DNA of 43,923 bases from the IMG/VR virus record IMGVR_UViG_3300031841_001579, positions 1 to 43,923 of that record; one strand, written 5' to 3'. The first letter of the stretch is position 1; each line of letters opens with the position of its first letter. Shown here in pieces: positions 1 to 43,923 of the stretch. Below the pieces are notes generated by a model. That model was not told the DNA's origin, searched no databases, and worked only from the letters and a program-made list of their open reading frames with translations. The position numbers and the translations under genes are program-made. Source of the stretch: a virus.

Positions 1-130
1 TGCCGTCGATGAGTGCCCGGTAGAGCCCCGACTGGAGGGCTTCGTTGAGTCGGGCAGTCTCAACATCAGAGACAACGCCCAGCCCAAGGCGGCGCTTCAA
101 ACGAGTCCGAAGGTCTGCTCTTGTAGCCAA
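1..130 (-). CDS. Head-tail adaptor / tail tubular protein A-like, 5' fragment (truncated by contig start)
   Basis: These are the first 43 codons of the gene present in full at 41395-42225. Translation reads M-A-T-R-A-D-L-R-T-R-L-K-R-R-L-G and continues to the contig edge. The start is TTG at 128-130, preceded in the minus-strand message by GGAG seven bases upstream, the same context as in the full copy. It is partial only because the contig starts inside it; on a circular molecule it would be the same gene as the full copy. It differs from the full copy at a few silent positions. Confidence 0.85.
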   Translation of the reverse strand, partial: MATRADLRTRLKRRLGLGVVSDVETARLNEALQSGLYRALIDG

Positions 131-169
131 GCGTTGTCTCCTTAGTTAGTTAGCCGCGGCGGTCATCGT

Positions 170-186
170 CCCCCACCTGAGGGGGG
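170..186 (-). promoter_or_regulatory. GC-rich hairpin between capsid and adaptor genes
   Basis: The 77-bp gap between the capsid stop and the adaptor start contains CCCCC, a short loop and GGGGG, next to the self-complementary GCCGCGGC. No U-tract follows in the leftward message, so it is not a classical terminator. It could attenuate transcription or mark a processing site that lowers adaptor relative to capsid expression. The same hairpin is kept at 42265-42281. The role is inferred. Confidence 0.35.
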
Positions 187-207
187 CGGGGAACCTCCGC
201 TCTCAGG

Positions 208-1374
208 CTAAGCGTCGAGGTTGCCGAAGATCGTGAAGAAGCTGCGGCGACCGTTATCGACCGACCATTGACGCTTCCACTCAATCCGCTTGAACACATT
301 GGTCAGAAGCGGGTGCGTTTGCATGTCCCCGATCTGGCGAATGAATCCGATGGAGTCGCTGCCGACGCCGCCCGCGCGGACGGTGTTGAGGCGCAGCGAG
401 TTCCAGTTGATGCCCAGGACAGGGGCGCTTGCGGTAGCACCGAACGGAGTAACGAGGTCGTACTTCGTGTCCGCTTTCAGGTAACGCGACCAGTCAACGG
501 TGACGCCCGCAAAGGTCACGGCACCCTCTTTACCGAGGTTGGCGTTGACCGGATCAGGCAGAGCGCCAAGAGCGCGATGCTCGGCCAGGAAGCTCTCGAA
601 GCCCTTAAGAGTCATGTAGACATCGGTCGGGCGCTCAACCTCAGAGTAGCTGGTCTCAAGGACTGCTTTCTGGAGGTCGCCGAGAATCGACTCGTAACCA
701 GCCGTGGGCGAAGCCGCCTGGGTAGAGGCCGCACGGATAGTCGCCGGGGTAAACTTCGCCACATCGTCTGCCTTAATGTTGGCGAAAGACTCATCGGTGG
801 TGTCGTCGTTCCAGCTAACCGCAGCCGAAGACTGCATAAGCCCGACAAGGCTCATCGGGTAACCGTGCGCGTAGTTCGTGTCCGTAAGGAACGGGTCGCG
901 GGCCACAGCAGTACCGTCCGCAGCACCAGCGTTACCCTGCACAAAGAGGATCTCCTCTTCGTTCAGGATGTGCATCATGTTGGCGCGAACAACGCTGCTC
1001 ACATAGTCGATCAGGTTGCCAGCAGGCTGGGACTGCGGGAAGTTGATGTTCCGCGTACCAGATTGCAGGTGGAAGATCGAGTGAGTCAGGATCTCCTTTG
1101 CCGTTGCCGTGAGCTGGGCAACAGCAGGCGTGCCCGCGTTAGCCGCAGGAATGCCAGCGGGGTAGTAAAGCGACGAATTTTCGCCGTGTCCGTAGAGGAT
1201 GGGGTGACGAACGCTTTCGGCGTCGTTCACCACGAAGAGGCGACCCTTCTGGGCCGCAGCTTTCAGGAACTTCTCACCAGAGTCCGTCAGAGCGTTGACG
1301 GGATCTTTGGTGTAAGTATCAATCGCCGTTGAGACGAGAGTGTCGAGGTCTTGGGTGTAACTCGGGATAGCCAT
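208..1374 (-). CDS. Major capsid protein, strain variant 1
   Basis: This 388-aa protein would form the icosahedral head shell. The assignment rests on position (immediately after a scaffold-like gene, with terminase and portal upstream), on size, on a very strong Shine-Dalgarno GGAGG eight bases before the ATG as expected for an abundant protein, and on an alpha/beta composition with no membrane segment. I do not see a unique motif that proves the fold, and HK97-like is the expected family. A second version lies at 42303-43469 and differs at about 28 residues. The differences cluster around residues 60-105, 148-165 and 190-230, while long N-terminal and C-terminal stretches are unchanged. That pattern is typical of exposed loops varying between related strains. 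Confidence 0.85.
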   Translation of the reverse strand: MAIPSYTQDLDTLVSTAIDTYTKDPVNALTDSGEKFLKAAAQKGRLFVVNDAESVRHPILYGHGENSSLYYPAGIPAANAGTPAVAQLTATAKEILTHSIFHLQSGTRNINFPQSQPAGNLIDYVSSVVRANMMHILNEEEILFVQGNAGAADGTAVARDPFLTDTNYAHGYPMSLVGLMQSSAAVSWNDDTTDESFANIKADDVAKFTPATIRAASTQAASPTAGYESILGDLQKAVLETSYSEVERPTDVYMTLKGFESFLAEHRALGALPDPVNANLGKEGAVTFAGVTVDWSRYLKADTKYDLVTPFGATASAPVLGINWNSLRLNTVRAGGVGSDSIGFIRQIGDMQTHPLLTNVFKRIEWKRQWSVDNGRRSFFTIFGNLDA

Positions 1375-1398
1375 TGCTATGCCCTCCGGTAGTTAGAG

Positions 1399-2085
1399 TC
1401 AGCGAGAGTTTCGGGTTTTCTCTTCCAGCGCACGGCGCATCGCATCTTCAACCGAGCCCTGTCGGCCAGCGGTCGCGTTCAGTTGAACGGTTCCGTCAGC
1501 CCAAGTGACTGAGCCGTCAGGTGCAGGGGCAGAGCGCGTCAGCCCAGACTTGGGCGTAGCGTCGGCTTGCTTAACGCCAGACATAGCAACAAGAGTGCGC
1601 ACACCAGCAGGAGTCATCAGGATCTCCTTAGTGAGCGTGCCCTCCTCGACGGATTTGCTGTAGAAGGCTTGGACTTCCTTGTACGCTTCGGTGCCAGGGG
1701 CAGCCCCAGCTTCCCGCATCGTATCGGCAAAAGTCTCTTTCGCTTGCTCACGCAGTTGGTACTCATGGTCCTTCTGCGTAAGTAGCTGCTCGATCTGGGC
1801 ACGGTTCATGTACCCATCGTCGGTCAGCTTCTTCTGCTGCTTCGCGTCGTGTTTGCTAATGGCGTCGTTGACGGCCTTAGAAACATAGGACTCGATTTGG
1901 GCGCGAACGCCGCCATCGAGGTCGAGATCATCCAAAGAACGGATCTTCCCCTCTGTTGTGGACTGCTGTGGAGCAGTCGCCTGACTCGCTTCCGCCATGA
2001 GGTCTACCTGCTCAATGGCAGGCTCCTCGGGGACCGGAGTTGCGGGCTCAGTTACTTCGGGAACAGGGTCAGTAGTTTCAGACAT
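1399..2085 (-). CDS. Scaffolding / head assembly protein
   Basis: A 228-aa protein immediately upstream of the capsid gene. The N-terminal ~45 residues are rich in Pro, Glu and Thr and strongly acidic. The centre (about residues 55-140) is highly charged and predicted helical or coiled coil, with many Lys, Glu and Gln. The C-terminus ends in a basic Arg-rich tail (E-E-K-T-R-N-S-R). This acidic, then coiled-coil, then basic-tail layout plus the position matches phage scaffolds, which direct shell assembly and then leave the prohead; the basic tail normally contacts the capsid. The start is ATG at 2085 with AGAAG just upstream. A partial second version is at 43494-43923. Confidence 0.75.
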   Translation of the reverse strand: MSETTDPVPEVTEPATPVPEEPAIEQVDLMAEASQATAPQQSTTEGKIRSLDDLDLDGGVRAQIESYVSKAVNDAISKHDAKQQKKLTDDGYMNRAQIEQLLTQKDHEYQLREQAKETFADTMREAGAAPGTEAYKEVQAFYSKSVEEGTLTKEILMTPAGVRTLVAMSGVKQADATPKSGLTRSAPAPDGSVTWADGTVQLNATAGRQGSVEDAMRRALEEKTRNSR

Positions 2086-2158
2086 CGGCTTCTAGTTAGG
2101 GGTTACCGTGAGGCTCCCTATGTAGAAGTTCCCGAGCGTCCGGTTCAGTATGCCTGAT

Positions 2159-2548
2159 TCAGTCAGGCGTTTCGACTCCCCCCACAACCGTCGAGTCCGT
2201 AAGACCCTTACGCTTGCTTGCGGGCAGAGTCGCCGCAACCTGGGCCTCTTTCGAGGTGAAATGGCCCGTGTCGAGGCTGATACCGTGCTTACGGTAAACC
2301 TTCTCCATTTGGGATTTTGAGGTAACAACCGAATCAGGGTGATTCGGGTGTAGTTGGAATACCTTCTTGCCGCCGGACCAGTCGCCTTCGGTACTAACGC
2401 CGCCGCTCAAGGCTTTGGCTGCGTAGTTCTGGTGCGGAGCGGAGGTCTTGCAGGCTGGACAGGTCGCGGGCTTCGACGCCTCGGCCATCGGTTTAAACAC
2501 CGTCCAGTTGTTCCCGCAGTCTTCGCAGGCGTAGGGGTACTCGGGCAT
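2159..2548 (-). CDS. Zinc-ribbon protein, FmdB-type
   Basis: A 129-aa protein. The first 45 residues form a zinc ribbon beginning M-P-E-Y-P-Y-A-C-E-D-C-G and continuing to C-P-A-C, giving two CxxC knuckles as in the FmdB regulatory zinc-ribbon family. The C-terminal two thirds is basic and polar with no recognised domain. The start codon overlaps the portal stop as TGATG, so translation is probably coupled to portal. Zinc-ribbon genes between portal and scaffold recur in environmental podovirus-like genomes. Whether this one is a virion component, an assembly factor or a late regulator cannot be told from sequence. Confidence 0.65.
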   Translation of the reverse strand: MPEYPYACEDCGNNWTVFKPMAEASKPATCPACKTSAPHQNYAAKALSGGVSTEGDWSGGKKVFQLHPNHPDSVVTSKSQMEKVYRKHGISLDTGHFTSKEAQVAATLPASKRKGLTDSTVVGGVETPD

Positions 2549-4536
2549 CAGTATTCAGGCGTGGTCGGCTGCGGGACAGCAGACGGCACCGCGTTCGTGG
2601 CGAGCGCGGACTGGAGGTTGTTGTCGATCTCGCCGGGACCAGCGCCGACGCCGGGGATGATCTCGCCGCCCTGGACGGGGTTGAGAACATCCATGCGGCG
2701 AGCGGCAAACATCTGGTGCATCGAGATCGCGTTGCGCAGTTCAAGAGTGCTGTCCGGAGTTGCCTTGGTGACCGCAAGGTTCTGGAGCATCTTGTTGTAG
2801 TACGCGATGTAGAGTTCGTGCTGATCGTCCTCGTACACCGGGATCGGCTCCTGCGTCTGGAGGTAGCGGATGTACCGCTCCTCGGGACCGAGTTCGATGG
2901 TCGGCGAGTCGAGGAAGATGTCGGCGTCCTCGATGCCCATCGCGTTACCGAGTCGGCGCAGAGCTTCGCGCGTCATGCGAGGCATACCCGTGGCGAACGC
3001 ACGCTGCGTGTTCGTCGTGACGGTGAGCCATTGCATAAGCGCCTGGATGTCGCCCGAGTTCGACAAGTGACCCAGTTCAACCGGGTCGATGTCGAAGGTG
3101 AAGCAGGCGGTCGCCGGGTCGGGAACATGCAGAGTTCGCGTCACGCCGTTAGCAAGCGGGACCTCGATCTCGGTGCCGAAGACTTGGCGCTGGTACTTGA
3201 AGCTCGCTTGCGCGAGGCGAGTCCACATACCCGCCATGACCTCAAGACGATCAGCGTTGCGCTGGTTCGCATTCTCTGTGATCGCCGCCGCTTCCGTCGC
3301 AGACTTGCGCGGGTTCGCTGCCATACCGCGCATCGTCGGAGAGACGCCAGTAACATCGTCGAACAGTTGCATGTAGGTCGAGAGCGCAGAGAGGTACTCT
3401 TGGAGTACGGCGCTTTGCTCGACCGGACGCATGGTTGCGTTGACGCCTCGACCCGTGTCGTCGGGATCGACGCCGACGAAGACGGTGCCGCCCGGCGCAA
3501 TGTGCTTGACCGCGCCGATTGCCTCCTCGCTGATCGCGTTCTTGTCGAAGAGGATCGTCTTGTTGACTGTGCGGATCTCACGGTCGATCTGGACTAGGGT
3601 CTGAACGATCATCCGCATCAGCGGAATCCACGACAGAACCTCGGAGGCAGGAACATCCTCGTTAGGCGCGGGGTCGAGGAAGTTGCCGATGATGACGGGG
3701 CAAGCTGCAACCGACTCGGTGCAAACATAGCTGCCCAGTTCGTCGCGTGCGTGCAGGCGCGAGTCTGCGGAGAGGGGGATCGAGGAAGATGCCGCAGGAT
3801 CAACATCGGTCGGGACCGACACGAAGATCGACATGGGGCACTTCTCTTTGCCAACGCTGATGTTCCCGTGACGGAAGCCGTCGTGGTAGACCTCAGTCAG
3901 TCGGCAGATCGTCCAAGCGGGCGGGTCGTCGTTGTCGCGCTCAGGACGCCACTTCTCGGGGATGTCGCCCCATTGGATGTCGTAGGCGTGCCAAGTGAAG
4001 CGACGGTAGAACGGCTCGTAGCCGCAGTCGCGCGGCTCAAGAGCGAGGTACTTGACGCGGTTGTAGGCGTACTTCTCGGACTTATCGAACGCAGCTTTGA
4101 CGCCGAAGTACGGCGAGAGCATTCCAATGAACGCGGCCTTGCGCATCGCTTCGCGGAGATGGCCGTGGTCGGTCATCACCCGCATGATCTGGTTCTGCTT
4201 CTCGACTAGGTGAGCAGCGCCAGCAACGCGAGCCTTTGCGCGAAAGGAGGGGACACCGGGGGTCAGGCCAGACACGATCTGGCGTAGACGGGAGAGGAAC
4301 AGGTTGGCGGTCGTTTCGGGTGGACGCCAGGAGCCGACACCGAGGGGCTCGTTGAAGACCTGCGCAGGGAGGCCCTGCTCCGGTAGGACGAGACCGTTGA
4401 GTCCGCCGAGCGGGTCGCGGCCCGTGTAAATGTCGGCGATCAGCTTCTCGTTCGAGCCCAGGGGGCCGCGAAGCGCGTCCATCGAGGACGCAACGAGGTC
4501 GCGCAGCTTATCAGCCGCATGTTCGTCCATGTGCAT
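2548..4536 (-). CDS. Portal (head-tail connector) protein
   Basis: A 662-aa protein directly downstream of the large terminase and upstream of scaffold and capsid, the standard place for the dodecameric portal through which DNA enters and leaves the head. The N-terminal half contains an aromatic-rich wing-like segment with Trp, Tyr and acidic residues around 175-215. The central helical part (about 395-430, including P-T-M-R-G-M and an Ala/Glu/Asn-rich helix) is typical of the stem and crown of large podoviral portals. The C-terminus is Pro/Thr-rich. The start is ATG 4536, with a second in-frame ATG two codons later. The length suits T7-like or larger portals. Function rests on context and general character rather than a catalytic motif. 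Confidence 0.85.
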   Translation of the reverse strand: MHMDEHAADKLRDLVASSMDALRGPLGSNEKLIADIYTGRDPLGGLNGLVLPEQGLPAQVFNEPLGVGSWRPPETTANLFLSRLRQIVSGLTPGVPSFRAKARVAGAAHLVEKQNQIMRVMTDHGHLREAMRKAAFIGMLSPYFGVKAAFDKSEKYAYNRVKYLALEPRDCGYEPFYRRFTWHAYDIQWGDIPEKWRPERDNDDPPAWTICRLTEVYHDGFRHGNISVGKEKCPMSIFVSVPTDVDPAASSSIPLSADSRLHARDELGSYVCTESVAACPVIIGNFLDPAPNEDVPASEVLSWIPLMRMIVQTLVQIDREIRTVNKTILFDKNAISEEAIGAVKHIAPGGTVFVGVDPDDTGRGVNATMRPVEQSAVLQEYLSALSTYMQLFDDVTGVSPTMRGMAANPRKSATEAAAITENANQRNADRLEVMAGMWTRLAQASFKYQRQVFGTEIEVPLANGVTRTLHVPDPATACFTFDIDPVELGHLSNSGDIQALMQWLTVTTNTQRAFATGMPRMTREALRRLGNAMGIEDADIFLDSPTIELGPEERYIRYLQTQEPIPVYEDDQHELYIAYYNKMLQNLAVTKATPDSTLELRNAISMHQMFAARRMDVLNPVQGGEIIPGVGAGPGEIDNNLQSALATNAVPSAVPQPTTPEY

Positions 4537-4538
4537 AG

Positions 4539-6146
4539 TCAGCCCCAGTAGTCGTTACGCCGCGATGTCTGCTCCGTCCAGATTCGCGTGGGGTACGGCC
4601 CCAACTCGGGGGCGGGTACGCCCGGAAGTTGACCCCGCCGTTCAACCATCGTGCTAAGTAGCGCAAGTGCCGAGATCAAATCGTCGGAATCACTAAGAGG
4701 ATACTCGGTCAAGCGTTGGACTAGCAGGTCTCGGCCAGGGAAATCTTTCGGCAATACGAGGTAGCCCTTCCGCATTGCGGTCTGTAGCGACATTAGTCGA
4801 TAGGGCAGCGATGCGTTGCCAATCTTCTGGCCCCGGATCTTGACGCCTTTGATCTTCTTGCGCTCCTCTAGCCACGGCGCAAAGAGCGACTGAGAGGCGA
4901 CTTGCTCGATCCAGATCGACTTGAGGTTCTTCTTGAACTGGTGGCAGGCCACATCCTCGATCCAGCAGGCTGCGGCGTCCGCGCCGCCCGCGATCTCCTT
5001 GGCGAATACCGGGAAGAAGATGTTGCGGTCCTTGGGAAAGCCACGAAGTCCCAGTTGACCAGCCGGGATGACCCGCACCACGACCAAGCCGTTGAGGTCG
5101 CCCTTGGCTCCGTCGATGCGGGCGACCGGATCGTAGAGCAGAATCTCCGGGCCGTCAGGCAGTTTGTCCAGCGCCAACGCCTCGTCGGTAGCAGCGTGAA
5201 CAAGAGCAAGGTCGAAGAGCGCCTCCTCGGACGGGACTGGCTCGCAAAGGTACTGAGCAGAGAAGAATGTGCGCGATAGCACTCGACTCTTCTCCGATAC
5301 TTCTTCTTCGGTTAGGAACGCGGGGCACAAGGCGTAAGCGCCGTCAGGTCCAGGGCCTTGGCCGTCCTTTTCCTTGGTGACGGGGTTAATGCCGTCCCAA
5401 ACCCCGAAGCGGAACTGTGCCCAATCGTCCCGGCGTTGCAGGTATGCGGTCACATCTTGGAATGCCCAAGGGGTGCCGATGTGATTGATAGGCGAATCGG
5501 GATCGTACATCAGAGGCTCAAGAGCTTCGATGAAGTCGATCACCTTCTTGCGCCGCGCGTAGGTTCTGGAGTTCTGTTCGTTGGCCGGGTCGTCGATGAC
5601 CGCGCGGGTCGGGTGGTTTCCGGCGAGGTTCGACTCGACCGAGGCCGCGAAGACCGAGGGCTCGCGCCCTTTGCCCGCCGCGCGGCCCGCGATGTTGAAC
5701 TGGTCGGCTGGTCCAGAGCGGCGAGGGTCACCTTGGACCGCGAGCCAGGGGAAGACTTCGGATACCGGAATGTAAACCCCAGGTATGAGTTCAAGGTCGC
5801 CAGTTAGGCGGTCTCGGATCTCGCCGACGAGCTTGCGGGCTAGGTCAAGGGTCGCACATGCAATCAGGTTGCGCGACTCCGGGTGGCGCAAGAGGTGATG
5901 GCAAGTGTCGATGACCGTGATGAGGGTCGATTTCGCGTGGCCCCGTGGGACGATGGTCGAAGTCTTGGACTGCGAATGCACATGGTCGAGCATGTCGCGG
6001 TGAAACTGCCCAAAGCGTTTGCGTCCCGTAGCCGGATCGCCTTTGTAGCCCAAGGCTTCGCCGAACGCGATCGGGTCAGCCCAGATCCGCTTGATCGCTT
6101 CGACGAGGGCTTGGTCCTTGCCCGCGATGTTGGGGAGATTCGTCAT
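4539..6146 (-). CDS. terL: Large terminase subunit (ATPase and nuclease)
   Basis: This packages DNA into the prohead and cuts it into genome units. Using ATG 6146 (535 aa), a Walker A-like loop V-P-R-G-H-A-K-S-T is at 66-74 and Walker B A-V-I-D-D-P at 182-187. The C-terminal RNase H-like nuclease has its first acidic position in L-L-Y-D-P (Asp 339) and a last acidic cluster in S-D-S-D-D-L-I near the C-terminus. In-frame starts further upstream exist at 6176 (ATG) and 6185 (TTG), but neither has a ribosome-binding site and the extra residues look unlike protein; 6146 also lacks a strong site. It is the first gene of the leftward late arm. Confidence 0.93.
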   Translation of the reverse strand: MTNLPNIAGKDQALVEAIKRIWADPIAFGEALGYKGDPATGRKRFGQFHRDMLDHVHSQSKTSTIVPRGHAKSTLITVIDTCHHLLRHPESRNLIACATLDLARKLVGEIRDRLTGDLELIPGVYIPVSEVFPWLAVQGDPRRSGPADQFNIAGRAAGKGREPSVFAASVESNLAGNHPTRAVIDDPANEQNSRTYARRKKVIDFIEALEPLMYDPDSPINHIGTPWAFQDVTAYLQRRDDWAQFRFGVWDGINPVTKEKDGQGPGPDGAYALCPAFLTEEEVSEKSRVLSRTFFSAQYLCEPVPSEEALFDLALVHAATDEALALDKLPDGPEILLYDPVARIDGAKGDLNGLVVVRVIPAGQLGLRGFPKDRNIFFPVFAKEIAGGADAAACWIEDVACHQFKKNLKSIWIEQVASQSLFAPWLEERKKIKGVKIRGQKIGNASLPYRLMSLQTAMRKGYLVLPKDFPGRDLLVQRLTEYPLSDSDDLISALALLSTMVERRGQLPGVPAPELGPYPTRIWTEQTSRRNDYWG

Positions 6147-6197
6147 GCCCAAGAAGCATAACCGAACGGAGGGCATGGGACCCAAGGACGGTGGCTA

Positions 6198-6230
6198 GGG
6201 GGCGGGGGGAGCGGCGGCGGGGGCAAGGGG
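6198..6230 (+). other. G-quadruplex-like run upstream of terL
   Basis: The plus strand has G runs of 5, 6, 5 and 4 at 6198-6202, 6204-6209, 6219-6223 and 6227-6230, followed by a run of Cs at 6235-6240. This fits a four-tract quadruplex motif and is the most G-rich spot I can see in the window. It lies in the leader of the terminase gene on the non-template side for rightward transcription, where an origin, a packaging start or a transcription pause would be plausible. Only the base pattern is observed. Confidence 0.5.
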
Positions 6231-6278
6231 CCGGACCCCCCGGCACCCCCGTCGCAGAAGTTATTTAAACACGCGCGC

Positions 6279-6293
6279 GGTTATTCAATAACC
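6279..6293. promoter_or_regulatory. Perfect 15-bp palindrome GGTTATTCAATAACC
   Basis: Two 7-base arms (GGTTATT / AATAACC) flank a single central base. It lies between the terminator of the sigma-like gene and the start of terL. The AATAAC half-site recurs near 6373-6386 (AGTTATTGATAACT) and at 7257-7291. A dimeric DNA-binding protein that controls the late promoter is a reasonable inference. No -10/-35 pair stands out beside it. Confidence 0.4.
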
Positions 6294-6309
6294 TTCGGCG
6301 CTCATTAAA

Positions 6310-6352
6310 GATAAAAAAGAAGCCCCGTCCGGCGGAAAACCGGACAGGGCTT
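6310..6352 (-). terminator. Intrinsic terminator after the sigma-like gene
   Basis: In the leftward transcript AAGCCC-C/A-GTCCGG pairs with its complement: two 6-bp blocks separated by one mismatch (6320-6332 with 6340-6352), a 7-base loop, then CTTTTTTAT. The stem plus U-tract is a textbook rho-independent terminator. It sits 32 bp past the stop of the gene at 6385-7224, so that gene is a separate unit from the late operon that begins at terL. Confidence 0.85.
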
Positions 6353-6384
6353 GTTGCTTTAGCCTGGGACTAAGTTATTGATAA

Positions 6385-7224
6385 CTAGCCAAGGAACTTA
6401 ATAAGTTCGGGGCGCTGCTCCAAAACTTTATCGAGTGCCGCATTGTTTAGAGTTTCCAGGCTCCGCTTAATATCAAGATCGGTCGCTTGGTAATCTTCAA
6501 TAACGGGCTCGACAGTTTGAATCTTGCGCGCGTACCTATGAAGTTTTGAGATGAAGTCACTAAGTGCAACTTCTTCGTCGATGCGTTTTGCTTTAGCTTC
6601 CGCAAGTTTAACTAGAATCTCGGTTTCCTCTTTAATGAGTTCGCCGAACCAGACCGAACGGAAGATAGCGCGCGCCTTTTTAATCTTATCGTGGCGCGTA
6701 CTTCTTGGCTCATTTTCGAGCCCACCGTTATTATCTCCCATCGACATAAGAAAGAGAATATCTCTCGTTTCCTTATTAACTTTGCCGTCTTCCCAGAGAC
6801 CGTAAATAGTATCGAAAACGCGTTCCGTTTGTTCGATAACCTCGGCCTCGGAAAGTTGAATATCTGCCTCGGTATCGAGCGAAAGTTGCACGAAATTGCG
6901 CTTCTTTTTTTCGCCCCAATACTTCAGCAGTTTATTTTGAACTGCGACGACTGCATAACCAATAAGGTTGCCGATGGTAAGACCATCTTTTTTGGTCGAG
7001 TAGTTAATACATGCAGCGATAGCTTCAGAACTAAGTTCCTCACACTCCGCAATGGTTCTTGCGTCCATAGCAACAACAAAGTTGCCGGACACCGTTTTTG
7101 TTTTACCGCCGAAAGCGTAGTTCTTTGCTGCGCGGTTAACACTTTGAATCAGATGCTCCCAGCATTCGCTAGTTGCGTCCGAAACTTTAATATCTTCGAT
7201 CAGTTTCTTTTTTGAAGTTTCCAT
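6385..7224 (-). CDS. Possible sigma-factor-like transcription regulator (AT-rich)
   Basis: A 279-aa soluble protein, rich in Lys, Glu and Asn. Residues about 75-135 contain a helical segment ending in N-K-L-L-K-Y-W-G-E-K-K-K-R, then an S-L-D-T stretch. Residues about 150-195 include N-K-E-T-R-D-I-L-F and R-S-T-R-H-D-K-I-K-K-A-R. The order resembles region 2 followed by a region-4 helix-turn-helix of small sigma-70 family proteins, but the match is loose and by eye. The gene is clearly AT-richer than its neighbours, has its own terminator, and is flanked by repeated AATAAC palindromes. It stands alone at the early/late divergence, as expected for a switch regulator, but could also be an acquired gene. 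ATG 7224 has AAAGAG upstream. Confidence 0.45.
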   Translation of the reverse strand: METSKKKLIEDIKVSDATSECWEHLIQSVNRAAKNYAFGGKTKTVSGNFVVAMDARTIAECEELSSEAIAACINYSTKKDGLTIGNLIGYAVVAVQNKLLKYWGEKKKRNFVQLSLDTEADIQLSEAEVIEQTERVFDTIYGLWEDGKVNKETRDILFLMSMGDNNGGLENEPRSTRHDKIKKARAIFRSVWFGELIKEETEILVKLAEAKAKRIDEEVALSDFISKLHRYARKIQTVEPVIEDYQATDLDIKRSLETLNNAALDKVLEQRPELIKFLG

Positions 7225-7368
7225 CTCTTTGTTTAAGAAAGAATCTCGCCGAGTTGTTAATCAATAACTAGCTAACTAAATAACTAGTTATCGAACTAGA
7301 AAACACAATTTCTAGCGTTGGCTATTAAACTATATGCACCCTGCGATTGTCCAGTATGCTCAATGTAA
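7225..7368. promoter_or_regulatory. Divergent AT-rich control region with palindromes
   Basis: This spacer separates the leftward sigma-like gene from the rightward early arm. It contains the perfect palindrome ATAACTAGTTAT (7280-7291) and the related TTAATCAATAACTAGC (7257-7272), which resembles TTATTGATAACTAGC just beyond the other end of the gene (6376-6390). Promoters for both directions should lie here. I could not settle on a convincing -35/-10 pair, so only the region is called. Confidence 0.4.
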
Positions 7369-7450
7369 AGAACGGAGGTTCTGTCCTAAGTGCCTGGGAG
7401 AGCGGCACTTAAAGTTTCCCGGGGATTGATCCGGACAGAACGACCGTTCT
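7369..7450 (+). ncRNA. Structured leader RNA: 7-bp + 9-bp helix enclosing a hairpin/pseudoknot
   Basis: AGAACGG (7369-7375) pairs with CCGTTCT (7444-7450). After an AG/GA tandem mismatch, GTTCTGTCC (7378-7386) pairs with GGACAGAAC (7433-7441). Inside, TAAGTGCC (7387-7394) pairs with GGCACTTA (7404-7411). Its loop GGGAGA (7396-7401) can pair with TTTCCC (7415-7420) to give a pseudoknot, although the 3-nt connecting loop is short for an 8-bp stem. All pairs are Watson-Crick except one G-U. It heads the rightward early arm about 100 nt before the first gene, a riboswitch-like or attenuator-like position. It does not match a riboswitch class I can recall. The pairing is observed; the function is unknown. 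Confidence 0.6.
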
Positions 7451-7555
7451 GGGTCTCTAGGGGTGTCCGAGCCTCGGAGTTTACACGACGACGGCACGGG
7501 CATTCACGATGCGCAAGTGCGCGTCCCCTCATTAACTTCGGAAAGCGTGAAAACG

Positions 7556-7855
7556 ATGGACGATCTTATCAACGGGGCCGCGTCCCTGTCGGATCTCAAA
7601 AAGATGGACAAGTCTCAAATGGCCGAACTGCTGTTCAAGTACCAGCAGGCAGAGATCGCTAAGGCTCGCCTTGGCGGTGTGATCTGTGAAGTCGTCGAGA
7701 AGATGTCCAAGGCTGGCAAGCCCTACACTACCGTCAAGTTCAAGAACGGCGTGTTTGGCGGCTACGGGGCCTCGTTCCCCAGCGTGGAAGCGTTCAAGTT
7801 CTTCACCGAGAACCTTGAGCTTCTTACTGGCCTCTTCGAGAGTGAAGTCAAGTGA
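7556..7855 (+). CDS. Hypothetical early protein, 99 aa
   Basis: First gene of the rightward arm. The N-terminal half (to about residue 45) is helical with a Lys/Asp-rich stretch, the middle has A-G-K-P-Y-T-T-V-K-F-K-N-G-V-F-G-G-Y, which looks like beta strands, and the C-terminus is acidic. No known family is recognised. ATG 7556 is chosen over an upstream GTG at 7463 because residues before it look non-coding and the upstream DNA is structured. The ATG has only GGAAAG some 15 bases upstream; the bases GCGTGAAAAC just before it recur before the next small gene. Confidence 0.65.
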   Translation: MDDLINGAASLSDLKKMDKSQMAELLFKYQQAEIAKARLGGVICEVVEKMSKAGKPYTTVKFKNGVFGGYGASFPSVEAFKFFTENLELLTGLFESEVK

Positions 7856-7861
7856 CGCGAC

Positions 7862-7889
7862 GGGTCGGGCAACCTCGGTTGTCCGGCCC
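7862..7889 (+). promoter_or_regulatory. Strong 12-bp intergenic hairpin without U-tract
   Basis: GGGTCGGGCAAC pairs with GTTGTCCGGCCC (two G-U wobbles) around the tetraloop CTCG, five bases after the stop of the 99-aa gene. It is terminator-like in strength but is followed by TCCCCTACCC rather than Us. It is more likely an mRNA 3'-end stabiliser or processing site between the first gene and the following small membrane-protein gene. Confidence 0.5.
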
Positions 7890-7940
7890 TCCCCTACCCA
7901 TCGTGAGGGTCTACAAAGTAGGCGTGAAAACCGAGCAATG

Positions 7941-8033
7941 ATGAACTTTATCTATAAGCACATCATTTCCCAGAGCGATCTCGTTGACCTCATCGTGATC
8001 GGGTCGCTCATGTCCCTGATCTTCATTCTGTGA
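7941..8033 (+). CDS. Small membrane protein, 30 aa
   Basis: A short ORF starting ATG 7941 (an ATG directly before it at 7938 is an alternative), ending in a hydrophobic helix S-D-L-V-D-L-I-V-I-G-S-L-M-S-L-I-F-I-L. The stop overlaps the next start as TGATG, the coupling seen throughout this arm, which argues that it is translated. One transmembrane segment with a short polar N-terminus is all that can be seen. Early single-span peptides in phages often act on host membrane proteins, but nothing here shows a target. Confidence 0.5.
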   Translation: MNFIYKHIISQSDLVDLIVIGSLMSLIFIL

Positions 8034-8371
8034 TGGAAGACTACCTGAAAGAATTCGAAGTTGGGGGCGACCCCATGGCTCTCCCTCCCAAGGATCATCA
8101 GTTCGCTGCTGTTTACTTGGACTGGGAAGTTCGTGATGACGAGGGTATCCACAAAGTGGGTAACCCCGTGATCAAGATGCCGCTCATCTTTTCCCCTGAT
8201 GTGAACGATGCGATCATCTGGGAACTGCGTGATATGGCAGACGAATACAACGAGCAATGGCAGCCCACCATGAGCTGGGATAAAGTGGCTAGGGTTTTCG
8301 TGGGAGATTTTCCTACCCCCTACCGTGAAACTATCCAGTCTTCGATAACTCGTCTGGGCGAGTATAAATAG
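8033..8371 (+). CDS. Hypothetical early protein, paralogue A (112 aa)
   Basis: An acidic soluble protein sharing an ordered set of motifs with the next gene: V-G-G-D-P near the N-terminus, a V/H-rich strand, P-L-I-F followed by an acidic residue and V-N, and a helix ending E-Y-N-E-Q-W-Q-P. The two genes are therefore a tandem duplication. ATG 8033 overlaps the preceding stop. The last codons and the TAG stop lie inside the first pseudoknot element (8348-8405). No known family is recognised. Confidence 0.7.
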   Translation: MEDYLKEFEVGGDPMALPPKDHQFAAVYLDWEVRDDEGIHKVGNPVIKMPLIFSPDVNDAIIWELRDMADEYNEQWQPTMSWDKVARVFVGDFPTPYRETIQSSITRLGEYK

Positions 8372-8405
8372 CCGTTAAGCCCAGAGCGTGACCCCTTCGG
8401 GGGTC
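8348..8405 (+). ncRNA. Pseudoknot plus UUCG-hairpin element, copy 1
   Basis: Stem ACTCG (8348-8352) pairs with CGAGT (8359-8363). The whole loop TCTGGG (8353-8358) is complementary to CCCAGA (8380-8385), giving an H-type pseudoknot with a 16-nt A-containing connecting loop. Four bases later GACCCC (8390-8395) and GGGGTC (8400-8405) close a TTCG tetraloop. The element spans the 3' end and stop codon of paralogue A. A homologous element at 8763-8821 keeps all three helices through compensatory changes, the best internal evidence that the RNA structure is selected. Confidence 0.7.
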
Positions 8406-8429
8406 GGTCGTGTCCCCAAGACATTCGTC

Positions 8430-8762
8430 ATGACTATCGATCTCAAGAAAGATGTTGGGGGCGACCCCATTCTCGTTCCGATGGACGAAATCCAGCACGC
8501 TGTTGTCTGGATGAAGACTGAGGAGTATGGCGGTCCCGAAGAAGGCGGTTGGTACTACTCATGCGGAACTCCGCATATCTCTGTGCCTCTGATCTTCGGT
8601 GAAGAAGTGAACCAGATGATCAAAGATCGACTGTTTCGCTGGGCCGAACAATACAACGAGGAGTGGTCGCCCATGTACCGATGGGAACCGCACGCCACCG
8701 TTTCTTACCCGCTGGGTAAAAATGTGAAAGCGTACCCTACCCATCGCCCTCATTATGAGTGA
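8430..8762 (+). CDS. Hypothetical early protein, paralogue B (110 aa)
   Basis: The second member of the tandem pair: V-G-G-D-P, H-I-S-V-P-L-I-F followed by G-E-E-V-N, and A-E-Q-Y-N-E-E-W-S-P align in order with paralogue A. Here a Gly/Tyr-rich insertion follows the first strand. ATG 8430 is chosen; a GTG at 8388 would start inside the UUCG hairpin of the RNA element and adds residues with no counterpart in paralogue A. No strong ribosome-binding site precedes it. Function unknown. Confidence 0.65.
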   Translation: MTIDLKKDVGGDPILVPMDEIQHAVVWMKTEEYGGPEEGGWYYSCGTPHISVPLIFGEEVNQMIKDRLFRWAEQYNEEWSPMYRWEPHATVSYPLGKNVKAYPTHRPHYE

Positions 8763-8821
8763 ACTCGTCTGAGCGAGTATAAACAGGCGTATAGGCTCAG
8801 AGCGTGGACCCTTCGGGGTCC
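8763..8821 (+). ncRNA. Pseudoknot plus UUCG-hairpin element, copy 2
   Basis: Stem ACTCG (8763-8767) with CGAGT (8774-8778); loop TCTGAG (8768-8773) complementary to CTCAGA (8796-8801); then GGACCC (8806-8811) with GGGTCC (8816-8821) around TTCG. Compared with copy 1, one pseudoknot pair changes G-C to A-T and two pairs of the UUCG stem change together. The element begins directly after the TGA of paralogue B and so is non-coding here, whereas copy 1 overlaps coding sequence. That argues for conservation of RNA rather than protein. Confidence 0.7.
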
Positions 8822-9100
8822 GGACGCACAGCGGTGTGAATCTGCGATGTGAAGTCGCGTGCCTAAGGGTTAGCTGCCCGTCCCGCCAGATACTTCTCAA
8901 GCATCGTGACTCTCGTTGCACGCTAAATGTCCCTCCTGTCGAGGCCGGACCAATGGGTACCCACTCCCGCCGCGACAAGCATACATCTCTTCGTGTAACG
9001 GATACTGATTCTGCGACAACCGTTAGTGGCCCAGCGTGGACGCACGCTAGGTCACGCACCTTCCACGGTGGCACCGTCCGGTAATACGGTGTAAACAACA
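8822..9100 (+). other. Non-coding leader with several hairpins, including mutually exclusive ones
   Basis: No convincing gene is seen in these 279 bases. TAACGG (8996-9001) pairs with CCGTTA (9020-9025), and AGCGTG (9033-9038) with CACGCT (9043-9048). Immediately before the next gene, ACCGT (9073-9077) can pair backwards with ACGGT (9065-9069), or forwards as CACCGT (9072-9077) with ACGGTG (9086-9091); the two are mutually exclusive. TGGGTACCCA at 8954 is a 10-bp palindrome. The next gene has no Shine-Dalgarno, so a conformational switch over its start is conceivable. Confidence 0.45.
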
Positions 9101-9778
9101 ATGGAACTGCCCAAGTACCAAGACTGGTCACCTACTTCTCTGGACCCTAGTGGTCTCAACTGTGATGACCAGCAAGATTGGCTGGTTGCCCCGGTCTCGA
9201 TCAATCGTGATTCGGGTCCACTCGATCAATCTAACTGGGAGTATGTGATCGCTGATCTAGAGCGTGATCATGCTGATACAGACTGGGAGATCCACCGCTT
9301 CGGCCATTGGGCCTGTGGCTGGTTCGAGATCATCCTACTGCGTCCCGGTACCTCGGCTGCGGACTACGCAACTGAGATTGCCGATGATTTGCAGGGCTAC
9401 TGCATTCTCGACGAGTCTGACTTCTGCGAGAAAGAGCATGAATGCTGTAATCAGTCCTACGAGCAGTATGTTCGCAAGGATCTGATGGAAGCTATTCACA
9501 AACTGCTGCCTGACGACGGTGACTTTAGCTGTTGGCAGGAGTGGTATGACGATGACGAGAAGTATCTCGAACGCCGTGATATTTCTCAGGGCACTATCGA
9601 CTTGTACTTTTGGGAACACGCCGAGTGGTGTGTGGAGTCGGACGGTAGTGCATACCCATACGATATTGATGTGCTGGCTCAGTCCATCGTGGACGAGTTC
9701 CCGGCGCTGCTCAAGGACGGTGAAGTGTGGCGGCAACACCTCATCGCACAACAAACTATGCCGCTTCCCTTTGACTAA
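9101..9778 (+). CDS. Hypothetical acidic protein, 225 aa
   Basis: A very acidic soluble protein with many Trp, Tyr and Asp residues. A Cys cluster (Y-C-I-L-D, F-C-E-K-E, E-C-C-N-Q) lies at about residues 101-120 and a run of acids near Y-D-D-D-E at about 150. No transmembrane segment and no family I recognise. ATG 9101 lacks a Shine-Dalgarno and sits ten bases after the alternative hairpins. Strongly acidic small phage proteins can mimic DNA, but nothing here proves that. Confidence 0.7.
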   Translation: MELPKYQDWSPTSLDPSGLNCDDQQDWLVAPVSINRDSGPLDQSNWEYVIADLERDHADTDWEIHRFGHWACGWFEIILLRPGTSAADYATEIADDLQGYCILDESDFCEKEHECCNQSYEQYVRKDLMEAIHKLLPDDGDFSCWQEWYDDDEKYLERRDISQGTIDLYFWEHAEWCVESDGSAYPYDIDVLAQSIVDEFPALLKDGEVWRQHLIAQQTMPLPFD

Positions 9779-9780
9779 CA

Positions 9781-10152
9781 ATGCGACAGATTACCCGCGA
9801 CGCCGCGCAAGCGTGGCTCAACAACAAGTCGTGGCGTAAGGACAACACCAGGGTTCGCCATGTAACTGATGATCATTGTGTAGTTGAACTGCACGGTCAT
9901 CCGATTGCATGGTGGACTAAGTGTGATGGCCGCACGCTACACACATTCACCCTTGCCGGGTACCAAACTCGCACAACCTGCGAGCGTGTAAACGGCCTCA
10001 TGCGCGAGGCTGGTATCTCGGCGTGTATCTACCAGCGTGACTTCCAAATGTATATCAATCACCTGGGTAAAACGCTGGCCTTTGGACCCGACGAAAAGTT
10101 GGTGTTCTATTCAGACCCCGACAATCCCCTCGAAGAACTGGAGATTAGATGA
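9781..10152 (+). CDS. Conserved-looking phage protein of unknown function, 123 aa
   Basis: It starts M-R-Q-I-T-R-D-A-A-Q-A-W, then has L-H-G-H-P-I-A-W and later a short beta-rich part with G-Y-Q-T-R-T-T-C-E-R-V-N-G. The pattern (N-terminal helix, histidine-glycine strand, then T-x-T/R-x-R-N/V-G) recalls a small protein common in marine and T7-like phages, annotated only as hypothetical. It follows the previous gene by two bases and overlaps the next by ATGA. Confidence 0.7.
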   Translation: MRQITRDAAQAWLNNKSWRKDNTRVRHVTDDHCVVELHGHPIAWWTKCDGRTLHTFTLAGYQTRTTCERVNGLMREAGISACIYQRDFQMYINHLGKTLAFGPDEKLVFYSDPDNPLEELEIR

Positions 10153-10367
10153 CCCTAGCTGATGCGATCAGGCAGGAGATGGACTGCGTAGTCCACGATG
10201 CCTGGGAAGATGTACGGGCTGGACACCCCGGTGCCCACGCTCAACTCGGGCTTGTGACCGAGCTTCAACTTCGACTCAACCAACTCATTAGATTACATGA
10301 CCAAGACTCTGACTCGGGAAGAGTGGCTGATCCGAGCGACCAAGCGACTCACTCCCTGGATCAATGA
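10149..10367 (+). CDS. Hypothetical protein, 72 aa
   Basis: A small, mostly helical protein (M-T-L-A-D-A-I-R-Q-E-M-D then an L-Q-L-R-L-N-Q-L-I-R-L helix) with an Asp/Ser-rich tail. It overlaps the preceding gene by ATGA and the next gene by about 70 bases in another frame, so its C-terminal tail may be a by-product of that overlap. No family recognised. Confidence 0.5.
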   Translation: MTLADAIRQEMDCVVHDAWEDVRAGHPGAHAQLGLVTELQLRLNQLIRLHDQDSDSGRVADPSDQATHSLDQ

Positions 10368-10875
10368 CTGCGAGAGCGGCGTCGAGTACGAACTGCCGCT
10401 GATCTCAGTCGGGTGGCCCAAGGGATCCCGTGGCCGTGGCAAAGCTATCGGCCAATGCTGGGACAAGAGTGCCTCTGGCGACAAGACCAGAGCGCACATC
10501 TTCATCGCTCCAACTCTCGATGATCCTGTCGAGGTTGTGAGTACGCTACTGCATGAGCTTGTTCATGCCAGCGTAGGTACTGAGTGCGGGCACAAAGGCG
10601 CGTTCCGTTTGCTCGCACTCCAACTCGGCTTCATGGAGCCGATGACTCAGACTCCCATGTCTGATCCGTTGCGCGAGCGCATCGTCGCTCTGCTCGACAA
10701 GCTCCCTGAGTTTCCGCATGTGAAGCTCAATGACTCTGCTATCAAGAAGCAGACTACTCGGATGCTCAAGGTTGAGTGTCCTGCGTGCGGGTGCATTGCC
10801 CGCATGACTGCGAAGTGGCTCGAAGAGGTCGGGCCGCCGACTTGTGGATGTGGTGTTGATATGGAGATTGCATGA
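10297..10875 (+). CDS. SprT-like zinc metalloprotease
   Basis: A 192-aa protein with the zincin motif H-E-L-V-H at 86-90 and a third likely zinc ligand, His 99, in G-H-K-G-A-F, the arrangement of SprT/Spartan-like proteases. The C-terminus carries a zinc ribbon with C-P-A-C-G-C at 161-166 and C-G-C-G at 183-186. Spartan-type enzymes remove proteins crosslinked to DNA. In phages they may clear host proteins from replicating DNA; that role is an inference. ATG 10297 lies inside the preceding ORF, and the stop overlaps the next start. Confidence 0.85.
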   Translation: MTKTLTREEWLIRATKRLTPWINDCESGVEYELPLISVGWPKGSRGRGKAIGQCWDKSASGDKTRAHIFIAPTLDDPVEVVSTLLHELVHASVGTECGHKGAFRLLALQLGFMEPMTQTPMSDPLRERIVALLDKLPEFPHVKLNDSAIKKQTTRMLKVECPACGCIARMTAKWLEEVGPPTCGCGVDMEIA

Positions 10876-11192
10876 TGATTCTGACTGACTTTATCCTCAA
10901 GAACTGGCATCGCATCGAAGTGTCCAGCGACGGGCACCTGTTGCAGTACCGATTCGATAACGGATTGATCCTGTCGTGCGGCTTCGGTCGCTACCACTAC
11001 TGCGATCAAGGCACAATGGAGGTTGCGGTCATTCGCAAAGGCGATCTGAGACCGCTGCTCTCCGATACTGTCGAGGGGTATGTGCCACGCTCTGCGTTCG
11101 CATGGCTGGTGCGAGACCTCGATGATCCCAATGTTGAAGGTGCGCTTGCCCAAGTGCGCCGCAGCCTGGAGCGTAAGCATGAACTTGTTTGA
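10872..11192 (+). CDS. Hypothetical protein, 106 aa
   Basis: Two consecutive ATG codons (10872, 10875); the first overlaps the protease stop as ATGATG. The protein is mixed alpha/beta, with Q-Y-R-F-D-N-G-L-I-L-S-C-G-F near the N-terminus and a basic helical C-terminus. No known domain. It is part of the tightly packed early operon. Confidence 0.65.
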   Translation: MMILTDFILKNWHRIEVSSDGHLLQYRFDNGLILSCGFGRYHYCDQGTMEVAVIRKGDLRPLLSDTVEGYVPRSAFAWLVRDLDDPNVEGALAQVRRSLERKHELV

Positions 11193-11364
11193 TCTGATGA
11201 AGGAGATTACGGAGGTTCCTATGGACCGATGCAATGTGTGCGAGACGCTTGTCTTGCCTTGGCAAATCGTTGAGTACGGATGGTGCGACACGGCTGTATG
11301 CCAGAGCTGTGCCGACCAGATCGAAGAAGACTGGCAAACCTACAAGAGCAAGGAGCGCGACTGA
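11179..11364 (+). CDS. Small zinc-finger-like protein, 61 aa (or 47 aa)
   Basis: It contains C-N-V-C and C-Q-S-C, two CxxC pairs about 20 residues apart, a likely single zinc-binding site. Two starts have good ribosome-binding sites: ATG 11179 with GGAG seven bases upstream and ATG 11221 with GGAGG five bases upstream. The shorter form keeps all cysteines and may be the main product. The stop overlaps the next ATG as TGATG. It could be a small nucleic-acid- or protein-binding factor. Confidence 0.6.
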   Translation: MNLFDLMKEITEVPMDRCNVCETLVLPWQIVEYGWCDTAVCQSCADQIEEDWQTYKSKERD

Positions 11365-11927
11365 TGCGACAACTGATTAGTACCTACAAGGACACGCCCA
11401 TCTACTTCGATGCGGATACCGAAATGTTCTACTGCCTGCCCCAAGGCTGTACCAAGGAACGGTCATCGTCTGCGATGGCTTCGATGCGCGGCGAGATTGA
11501 TGCGGCTGAGAAACGGCGCAACCAACCGAAGCGCACCAAGACCAAGCACTATGTGCAATGGTGGGACAGGCGAGCGGAGTGCGTTTACAGCGGCTACTTC
11601 GTCGGGGCCAGATCCGGCAAGGGTAGTACCGACAAGGGGTACCACTTCAAGAAGGATCGCGGCGACTTCTACATCAACGATGGGTACTCGACCGACAAGA
11701 TGCTGGTCGTGCCTGACGCTGTTACTGCCGACCAAGTGGCCGAGGTCAAGGCGGCAAGGACTGCATGGCTCGCAGCCAAGGCTGAGTACGACAGGCTGAT
11801 CGATGAATACTTCGTCGAGGTCAGGTTCCCGTACATCGGGTACGGCGCTGATACTGAGGACCTGAATAAGTACGACGAGGTTCTCCTCAAGGATCTCAAG
11901 AATGCCCAAGGGCAGGAGGCTGAATGA
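11364..11927 (+). CDS. Hypothetical protein, 187 aa
   Basis: It starts at ATG 11364 with GGAG ten bases upstream, overlapping the previous stop. A central beta-rich part has H-Y-V-Q-W-W-D and G-Y-F-V-G-A-R-S-G-K-G; the last 80 residues are a Lys/Glu/Ala-rich helix pair. The glycine-rich stretch is not a proper Walker loop. No family recognised. It overlaps the next gene by ATGA. Confidence 0.7.
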   Translation: MRQLISTYKDTPIYFDADTEMFYCLPQGCTKERSSSAMASMRGEIDAAEKRRNQPKRTKTKHYVQWWDRRAECVYSGYFVGARSGKGSTDKGYHFKKDRGDFYINDGYSTDKMLVVPDAVTADQVAEVKAARTAWLAAKAEYDRLIDEYFVEVRFPYIGYGADTEDLNKYDEVLLKDLKNAQGQEAE

Positions 11928-12451
11928 ATATCTTCTATCTAGATGACGACCCACAACTTGCTGCGCAATACCATTGCGACAAGCATGTATCCAAGATGAT
12001 CGTCGAGTCTGCGCAACTGCTCTCGACTGCTCATCATGTGCTTGACGACAGCCAACTGGCTAAGTCTTGCTTCTACAAATCGACTCACGCCAATCACCCG
12101 TCTGCGGTGTGGGTGCGTGAGTCGATCCATAACTACCGATGGCTGCTCACTATGGCTGCCGAGTTGTGCCGCGTTTACACCGCACGGTACAGCCGCATCC
12201 ATAAGACCGAGGCTGTTATCGACATGCTGCACGCACACCAGCCCAAGTGTGCTGCGTTCCGGGCGGGTTACTTCTGCCCGCCGCCGCAATGTATGCCCGA
12301 CAAGTTCAAGCAAGTTGATACTGTCGAGGCGTACCGCGACTACTACTACCACGACAAGCCGTTCGCCGTGTGGCATCGGCCCAACTCTGTTACCCCTGAC
12401 TGGTATGTCCGACGAAACCCTCTGTTCCAAATCCGACCGACTGGTGTGTGA
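11924..12451 (+). CDS. Conserved phage protein starting MNIFYLD, 175 aa
   Basis: Recognisable signature blocks are M-N-I-F-Y-L-D, H-C-D-K-H-V-S-K-M-I-V-E-S-A-Q, then T-H-A-N-H-P-S-A-V-W and a late P-P-P-Q-C-M-P-D with Y-R-D-Y-Y-Y. I recall this family from cyanophages and other aquatic phages, where it is usually hypothetical and sometimes labelled a pyrimidine-dimer glycosylase; I do not consider that label proven. The clustered His, Cys and Asp residues suggest an enzyme or metal site. It overlaps both neighbours. Confidence 0.75.
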   Translation: MNIFYLDDDPQLAAQYHCDKHVSKMIVESAQLLSTAHHVLDDSQLAKSCFYKSTHANHPSAVWVRESIHNYRWLLTMAAELCRVYTARYSRIHKTEAVIDMLHAHQPKCAAFRAGYFCPPPQCMPDKFKQVDTVEAYRDYYYHDKPFAVWHRPNSVTPDWYVRRNPLFQIRPTGV

Positions 12452-12626
12452 CCATTGCGGATCGGAGCATGTGGTGCAACGCTTCCACGGGTTGTACCCC
12501 GCTAACCATTTGACTGCTGACCCGCACGAACTGCGACGACGGATCGTGTGGGAGGACCGCTACTACTGCGAGCGGTGCGAAAACTATGTCTCTACTTCTT
12601 ACATGGACCCTGACTGGAAAGACTGA
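12405..12626 (+). CDS. Zinc-ribbon protein, 73 aa
   Basis: It contains C-D-H-C-G-S-E-H near residue 15 and C-E-R-C near residue 57, a treble-clef or ribbon-type cysteine spacing. ATG 12405 gives a 47-bp overlap with the previous gene; a later GTG start just before the first cysteine pair would remove most of the overlap. The stop overlaps the next ATG as TGATG. A small nucleic-acid-binding role is possible. Confidence 0.6.
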   Translation: MSDETLCSKSDRLVCDHCGSEHVVQRFHGLYPANHLTADPHELRRRIVWEDRYYCERCENYVSTSYMDPDWKD

Positions 12627-13015
12627 TGTACGACGAGATTGAAGAGCAAGACAAAGCGCGCTCCCGCTGCGAGGAGCCGACCGAGTACGAGCGTGTGCCC
12701 GACTTCTACCTGTGGGTCATCCGGCCCGACGATGAGATGGTGATCTACCATGCACCGCACCGAGACATTGATGGCTACAGCCAAGAGGATCGGTGGTCCA
12801 TCATGCTCGACAAAGTTGACGCCGAGTTGCTGGAGTTGCTGCCCCTGCCCAAGCCGTTCATGTTCAACGGAGAGGAGTGCAGCGTGTGGTGCGATGAGGA
12901 GGGGTTGCTCAAGGATAAGCAGCCGAACTTCAAAGCGATGGAAGTTGTCGATTGGCAGGGCATCATGCCGCTCGTCGGCAATGTTGTGATTGTCCCTGAC
13001 CGCATGATCGACTGA
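12626..13015 (+). CDS. Hypothetical acidic protein, 129 aa
   Basis: The N-terminus is charged (Y-D-E-I-E-E-Q-D-K-A-R), followed by F-Y-L-W-V-I-R-P-D-D-E and a Leu/Pro stretch E-L-L-P-L-P-K-P-F-M-F-N. Soluble, no known domain. Coupled to both neighbours by TGATG overlaps, so clearly part of the same message. Confidence 0.65.
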   Translation: MYDEIEEQDKARSRCEEPTEYERVPDFYLWVIRPDDEMVIYHAPHRDIDGYSQEDRWSIMLDKVDAELLELLPLPKPFMFNGEECSVWCDEEGLLKDKQPNFKAMEVVDWQGIMPLVGNVVIVPDRMID

Positions 13016-13275
13016 TGGCGCAGGCGTTTTTGAAGCGGGCCGAAGTTAGGCACGCGCTCAAGGTTGCAGGTCACCAGCTTGGTGATGTTTACACCTTCCT
13101 CGATAGGCAGTACGCCGACCGAGACCAAGATGTGCCGCTGTTTACCATCGCCAATGTTGTGTCCGAGTTCTTCGGGTACACCGGGACCGATGCAAAGATG
13201 GTGGCGCTGAGTTACTTCGCATGGATCTGGCAAGATAGACCACCCCTTACATTGGAGGATAGCAACGATGACTAA
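13015..13275 (+). CDS. Hypothetical protein, 86 aa
   Basis: A small alpha-helical protein (A-Q-A-F-L-K-R-A-E-V-R-H-A-L-K-V at the N-terminus, later V-S-E-F-F-G-Y). It shares a TGATG overlap with the preceding gene and an 8-bp overlap with the next. No family recognised and no membrane segment. Confidence 0.65.
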   Translation: MAQAFLKRAEVRHALKVAGHQLGDVYTFLDRQYADRDQDVPLFTIANVVSEFFGYTGTDAKMVALSYFAWIWQDRPPLTLEDSNDD

Positions 13276-13645
13276 GCGAGTTTGGAACCACCAACGGTGG
13301 GCGCTGGAGTGCAAGAGTGTGTTCCGGCGGATGTATCAGAGCGAGAACTTCGTGGCCCCGCCGTTCCGGTACACCGTGAGGCTGGCCCCGAGGCAGGAGG
13401 GAGAGACGCACAATGCGTACTACCTCATTGAGTGGGGGAAGGATGGCCCGACCCCGAAAGAGTCGGAGGTTATCGGCCTGACGATTCTTGTCGGGACCGA
13501 TGATGGTCGAGCGTTTAAGACGCTTGGACTCAACGAGTGCTTCGGGTCCATCGAGGATGCGAGCCGCTACATGGACGGGCTCGCCGCTAGCTGGCCCCCC
13601 GATGGGCGGGTGATGGTGGACTCCGAGATGGTCGTCTACCAATAG
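13268..13645 (+). CDS. Hypothetical protein, 125 aa
   Basis: It has a good GGAGG eight bases before ATG 13268. The basic N-terminus contains W-N-H-Q-R-W-A-L-E-C-K; the middle has alternating strands (Y-R-T/Y-T-V-R-L-A-P, Y-Y-L-I-E-W-G). The TAG stop lies inside the left arm of the 22-nt inverted repeat that opens the structured region at 13641. Function unknown. Confidence 0.65.
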   Translation: MTKRVWNHQRWALECKSVFRRMYQSENFVAPPFRYTVRLAPRQEGETHNAYYLIEWGKDGPTPKESEVIGLTILVGTDDGRAFKTLGLNECFGSIEDASRYMDGLAASWPPDGRVMVDSEMVVYQ

Positions 13646-13851
13646 GGACCTTTCGACCTATTCCGTCGCCGTAAGTCTGGCTCCCCGCTGGGCTTACGGC
13701 GATCTGGCCTGAAACCGGGGTGCGTCCCGCGTGGCGGTGTGGTACCGTGCCCCTCCGATGCGAGAGACGAGACGGAGAATGAGGGCGAAACGCCGTAAGT
13801 CCCTGCCTTGCATGGGGTTACGCGGATTGAATAGGTCGAAAGGTGCCTATT
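13641..13851 (+). ncRNA. Structured 211-nt intergenic domain closed by 22-nt inverted repeats
   Basis: The 22-mer at 13641-13662 is complementary to 13830-13851 with one mismatch. Each 22-mer is also a hairpin by itself (AATAGG ... CCTATT), with loops complementary at 9 of 10 bases, so either a long helix or kissing hairpins can form. Inside, TCGCCGTAAG pairs with CTTACGGCGA as a 10-bp arm (about 13665-13703), and CGCCGTAAGTC recurs near 13791 with a weaker partner TTACGCGG. No gene fits here. It lies just before the RHH and primase genes, so a replication origin or a large regulatory RNA are both plausible. Confidence 0.6.
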
Positions 13852-13896
13852 AGTGGGGTCCCTCTTGGACGCCGTTTAAACCTACGGGTATTCCCT

Positions 13897-14121
13897 ATGA
13901 AGAAGCGAGGCGATGTTTACAGCCACCGTGTCGAGGTGCGCCTGTCCACCGAGCAGTACGAGTTGCTCGATAGGCTGGCGACCAAGAACGATACGACTGG
14001 TGCCGAGATTCTGAGGATGGCTTTGCGTGCCCTCGATCAAGAGGGTGGCGAAACCACAGTTTCCAAGCCGCGCAAAAAGCGTGGCGTCTACCGAGTCCTA
14101 CCTAAAGATGAGATGGAGTAA
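13897..14121 (+). CDS. Ribbon-helix-helix DNA-binding protein
   Basis: A 74-aa protein. H-R-V-E-V-R-L-S-T-E-Q-Y-E-L-L-D-R-L-A is the strand and first helix, and T-T-G-A-E-I-L-R-M-A-L-R-A-L the second helix, as in the CopG/Arc-like family. The C-terminal tail is Lys/Arg-rich. Such proteins bind short palindromes as dimers and often control their own operon. ATG 13897 is chosen over an upstream GTG at 13843 that lies in the inverted repeat. The GTTTAAAC site at 13874-13881 lies just upstream. The stop overlaps the primase start. Confidence 0.75.
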   Translation: MKKRGDVYSHRVEVRLSTEQYELLDRLATKNDTTGAEILRMALRALDQEGGETTVSKPRKKRGVYRVLPKDEME

Positions 14122-15707
14122 TGCAGGATTGGATTGATCTGAGTGAGCGTGGGTACTGGGTGTTCCCCACGAAACACAGGCACAAGTATCCCACCACCCT
14201 CAAGGGTGTGAAGTGGGATCAGTTTATTGATGGCCGTGACCAAGAGTTGCTGCACGCCCATGTGCTGCACTCGGTCGGGGCGCAGGATGTTACGGGTGCG
14301 TGCGTGTGCCCGCAGAGTTCGGACCCGGTGAAGCTGCTGGTCCTCGACTTTGATACCTATGGTGTGGAGTTCGATGACCTGTGGATGAACCTGAGTGACG
14401 AGCCGCCCGAGGCTGCGACTCTCGTAGTCCAAAGCCCGAGCGGTGGGTTTCACCTGTGGTTCAGGCTGACCGACGATGTAAACGCAGAGCAACTGCCCGC
14501 AACTTTCGACCTCGGCAACGAGATCAAGGGCGAGTTGCGTGCGTCATCGAAGGCACGGCGGATGATCATGCTGCCCGGTTCGCTGGTCACCAATAAGAAT
14601 GGCAAGGCTGCGAAGTACGAGATCCTGCAAGGGAAGCTCGACCCGACCACGCTGCCCCCGCCTCCCGGTTCTTTGATGTCTCGTATCATCTCTCGTAAGG
14701 GAGACACCAAGCCCGAGACTGATGGGAACCAGCAGCCCACCGAGGTTCAACACTTCATGCGTGAGGTGCTACCTCGATTGGTTGGATCCATCGAAGAGGG
14801 TGGGCGTAACAACTTTGTAAGCAAGATCGGACAGATCCTTGGTCGGCTTCATCCAGGCGAGCAGCCCAAGATGGAGTTGATGCAGGAGGTGTTCGACCTG
14901 TTGTCTCCTCGGCTTGGTGATGACTTCAAGCAGAAGGAGTTTGCCATCGCGTTTAAATCGGGGTGGTCAACCGGGTCCAAGAACGGCGACAAGTATCAGG
15001 CACGGGCCAAGCACCCGAGCGTGACTGATGTGCGTGGTGAATGCACGACGATGTTCGGTGCCTTGCCTTGGTTGGTCGAGGTGCGGGACAGCGCAGGCAA
15101 GACCAAGGAGTTCATCGTCGGGTTCGGCGGAAGCAACAAGCGTAGGCATGAGGCCAAGAGAGTCACACAACTCAAAGACTTGCGCGACCTCTTGCCTACG
15201 CTGACCCGACTCTCTAATGCCAGCATGGATGCAGTTGCCAGATCACCGCTCTTCATCCAGCCAGGATGGAGCAAGGTACTGGAGTTCATGCTGATGACCG
15301 AGAAGGCGGTGGACCAACTGGGCATCCCTGCCGAGGAACGCTTCTTCGAGTTGCTTGAGGACTGGGCTCGTATCGCTGCGGGTGATCTGCTTTTCCTCGA
15401 AGCGTGGACCGAGAAGCGACCTCAGGGTAGCGCAATCGCGTTCATCGTTTGGCCCCTCTCCGAAGAGCAGGCCCCGGCTCTCGTCATTCCTCCTATGCTA
15501 CAGGAGGCAATGATCACTCAGCTTGGGGACATCCCGAAGGCCAAGAAGTTGGCGGGCAAGTACCTGCTGCCCAAGACTCTTGTCGGTATGCGCAAGGGCC
15601 AGCAAGTCTGGTCGTGCCCGCTCACCGTATTGCAAGAAGAGACGAGAGACTTCATCGGGATGCAGTACGAACAGTATGTCCGTAGCAAGGAGAAGCAAGA
15701 TGACTAG
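14121..15707 (+). CDS. PrimPol-type DNA primase/polymerase
   Basis: A 528-aa protein. The N-terminal bifunctional primase-polymerase domain (about 1-180) shows the metal-binding L-D-F-D with Asp 76 and Asp 78, S-G-G-F-H at 107-111 and R-M-I-M-L-P-G-S at 147-154. This family makes primers and can extend them. The remaining 340 residues lack a Walker A motif, so this is not the usual fused primase-helicase. They contain helical segments that may bind DNA or a helicase. The start overlaps the RHH stop (TAATG). It leads the replication block with the SF1 helicase and polymerase downstream. Confidence 0.85.
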   Translation: MQDWIDLSERGYWVFPTKHRHKYPTTLKGVKWDQFIDGRDQELLHAHVLHSVGAQDVTGACVCPQSSDPVKLLVLDFDTYGVEFDDLWMNLSDEPPEAATLVVQSPSGGFHLWFRLTDDVNAEQLPATFDLGNEIKGELRASSKARRMIMLPGSLVTNKNGKAAKYEILQGKLDPTTLPPPPGSLMSRIISRKGDTKPETDGNQQPTEVQHFMREVLPRLVGSIEEGGRNNFVSKIGQILGRLHPGEQPKMELMQEVFDLLSPRLGDDFKQKEFAIAFKSGWSTGSKNGDKYQARAKHPSVTDVRGECTTMFGALPWLVEVRDSAGKTKEFIVGFGGSNKRRHEAKRVTQLKDLRDLLPTLTRLSNASMDAVARSPLFIQPGWSKVLEFMLMTEKAVDQLGIPAEERFFELLEDWARIAAGDLLFLEAWTEKRPQGSAIAFIVWPLSEEQAPALVIPPMLQEAMITQLGDIPKAKKLAGKYLLPKTLVGMRKGQQVWSCPLTVLQEETRDFIGMQYEQYVRSKEKQDD

Positions 15708-15819
15708 ACACGAACTACCTGATGGGTCGTGGGATGACTACGACCCGGCCAAAGGTTGCTGCATGGGAGTGCTGATCGGCGGCACCATGCTCATCGTCTT
15801 GATCTGGTTGGTACTGTGA
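15700..15819 (+). CDS. Small single-span membrane protein, 39 aa
   Basis: A short gene starting ATG 15700, overlapping the primase end, with GGAG nine bases upstream. The N-terminal 18 residues are polar and acidic (G-S-W-D-D-Y-D-P), followed by C-C-M-G-V-L-I-G-G-T-M-L-I-V-L-I-W-L-V-L, a full transmembrane helix. The stop overlaps the next gene's GTG start. Position inside the replication operon suggests a membrane anchor or host-directed peptide; neither is shown. Confidence 0.6.
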   Translation: MTRHELPDGSWDDYDPAKGCCMGVLIGGTMLIVLIWLVL

Positions 15820-16403
15820 TCCGACAGTTCTTCTTCCTGATTGGTCAGCCCCGCACCCGTAGTGCATGGCTGTCGAACTGGTTCACTACCGAGTGGTCGT
15901 TCTGTTTACACGACCCGTGGCGGTTCGCCAGGACCGCAGCCGAACTCAGGCAGTACCTAGAACAAGTGTCGCCGGACACGCCGTACCTCGGTGCGGCTGG
16001 TTCGATGAGCATGATTCAGTTCATCGACCTGTGTAATGAGTTCGGGCTTGGCCTGGACGAGACACGATGCGAAGGGGGTGTGGCGTACATACGCCGCAAC
16101 CCCGAAGATGTGTACGAGTCGGGGCTCAAGATGGACCTCGGCCTGACTAAGCAGCAGTTGCAGGGTTTGGTCCAGCAACACGAACAGCAGTTCAAGACTG
16201 TGCCGTCATTCGTTTACGACATGCCGTTCAAGAAGCTCGACGACTCGACCAGCTTCCGCGAACTGCATGAGTACCTCACCCCCGAGATACCGTTCGACCT
16301 GAACAGGTATCGCAACCTTAACGATTTCAAAGTGGAGATCATCATGGACAAATACAAGAAGCGAGCGCAGGAGGGAGAGCAATGGTTGAACTCCTTGCAA
16401 TAG
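15816..16403 (+). CDS. Sulfotransferase-like P-loop protein
   Basis: A 195-aa protein with G-Q-P-R-T-R-S-A-W-L-S-N at 10-21, which matches the phosphosulfate-binding loop (G-x-P-R-S-x-T/S-x-W-L) of the sulfotransferase superfamily; homologues are familiar in aquatic phages. A later R-R-N-P-E-D-V-Y is compatible with the second (3'-phosphate) site. Substrate unknown: host surface glycans or small molecules are possible. It starts with GTG at 15816, overlapping the preceding stop, and overlaps the helicase gene at its 3' end. Confidence 0.75.
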   Translation: MIRQFFFLIGQPRTRSAWLSNWFTTEWSFCLHDPWRFARTAAELRQYLEQVSPDTPYLGAAGSMSMIQFIDLCNEFGLGLDETRCEGGVAYIRRNPEDVYESGLKMDLGLTKQQLQGLVQQHEQQFKTVPSFVYDMPFKKLDDSTSFRELHEYLTPEIPFDLNRYRNLNDFKVEIIMDKYKKRAQEGEQWLNSLQ

Positions 16404-17521
16404 ATGGCCCGCCCGGAACGGGCAAGACACGGCGCATTGTGGAGGAAGCACGGGACTGGCCTGTGCTTTCTGCCGTTGTGACCTACACCAATGACGCCGC
16501 TAATGTGCTGCGCAAGCGTGCGCCCGATGTGCAGTCGGGCACCGTTTACAGCCTGACTTGGCCGTATGTGAAACCGTTCATGACCGGGGCCAAGTTCCTC
16601 GGCAAGCGGAGCAATCAGGTTTACACCAAGCGCAAGATCAACCACCTGTTTGATCCGGCGTTGTTCCAGTACCTCGACGATGCACCGAGCAGGCGAGCGA
16701 AGACGAGGCAGGACTACCTTGCCCAGAAGTTGCACGCTTGGCCCGGTCCAATGCAAGGGCAGGACGATCCTCCCTTCGAGATCGGTGCCGAGCAGGCCAA
16801 GGGTGCGCTCAAGTTTTTGCTGCCGCTGGCGAAGTGGGTGGCTGCGGGCTGCCCTATGCCCGAGGATGAGAAGCTAGAGTTCCTTGCCATTGACGAAGCC
16901 CAAGACATGAGTTGGGTTGAGCTTCGTGCTGCGCTTGGAATGCTGCGGGACGATGGCGTTGCCTATGCCTACGGTGATCCGGGGCAGTCAATCTTCGGTG
17001 CAGCTAAGGGTGTGTACGGAAGTACGCTGCCTCCGCTGTGGCAACTGGCCGATGCCGACAAGACCAAAGTGTTGGACAAGGGCTGGCGTGTCGGCGACCC
17101 GACTGCGAGTGTGGCTGCCCGAGTCTTGAGCAGCTACTACGAAAGGCCAGCCGATACATTCAGGGCTGACCATCGCACCGAGTTGCTGACCTGGGATGTG
17201 AAGGAGGTGCGGCCCATGCGAGGGCTGGCCCTCGGCTACAGCCGGACCAATGTCCACAATGCGTTTCAACGCTGGGGCCTGACCAACGCTGGCGTGGTGC
17301 CGAACACGGGGCTGGCCGACACCGAGCTAGTCCTCTCGACCGGGCACGCTGCCAAGGGGGCCGAGGCTGACGATGTGTATCTCCTGCCGTGGAGCAGGGT
17401 TGCGATGGATCGGCTAGAGCAGCGTGATCCCGAGACCCTGCGTCTGCTATATGTAATGCTCACCCGTGCAAGGCGGCGCGTGTTCGTGCCCCGTGCCCTA
17501 CGAGCGAGACTGCCCCTGTGA
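16382..17521 (+). CDS. Superfamily 1 (UvrD/Rep-like) DNA helicase, compact
   Basis: A 379-aa protein with Walker A G-P-P-G-T-G-K-T at 9-16, motif II D-E-A-Q-D at 171-175, motif III G-D-P-G-Q-S-I-F-G-A at 198-207, motif V-like S-T-G-H-A-A-K-G, and motif VI L-Y-V-M-L-T-R-A-R. All core SF1A motifs are present, but the 1B/2B subdomains of UvrD are short or missing. With no DnaB-type helicase visible in the window, this is the likely replicative or recombination helicase. ATG 16382 has GGAG about seven bases upstream. Confidence 0.9.
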   Translation: MVELLAIDGPPGTGKTRRIVEEARDWPVLSAVVTYTNDAANVLRKRAPDVQSGTVYSLTWPYVKPFMTGAKFLGKRSNQVYTKRKINHLFDPALFQYLDDAPSRRAKTRQDYLAQKLHAWPGPMQGQDDPPFEIGAEQAKGALKFLLPLAKWVAAGCPMPEDEKLEFLAIDEAQDMSWVELRAALGMLRDDGVAYAYGDPGQSIFGAAKGVYGSTLPPLWQLADADKTKVLDKGWRVGDPTASVAARVLSSYYERPADTFRADHRTELLTWDVKEVRPMRGLALGYSRTNVHNAFQRWGLTNAGVVPNTGLADTELVLSTGHAAKGAEADDVYLLPWSRVAMDRLEQRDPETLRLLYVMLTRARRRVFVPRALRARLPL

Positions 17522-18072
17522 GTAACCCGCACCGTGACCGCATTAGCGACATGCTAGAGCGTGGCGTGACCAAGGCCAACATGACCAACGCCCGCCGTGT
17601 AAACGCAGCGCCGATTGATTGGCTAAACATTCCGGACAGCGCCAAGCCCAGCCGGAAGCGTAGGCAAGGTGCCTTCCTTCCGTATCTGTACCGTCGCCGG
17701 GGATACATCATGGTTCTCAGTAGTGACTACTACATGAACCTGTTCCCCGAGATGGAGGGCAGCTTGTGCAGAGACGAATACTCTGCCGAGATCATGCAGC
17801 GTTGGAACAACCATGAGTTCTGGGCACCGTTCAAGCTGACGGTCAAGCCGACCAAGAATCATTGGCGTGTCGTTGCTGGCTCGCCGTTCGATTATCACAG
17901 CGCCAAGTTCTTGAAGAGGCGTAGTCAACCGTGGGTGCTTGCGCAAGCGGTGCCCGAGGACGACTCGCAAGCAACGAAAGAAACTATGGAGAACATGCGT
18001 GAGCATGGGCTCATCCCCCTGGACGGGCAGGCTCCGCTTGGCCCGATTGACCACATCAAGATTGCACTATGA
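17518..18072 (+). CDS. Hypothetical protein, 184 aa
   Basis: It starts with GTG 17518 overlapping the helicase stop and overlaps the polymerase start by ATGA. It is basic, with an Arg/Lys-rich segment K-P-S-R-K-R-R-Q-G-A-F-L-P-Y and many aromatic residues. No membrane segment or known motif. Being sandwiched between helicase and polymerase suggests a replication accessory protein, which is only an inference from context. Confidence 0.65.
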   Translation: MSNPHRDRISDMLERGVTKANMTNARRVNAAPIDWLNIPDSAKPSRKRRQGAFLPYLYRRRGYIMVLSSDYYMNLFPEMEGSLCRDEYSAEIMQRWNNHEFWAPFKLTVKPTKNHWRVVAGSPFDYHSAKFLKRRSQPWVLAQAVPEDDSQATKETMENMREHGLIPLDGQAPLGPIDHIKIAL

Positions 18073-19760
18073 ACTACACGATCCATACGGACTACAAGCC
18101 CGAGTTGCTACTGCAACTGCTTGACGGCCCGAACGCCCACTACTGGGTGATGGATACCGAGACCGATGGCCTCGATGTCCTCGGCCCCGAGTCACGCAAC
18201 ACGGCGCACTACATCGGGCTCATGCCGATGACCCGTAAGAAAGACATAATCCCTCATGTCTTCATTATCCGTGGCGAAGACTGGAACCTTTACTCAGAGA
18301 AGATCGAGCGCGACATCATCTTGGTCGGGCACAACCTGCGCTTCGATCTGCACGCCACCGATACCTTCCCGAACCTTGCCACCTACGACACGATGGTGAT
18401 GGCGTACCACGCCAGCACAACGAGTCGGCACGGCATGGATCACATGGCTGCGGTACGGGGCTGGCCCAAGATCAAGACGCCGGACCTAATCAAGAAGGGT
18501 CGAATCTTGGAGTGCCCCGAGGAGGACATCGTTCGCTATCTGGCTGACGATGTTTACACGACCTGCCGACTGTTCAAGGATGTGCGGGAGTCTGGGTCTG
18601 ACTGGAAGACCGAGCGGGCCGTGCATCGCATGGAGAGTAGGGGGCTGCTGCTACTGCCGGACAAGCTGGCTCAAGTTGCAGCCGATGTCGATCAGTTGGT
18701 GGACACTTCGTATGGATGGTTGATCGAAGCGGGCTGGCCGCAGGCGGGCAACCTCAACAGTCCGGCCCAAGTGTCGGAGTGGCTGACCGAGCGGGGCCGC
18801 AAGCTGCCGCTGTCCAAGACGGGCAAGCCCAGCACGAACAAGGTTGCGTTGCAGCAGATGGCTGACCGAGGTGACGAACTCGTAACCCGACTGCTGGACT
18901 ACCGCAAAGCTGTGAAGCTGCGTTCGAGTTTCGTCGAGACGCTGCCGCAGCACGCCGATGCGAACAACATGATCTACCCGAGGACGAACACGACTCGGAC
19001 TGCGACGGGCAGGTTCTCTTGCGACACGCCCAACATGCAGCAGATTCCCAAGCGTGGCCTGATCGGCAAGGCGTTGCGGGGTTGCTTCACCGGGCCGAGT
19101 GGCAACGGGATCACGGGCTGTGACTTCAACCAAGTCGAGCTTCGTGTTGCTGCTGCCTTTGCCAACGAGGAGGTTCTGCTCGAAGCGTTTAAAGCTGGGC
19201 GCTGTCCGCACACCGAGGTGGCTGCCAAGATCCACGGCAAGACTCCTGACCAAGTGACGCCGCTCGAACGCTACGGTGCGAAGGCTGTGAACTTCGGGAT
19301 CTTGAACGGGATGGGTGCCAAGCGTCTGTCGCTGGAGATCAAGAGCGACAAGGCAACTGCGCAACGATTCCTCGATGACTACAAGCGCAACCTCCCCTCT
19401 CTCCACGAATGGATGGAAGGAGTCTGGCGAGAATCTGAGACTTTCCGTATCGCCCGCACGGTGGACGGGAGGACCCGCTGCTTCTCGCAGCAGGAGGAGA
19501 CACGGCCCGCCATTTCCGTCATCGTACAGGGGTCGGCTGCCGAGCTAATGCGCAAGGCGCTGTACGCTGTTGATTTAAACGACCTGACCCCCGTGCTGTC
19601 GGTCCACGACGAGATCCTGATCGACGGTGCGGATCGGGCGAGAGCCGATTTCCTCAAGGAAGTGATGGAATCCGCCGCCAACGAGGCGTATCCTGACGCC
19701 TTCTCCTCGGTCGAGTTCAAGGCCGAGGCTGATACGGGTGCCACCTGGGGCGACCTATGA
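18069..19760 (+). CDS. polA: DNA polymerase, family A, with 3'-5' exonuclease
   Basis: A 563-aa replicative polymerase. Exonuclease motifs: D-T-E at 29-31, N-L-R-F-D around Asp 93 and Y-L-A-D-D at 157-161. Polymerase motifs: T-A-T-G-R-F at 311-316, motif A D-F-N-Q-V-E at 352-357, the O-helix around K405-A-V-N-F409-G-I-L-N413-G, and motif C V-H-D-E at 512-515. Residue 409 aligns with E. coli Phe 762. Residue 413, at the place of Tyr 766, is Asn. There is no 5'-3' exonuclease domain. ATG 18069 overlaps the preceding stop. Confidence 0.95.
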   Translation: MNYTIHTDYKPELLLQLLDGPNAHYWVMDTETDGLDVLGPESRNTAHYIGLMPMTRKKDIIPHVFIIRGEDWNLYSEKIERDIILVGHNLRFDLHATDTFPNLATYDTMVMAYHASTTSRHGMDHMAAVRGWPKIKTPDLIKKGRILECPEEDIVRYLADDVYTTCRLFKDVRESGSDWKTERAVHRMESRGLLLLPDKLAQVAADVDQLVDTSYGWLIEAGWPQAGNLNSPAQVSEWLTERGRKLPLSKTGKPSTNKVALQQMADRGDELVTRLLDYRKAVKLRSSFVETLPQHADANNMIYPRTNTTRTATGRFSCDTPNMQQIPKRGLIGKALRGCFTGPSGNGITGCDFNQVELRVAAAFANEEVLLEAFKAGRCPHTEVAAKIHGKTPDQVTPLERYGAKAVNFGILNGMGAKRLSLEIKSDKATAQRFLDDYKRNLPSLHEWMEGVWRESETFRIARTVDGRTRCFSQQEETRPAISVIVQGSAAELMRKALYAVDLNDLTPVLSVHDEILIDGADRARADFLKEVMESAANEAYPDAFSSVEFKAEADTGATWGDL

Positions 19761-19984
19761 AGGATCTTCCTGAACAATCACTAGCCCAACTCATTGATCG
19801 GCGCGTGCGCGATGCGCTGGCCGAGATGAGTGACCGTCCACCGAGGGATAAAGAAGCCCTCGCTGGGACCGTGGAGAAACTGCTTCGTGCCAAGCCATTG
19901 GCGGCAGATCACGGTCTTGACCTTTTGTCTGTCCTTAAGTCTATGGACCAACCTGGCCCCCGAGCCATTGATTCCGATGAGTGA
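19757..19984 (+). CDS. Hypothetical protein, 75 aa
   Basis: A small helical, charged protein (S-L-A-Q-L-I-D-R-R-V-R-D-A-L-A at the N-terminus, then L-L-R-A-K-P-L-A-A-D). Its ATG overlaps the polymerase stop and its end overlaps the next gene by eight bases. It could be a polymerase partner by position only; no motif supports that. Confidence 0.6.
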   Translation: MKDLPEQSLAQLIDRRVRDALAEMSDRPPRDKEALAGTVEKLLRAKPLAADHGLDLLSVLKSMDQPGPRAIDSDE

Positions 19985-20387
19985 CTTCGACGCTGATTCC
20001 ATCCTTAACTCCGCTGTTACCGAAGAAGAGTTCGACGGCAAGCGCCCGATGACTCCCGAGGGTAGCTACCCCGACTGCACGATCACCGATGTGCGTGCCT
20101 TCGAGCCCCATGAGAAGCAGAAGGAGAAGGGCGTGCAAGCCCGCTTCCTTGTGACCTTCGAGTGCCCGTCCTACGACGGTGACCTTTCGACTTGGATCAA
20201 CTACAAGCGCCCGCTCAACGCGCGTGCTACCTACACCAAGCTGATCAAAGCCGTCTGGCCCGACAAGGCTGTGGCGACCAAGAAGACCCCGCGTGACCTC
20301 ATCGGTGCGCAGGTCAACATTGCCGTCTTCCATGAGGAGGGCGACTACGGCAACTGGGCCGAGTTCCGGTTCACGCCTGTCCGCTGA
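19977..20387 (+). CDS. Possible single-stranded DNA-binding protein, 136 aa
   Basis: The start ATG 19977 overlaps the preceding gene. The acidic N-terminus M-S-D-F-D-A-D-S is followed by T-P-E-G-S-Y-P-D-C-T-I-T-D-V and later F-L-V-T-F-E-C, a beta-rich pattern similar to the phage ssDNA-binding / DUF669-type proteins that start with a G-x-Y strand. Position after polymerase and before a nuclease also fits. There is no acidic C-terminal tail like bacterial SSB. The assignment is tentative. Confidence 0.45.
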   Translation: MSDFDADSILNSAVTEEEFDGKRPMTPEGSYPDCTITDVRAFEPHEKQKEKGVQARFLVTFECPSYDGDLSTWINYKRPLNARATYTKLIKAVWPDKAVATKKTPRDLIGAQVNIAVFHEEGDYGNWAEFRFTPVR

Positions 20388-20390
20388 CCG

Positions 20391-20485
20391 GGTAATGCGC
20401 AGAGAGTACCTTGTCCCAGGTCCACTCTGAACGGCTGCGCATAACCTACGGGCCTGCTCCATTGGACTTCTCCAGGGGCAGGCCC
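20391..20485 (+). ncRNA. Two stacked intergenic hairpins (candidate structured RNA)
   Basis: Hairpin 1: GGT-A-ATGCGCAG (20391-20402) pairs with CTGCGCAT-A-ACC (20435-20446) with one A/A mismatch; inside, AGAGT (20403-20407) pairs with ACTCT (20424-20428) and ACCT with AGGT. Hairpin 2: GGGCCTGC (20450-20457) pairs with GCAGGCCC (20478-20485), enclosing TGGA-CTTC-TCCA. Nearly every base in the gap participates. There is no U-tract, so a terminator is unlikely. It separates the polymerase group from the nuclease group. Confidence 0.6.
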
Positions 20486-20501
20486 ACCTTACTTACTAGC
20501 T

Positions 20502-20717
20502 ATGAACAACAAAGTCCGCGTCGTTACCCTCGGTGACGGCTACTCATTTATCTTCCTTCACGATGCTCAAGGTGTTCGCATGGTCAACCTCGAACACATC
20601 AAGAGCATGGTTCCCAACTTCCGCCTCGGCGGCACCATGATCTTCATGACGCACAGCGACAAGGCGATCACGGTAGACATTGACCCCGAAGAGATTGCAG
20701 CAGTCCTAATCAAATGA
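20502..20717 (+). CDS. Hypothetical protein, 71 aa
   Basis: A small beta-rich protein (K-V-R-V-V-T-L, S-F-I-F-L-H, G-T-M-I-F-M-T-H, A-I-T-V-D-I) with no known family. The start is ATG 20502, 16 bases after the hairpins and without a strong Shine-Dalgarno. It overlaps the nuclease gene by ATGA. Confidence 0.65.
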   Translation: MNNKVRVVTLGDGYSFIFLHDAQGVRMVNLEHIKSMVPNFRLGGTMIFMTHSDKAITVDIDPEEIAAVLIK

Positions 20718-21586
20718 GCCTTCCCTCCCCTACTAAGCCCTACGCTTCTTGGTCTAAGTTCCTCGCTGATCTGTGGATGCACGGCATGTGCAACATGGAT
20801 GAGAGCGCGGCGACCGATCACTCCCGCAACCTGACCAAGCCGCTGGCCGAGTCGTTTACACGGCGCAACGAGTCCAGCAATGTCCGGCCCTCGTCGTTCC
20901 TGTCGTGCGCTCGGCAAACTTACTTCTCTGTCCAAGGGCACAAGTCCGGCGACATGCCCGCCAACATCGGCAGCACCTTCGCTGTCGGTCACCTGCTGCA
21001 TGAGTTCAGCTTCGCAGCATGTAGGTCCGCTGCCCCGGAGGGGCTGTGGGTTGCCTACGAGACGAGCGTCGATCTGCCCGAGTGGTGGCCCAAGGACGAA
21101 GAGAAGTTCAACCAGACGGGTCACATCGACATGACCCTGACTTGGACTGACGAGGACGCCAAGGCCAAGTACCTGGGTCCCGACGCACCGAGCGTGATGA
21201 TCGTGGACTTCAAGACGATGGGCTCGTTCTCGTACAAGAAGCACGGCAAGACTGTGTGGGGCGAGGACCCCGATGGCTTCGGCTACCTCGGCCAAGTCGC
21301 TGTCTATGCTGACGCACTCGGTCTACTGGACAACGGTGTAATCATCGCCGGGATCAACCGTGACCAGTTGGCTGCTAAACTTCTGCCCCGCTGGATCGAG
21401 CCCGCCGCCCTGCGCGCAGAGCGAGATCGGGTTAAGATGGCTATCGAGATGGCCGTTCGTGGGGATGATCCCGGCGAAGAGTTCCTTGTACGACACGATG
21501 ACGATGCCCACTTCTTCTGCGGACGAAACGGAAAGCCCGGATACTGCCCCTTCCGAGAAGTCTGCCGAGACAACCCAACTCGGTGA
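20714..21586 (+). CDS. Cas4/RecB-like PD-(D/E)XK nuclease with predicted Fe-S cluster
   Basis: A 290-aa protein. The nuclease core has a His in G-H-L-L-H-E-F (93-97), Asp 139 in T-G-H-I-D, the D-F-K motif at 165-167 and Q-V-A-V-Y (from Gln 194). Cys 65 (in F-L-S-C-A-R) plus Cys 269, 278 and 284 (F-C-G ... Y-C-P-F-R-E-V-C) form the split four-cysteine pattern of the iron-sulfur-stabilised Cas4/AddB group. Family members are exonucleases acting in recombination or degradation of DNA ends. Here it probably supports replication and recombination or host DNA breakdown. Confidence 0.85.
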   Translation: MSLPSPTKPYASWSKFLADLWMHGMCNMDESAATDHSRNLTKPLAESFTRRNESSNVRPSSFLSCARQTYFSVQGHKSGDMPANIGSTFAVGHLLHEFSFAACRSAAPEGLWVAYETSVDLPEWWPKDEEKFNQTGHIDMTLTWTDEDAKAKYLGPDAPSVMIVDFKTMGSFSYKKHGKTVWGEDPDGFGYLGQVAVYADALGLLDNGVIIAGINRDQLAAKLLPRWIEPAALRAERDRVKMAIEMAVRGDDPGEEFLVRHDDDAHFFCGRNGKPGYCPFREVCRDNPTR

Positions 21587-21707
21587 CCTTGCGTCAACGC
21601 TGATGTCGCTGCCTGTATCTGACCTGTCTCAGATTGCAGCGGCGTCAGCAGCAATCCTCGCAGGCAAACTCCGAGTCATCCTTGCCGACGATGCAGAGCA
21701 AGAGTGA
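21498..21707 (+). CDS. Hypothetical protein, 69 aa, overlapping the nuclease gene
   Basis: The acidic, Ser/Thr-rich N-terminus (E-T-E-S-P-D-T-A-P-S-E-K-S) overlaps the nuclease 3' end in another frame. The non-overlapping part L-G-D-L-A-S-T-L-M-S-L-P-V-S-D-L-S-Q-I is a credible amphipathic helix and fills an otherwise empty 105-bp gap. The end overlaps the next gene. The exact start is uncertain (21498 or 21504). Confidence 0.45.
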   Translation: MTMPTSSADETESPDTAPSEKSAETTQLGDLASTLMSLPVSDLSQIAAASAAILAGKLRVILADDAEQE

Positions 21708-21948
21708 CCCGGAAGTTGAGCAGCCTGCTCACTACAACGCGGGGTCCGTCGAGGCTATCGAAGCAATCGAGGCGTCGATGGACCCCGTAATGTATGAGGG
21801 CTACCTCAAAGGACAGGTGTTGAAGTACCTGTGGCGCTACCGCTACAAGGGCAAGCCCGTCCAAGACTTGCTCAAGGCGCAATGGTATTTAAACAAGCTG
21901 GTTGATAGAGTGTTCGAGTCAGAGAAGAAAGCACTCCACGATGCTTGA
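21691..21948 (+). CDS. DUF3310-type phage protein, 85 aa
   Basis: The block A-H-Y-N-A-G-S-V-E-A-I-E-A-I-E followed by Y-L-K-G-Q-V-L-K-Y-L-W-R-Y and K-G-K-P-V-Q-D-L-L-K-A-Q-W-Y-L is the well-known DUF3310 signature of many phages, sometimes placed near nucleotide kinases. It probably acts in nucleotide metabolism, but no activity is established. ATG 21691 overlaps the preceding ORF, and the 3' end overlaps the methyltransferase start. Confidence 0.8.
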   Translation: MQSKSDPEVEQPAHYNAGSVEAIEAIEASMDPVMYEGYLKGQVLKYLWRYRYKGKPVQDLLKAQWYLNKLVDRVFESEKKALHDA

Positions 21949-22582
21949 ACATTACCTAAGCCTGCCGGGTCGGTACTACGACAAGGACCATTGGTATGCC
22001 TTCGAGCCTGAGTTTGACGCCGTGTCCAAGGACGCGAGCGTAATCTACCTGGGCTGCGGGCGCGGGTCTGCGCTGCTAGAGTTCAAGCGCGGGGTTGGCA
22101 TCGACTTCAACCCGAACCTCGTTCCGCTCTGGCATACGCAGGGGATCGCTGACCGCTGCTGGAATGCACCAGTCGAGGAAGGTCTGGCCTGGGAAGACTG
22201 GCACTTCGATTGGACGATGAGCGTGGACTTCCTCGAACACTTGCAGCCCGACGCTGTTGACGCTGCGCTGTACGAGATCATGCGGCTCGCCCCGGCTGGT
22301 GTTCACATCATCGACCTAAAGGGCGAGTCCGCGTACCGAGGACCGAACGGTGAGAACCTGCACCCCAGCGCAAACGATGCTGAGTTCTGGGAGAACGCCT
22401 TCGCCCAAGCGCGACGGACTGCTGGACTGAACCCTGATCTGCTGGCGTTTAAACTTGTTCGTCGGGATCGCTTCCTGTCTGTTCGTTGGCCTGTTGCAGC
22501 CGATCAAGCAGAGCTTTCTGTTGGGCGTAACGCGCTCGGGCTTCCGCGCGAATCTTCTCTCGATGCCGCTCACGATATTTAG
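21941..22582 (+). CDS. SAM-dependent methyltransferase-like protein, 213 aa
   Basis: Class I methyltransferase features: V-I-Y-L-G-C-G-R-G (about 34-42) as the SAM-binding glycine loop, G-V-G-I-D-F-N with the acidic ribose-binding residue, and S-V-D-F-L-E-H-L (about 91-98) as the D/E-H-L motif. No DNA-methylase catalytic motif such as N-P-P-Y or P-C is seen, so a small-molecule, lipid or sugar substrate is as likely as DNA. It is the last gene of the rightward arm; its last 134 bases overlap the opposing zinc-finger gene. Confidence 0.75.
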   Translation: MLEHYLSLPGRYYDKDHWYAFEPEFDAVSKDASVIYLGCGRGSALLEFKRGVGIDFNPNLVPLWHTQGIADRCWNAPVEEGLAWEDWHFDWTMSVDFLEHLQPDAVDAALYEIMRLAPAGVHIIDLKGESAYRGPNGENLHPSANDAEFWENAFAQARRTAGLNPDLLAFKLVRRDRFLSVRWPVAADQAELSVGRNALGLPRESSLDAAHDI

Positions 22583-22757
22583 CGGCTGATCGCTTGGACG
22601 AGTTGGGGTTACGCTGCTTCCACTCGCGCGTCTGCGCTGAACGACAGGTGCGGCACACAGAGCGCAGGCCGTCACGGCCCTTGGAGTCAAAGCCGAAGTA
22701 AGCCGAGGTGTTCGGGAGTTCTTCCCGGCACTTGCTACAGGTCTTCTTGAGGGTCAT
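22449..22757 (-). CDS. Zinc-finger protein resembling the N-terminus of HNH / endonuclease VII-like proteins
   Basis: With start ATG 22757 it is 102 aa (a TTG at 22766 is an alternative). C-S-K-C-R-E-E-L-P and C-R-T-C flank G-L-R-S-V, the usual CxxC ... DGLRxxCRxC zinc module found at the start of phage recombination endonuclease VII-like proteins. The catalytic HNH part is absent; the rest is an Arg/Lys/Glu-rich helix. It could be a truncated nuclease or a DNA-binding accessory protein. Its TAA stop lies within the GTTTAAAC site at 22447-22454, and it overlaps the opposing methyltransferase gene. Confidence 0.6.
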   Translation of the reverse strand: MTLKKTCSKCREELPNTSAYFGFDSKGRDGLRSVCRTCRSAQTREWKQRNPNSSKRSAAKYRERHREKIRAEARARYAQQKALLDRLQQANEQTGSDPDEQV

Positions 22758-23175
22758 CTTGCTCAAGGGAGAGGGCTGAGAGTTCTTTGAGGTACTGCCC
22801 GCACTTGGTGTGCAAGCGGTCGATCTCCCGCTGCACTTCCTTGTATGCGCCAGTTCGAGTCACATTGAACAGGACTTCACCGTAGCTCTGGTCAGGGCTC
22901 TGCGCCACCCTGCTGTGCAGGTCACGCTCAAGCTCCACCATAAGAGTGAACTCCTTGTGCCGGGAGAAAGCCAGGGCAGCGGCGAGGATGTTGACCTCGG
23001 GATCCTGCGGGTTCAGGTCGAACCGCTGCGCGTAGTGCGCGGCTAGTTCAAGCGTCGTTTGACGCACGATGGCAAGGCCCTCCGTATCGCCGAAGCGTTG
23101 CCGGGCCATGTCCTCGACAGACGGCAGGCGCTCGAACGAAGGGTCAGGCTGTTCCGAGCTTGCGGGCATCGACAT
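22735..23175 (-). CDS. Hypothetical helical protein, 146 aa (possible small terminase)
   Basis: Predominantly helical, acidic at both ends, with D-L-N-P-Q-D-P-E-V-N-I-L-A-A-A-L-A and a long Glu/Arg/Lys-rich C-terminal helix. Short-tailed phages often encode the small terminase subunit near the lysis genes at the end of the late operon, and none has been found elsewhere here, so it is a candidate by position. No helix-turn-helix is evident, so this remains a guess. It overlaps both neighbours. Confidence 0.6.
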   Translation of the reverse strand: MSMPASSEQPDPSFERLPSVEDMARQRFGDTEGLAIVRQTTLELAAHYAQRFDLNPQDPEVNILAAALAFSRHKEFTLMVELERDLHSRVAQSPDQSYGEVLFNVTRTGAYKEVQREIDRLHTKCGQYLKELSALSLEQDDPQEDL

Positions 23176-23605
23176 AGCTATTCCTCTGTCTCTCTTGGAC
23201 TAGGTAGGCCAGGGCAAAGTCAGGCACCAGCACACAGTCAATGTGCGTGTAGCCCAGTTCTCGTACAGCGTAGACGCGGTTAGTCCCGCCCCACACCATG
23301 TTCACGACGGGGCCGTCAGGAAAGCCGACAGGAATAATGCTGCCGCTGTCGCTGCCCGACTTGAGTCCACCCTTCGTTTCCTTGAAGTAATCAACGATGT
23401 CTTCGCGCGGCTTACGCACAACGATGACTGGGTTGAGTAGTCCCGTGTCGCCAATCGACTCGCGCACCTCGTCCACGAAAGATTGGACCGGACGCACCGG
23501 ACAGTAGAGATCGTCCAAAGGCATTGCCTTGACCGGGAACCTGTCGATCACCACGCCTGCGTATTGCACAAACGAGGCCCGACTCCTCATGTGCAACTTC
23601 TTCAT
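23144..23605 (-). CDS. ParB/sulfiredoxin-like domain protein, 153 aa
   Basis: The family pattern is visible: V-R-P-V-Q near residue 40, a helix ending S-I-G-D-T-G-L-L-N-P-V-I-V-V-R, and W-G-G-T-N-R-V-Y-A-V-R-E-L-G-Y with the G-x-x-R box, then I-D-C-V-L-V. ParB-like domains in phages can be CTP/ATP-using nucleases or DNA-binding switches. No helix-turn-helix or dimerisation domain follows. ATG 23605 overlaps the resolvase stop. Confidence 0.75.
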   Translation of the reverse strand: MKKLHMRSRASFVQYAGVVIDRFPVKAMPLDDLYCPVRPVQSFVDEVRESIGDTGLLNPVIVVRKPREDIVDYFKETKGGLKSGSDSGSIIPVGFPDGPVVNMVWGGTNRVYAVRELGYTHIDCVLVPDFALAYLVQERQRNSYVDARKLGTA

Positions 23606-24111
23606 CGCTCAGGTACCAGCTTGCTGAACATCAGGAGTGCCGCAAGGGCTGCGTCGTTTTCGTGAGAGGTGCGGCAGCATTCGCCCAGCAGCGTTTGCAC
23701 CGTCTCCTTGACCTCGGACTTCTTTGGGATCGCCTTGCGGTCGAACGGCTTGTCGAGTGCGCGGCAGACCGCACGCTTGAGCGAGAGCGGAGCAGCGTGA
23801 CGGAACGGGATCGAGTGGTGGTGAGCCCAAGAGACAATGATCGTTGAGACTGCCCACAGGAATGCAGTCGTCCGGATCTGTCCCATGATGAACGGCGGCG
23901 TCTCGCTGGCGATAGCCTGGATCGGGCCGTACTCCTTGTGCAGCCGTTCGAGCTTGGGCCACAGGAACCGCACGAACATCAGCGGTTGCGTAGCCTTGCC
24001 GACTGCGCTGGACTCAGACCAAAGGAGTTTGGCTGCCTTGCCGTCATCCGAAATCTTGACCAAGCAAAGGCCAAGGTTGCGGTAGCCGGGATCTACACCT
24101 AGTACGATCAT
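23602..24111 (-). CDS. RuvC-like Holliday junction resolvase
   Basis: A 169-aa RNase H-fold protein. V-D-P-G-Y-R-N-L-G-L at 6-15 holds the first catalytic Asp (7), E70 follows in I-A-S-E-T-P-P-F, and the C-terminal S-H-E-N-D-A-A-L-A-A (149-158) supplies the last His/Asp ligands. It would resolve branched replicating DNA before packaging, in line with its position in the late arm. Start and stop overlap both neighbours (ATGA). Confidence 0.85.
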   Translation of the reverse strand: MIVLGVDPGYRNLGLCLVKISDDGKAAKLLWSESSAVGKATQPLMFVRFLWPKLERLHKEYGPIQAIASETPPFIMGQIRTTAFLWAVSTIIVSWAHHHSIPFRHAAPLSLKRAVCRALDKPFDRKAIPKKSEVKETVQTLLGECCRTSHENDAALAALLMFSKLVPER

Positions 24112-24563
24112 GTGCGGGGGCCTGTCCTCGACAGGTTCTTCAACTGTGTAAACAGATACTCTTTTTTCGCCATCACTTCAAGGGGTGGCCGAGTTCTCTT
24201 CCCACGCGGACGGAGGTCGAGCAGCGCAAGGGCGAGTTCCGCACGGTTGGCTTTGACCTTCATGTATGGGAAGACTGCACGCAGCACCAGCTCACAGTCA
24301 GCAGCACCCTGCACAAGCCAGCGGTAGCAAACCCTGTGGTGTTCGCTGCGCGGCTTGCCCAAAGTGTAGACGCGGCCCACCATGAACCGCGCCATGAACC
24401 AGTCGCAGATTTCCTGCGACACATTAGTGACCGTGACCGTCACGCGATAGCTAGGGTAGCTGCCCCGGTTATCGCGCGTGGCGTGGATGCTGCCGTCCGA
24501 GTCGATGAACCCCGCTATGTAAGCGAGATCATTCGGCGGGAGGTTGAGGTCTGGTTGCTGCAA
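24108..24563 (-). CDS. Single-motif LAGLIDADG homing endonuclease
   Basis: I-A-G-F-I-D-S-D-G-S-I at about 17-27 is the dimer-helix and catalytic motif, with the acidic residue in D-S-D-G. It is followed by Y-R-V-T-V-T-V-T-N and a basic C-terminus. One motif in 151 residues means it should work as a homodimer. It is free-standing: the neighbouring genes look intact, with no intron or intein seen. The start appears to be TTG 24563, inside the lipoprotein gene; the stop overlaps the resolvase ATG. Mobile genes are rarely this tightly coupled in an operon. Confidence 0.8.
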   Translation of the reverse strand: MQQPDLNLPPNDLAYIAGFIDSDGSIHATRDNRGSYPSYRVTVTVTNVSQEICDWFMARFMVGRVYTLGKPRSEHHRVCYRWLVQGAADCELVLRAVFPYMKVKANRAELALALLDLRPRGKRTRPPLEVMAKKEYLFTQLKNLSRTGPRT

Positions 24564-24894
24564 GGACAGCGCGTAGCTTCGCCACCATCTGCGTGGGCGG
24601 CGGCGCGATCCAAGTCATCAGCCACAGTCCAAGCAGGCTGTACGAAAGCCATTGAGCTTGATCGAGAAGTTGGGAGATCATCTCCCAGACAGAGGTCGGA
24701 GCTTGCGGTTCCATTTGGGTCTCAACTATCGTGGCTTCGGCCAGCCCAACACCGACCGCTGCGCCAGCCGCAGCAGTTCCAGGGCCGCCGAGTGCGCCGA
24801 GTGCAGCACCCCCTGCTGCCGCACCGACACGGGTCAATGCCGCGCAAGCGGCGAAGAGCGGAAGGTAGCAGAAGATGCAGCGTTGTTTAAACAT
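24529..24894 (-). CDS. Predicted lipoprotein with Gly/Ala zipper and membrane segment (lysis candidate)
   Basis: A 121-aa protein. The N-terminus M-F-K-Q-R-C then a hydrophobic run ending L-F-A-A-C fits a signal peptide with lipobox. Then comes a Gly/Ala-rich helix (about 20-50) and a second hydrophobic stretch L-S-Y-S-L-L-G-L-W-L-M-T-W. Its place directly after a holin-like gene at the end of the virion operon suggests a spanin or other lysis function, but spanin-typical Pro-rich or coiled-coil parts are not clear. ATG 24894 overlaps the preceding stop; a GTTTAAAC site covers the first codons. Confidence 0.55.
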   Translation of the reverse strand: MFKQRCIFCYLPLFAACAALTRVGAAAGGAALGALGGPGTAAAGAAVGVGLAEATIVETQMEPQAPTSVWEMISQLLDQAQWLSYSLLGLWLMTWIAPPPTQMVAKLRAVLAATRPQPPAE

Positions 24895-25091
24895 CAGCGG
24901 TTGCGAGCCTCCAGCATGGTGATGCGGTGTTCGATCTCCAGCATGAAGGCGGCGAGTTCCTTGTCCCGCGCCTCGCCCGCTTTCTCGATGTCGTCAACCC
25001 GAGACCACAGCATCGTGAGCAAGAAGACTGTGATCGCAACTAGGAGCCGCGAGACTAGAGAGAGAATCCTGTCTTCGAGCCGCTGGTTCAT
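24894..25091 (-). CDS. Holin-like small membrane protein, 65 aa
   Basis: It starts at ATG 25091, overlapping the stop of the giant internal protein gene (ATGA). One transmembrane helix S-R-L-L-V-A-I-T-V-F-L-L-T-M-L-W at about 15-30 is followed by a charged helical tail with E-K-A-G-E-A-R-D-K-E-L-A. Size and layout are close to a T7-type holin or to a short inner-membrane spanin. The gene sits where T7-like phages place gene 17.5. No endolysin gene is recognised beside it. Confidence 0.6.
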   Translation of the reverse strand: MNQRLEDRILSLVSRLLVAITVFLLTMLWSRVDDIEKAGEARDKELAAFMLEIEHRITMLEARNR

Positions 25092-28000
25092 CTCGCCATA
25101 CCTGCCTTCATCAAGCCCACCGCCGTGTGGTTGACCGCCTTGATGTTGTCGATGAGCTTCTTGCGCATACGCTCGTCCGAGGTAGCCGCAAGACGCATCT
25201 TCATCTTCTGGATCATGTCGCGGTACGAGTAGACCGCACGCATGGTCTCTTGGTGCGGGCTGGCCTTCTTGATCCCGAGACCAAAGTCCGAGTCCAAGAT
25301 CCAACGCTCCGTGTCCGTGTAGTCCACATACGGCGACCGCTCCTCCTGCGTGGCGAAGCTGCCGTAGCCGAGTTCACGCGCCGTGTATTGCAGAACTTTA
25401 AACGGCCAGATCGCGTTCTGTGCCTGCTCGAACATTCCCCGGCGCGGGTAAGGGTTGCGCTCGCCGCCCGAGATTAGCTCGCCGCCACCAGTCATGATGC
25501 CGAAGATGCCTCCGTAAGACTGGATACCTGCGTCACTAAGTTGCCGCTCCATCAGCCTCGGGCTAAACGGGTGCGCAGAGTCACCGAAACCAAACGCCTC
25601 GGCAAACGGGATAGCGAGGCGGTCCCCGAAAGTTGCCAGCGTAAGAGCGGCCTCGAAGTTGGCGTTCAAGCGGCCAAGATCGACGCGGTACTCGCCGAGC
25701 TTGAGGTGGGCCTTACCCTCGTCAGTAGTCACGATGCGCTGGTTCTTGATCGTGTTGGCAAGACGGGAAAGACGGGACGGGTTCTCCGCAAACTTGCTCC
25801 ATGCCCAAGGCATGTAGTGGCGCGGGAAGCTGTAGTAGCTAATCGCACGCCGGACGCCATTCCGCTCAAACGGAGTCAGCCGCTCGTAAGGAACATGCGC
25901 GTTCTTCGCAATCTCAACCGCACGCTCAAGCGGGTGGCCTTCACGGGCCAGCCCGATAACCGTGGACATGCGGTTGATAACCTCGCCAGTCTCGCGCAGT
26001 TCGCCAGCGGTGCCGCCCAGCTTCTCGGTAAGGCGATCAAAGAAACCGCGCACCTTTCCGCCAAGAAGATCGCCAGTACCGATGGCAGGCCCGCCCTCCA
26101 TGAGTGCGGCCATGCGCATGTTGATCAGACTGTCCGAAACCGTGCGCGATCCACGCGAGATCGAGGTAGCGAAGGTACCGAACAGGTTGCCCTCGGCAGC
26201 AGCCTGCATCAAATCGTACAGCGATAGCTGGCGACCGCCGCCCAGATCAAGGCTTGCGTTCGGGATCTCACCCAGGCGACTTGCCCGAAGAACTTCCGGG
26301 TCAATATTGTTGGGCAGCGATCCGCCTGCGCGACGGATTGCATCAACGACATCGTTGTGGGGCAGTAGCGTGACGCCGCTGTGCGTCATGCCCTGGACAT
26401 CCAGCATCGAGGTGGTCTGATCAGCGTGCTTAAGGAAGCGCGTGTCTCCCCAAAGCAGCTTCATCGTGTCCATGTAAGACGCGGCTAGGTTGTTCGGACT
26501 AACCCCAGCCGCACTTGCCTGAAACACACCCGATGCCAAGTTGTAAGCCTGGAACGGGACACGGAACGCCGTCTGGAACAGCTTGATCCCGTAGTTGATC
26601 GTGTCGAACATGCGCCAACCTTCGGGCGCAACCTTCGCGGTGTTGCTTACAGCCTTGGCCGCTGCCGTGATAGTGCGTTGGTTGCCAAAGACAACCTGCG
26701 TGTCCATAAGCTGATCAAGCGCGGCGCGGGAAGTCAGGTTACTGGCGTCGATCCAGTCGCCGTCGAGGTCAGCCTTGGCAGAAGCCCTGACGAAAGCCCT
26801 AGAACTGGTCGGCTTTACACCAGAGGTCGCCTCGTCAGCCATCCGGCCCAAGGGCAGAAAGCCGAAGCCCGACTCCTCGATGCCAAGCGAGACGATGTGT
26901 TCGTCGCCATCGTCGGTCCTGATCTTGATGTATTGGGGAACAACATCTTCGGTCTGCTCAAGCTCTCTCAGCGCGAGCGTCGTAGTGCCCTGCTCAGGGT
27001 CGGTTGTCCGACGAACGCTGCTGCGCAGGAACTTGCGACTGATTGGGTTCTTGGCGCTGTCGAGGACACCGACAACCGTACCGCCCAGGGCAAGGGACTC
27101 ACCCGGAGCTTTGCCCGATGCCTTGAGGAAGGTACCGAAGAAGTCCTCGATAGAGGCTTCCTGCTGGGCGCTGGACAGTCGCGTCAGTAGCGAGGCAACC
27201 GGGTCACTACTGAGGCGCGTCTCGTCGTAGGGCATCGCGTGCCCGCGAACGGTGTAGCCCTCATCCTTCATGACCTCCTCTAGCTCATCGAACCAACGCT
27301 GACTGTTGGGGTCACCGGAAGCAGAGGCTTCGCGCAGCGCAGCGTGCAGTTCGTCAAGCTCGTCAACAGTCAGCGAGTCAGTAGTTCGTTTAAACCGAGT
27401 CGAGTTCCGCATACCCAGGCGGGTAGCAATCTCGGTGTCGGTGCTGTCCATGTTGCCGATGATGCGCTCAATGCGGGCACGCCCGTTCTTACTAAAGAAC
27501 CTGCCCAGGTAGCCGATAGGTGAACCGGGACCAAAGACTCCCGACTCTAGGCTGGCAAAGAAGATGGACTGCTGCACGCCGCGCATACCGTCAAGCAGAG
27601 CCCGCGCCTTCGGAGGCAGAGCTTCAAGAACGATGTCGTCCACAATCGTGGAGATGTCGTTCATCGCAGAGTGAATGTCGTCCAGCAGTTCGTGCGGGAT
27701 TACCGGAGACTCAACGCCAGCTTTGGTTTGTGCCCTGAGGTAAGCACGCGCCTCGTTCACAGCCATGCGTGCTTGCCCATACGCCATCGCGTACTCGGTC
27801 GGCTGGCGTGACGAGGCAACGACACCCTCGTCAAGCAGGTTCTCCATAAGGTCAATGTCCCCGCGCTGAATACGAACAGGGTCCGAAACCTCGCCCGGAA
27901 GTTTAACCTTGATAGGCTTTACGGGGCCGTCGTAACCAGACTCACCGCGCTTGAGTTTCTGCGTCCTCGACGCGGCACGACTATCCTGCGCGGAACGGAG

Positions 28001-30628
28001 GCGTCGGTAGTCCAGGCCGTCGCGGTAACTGTATTTAGCGCCCAGTTCATTCCAGCCCAGGATCTCGGTCTCGTCAAAGACGGTGCCCTTCCCTGCGAGG
28101 ATGTCCTGACCTTCCTTGCCGATAGACCGACGCAAGGTAGAAATCTCAGACAGCGGAATGTCGATCTTGCGCGTACTCGGGATCAGGTCCGGACCGTACT
28201 TAGTGCGGTAGTTATTGTTCGACGCCAGCATATCGCGGACGGCTTGCATGGCCTCGGAGACCGTGCGGTACTCCTGCTTCGTACTCAGACCAAGGCGGCG
28301 CATGTGGCGGTCAGACAGGCCAGCGTAGCTACTGAGCCTGTAACCGTTCTCAGTCATGTGCAGTTGCAGCTTGTATGCGTCAAGCTCGCTGCGTGCCTGC
28401 TCGCTCGTCCAGCGCGTGCGTCCGTCCTGCCAAAGCGGGCGCTCAACAAGCTCCTCCCGTTTGATCCGGCGGTTACCCTTCTTGCCGCCGCGCCGCATCG
28501 ACTCGATGACCTCGGCGTCCGTCAGCCCGTGCCTAGCTTTAAACGCAGCAAGGTCAGGGTTCTCGTCGATGAAGCCCGCGACCTCCTTCGGCGTCATCTC
28601 GCGCTGCGCCTGGGACTCAATCTCCATCAACGAGCTAGTGATCTCGTCATCACTAAGCTCGCCAACAAACCTGCCGCTTTGCCTGCCGCCGTACAGCGTG
28701 TGCTTGTTATGCGCACGCCGCATCAGGGCTTGATCAAAGCGGTCAAACTTGACGCCCTCCCTGTTAACGATGCCTGCGATCTGATCGAAGCTGGTAGTAA
28801 GCTGCTGCTTGTCCAGCGCGGGCAGCATACTCCCGATCTCATCGTTGAAGTTGGCAGCGATGCGGTCGCGCACAATCTGAGGCAGACCACTCGAATCGAG
28901 CAGTCCCTCAATAGCCCGCATCGAACCGTGGTGCCGCGTAAGGAAAGTCTGGAACGACCTGAGAACTTCGTCCGCGTTCTTCGGGTTGATGCGAGCAAGG
29001 CTCGTAGCCGTGACCAGTTCGTCGGTCAACGGTCGGCCCGTCATCATGTGGTAGAGCAAGGACTCGACATCCTCGGCCCGCGACCCAGGCATCTCTAGCA
29101 GGGCTTCGTTCAGCCCCTTGTAGAACGCCTTGCCCAGCTTGTCCACGCGGTCCTGCCCAGCAGCCGCCTCCTCGATGAGCTTCTGCACACCCTTGGCGTT
29201 GAACGCCGAGCGCGTACCCGTGACGAAGCCTTGGTTGATTAGCGCCTTAGCCTTAGACCCCGTGCTGAAAGCAAGGTCAGACAAGAAGGCAAACACATTG
29301 CCCTCGTCGCGCAGAGCTTTGCGCCTGTTACCGAGTTGCCCGACAAGCTCGCCAAGCTCGTTCTGCTTGAGCGTGGTAGTCAGTTCGCCGTTGTTCAACA
29401 GGGAGGCGGCAGAGTCGTAGAACGACTGCGCGTCATCGAGACGCCTGCGCAACGCCGTGCGAGCAAGCTCAGGGCTCTTAGCAAGTTTAAACTTCGCCGG
29501 GTCCTTGGCTCCCCGACCAATCAAGCGAGACCAAATCTGGTCCACGCTATCGTTCTCAAGAATGTTGCCCGAGTATTTACGCATCACCTTCTCGAAGGCG
29601 TCCTGCGTAGTCATGCCCGCTGCGGTGAGCTGGTCGAATGTCTCCATAATGTCTTCTGTCCTATACTTAGACAGTTGAGGCACAAGTTCGCCCGCGCCGT
29701 TTACACGGTCGGTCCAACCCATAAGTCGGGCGTCCTCGCCATTCTTAATGGTGCGGGCGGCGTGCTGGATCACAGCGCGGGTTTCCTCGCCCGCTCGCCA
29801 ACCGCCCCGGAACTGCCTAACGGGTTCAGTTAGTCCGCGAGTCGTTGCGCCGATGATCGGGACCTTGCCCAAGCCGTCGCCAGCCATGCGCGTAACCGCC
29901 GCAACGCCGAGTTTGTCCGCAGCCGCGCCCGTTGCCGAACCAGTCAGCTTCCACCAGTTCTGATGCGCGGTCGGGACCTCGATCCGAAGACCAAGGTTCA
30001 TCAGGCCAGGAAGACCGACAGCAAGTTTGCGGTCTGCCGTCCTCTTGAGCGTGTCCGACAGTAGCTCGTCAGGCGTAATGACGCCCTTGCTAAGGCCTCG
30101 CTCGTATGCGTCAAAGTTCTGACCGAACTTCTTGCTGGTTCGAAGAGGTGCGTTGCCAGTCCTGGCGGTCTTGATTACCTCTTGGAAGTCTGCGTTAGTA
30201 GCCGTGCGCAGCCAGTCGTCGGTCAGCTTGCCCTGCGACTTAGCCGTTGCCTCCACAGCCTCACGCACCGCAGAGTTACGCAGCATTTGCGTAGCTCCCT
30301 TCGCGCCCTTGCCCAGAATCGAAGTGACCCCGCCCAGGTAGAAGAGCGGGTCGGACAGCATGGAGGCCGCAAGCTCGCCGCCGAAGCCTGGATCGAACCC
30401 CATAGCCTTAGCCATGTAGTCCGGCATGATGTCTTCCTTGTGGTCGTCAATCATGCCCAGTCCAGGGACCAGAGCAAAATCAAGGAGACCCTTCTCACTA
30501 AACAGGTCGATGTTCTCGTCCTTCGCCGCGCGGATCACGCGCCAGAGAACCTGCTGCGGAAGCCCGAGAGTCGAGTTCCAAACGCGGTCGAATGTGCCCG
30601 CCTGTTGCCTAGTGTTGTAGAGACTCAT
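25088..30628 (-). CDS. Giant internal virion / DNA-ejection protein, 1846 aa
   Basis: The third and largest of three consecutive virion genes, in the place of T7 gene 16. It is mainly helical and charged, with a hydrophobic glycine-rich segment near residues 70-110 (L-V-P-G-L-G-M, then G-G-E-L-A-A-S-M-L) and further amphipathic stretches around 1370-1430. Such proteins are carried in the head and extruded into the cell envelope during DNA entry. I do not see the transglycosylase motif of T7 gp16 with confidence. The ATG overlaps the previous stop (TAATG) and the stop overlaps the holin-like ATG. Confidence 0.75.
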   Translation of the reverse strand: MSLYNTRQQAGTFDRVWNSTLGLPQQVLWRVIRAAKDENIDLFSEKGLLDFALVPGLGMIDDHKEDIMPDYMAKAMGFDPGFGGELAASMLSDPLFYLGGVTSILGKGAKGATQMLRNSAVREAVEATAKSQGKLTDDWLRTATNADFQEVIKTARTGNAPLRTSKKFGQNFDAYERGLSKGVITPDELLSDTLKRTADRKLAVGLPGLMNLGLRIEVPTAHQNWWKLTGSATGAAADKLGVAAVTRMAGDGLGKVPIIGATTRGLTEPVRQFRGGWRAGEETRAVIQHAARTIKNGEDARLMGWTDRVNGAGELVPQLSKYRTEDIMETFDQLTAAGMTTQDAFEKVMRKYSGNILENDSVDQIWSRLIGRGAKDPAKFKLAKSPELARTALRRRLDDAQSFYDSAASLLNNGELTTTLKQNELGELVGQLGNRRKALRDEGNVFAFLSDLAFSTGSKAKALINQGFVTGTRSAFNAKGVQKLIEEAAAGQDRVDKLGKAFYKGLNEALLEMPGSRAEDVESLLYHMMTGRPLTDELVTATSLARINPKNADEVLRSFQTFLTRHHGSMRAIEGLLDSSGLPQIVRDRIAANFNDEIGSMLPALDKQQLTTSFDQIAGIVNREGVKFDRFDQALMRRAHNKHTLYGGRQSGRFVGELSDDEITSSLMEIESQAQREMTPKEVAGFIDENPDLAAFKARHGLTDAEVIESMRRGGKKGNRRIKREELVERPLWQDGRTRWTSEQARSELDAYKLQLHMTENGYRLSSYAGLSDRHMRRLGLSTKQEYRTVSEAMQAVRDMLASNNNYRTKYGPDLIPSTRKIDIPLSEISTLRRSIGKEGQDILAGKGTVFDETEILGWNELGAKYSYRDGLDYRRLRSAQDSRAASRTQKLKRGESGYDGPVKPIKVKLPGEVSDPVRIQRGDIDLMENLLDEGVVASSRQPTEYAMAYGQARMAVNEARAYLRAQTKAGVESPVIPHELLDDIHSAMNDISTIVDDIVLEALPPKARALLDGMRGVQQSIFFASLESGVFGPGSPIGYLGRFFSKNGRARIERIIGNMDSTDTEIATRLGMRNSTRFKRTTDSLTVDELDELHAALREASASGDPNSQRWFDELEEVMKDEGYTVRGHAMPYDETRLSSDPVASLLTRLSSAQQEASIEDFFGTFLKASGKAPGESLALGGTVVGVLDSAKNPISRKFLRSSVRRTTDPEQGTTTLALRELEQTEDVVPQYIKIRTDDGDEHIVSLGIEESGFGFLPLGRMADEATSGVKPTSSRAFVRASAKADLDGDWIDASNLTSRAALDQLMDTQVVFGNQRTITAAAKAVSNTAKVAPEGWRMFDTINYGIKLFQTAFRVPFQAYNLASGVFQASAAGVSPNNLAASYMDTMKLLWGDTRFLKHADQTTSMLDVQGMTHSGVTLLPHNDVVDAIRRAGGSLPNNIDPEVLRASRLGEIPNASLDLGGGRQLSLYDLMQAAAEGNLFGTFATSISRGSRTVSDSLINMRMAALMEGGPAIGTGDLLGGKVRGFFDRLTEKLGGTAGELRETGEVINRMSTVIGLAREGHPLERAVEIAKNAHVPYERLTPFERNGVRRAISYYSFPRHYMPWAWSKFAENPSRLSRLANTIKNQRIVTTDEGKAHLKLGEYRVDLGRLNANFEAALTLATFGDRLAIPFAEAFGFGDSAHPFSPRLMERQLSDAGIQSYGGIFGIMTGGGELISGGERNPYPRRGMFEQAQNAIWPFKVLQYTARELGYGSFATQEERSPYVDYTDTERWILDSDFGLGIKKASPHQETMRAVYSYRDMIQKMKMRLAATSDERMRKKLIDNIKAVNHTAVGLMKAGMAR

Positions 30629-33600
30629 TACTGCGCGTAAGACGCCTTAGTCTGAACAGCCCAAAGGATCATCGCTTTGTAGTGGGGATCCTCAAGGTCA
30701 TCAAACCCTTTGACCTCTTCCAGAATACCCCGAACTGTCGGGTCTGTGATGTCGTTAACCCTCATCTCAAGGATGTCTTGGTTACTCGCCATCGCCTGAA
30801 CATCCCTGGTTGAACGACCAAAGACGGCTGTCGAAGCATTAATAGCAGCCTGCCTCTCGTCACCATCCGGGTAGCGGTTGCTGTCTGCAACAAGATCGCC
30901 AAGCATCAGGCCCGCGCTATCGAACAAGTTCATAGCAACCTCTTCGGAGTTAATCGCCGTCCCAAGCTGCTGCTCAAGGGAACCGAGAGTGCGGTTTGCC
31001 GCCTCAGTAGGCAGCCCGATACTGGGGTCACCAGCAATCGGCGTGAGTGCCGACTTGATGGCTTCCTGAAAGTCGCTAGAGCTAAGGTTCAGTACGCGAT
31101 ACTCTGCTGCGTGTTGAAGGATGCCCAGGGCAAGTTGCCTTTCGAGCATCCCACGGAAGCCGCGTTCGTCGCCAGCAACCTGCTGCTTTGCCGAAAGAGT
31201 CTTAACGGTTTTCTGCACATCGCCTTGTGCGCCGCTGAGACTCTGGATGTCTAGGAACCGCAGGTCTTCCGGACCTTCTTCGCCGTCAGGATCGAATGTA
31301 ACAACGGCCTCGTAACCACGGACCCCTGTCTCTCTGTCGCCGATTAGCCCGGTGCTGATCCGACTTAGATCCGCGACAATCTCCTCGCCCCGTTTGACTT
31401 CGGCAGCAACCTCTTCCGGACTCAGCACCGTCGAGCCGTAACGATCACGCTCAAGGTTCCTGATCTCTTGAGTGACCGGACCAAAGCCCATGCGCGAAGG
31501 CGTCATACCGCTACGCTCACCGAAGAGGTCAGTCGTACTCATGCCGCCGCCTACAACCAGCGCCGTGTACGCGCTGCGCGGGTCGCTTTCGATTGCGGCC
31601 CTGATCTCGCGCTGAATCTTGTAACCCTCAAAGTCGTTTGACGGATCAAAGCGCGTGTTGTACGCAAACTGGTGCAAACTCAGCGCGTCAAACAGGCGTC
31701 GGTACTCCATCTCAAACTCGTCACCCCGATAGCCAGAAGCCTCTTGGTACTTCTCGATTTCGTTGGGGCTCAAGTCCTCAAATGCCTTGACCTTGTACCC
31801 GTTAACGACACCAGCCAGCGGGCTCTGAGCAGCAACTCCGGTACGAAGTCTCTGCGTAGCATGTGTGTAGGAGCCCTTCTTGCTTTTGCTGATCGATGGG
31901 ATCTTAGTCAGGCTTTGCCAAGTGACCAAGCTGTCGGCGTCATCGCCGCCCATCGTTGCAAACGACGGCACCGTGAATGTCCCGGTGAGAGAATCGAAGA
32001 TGTCCTGGCCGCGCAGATCCAGCTTCTCGCTGCTGCCGTATGACCGCTCATCGGTCTCCTGCCTAAGTTTAAAGTTGCCCAGGTCGGGGTGAAGCGGGCT
32101 GCGATAGAACTCGCCGCCTTCACTAAAAAAGGTCCCGAGAGTCGTACCTAGCTTTTGGCGCAGCGCAGTCTTGACCGGACCATCGGTCATACTCTCGATG
32201 CGCCTAGACAAGACTGCTGCTTCCACAATAGGCTCATCAGTCTCGCGGTCGAAGTTACGCTCAAGGAGTTGGCCGTAAATAATGTCTACCGCTTGGTCAG
32301 GTAGGGCAGCGCCCGCCTCACCTAGCCTAGCCCCTTGATTGGCACTCCAAGTAATCTGCCCCGCAATAGCGTCTTCAAGATCAATGCCCTCGGCAGCAAG
32401 GGCTCGAAGCAGTTCCTCCTCGGGCAGTCCGGCATGTCCAAGGTCGGTAACCAACTCAAGTTGCGTGGCCTCGGCAAGCTGCCTCGTTTGAGTGTAACTC
32501 TGGATCTCGACGCTACGGTCGCCGTTGCGAGCAAGGCGCTGAACCTGACTCAGCAAAGTCTCTGCGTCAGCGCGGCCAGCGTCAGTCGCAAGACCTGCGT
32601 AGACTTCTTGAAGAAGACTTTCGGCATTCGCGTTCGTGCGATCAAGCAGCGGAACGATGTACGCCTCGTAGTCGTTCCCGAATACCGCCCTCAGTTCCTC
32701 CTCGCTACGCGACCTAAGAGACGAGAGCGTCTCGTCAATATCGTTGCCATGTACCCCGACATAAGCGTCGAGAAGCTGGTCTCTAACCTCAGGGTTAGCA
32801 ACGATCTCGGGCGCGAACATGGACGCAGAGAGATCAAGGTTACTCGGGCTAGTTTGGAGTGCCCGTTGATCACGAACTCTGGAGTTACCTACCGCCAAGC
32901 TCGTTTGCAAACCAATCGCGGAAGAAGACAGACCAGCGTAGCTACCGGGGAGGCCCGCAAAATCACCCGGACCACCGGGCTGGAGCATCGGGTTGTCCCC
33001 CGCTGCGTCGTACCTGTCTTGCCAAGCGGCAAGTTCTGACTCAAGATTACTAAGCGCAATCGCCCTGTCGCTAACGCTTGCAATCTCAGCGATCTCGCTG
33101 CCTCGGAGGAGCAAGCCGTCAAGATCGGCTTTTAGGCCACTAACTTTAGTCTTGGCGTTGTCCTCGTCACGCTGCACCTGCGCAATCGTCAGGGTCGGAG
33201 ATCCATCCGGATCGACCGTGATGCCGCGAGCCTGTAGCTGGGCCTCGGCTTGCGTCCGGGGCTCCATCGCTGCAAAGTTTCGGAGGGCACCCTGCCCTCC
33301 CATCGCGTTTACAGCGTTGGTTGCCCAGACAGTCGCGTCTGCATCTGCTGGCGCAAGGTTAGGGTTGCTTCGCTGGAACGATTGCAGGACGGCAGGACTA
33401 GTCCGCATCAGCGAACCAAGCTGCGCGATTGCCTTGGCGTTCTCGGAGCCGTGCTTTAGGTCATGCTCCATCCGACGCATTGCTGCGTCGTGGTTGCGGT
33501 CCATCTGCTTCTGGGCAGCCTGGAACTGCATGTCCTGCATCCGGGTGAATGCGTTCCATGCACGCTGTCGCGCTCCCTCGTCACGGGCCGCGATGCGACC

Positions 33601-33747
33601 AGCGGCCTGCTGCGCACCCTGCGGCCCCGACGCGACCAAAGCTCCGAGGATTTCGCCGACATTGGCAAGCCCCATCGCAGGGTTCGACTGGAGTTGCGGC
33701 GGCTGGAACTGAGGCGCCAGCCCTTGACCAAGGTTGTAATCAGTCAT
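30628..33747 (-). CDS. Large internal virion protein, about 1039 aa
   Basis: Predicted helical, Gln/Ala-rich N-terminus (M-Q-F-Q-A-A-Q-K-Q-M-D-R), then long Asp/Glu/Leu-rich helical repeats, no signal peptide. It lies between a gp14-like and a gp16-like gene, so it is the likely counterpart of T7 gp15. ATG 33747 is chosen because it forms the usual ATGA overlap with the preceding stop; a GTG at 33765 would extend it by six residues. Function is inferred from order and composition. Confidence 0.7.
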   Translation of the reverse strand: MTDYNLGQGLAPQFQPPQLQSNPAMGLANVGEILGALVASGPQGAQQAAGRIAARDEGARQRAWNAFTRMQDMQFQAAQKQMDRNHDAAMRRMEHDLKHGSENAKAIAQLGSLMRTSPAVLQSFQRSNPNLAPADADATVWATNAVNAMGGQGALRNFAAMEPRTQAEAQLQARGITVDPDGSPTLTIAQVQRDEDNAKTKVSGLKADLDGLLLRGSEIAEIASVSDRAIALSNLESELAAWQDRYDAAGDNPMLQPGGPGDFAGLPGSYAGLSSSAIGLQTSLAVGNSRVRDQRALQTSPSNLDLSASMFAPEIVANPEVRDQLLDAYVGVHGNDIDETLSSLRSRSEEELRAVFGNDYEAYIVPLLDRTNANAESLLQEVYAGLATDAGRADAETLLSQVQRLARNGDRSVEIQSYTQTRQLAEATQLELVTDLGHAGLPEEELLRALAAEGIDLEDAIAGQITWSANQGARLGEAGAALPDQAVDIIYGQLLERNFDRETDEPIVEAAVLSRRIESMTDGPVKTALRQKLGTTLGTFFSEGGEFYRSPLHPDLGNFKLRQETDERSYGSSEKLDLRGQDIFDSLTGTFTVPSFATMGGDDADSLVTWQSLTKIPSISKSKKGSYTHATQRLRTGVAAQSPLAGVVNGYKVKAFEDLSPNEIEKYQEASGYRGDEFEMEYRRLFDALSLHQFAYNTRFDPSNDFEGYKIQREIRAAIESDPRSAYTALVVGGGMSTTDLFGERSGMTPSRMGFGPVTQEIRNLERDRYGSTVLSPEEVAAEVKRGEEIVADLSRISTGLIGDRETGVRGYEAVVTFDPDGEEGPEDLRFLDIQSLSGAQGDVQKTVKTLSAKQQVAGDERGFRGMLERQLALGILQHAAEYRVLNLSSSDFQEAIKSALTPIAGDPSIGLPTEAANRTLGSLEQQLGTAINSEEVAMNLFDSAGLMLGDLVADSNRYPDGDERQAAINASTAVFGRSTRDVQAMASNQDILEMRVNDITDPTVRGILEEVKGFDDLEDPHYKAMILWAVQTKASYAQ

Positions 33748-34508
33748 TGCGTCGTAGTACCCCACATCCAGCTAAGGTCCCCAAGACCAGACACATACTG
33801 TTGCACCGCTTGCGGCGTAGCGGAGGGGTGCTGTTGCATGTAAGTGTTGGCAGCACCAGCCCGGAACATGCCTTCCATCTGAGCTTGGTTCTGCGTTGCC
33901 TGCTGCGCCATCATCTGCTGCTGTTGCTGGTTCGCCATCTGGTTAGCGCCGTAGGCGCTGACGCCCTGGCCGATAGCACCGATAGCTTGAGCCATGCTTT
34001 GACCAGCAGCGGCACGCTGGTTAAGCGCCTCTTGTGTAAACATCTGATCAGCGGAGCCGCCAGCCATGAGTAGCTGGTTGACCTGAGACTGCATTCGCTC
34101 AGTAGCACCAATGATCTGGTTAGTGAGTTGCACACGCGACTGCATCTGCTGCTGCTCCCGACCAAGGTACTGGCCCAGCATGTCGCCAAGCAGTTGGTCG
34201 CGCATCTGCATACCCGTGCGCCCGACTTGTCGGTAACGCGAGGCACGATCCTGACCACGGCGAGCCTGGATCGCAGAAGTCGCGGCAGCCTGCTGGAACG
34301 CAGGCATGTCCATAGAGCGGAGCGTTCGCAGCGTGTCGATCTCGCGCGTCAACGCCTGACGAGTGTCGCCCGCCTTCTGCTCGTAGTATTGACGCAGACG
34401 CTTCGCCTCGCGCTCCGCACGCCGCGCAGCTTTCTTCTGCTCGTTGGCACCGAACAGGGCACCGCCTGCACTAATCGCGGCTCCTGCCGCTGCCCACATC
34501 CACGGCAT
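33744..34508 (-). CDS. Internal virion protein, gp14-like, 254 aa
   Basis: The N-terminus M-P-W-M-W-A-A-A-G-A-A-I-S-A-G-G-A-L-F-G is a small-residue membrane-insertable helix. It is followed by an Arg/Lys-rich helix and by Gln/Met-rich stretches (Q-Q-Q-Q-Q-M-M-A-Q-Q). This hydrophobic head plus Gln-rich coiled body is typical of the smallest of the three podoviral ejection proteins, which line or anchor the channel in the outer membrane. The ATG abuts the previous TAG. Confidence 0.7.
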   Translation of the reverse strand: MPWMWAAAGAAISAGGALFGANEQKKAARRAEREAKRLRQYYEQKAGDTRQALTREIDTLRTLRSMDMPAFQQAAATSAIQARRGQDRASRYRQVGRTGMQMRDQLLGDMLGQYLGREQQQMQSRVQLTNQIIGATERMQSQVNQLLMAGGSADQMFTQEALNQRAAAGQSMAQAIGAIGQGVSAYGANQMANQQQQQMMAQQATQNQAQMEGMFRAGAANTYMQQHPSATPQAVQQYVSGLGDLSWMWGTTTQ

Positions 34509-37500
34509 CTAACGATCCTCCCCTGGGTCAGTTGTGTAGCTCAGTTCCAGTTCTGTGAGTCCGACTGCCTGTCCCACGGGGGACCAGAAGAGAACTCGTT
34601 CGTACCGTTGGTTGTTGTTGACTCCGAGTCGAGTGCTGACTCCAGAACCTCCTTCGTCAACGATGCTAGTGGGGGCAGATTCAGCATCAACGAATCCGGA
34701 TCGGTTGGCGGGGTCGGCAGGGTAATCGCTACCTTGCACAGCCCCCCACCAGTCATCTCCTGCGTCAACTCCAACATCCACATACTTAAGGTCTCCTCGC
34801 AGTTTAAACGGTCCGGTGTCGATCATCGTGCCCCAGTAGCCAACGCCCAGGTAGGCGTGGAGACGCACGCTGTGAGTATCGCCGTGGACATCAGTCCAAG
34901 TCGTTTGGATGTCGAGATCCTCCTCGACTGTGACCACATTACCAGCAATCGAGGCCACGGTGACCGTCTGCCTGATCGCCGGGTTCAAGCGGAGCGCACC
35001 CGTCTGGCGGTCGTTGACCAGCGTCATCCTCATGCCGACCTCAACCCCGGTGGCGCTGGCAAGAGTGACGGTGTTAGCTGCGTTGTTCCAGCTAGACGCG
35101 ATCACTTTCGTCGCAGGCGTATCTGCCACCACATCGTCTTGATAGACGCTGGCAGATCCCGCAGAAGGGTAACCAGATCGATGTACCCATTGGTCAACGC
35201 CGTCCACATCCGTGCAGGAAAGCGCACTACGGTCCTCCACATACCATTGACGCCGCGCAAAGTGGAAGCGTAGAGCGATTCCAGTTTCTTCATTGATGAC
35301 GAAAAGAGATCCAAGGCTAGAGGAGACTGAGAGTCTTGCGGAGTCAGGGGGAGGAAGAAGATCAAGGACGGGTAGGCCGATGTCCTCGGCTTGGCCGTCA
35401 CCCGTGATTGCCCAGAGCGTGCCGTTGTAGGCGTAGGCAATCCCCTTCTCGACAACGAGGCAGCGTTGCGACCAAGCGCCGACGCCGCCGCCCATCGTGT
35501 TGGCGACAGGTTGGAGCGGGGTGCCGTCGAGGAAGACGCCGTAGGACTTGCCGAGCAGGAGGACCCGCGAGTTACGCGCGTCACGCGAGGCGAGTTCGAT
35601 GGCGGCCCGAATCGGGCCATCCTCGCGGACCGGAAGGTCGTAGAGGTTTTCGAGCGGGAACGACTCCCACGATGCAGGCGACTCCGCGAAGTAGACGCGC
35701 GGTTGCGTGGTGTCGAAGATGCCGAGGTAACCCTTCCACTCGAAGATTCCACCAGGGTTGCGAGGCACAAGGCCCGTCGTCGCTTCGAGTTGCGAGCCTA
35801 GGATGCCGTCCGAAGAGGTGTCGGTGTACGAGGTGTTGCCTCGCGGGATCTCGCTCAAGAAGTAAAGCGGCGCGTCCCGGCAAGCACGCCACGCATCGCT
35901 GACGGCATCCGGGTTGGGCTGACCGCTTTGGAAGTCATCGACAACCGGGACGATCTGCGTCCGGAAGATTTGGATGCCGCGAATGGAAGACTCAGGCGGC
36001 TCAGGGAACGGCACAAAGTATTGCGTCGTAGTCGAGTCAGAGTCATCGAGAGCATCAAGAACCGAAGCGCCCTGGCGAACATAAACAGCGTCCGCTCCCT
36101 GCTGTTTAAACCCACCGCTGAACTCGAAGGTACCGACCTGATCCATCGCGGTCGGAGTGTCCTCGTCATCGAGGTCCGGCTTCATGAACCGCGCGTAGTA
36201 GATCAGATTGCTCCACTCGTTAGGAGGCACGCGCGTCGAGAGGTACGGTCCAAAGGTCTCGTCACCTTCGCCGCCGCCTTCGGCTGAATACCGCTCGCCG
36301 TCCCACATGCGGACCTCGGCGATATCGACATCGTACTTCTGGTCCAGGGCAGGGAAGCCGCCGACTGTAAACAGACCGTACTGGTAGGGGCCTTTGCTGG
36401 GCTCGGGGTTTTTGTTTATAGGCGTGGACGGGTCACCGGAGAAGGTCTCGCCCCACTCTCCGGTGTTGCCGTCGATGAACACCCGCTCAAGGTAGAGGTC
36501 AAGAATGTCCTCAGTTGTTCCGGGGCGCTGGTACTGCTGGAAATATAGCGTGAGCCAAGTGAACTCTTCGAGATCAATGACGCCTGCAAACTCATCAAAG
36601 GTCTGCGTGTCTGCGCCTTGCCACCACTTGCGACTGCTGATCTCGACGGCAACTTCCTTGCCCGTGCCGATAGCAAGCGAGCCGTCGTTGCGGTCGGTGA
36701 TCTCGATCCACATAGGGATCTTGTTGCGCTCGTCGGTAGACCAAGAGCCAGCGGGCTTCGCCATGTCCCAGCCGTAGGCTAGGCAAGGCGTGGAGTTGCC
36801 CGAGTCAGTTATGACTACATACGGCTCTACATTAGTAGTGTTCTCGGCTTTAAAGGGGCAAGGAAGCTCGTTCTGTGCGTCCCAACCGTACTCGTTCTGA
36901 GTCTTGCTAGTGTCGCGGCAGAACCCGATGTCTACCTCAAGGCTTTCGTTAAGTGGACCGTTGCGTCCCGCGTAACGCTCAAGGGCCTTGTTAGCAAGGA
37001 GTGTAAACGGGAAGTCACGACGCCACATCCTGCCGTGGTACAGCACGGAGGCTTCGTGTAGCCCCTTCATGTTGGCAAAGCCCCATGTCCATTCTTGGGA
37101 GTAAGTGCCGGTTGCTGGATTATAGACAGTGAAAAGATTCCAGATCCTCGTCCTATACCCGGTCCAAGAATCTTGCAGGCGGCCCATGCCCCATGCGACA
37201 TGCCTGCGGCCAGGGTGAGCGCCGGAATACCCGACACCCCAGAAGTTGTTGAAGACTTTTTCCGTGTCGCCGCTGCCGTCAGTCCAAGCCCAGCCGTCAC
37301 CGCCCGCCTGCTCTACCGTGTGATCGTAGACATGCACACGAAGAGAAGAGCCAGTAGGCTGACCAACATAGTTACCAGCACGGCGAACAAAGACGCAGTA
37401 GTCGTGACCGTCTTGGAAGTTGTAGAGGAACGCCTGCTGATAAAGATCGTTGTCGCGGTGGTTGCTGCCCGAAGGTGCGTCACGGCAAACAACCAGAAGG

Positions 37501-40500
37501 TTGTCGCCAGGCTGAGCGCCAGGGTAGTCAGTCGCAGGTTGAACCGAAACGACTAGCTGATTCAGGCGGTAGTGATCACTACCACCGCCTGTCTCGTAGT
37601 GCTGGTCGTTTGCACCGACCCTAAAAAGAATCTGATGACCCGCAAAATGCGAGTAGCGGAAAGCGAACTGGAAGCAACACTCTCTCTGATTTTGGGCCAG
37701 CCAAGGGAACTGCTCGCCCGCGTTGTAGCAGCCCATTGTCCGCTGGTAGCTAGTCGAGGTCTGACCCGGAGCAAGGCGGGTCACGCCCTGCGAGAAGACC
37801 GTCTCGCGGAACTTGTCGAACTCGCTAAAGCGCACCGCCAGTTCAAGCGTGCGGCCTTTGCCATCGAGGTCGCCGTAAGTCAGGTTGTGCTGACCGCTAC
37901 CGTCCGTGTCCCTGAACAGGAAATGCTCTACCGTCTCGGTCGATGCAAGGCCCTTCGTCGGGTCTTCGTCGTAACCTTCGCATCTACCGTAGGAAATGCC
38001 GAACGGCGTTTCGCCCGGCAGCCCGAAGCTCTCAGCGCCCAAGAAGACATTGACTCCGCCGCGTGCATCGACGGGATCGAGATCGAAAGCAGGGCCGACA
38101 GTCCCGTCTTTAGTAACAAAGCGGTATGCGTATCGAACGAATCCGTCGATAGGTCCCACGCCTTGAGGCAGGCAAGTAACCTTAGTACCGGGACGAGGGA
38201 TGCCGAGGGGTCGGAAGGTCTGGTCAAAGTCGTCGATCACATAGCTGACCCCGTTGGAGGTCAGGAACGATTTGTTACCGCGCCGCTGCACAACGGCGTC
38301 TTTCTTGATCGACTTGCGCAACTCGCCCGAGTAGCCATCGCTGGGCGAACTGCTCGACATTAGGTAGCCACCAGTCGCGGCCACATAGCTGCCGCCAGGG
38401 AATCCACCCTGCATGTAGTACGGCGGCGCAGAAGACATCCGCGTGCCGAGGTAGCTGTTCAGGGCGCGGTTGCCCCGGTCAATGATCTGGTCCCCGTAGA
38501 CAGACGAAGTGTCGTAGTAAACGACCGCATCGCCGAGGCCGCTGAATGTGTAGTCCGCGTTGTTGTGCAGCGCAAAGCGGATGATGCGGCCTTTAAACGG
38601 CGCGGTGTTCGCAACATCAACTCGGTCGCCGATGATGAAACTAAGCGTCTGGTCGTAGTTAAAGACCGCAGGGAACGGTGCGGAACTCGACACGGAAGTA
38701 AGCGCGCCACCGATAGGCTGCACCCCGAGCTTCATGTTCTGAACATCGCGGCCAGCAAAGACATTGTAATGACCGCCTGCCGTCAGAATGCGTGTGTTCT
38801 GTACCTCGCCGCTGTTGGCGTAGAACGACTTGAAGTAGAAGTTGTTGCCCACCTGAACAATCTCAAGGCGGCAAATGTCTTGGAACTCGAAGACTACCCC
38901 AGCCTGTAGCGGGCGGTTGGGCAGCTTGAGTTCAAGCTGGAACATCCACTCGTAGCGAGCAGAGGCGTTGATCGGCGTCCAGTAGTATTCGTCGAAGTCG
39001 AGGTAGAACGGCACCTCGATGATGCCGCCGCCACCGAAAGTAATCTCGTCGCCATCAACCGTAGGGTTGGTCGGCACAAGGTAAGACGCGATGGTCTCGG
39101 TGTCCGAGTTGGTGTAGGCGAACACATCGCCGCCCTCGGAGAAGTTCTCATGCCAGAGCAGCTTGTAGTTGAGCGACGGCGTAGATGACGGGGGGTTAAG
39201 CAGTTCGGAAACGCTTGCCTGATTGCCGTCAACAAGCTCAAGGCGAGGGTTCCAGAACTCTACCTCTTCGCTTGCGTCAGACGGGTTGGCGTACCAAGCG
39301 GTGCGAAGCTGTGCGCTGGTATCCGAAGCATCATTCCATTTCAGGTCATCGAAGTTGATCGCCTCGTATTGAGTGCCGCCAATAGACCAAATACCTGTCT
39401 CTGCGTCGTTAGTCGTACCGGAGTAATCGTGCGGACGAAGGTAGGCAACAACCAGATACCATGTATCGTTAGTCGGCAAGTCGATGCCAACGCGGAAATA
39501 GTTCGTACTTGCGCTTGTGTCTACGGCTTTGCGGGGGCCGTTAGCAAAGCCCCACATAAACGAGCCGGCAGTTGACGGCTGTTTACACCACACGCTGTAG
39601 CGATACGACTTGGTTGGATCGACGGTTACAGTCGGCGTATTAAACCCGCCGTCAAAGACATTGCCGCTTTCTTCATCAGAGCCTACCCAGATAACTGAGG
39701 TGTTGCTGTGCGGGTCAGTCCGGTTGGCGCGGAAGTTTTCGCCAGTCGCGCCCTGCGCAGTCCAAGAGCCGACATCGCCCGTGCCTACAGTCCAATCGTC
39801 AATGGAAGTAAAGAGATCGGTAGCAACGCTAACCGTCTCGCCAAGCGTTGTGCCCGAAGTGTCGGGCGTCAGGTCGGCGGCAAAGGTTTGGTAGTCGCTC
39901 TGGGTGAACTCAGTCTGGTCGTAGAACTGGAAGTTCGTGATGACCACTTCTTCGAGCGTTGCCAGAGTCGTGCCAACAATAGGTCCAAGCAGGCGCAGCG
40001 TTGACTCAGCCTCTAGCCAAGCCTGGTTAGCCAGGGTGTTATGGACATACCCGGTGTTGTCGAGGTTCCACTTGGCAAGACGGCTGCTCGCAGTCAAGCG
40101 GCCCATCGCAATGCGGTAGTCGCCAGCAGCGCCAAGGGGTAGCGTTTGTAGTGCGTTACCCGTAACGGTGCTACGCCACACAAGCGAGTAGAGCGCAGAC
40201 TCTTGGTCGTACTCGATCTGCGCCTGCATAGCTTGCAGACGCGCAATGGGGTACACCGCGTTCTGCGTTGCGCCTGCGGTAATGCGGACGGTGCAGATCA
40301 GAGACCACTTGTCTGCCGTAAGGTCGCCCGAGAAGTCCTCGTCGATGTAGACCTCGCCCTCGTTTACATCGACCGTGACGCCCAAGAGGTTAGGCGTTGC
40401 CGTCGCGGAGCGGACGCTGCCCTTGCGCCGCTTGAGGAACAGAGACTCCGGGTCGATGTCTCGCTTCTCGTAGACAGCGGGGAGCTTTGCGCCGCCCGAG

Positions 40501-40592
40501 AGCGGCGACGACTTACCAGCATCCGCCATGCCGGGGTTGCCGACCTGCCTGTTCATCGGCAGGTTGTCGAAGCGGATGTGGCTGCTAGGCAT
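34509..40592 (-). CDS. Giant tail nozzle (tail tubular protein B-like) protein with lectin-like modules, 2027 aa
   Basis: N-terminal and C-terminal parts resemble podoviral tail tubular protein B: R-F-D-N-L-P-M-N-R at the start, and near the C-terminus strands like G-I-A-Y-A-Y-N-G-T-L-W-A-I-T-G-D-G and L-F-V-I-N-E-E-T-G. Between them are several jelly-roll-like blocks with D-E-D-F-S-G-D-L (about 83-90) and Y-R-Y-S-V-W-C-K (about 330), the style of laminin-G or carbohydrate-binding domains, plus repeated W-x-D-G patterns around 1100-1500. T7 gp12 is about 800 aa, so this is more than twice the usual size. It probably combines nozzle and receptor binding; no separate tail fibre gene is recognised. 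Confidence 0.65.
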   Translation of the reverse strand: MPSSHIRFDNLPMNRQVGNPGMADAGKSSPLSGGAKLPAVYEKRDIDPESLFLKRRKGSVRSATATPNLLGVTVDVNEGEVYIDEDFSGDLTADKWSLICTVRITAGATQNAVYPIARLQAMQAQIEYDQESALYSLVWRSTVTGNALQTLPLGAAGDYRIAMGRLTASSRLAKWNLDNTGYVHNTLANQAWLEAESTLRLLGPIVGTTLATLEEVVITNFQFYDQTEFTQSDYQTFAADLTPDTSGTTLGETVSVATDLFTSIDDWTVGTGDVGSWTAQGATGENFRANRTDPHSNTSVIWVGSDEESGNVFDGGFNTPTVTVDPTKSYRYSVWCKQPSTAGSFMWGFANGPRKAVDTSASTNYFRVGIDLPTNDTWYLVVAYLRPHDYSGTTNDAETGIWSIGGTQYEAINFDDLKWNDASDTSAQLRTAWYANPSDASEEVEFWNPRLELVDGNQASVSELLNPPSSTPSLNYKLLWHENFSEGGDVFAYTNSDTETIASYLVPTNPTVDGDEITFGGGGIIEVPFYLDFDEYYWTPINASARYEWMFQLELKLPNRPLQAGVVFEFQDICRLEIVQVGNNFYFKSFYANSGEVQNTRILTAGGHYNVFAGRDVQNMKLGVQPIGGALTSVSSSAPFPAVFNYDQTLSFIIGDRVDVANTAPFKGRIIRFALHNNADYTFSGLGDAVVYYDTSSVYGDQIIDRGNRALNSYLGTRMSSAPPYYMQGGFPGGSYVAATGGYLMSSSSPSDGYSGELRKSIKKDAVVQRRGNKSFLTSNGVSYVIDDFDQTFRPLGIPRPGTKVTCLPQGVGPIDGFVRYAYRFVTKDGTVGPAFDLDPVDARGGVNVFLGAESFGLPGETPFGISYGRCEGYDEDPTKGLASTETVEHFLFRDTDGSGQHNLTYGDLDGKGRTLELAVRFSEFDKFRETVFSQGVTRLAPGQTSTSYQRTMGCYNAGEQFPWLAQNQRECCFQFAFRYSHFAGHQILFRVGANDQHYETGGGSDHYRLNQLVVSVQPATDYPGAQPGDNLLVVCRDAPSGSNHRDNDLYQQAFLYNFQDGHDYCVFVRRAGNYVGQPTGSSLRVHVYDHTVEQAGGDGWAWTDGSGDTEKVFNNFWGVGYSGAHPGRRHVAWGMGRLQDSWTGYRTRIWNLFTVYNPATGTYSQEWTWGFANMKGLHEASVLYHGRMWRRDFPFTLLANKALERYAGRNGPLNESLEVDIGFCRDTSKTQNEYGWDAQNELPCPFKAENTTNVEPYVVITDSGNSTPCLAYGWDMAKPAGSWSTDERNKIPMWIEITDRNDGSLAIGTGKEVAVEISSRKWWQGADTQTFDEFAGVIDLEEFTWLTLYFQQYQRPGTTEDILDLYLERVFIDGNTGEWGETFSGDPSTPINKNPEPSKGPYQYGLFTVGGFPALDQKYDVDIAEVRMWDGERYSAEGGGEGDETFGPYLSTRVPPNEWSNLIYYARFMKPDLDDEDTPTAMDQVGTFEFSGGFKQQGADAVYVRQGASVLDALDDSDSTTTQYFVPFPEPPESSIRGIQIFRTQIVPVVDDFQSGQPNPDAVSDAWRACRDAPLYFLSEIPRGNTSYTDTSSDGILGSQLEATTGLVPRNPGGIFEWKGYLGIFDTTQPRVYFAESPASWESFPLENLYDLPVREDGPIRAAIELASRDARNSRVLLLGKSYGVFLDGTPLQPVANTMGGGVGAWSQRCLVVEKGIAYAYNGTLWAITGDGQAEDIGLPVLDLLPPPDSARLSVSSSLGSLFVINEETGIALRFHFARRQWYVEDRSALSCTDVDGVDQWVHRSGYPSAGSASVYQDDVVADTPATKVIASSWNNAANTVTLASATGVEVGMRMTLVNDRQTGALRLNPAIRQTVTVASIAGNVVTVEEDLDIQTTWTDVHGDTHSVRLHAYLGVGYWGTMIDTGPFKLRGDLKYVDVGVDAGDDWWGAVQGSDYPADPANRSGFVDAESAPTSIVDEGGSGVSTRLGVNNNQRYERVLFWSPVGQAVGLTELELSYTTDPGEDR

Positions 40593-41398
40593 CAGGTGAT
40601 GATGGTGCTAGGGAAGCTGGGCGAAGTGAGGTCGGTACTCAGCGGGTTAGTGCCGTCGCTACTAACGCTGCTGTCGCCAGTAATAACAGTCGAGATGCTC
40701 GACTCACCACTCGGAACGGTGTCGTCCTCGTAGTTGACGCTGACTCCGGTGTAGAAGCCTTCGAGGAAGTCGGCACCCGGGTTAGCGCAGTTCCAGTAGT
40801 GCAGCAGCGTTTGGACCGGATCCTTGTAAGCAGGGCTAAACGCGGCGCGGTCCATGTAGTTGACTACGAGGCGCATACCGACCTCGGTGCTAAAAGTGTT
40901 GTATTCAACGAAGAGACCGCCGTCGCAGAAGTAACCAAACAACTCGTCGTGACTCTTCCACGACGGGCTTCCAGCGGTGACCGCTCCGGTACAAATATAT
41001 TCCCGACCGTCCTGCGAGTCGGGGTGCGCATTCCAGCCGCCGCGCGTTCGGGCACCCACATCCCAGTTGCTAGGCATAGTCATCAGGCTAAAGCCAAGCG
41101 GCGCAGACATGTGGCGAGTAGCGTCCTCGCCAGTTCGAGGATGCTCGATCTGCTTGCGAAGTTCTGCGTCTGTAGTTGCGGCCTCGTTTCGGGCCGACGC
41201 CATGAACGAAGCCGTAACCGAGATGATGTGAACAGGTTCGCTAACAATCGGGACCGTCTCGAAAGTACGGTCGCTGGTGTTACGCAGAAGTAGATCAACA
41301 TGCGCAGTCTTGATGTGATCGGGGTGGATCCCCGCACGCAGCCCAGAGATGGACTGCCCGCAACAACAAGAGCTTTGTCCGCAATCGCCGCAGGTCAT
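40592..41398 (-). CDS. Virion-associated protein with Cys-rich N-terminus, 268 aa
   Basis: It begins M-T-C-G-D-C-G-Q-S-S-C-C-C-G, six cysteines in the first 13 residues, which could bind zinc or another metal. Then comes a mixed alpha/beta domain with A-H-V-D-L-L-L-R-N and V-E-Y-N-T-F-S-T-E-V-G-M-R, and a Ser/Thr/Asp-rich tail. It lies between the adaptor and the giant tail gene and overlaps both by ATGA/TGATG. Likely structural or an assembly factor; no family recognised. Confidence 0.6.
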   Translation of the reverse strand: MTCGDCGQSSCCCGQSISGLRAGIHPDHIKTAHVDLLLRNTSDRTFETVPIVSEPVHIISVTASFMASARNEAATTDAELRKQIEHPRTGEDATRHMSAPLGFSLMTMPSNWDVGARTRGGWNAHPDSQDGREYICTGAVTAGSPSWKSHDELFGYFCDGGLFVEYNTFSTEVGMRLVVNYMDRAAFSPAYKDPVQTLLHYWNCANPGADFLEGFYTGVSVNYEDDTVPSGESSISTVITGDSSVSSDGTNPLSTDLTSPSFPSTIIT

Positions 41399-42225
41399 GT
41401 CTTCGTGTAAATCTGCTTGGTGTTTGCCGTGTTCGACAGCGCGTCAGCCGTGTCGTTGACGGCGCTGATCGCCATGCTCGCCTTGATCTGGTTGGCGGTT
41501 CCACACCAAGTCAGCCAAGCCATGCGGGCGCGTTCGAGGATCGCGTCAAGCGCGGCCTCGGGCCAGTTCAAGTCGTGCGCATCGTCCGACATCTGGTAGT
41601 CGGACTCCATCTGCACGATGGTGAATCGCTCCGTCTCGGTGGGCGCGGGCCAGAGGCTCACGAACGAGCGGGCGTTGTAGTCGTCGTACCGCTGCTCAAA
41701 GTATTCCGGCGTGCCCGTTGCGAATGGATCGCGCCGCGCAAGCATCGGGTCGAACTGGAGCATGTTGCGCCGCTGACCCGAGCCGCGATAGACCGCCGTG
41801 ACTTGCCCGGTCGTGGGCAAGAGGACCGAGCGGCGAACAATCTTCGAGGCGTTTGTGCCCGTGTAGTTCCGCTCAAGCGTGTAGCCGATGTCGAAGACTG
41901 TCGTGGCCGTCTGCTTACGAATCAAAAACTTGGTAGTGCCCCCTGTCTCCTCGCAGACAATGATGTCTTGCGGCGAGATAAACCCAGCCGCGCCGCTGCA
42001 AGACAGCGTGGATTGTCCCTGCAATCCCGAGGCGCTAGTTAGCGCGTCCTCGCCAGGAACGGAGGCGCTGTAAACATCGTAGGCGATCCCAGGGATGCCG
42101 TCGATGAGTGCCCGGTAGAGCCCCGACTGGAGGGCTTCGTTGAGTCGGGCAGTCTCAACATCAGAGACAACGCCCAGCCCAAGGCGTCTCTTCAAACGAG
42201 TCCGAAGGTCTGCTCTCGTAGCCAA
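41395..42225 (-). CDS. Head-tail adaptor / tail tubular protein A-like, 276 aa
   Basis: It follows the capsid gene, where the gp11-like adaptor that connects portal and nozzle is expected. The helical N-terminus (R-T-R-L-K-R-R-L-G-L) and the C-terminal helices (L-N-W-P-E-A-A-L-D-A-I-L-E-R-A-R) surround a beta-rich middle with Y-F-E-Q-R-Y-D-D-Y, matching the general layout of this family in environmental podovirus-like genomes. The start is TTG 42225 with GGAG seven bases upstream. The 5' part is repeated at 1-130. Confidence 0.7.
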   Translation of the reverse strand: MATRADLRTRLKRRLGLGVVSDVETARLNEALQSGLYRALIDGIPGIAYDVYSASVPGEDALTSASGLQGQSTLSCSGAAGFISPQDIIVCEETGGTTKFLIRKQTATTVFDIGYTLERNYTGTNASKIVRRSVLLPTTGQVTAVYRGSGQRRNMLQFDPMLARRDPFATGTPEYFEQRYDDYNARSFVSLWPAPTETERFTIVQMESDYQMSDDAHDLNWPEAALDAILERARMAWLTWCGTANQIKASMAISAVNDTADALSNTANTKQIYTKT

Positions 42226-42264
42226 GCGTTGTCTCCTTAGTTAGTTAGCCGCGGCGGTCATCGT

Positions 42265-42281
42265 CCCCCACCTGAGGGGGG
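42265..42281 (-). promoter_or_regulatory. GC-rich hairpin between capsid and adaptor genes, right copy
   Basis: Same CCCCC/GGGGG hairpin as at 170-186. A nearby base differs between copies (CTCTCAGG versus CTTTCAGG), which breaks a longer alternative pairing but leaves this short stem intact. Confidence 0.35.
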
Positions 42282-42302
42282 CGGGGAACCTCCGCTTTCA
42301 GG

Positions 42303-43469
42303 CTAAGCGTCGAGGTTGCCGAAGATCGTGAAGAAGCTGCGGCGACCGTTATCGACCGACCATTGACGCTTCCACTCGATCCGCTTGAACACATTGGTCA
42401 GAGCCGGGTGCGTTTGAATGTCCCCGATCTGGCGAATGAATCCGATGGAGTCACTACCGACGCCGCCCGCGCGGACGGTGTTGAGGCGCAGCGAGTTCCA
42501 GTTGATGCCCAGGACAGGGGCGCTGGCGGTAGCACCGAACGGAGTAACGAGGTCGTACTTCACATCCGCTTTCAGGTAACGCGACCAGTCAACGGTGACG
42601 CCCGCAAAGGTCACGGCACCCTCTTTACCGAGGTTGGCGTTGACCGGATCGGGCAGAGCGCCGAGAGCGCGATGCTCGGACAGGAAGCTCTCGAAGCCCT
42701 TAAGAGTCATGTAGACATCGGTCGGGCGCTCAACCTCAGAGTAGCTAGTCTCAAGGACCGCTTTCTGGAGGTCGCCAATAATCGACTCGTAACCAGCCGT
42801 GGGCGAAGCCTCCAGGGTAGAAGCCGCACGGAAAGTCGCCGGGGTGAACTTCGCCACATCGTCCGTTTTGATGTTGGCGAAAGACTCGTCGGTGGTGCTG
42901 TCGTTCCAGCTAACCGCAGACGAAGACTGCATAAGCCCGACAAGGCTCATCGGGTAACCGTGCGCGTAGTTCGTGTCCGTGATGGCGGGGTCACGCGCCA
43001 CAGCGGTACTGTTCGAACCACCAGCGTTACCCTGCACAAAGAGGATCTCCTCTTCGTTCAGGATGTGCATCATGTTGGCGCGAACAACGCTGCTCACATA
43101 GTCGATCAGGTTGCCAGCAGGCTGGGACTGCGGGAAGTTGATGTTCCGCGTACCAGCTTGCAGGTGGAAGATCGAGTGAGTCAGGATCTCCTTTGCCGAA
43201 GTCGAAAGCGCGTCAACAGCAGGCGTGCCCGCGTTAGCCGCAGCAATGCCAGCGGGGTAGTAGAGCGACGAAGTTTCGCCGTGTCCGTAGAGGATCGGGT
43301 GACGAACGCTTTCGGCGTCGTTCACCACGAAGAGGCGACCCTTCTGGGCCGCAGCTTTCAGGAACTTCTCACCAGAATCCGTCAGCGCATTGATCGGATC
43401 CTTGGTGTAAGTATCAATCGCCGTTGAGACGAGAGTGTCGAGGTCTTGAGAGTAAGTCGGGATAGCCAT
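42303..43469 (-). CDS. Major capsid protein, strain variant 2
   Basis: A 388-aa homologue of the protein at 208-1374, same length and same ribosome-binding site (GGAGG eight bases before ATG). Differences are grouped: residues 5-7 and 26, about 60-105 (for example A-Q-L-T-A-T to D-A-L-S-T-S), 148-165 (A-G-A-A-D-G to A-G-G-S-N-S) and 190-230. The rest is almost invariant. Both versions look functional. In a circular genome only one would be present per virion genome. Confidence 0.85.
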   Translation of the reverse strand: MAIPTYSQDLDTLVSTAIDTYTKDPINALTDSGEKFLKAAAQKGRLFVVNDAESVRHPILYGHGETSSLYYPAGIAAANAGTPAVDALSTSAKEILTHSIFHLQAGTRNINFPQSQPAGNLIDYVSSVVRANMMHILNEEEILFVQGNAGGSNSTAVARDPAITDTNYAHGYPMSLVGLMQSSSAVSWNDSTTDESFANIKTDDVAKFTPATFRAASTLEASPTAGYESIIGDLQKAVLETSYSEVERPTDVYMTLKGFESFLSEHRALGALPDPVNANLGKEGAVTFAGVTVDWSRYLKADVKYDLVTPFGATASAPVLGINWNSLRLNTVRAGGVGSDSIGFIRQIGDIQTHPALTNVFKRIEWKRQWSVDNGRRSFFTIFGNLDA

Positions 43470-43493
43470 CGCTACGCCCTCCGGTAGTTAGAG

Positions 43494-43923
43494 TCAGCGG
43501 GAGTTTCGGAACTTCTCTTCCAGCGCACGGCGCATCGCATCTTCAACCGAGCCCTGTCGGCCAGCGGTCGCGTTCAGTTGAACGGTTCCATCAGCCCAAG
43601 TGACTGCGCCGTCAGGTGCAGGAGCAGAGCGCGTCAGCCCAGACTTGGGCGTAGCGTCGGCTTGCTTAACGCCAGACATAGCAACGAGAGTGCGCACACC
43701 AGCAGGAGTCATCAGGATCTCCTTAGTGAGTGTGCCCTCCTCGACGGCTTTGCTGTAGAAGGCTTGGACTTCCTTGTACGCTTCGGTACCTGGGGCTGCC
43801 CCAGCTTCCCGCATCGTCTCGGAGAAAGTTTCCTTCGCTTGCTCACGCAGTTGGTACTCATGGTCCTTCTGCGTAAGTAGCTGCTCGATCTGGGCACGGT
43901 TCATGTACCCATCGTCGGTCAGC
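43494..43923 (-). CDS. Scaffolding protein, C-terminal part (truncated by contig end)
   Basis: It matches the last ~143 codons of the scaffold gene at 1399-2085 with a handful of substitutions (for example K-E-T-F-A-D-T to K-E-T-F-S-E-T and E-K-T-R-N-S-R to E-K-F-R-N-S-R). The reading frame runs off the contig end, so the missing N-terminus reflects the assembly limit. Confidence 0.8.
   Translation of the reverse strand, partial: LTDDGYMNRAQIEQLLTQKDHEYQLREQAKETFSETMREAGAAPGTEAYKEVQAFYSKAVEEGTLTKEILMTPAGVRTLVAMSGVKQADATPKSGLTRSAPAPDGAVTWADGTVQLNATAGRQGSVEDAMRRALEEKFRNSR

Follow-up and report, generated by a model that had tools for sequence, protein, structure and literature searches.

Two pistol ribozymes behind paralogous phage genes and their proposed role in cutting an early operon transcript

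Why does a phage genome carry the same structured RNA element behind each of two neighbouring, related genes, what class of RNA is it, and what might it do there? The stretch of DNA analysed, hereafter the window, comprises 43,923 bases and is a virus record from IMG/VR. Because its ends overlap by 1,828 bases, the genome is probably ~42.1 kb and circular or circularly permuted. The overlapping ends (1-1828 and 42096-43923) show 88 mismatches, among them those between two versions of a 388-aa gene; either the assembly mixes strains or both copies are real. The window encodes a portal, a large terminase (4539-6185, minus strand), a DNA polymerase, and a helicase; structural genes run leftward, and a block of small genes runs rightward from ~7.4 kb, leading to the replication genes. 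Both elements are located near the start of this rightward block, together with the following genes.

8033-8371, plus strand: gene A (112 aa), paralogous to gene B; ribozyme copy 1 contains its final codons and UAG stop (8369-8371)
8348-8412, plus strand: pistol ribozyme copy 1, predicted cut 8407/8408
8430-8762, plus strand: gene B (110 aa), family motif YGGPEEGGW...RPHYE, with the stop one base ahead of ribozyme copy 2
8763-8828, plus strand: pistol ribozyme copy 2, predicted cut 8823/8824

Two pistol ribozymes in a duplicated gene unit

The whole window was compared with 4227 Rfam families using cmscan. Copy 1 matched the pistol ribozyme family, RF02679, at 70.2 bits (E = 6.4e-11) and copy 2 at 66.5 bits (E = 4.5e-10), E values that place both far beyond chance; the family cut-off (GA) is 34.5 bits, both matches span the full model (1-68), and no other family among the 4227 exceeded its threshold in the window. 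This match rules out a new RNA family. An earlier note on this DNA, made from the sequence alone, had not recognised the element as a member of any known family, although its reading of selection on RNA structure, with a processing signal or 3'-end protection among the possible roles, was on the right track.

A base-by-base check verified all the pairs that had been described in both copies, namely a 5-bp stem, a 6-nt loop complementary to a downstream segment, and a 6-bp stem with a TTCG loop. P1 forms five of five pairs in each copy (8348-8352/8359-8363 and 8763-8767/8774-8778), and, as in pistols generally, its 6-nt loop pairs with a strand between P2 and P3. All six pairs of this pseudoknot are present in each copy (8353-8358/8380-8385 and 8768-8773/8796-8801), the partner strand being 16 nt downstream in copy 1 and 17 nt downstream in copy 2. 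The UUCG stem, P3, comprises six pairs plus a basal U-G pair (8389-8406 in copy 1 and 8805-8822 in copy 2), and P2 has two standard pairs in copy 1 (8373-8374/8409-8410) and three in copy 2 (8787-8789/8825-8827). The compensatory changes reported between the copies are real: one pseudoknot pair changes from G-C to A-U, and two P3 pairs change from A-U to G-C and from C-G to A-U. Rather than stopping at 8405 and 8821, as had been proposed, the elements run on to 8412 and 8828. The seven bases missed in each copy contain the cleavage site and the P2 3' strand, and the RNA ends anticipated at 8405 and 8821 fall 2 nt short of the expected cuts.

The catalytic core is intact. Equivalents of purine 32, G33, G40, C41, and G42 (env25 numbering) are A/G, G, G, C, and G in the two copies, with A at position 32 in copy 1 and G in copy 2, and with the G40 equivalents, the general base, at G8386 and G8802, respectively. 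Cleavage is strongly reduced by mutations of A32, G40, and G42, while the A32G variant is active (PMC6154101); hence, the difference at position 32 should be tolerable. The two-nucleotide junction between P3 and P2 is present as G8407-U8408 in copy 1 and G8823-A8824 in copy 2. In pistols this junction is the cleavage site, with the consensus GU and some variation in base identity (PMC4604425), and cleavage is predicted between G8407 and U8408 and between G8823 and A8824. Crystal structures and measured self-cleavage are available for the class (PMC4604425, PMC6154101), and its cleavage leaves 5'-OH and 2',3'-cyclic phosphate ends (PMC4604425). Judged by sequence and pairing, both elements are full-length pistol self-cleaving ribozymes.

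Two other readings bear on this assignment. The pseudoknot-containing hammerhead ribozyme has the same helices and a secondary structure and connectivity nearly those of pistol (PMC11300833), but it differs in core sequence and general acid. In both window copies the loop between P2 and the pseudoknot is of the short pistol type rather than C-U-G-A-U-G-A, and no hammerhead model matched; the core sequence excludes this class, for which we see virtually no chance. A second possibility, that the ribozymes have decayed or lost activity and simply accompanied the gene in its duplication, would be consistent with the short P2 of copy 1 and with the drift of some copies from the same clade to 17-20 bits. 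Several stem positions differ between the window copies, yet every P1, pseudoknot, and P3 pair and all core residues have been kept, and we regard loss of function as very unlikely.

The ribozymes were duplicated together with their genes. Proteins A and B share 38% identity over 84 aa (BLASTP, E 6e-15), and direct repeats along gene and ribozyme are always spaced by 394-416 nt; this uniform spacing, with the protein identity, indicates that a gene-plus-ribozyme unit of ~400 nt was copied in tandem. The positions of the two copies relative to the genes are as first described. Copy 1 has retained its overlap with gene A, whose UAG stop (8369-8371) falls in the P1-P2 linker, and copy 2 starts one base past the UGA stop of gene B (8760-8762). 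The consensus of this linker, AUAAAUA, can itself supply stop codons. The gene-B protein was modelled with confidence (pLDDT 83.9); searches with it returned nothing in Pfam or NCBIfam, only PHROGs without assigned function, and no fold relative in the PDB at E <= 0.001. It belongs to a family of uncharacterised phage proteins with 375 relatives in IMG/VR and a near-invariant YGGPEEGGW motif, and gene A alone as a direct search query found no relative. A 20-nt repeat near the starts of genes A and B (8057-8076 and 8451-8470, 95% identical) forms a hairpin (UGGGGGCGACCCCA), encodes VGGDP, and is possibly an extra RNA element.

Pistols in related and unrelated phages

The terminase search yielded 42 related records, mostly short fragments. 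In 6 of these 42 records a pistol lies 2-4 kb from terL on the divergent strand, and three further records carry weak copies (17-20 bits) in the same place. The gene before the pistol in most of these pistol-bearing records is a gene-B homologue with the motif YGGPEEGGW...RP[FHY]YE. Five clade pistols (contigs L004, L009, L017, L036, and L138) have, in place of the usual AUAAA between P1 and P2, a G-rich linker that ends in AAAG or GAAG; their Rfam scores fall to 17-39 bits, with P1, the pseudoknot, and P3 mostly kept. Outside the clade the gene-B protein family is common and pistol-free. Across 71 other records of the family none exceeded the pistol cut-off, the best match being a single partial, weak one of 22.9 bits, and a ribozyme as constant partner of the family is thereby ruled out. 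The earlier note had named relatives that keep the gene and lose the pairing as evidence against its reading, and on this point the outcome is mixed. Within the terminase clade of this phage the ribozyme stays beside the gene, albeit with some copies diverged, whereas the protein family also occurs in many unrelated phages without a pistol; hence, the ribozyme is a trait of this phage lineage and not of the gene-B protein. A BLAST search of the 2.2-kb region against named phages returned just a 45-nt pistol core in Bacillus phage Troll.

To place the window among phage pistols generally, we scrutinized IMG/VR with a degenerate DNA pattern, which returned 66 contigs, 59 of them with a pistol above the cut-off. 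Positions were assessed for 47 distinct pistols with a clear P3, with random positions in the same DNA as the expectation. The start of the pistol fell between -30 and +10 nt from a same-strand ORF stop in 30 of the 47, compared with 4.6 expected, and none was located inside an ORF, compared with 24.2 expected. Pistols of seven cultured phages also start within ~20 nt of an annotated stop, namely those of Bacillus Troll, where the pistol is at the end of gene 267, Curtobacterium Pippin15, Microbacterium Count, Cellulosimicrobium DS1, Tenacibaculum Gundel_1, Microcystis MaeS, and Gordonia GTE7. An eighth, in Gordonia GMA2, lies behind a tRNA. No ribozyme is annotated in the records of these eight cultured phages.

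Pistols also occur in series. Contig L127 has five, L125 four, and L126 three, and L128, L129, L130, L131, and the window have two each, with at least one gene between copies in these arrays. Four of the L127 ribozymes have an ORF end no more than 2 nt away. In L129 (IMG/VR 3300048433_000447, 27000-33000), two pistols (2855-2919 and 3248-3313) are followed by three twister-P5 matches (3555-3626, 3818-3889, and 4926-4997), one of them just under the cut-off, and all five ribozyme matches start within ~10 nt of an ORF stop. The presence of pistol and twister, two unrelated classes, in equivalent positions is an argument for selection on cleavage itself.

Proposed cutting of an early operon transcript

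As the explanation of the whole locus, we consider it likely that the pistols cut an early polycistronic RNA behind each gene and so release single-gene pieces. The rightward early operon would be transcribed, and each ribozyme would fold P1, the pseudoknot, and P3, and then P2. It would then cut itself between P3 and P2 through attack by a 2'-OH, without protein, during or after transcription. The cut by copy 1 would fall immediately after gene A, and that by copy 2 immediately after gene B. Cleavage and end chemistry are ascribed to the window copies by analogy with the pistol family. The upstream product would end in a tightly folded pistol body with a 2',3'-cyclic phosphate, and the downstream product would have a 5'-OH, at which, in several phages including this one, a hairpin could form from the former P2 strand. 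The products and hairpins expected in the window are as follows.

8408-8823, plus strand: predicted 416-nt gene-B RNA between the two cut sites, with a 5'-OH, a pistol-folded 3' end, and a 2',3'-cyclic phosphate
8410-8424, plus strand: potential hairpin after cut 1, GUGUC CCCAA GACAU, its 5' strand overlapping the 3' strand of P2
8825-8838, plus strand: potential hairpin after cut 2, CGCAC AGCG GUGUG, stem 8825-8829/8834-8838

Copy 1 may cut slowly, since its P2 has just two standard pairs, and translation of gene A may delay the first cut, since the gene A stop lies inside copy 1; ribosomes ending at this UAG could keep copy 1 unfolded. Cutting is not needed for the gene-B protein, as numerous gene-B homologues have no ribozyme beside them. 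A search of 7200-9200 for sigma-70-like promoters gave none, terminator-like sites were no more frequent than chance, and both ribozymes are on the same strand.

The hairpins at the new 5' ends were assessed singly and as a group. The segment 8408-8432 folds at -3.5 kcal/mol (z -1.95), with a shuffle p of 0.06 when taken alone, and the longer stretch 8408-8450 adopts another, competing structure. The hairpin after cut 2 folds at -5.1 kcal/mol, with a p of 0.07 alone, and the 27-nt fragment 8824-8850 likewise prefers another structure. Both hairpins exclude P2 because they use its 3' strand. The group test used dinucleotide shuffles of 43 sequences that had been thinned by similarity and are not fully independent. 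The first 18 nt after the cut had a mean z of -0.98 (s.e.m. 0.27; n = 43), with control windows at ~0. A stem starting at nucleotides 0-3 was found in 14 of 43 sequences, compared with 5.4 +/- 2.1 after shuffling, and 0 of 300 shuffles reached 14, although one control offset was also raised (11 vs. 5). All five copies in L127 form a 5' hairpin, each with a different stem sequence, and MaeS and GTE7, which were outside the first set, do so as well (p 0.02 and 0.009). The hairpin is absent in most pistols with A/T-rich leaders, which rules it out as a universal pistol feature. A 5' hairpin formed after cleavage is thus moderately supported as a feature of a subset of pistols, the window included.

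Such ends may matter for the lifetime of the message. RNases E, J, and Y are stimulated by 5'-monophosphate ends in most bacteria studied, and 5' and 3' stem-loops stabilise messages, while effects of unusual 5' ends, including 5'-OH, on bacterial mRNA stability are largely unreported (PMC7509114). The 5' hairpin would favour release of the product and shield its end from 5'-end-dependent RNases, and cutting may stabilise or decouple the mRNAs; we infer protection of the RNA ends on these grounds. More tentatively, we suggest that unrelated phage groups might use pistols and twisters interchangeably as stop-codon scissors, and that in many pistols a switch of the P2 strand might cap the 5' end, such that the catalytic motif would define and protect both ends of the message.

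Other fates of the cut RNA were also considered, one of which concerns the following feature.

8829-9100, plus strand: noncoding DNA between copy 2 and the ORF at 9101, possibly a small RNA or structured leader, the 5' end of which would be generated by copy 2

The purpose of the ribozymes might be release of a noncoding RNA (8824-9100), or formation of the leader in front of the ORF at 9101, and not production of a gene-B mRNA, with copy 1 a by-product of the duplication. Pistols elsewhere adjoin structured RNAs (tRNA-Trp in GMA2, the tRNA array in L098, and GOLLD in two contigs), the stretch 8824-9100 folds at -98 kcal/mol (z -1.86, with 10 of 200 shuffles as stable), and matching stretches in relatives hold long stems. 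However, the stretch behind copy 2 has no Rfam match and no alignable conservation among relatives, its counterpart in the relative L134 is just 88 nt long, and no tRNAs were found behind copy 2; we consider this role unlikely. RtcB joins 5'-OH and 2',3'-cyclic phosphate ends. The RNA between the cuts might be joined into a circular gene-B RNA, through host RtcB-type ligation or reversal of the ribozyme, and the flanking ribozymes would indeed give both ends on one molecule (ends: PMC4604425). Circles were sought and not detected with tandem hammerheads (PMC3088659), and the longer arrays and single pistols fit processing better, making circularization highly improbable.

Relation to known ribozymes and structured RNAs

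Cutting of an operon transcript by ribozymes in series has precedents. Helices, pseudoknot, core, and two-nucleotide junction are the same in the window as in the described pistol class, RF02679 (Weinberg 2015; Harris 2015, PMC4604425). The phage location is typical too, and pistols near phage genes were already known (PMC4604425). Unlike the typical pistol, the window has two copies flanking one gene, with A instead of U after the cut in copy 2 and a very short P2 in copy 1. Clustered prophage hammerheads (Perreault 2011, PMC3088659) likewise occur in series around single genes or short gene blocks. They cleave in vitro and in E. coli and were proposed to cut long phage transcripts into gene-length mRNAs (PMC3088659). 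In the window, 8348-8412 and 8763-8828 flank gene B on the same strand in this manner, but the ribozyme class is another one, gene and ribozyme were duplicated together, and the stop-codon position of pistols was tested statistically. Theta ribozymes by phage tRNAs (PMC10879173) are, like pistols, self-cleaving phage RNAs that process co-transcripts; they have an HDV-like fold and act at tRNA 3' ends, whereas the window ribozymes accompany protein-coding genes.

Thus, the ribozyme family is known, and for hammerheads the cutting of phage transcripts by tandem copies was put forward in 2011; the orderly use of pistols as scissors after each gene has been only partly described before. Open-access papers on arrays of pistols, operons mixing pistols with twisters, placement at stop codons, or the 5' hairpin were not found, and we make no claim of priority because the original 2015 discovery paper fell outside the literature search. 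The natural role of small self-cleaving ribozymes in phages has been stated to be an open question for hammerheads and related motifs (PMC6155905). With pistols at stop codons, arrays of up to five, an operon combining pistols and twisters, and a cultured representative in Troll, operon cutting is directly testable in cultured phages. The 5' hairpin switch, if true, would offer a natural and compact route to mRNAs whose ends are defined and protected, and the wider patterns of phage pistols are worth proper study.

Some of these patterns involve structured RNAs. In Gordonia phage GMA2 (KR063281; contig L309), the pistol (1201-1257) lies 4 nt behind tRNA-Trp at the head of a tRNA cluster and near a tmRNA match, and in contig L098 a pistol is found inside a tRNA array. 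Contigs L048 (837-912) and L091 (11396-11471, minus strand) each have a pistol ~360 nt upstream of an Rfam GOLLD match, where it could make the 5' end of GOLLD, a large phage RNA. On one strand of contig L051, a type II hammerhead (1586-1656) is accompanied by a pistol (4565-4631), with a manA RNA further on.
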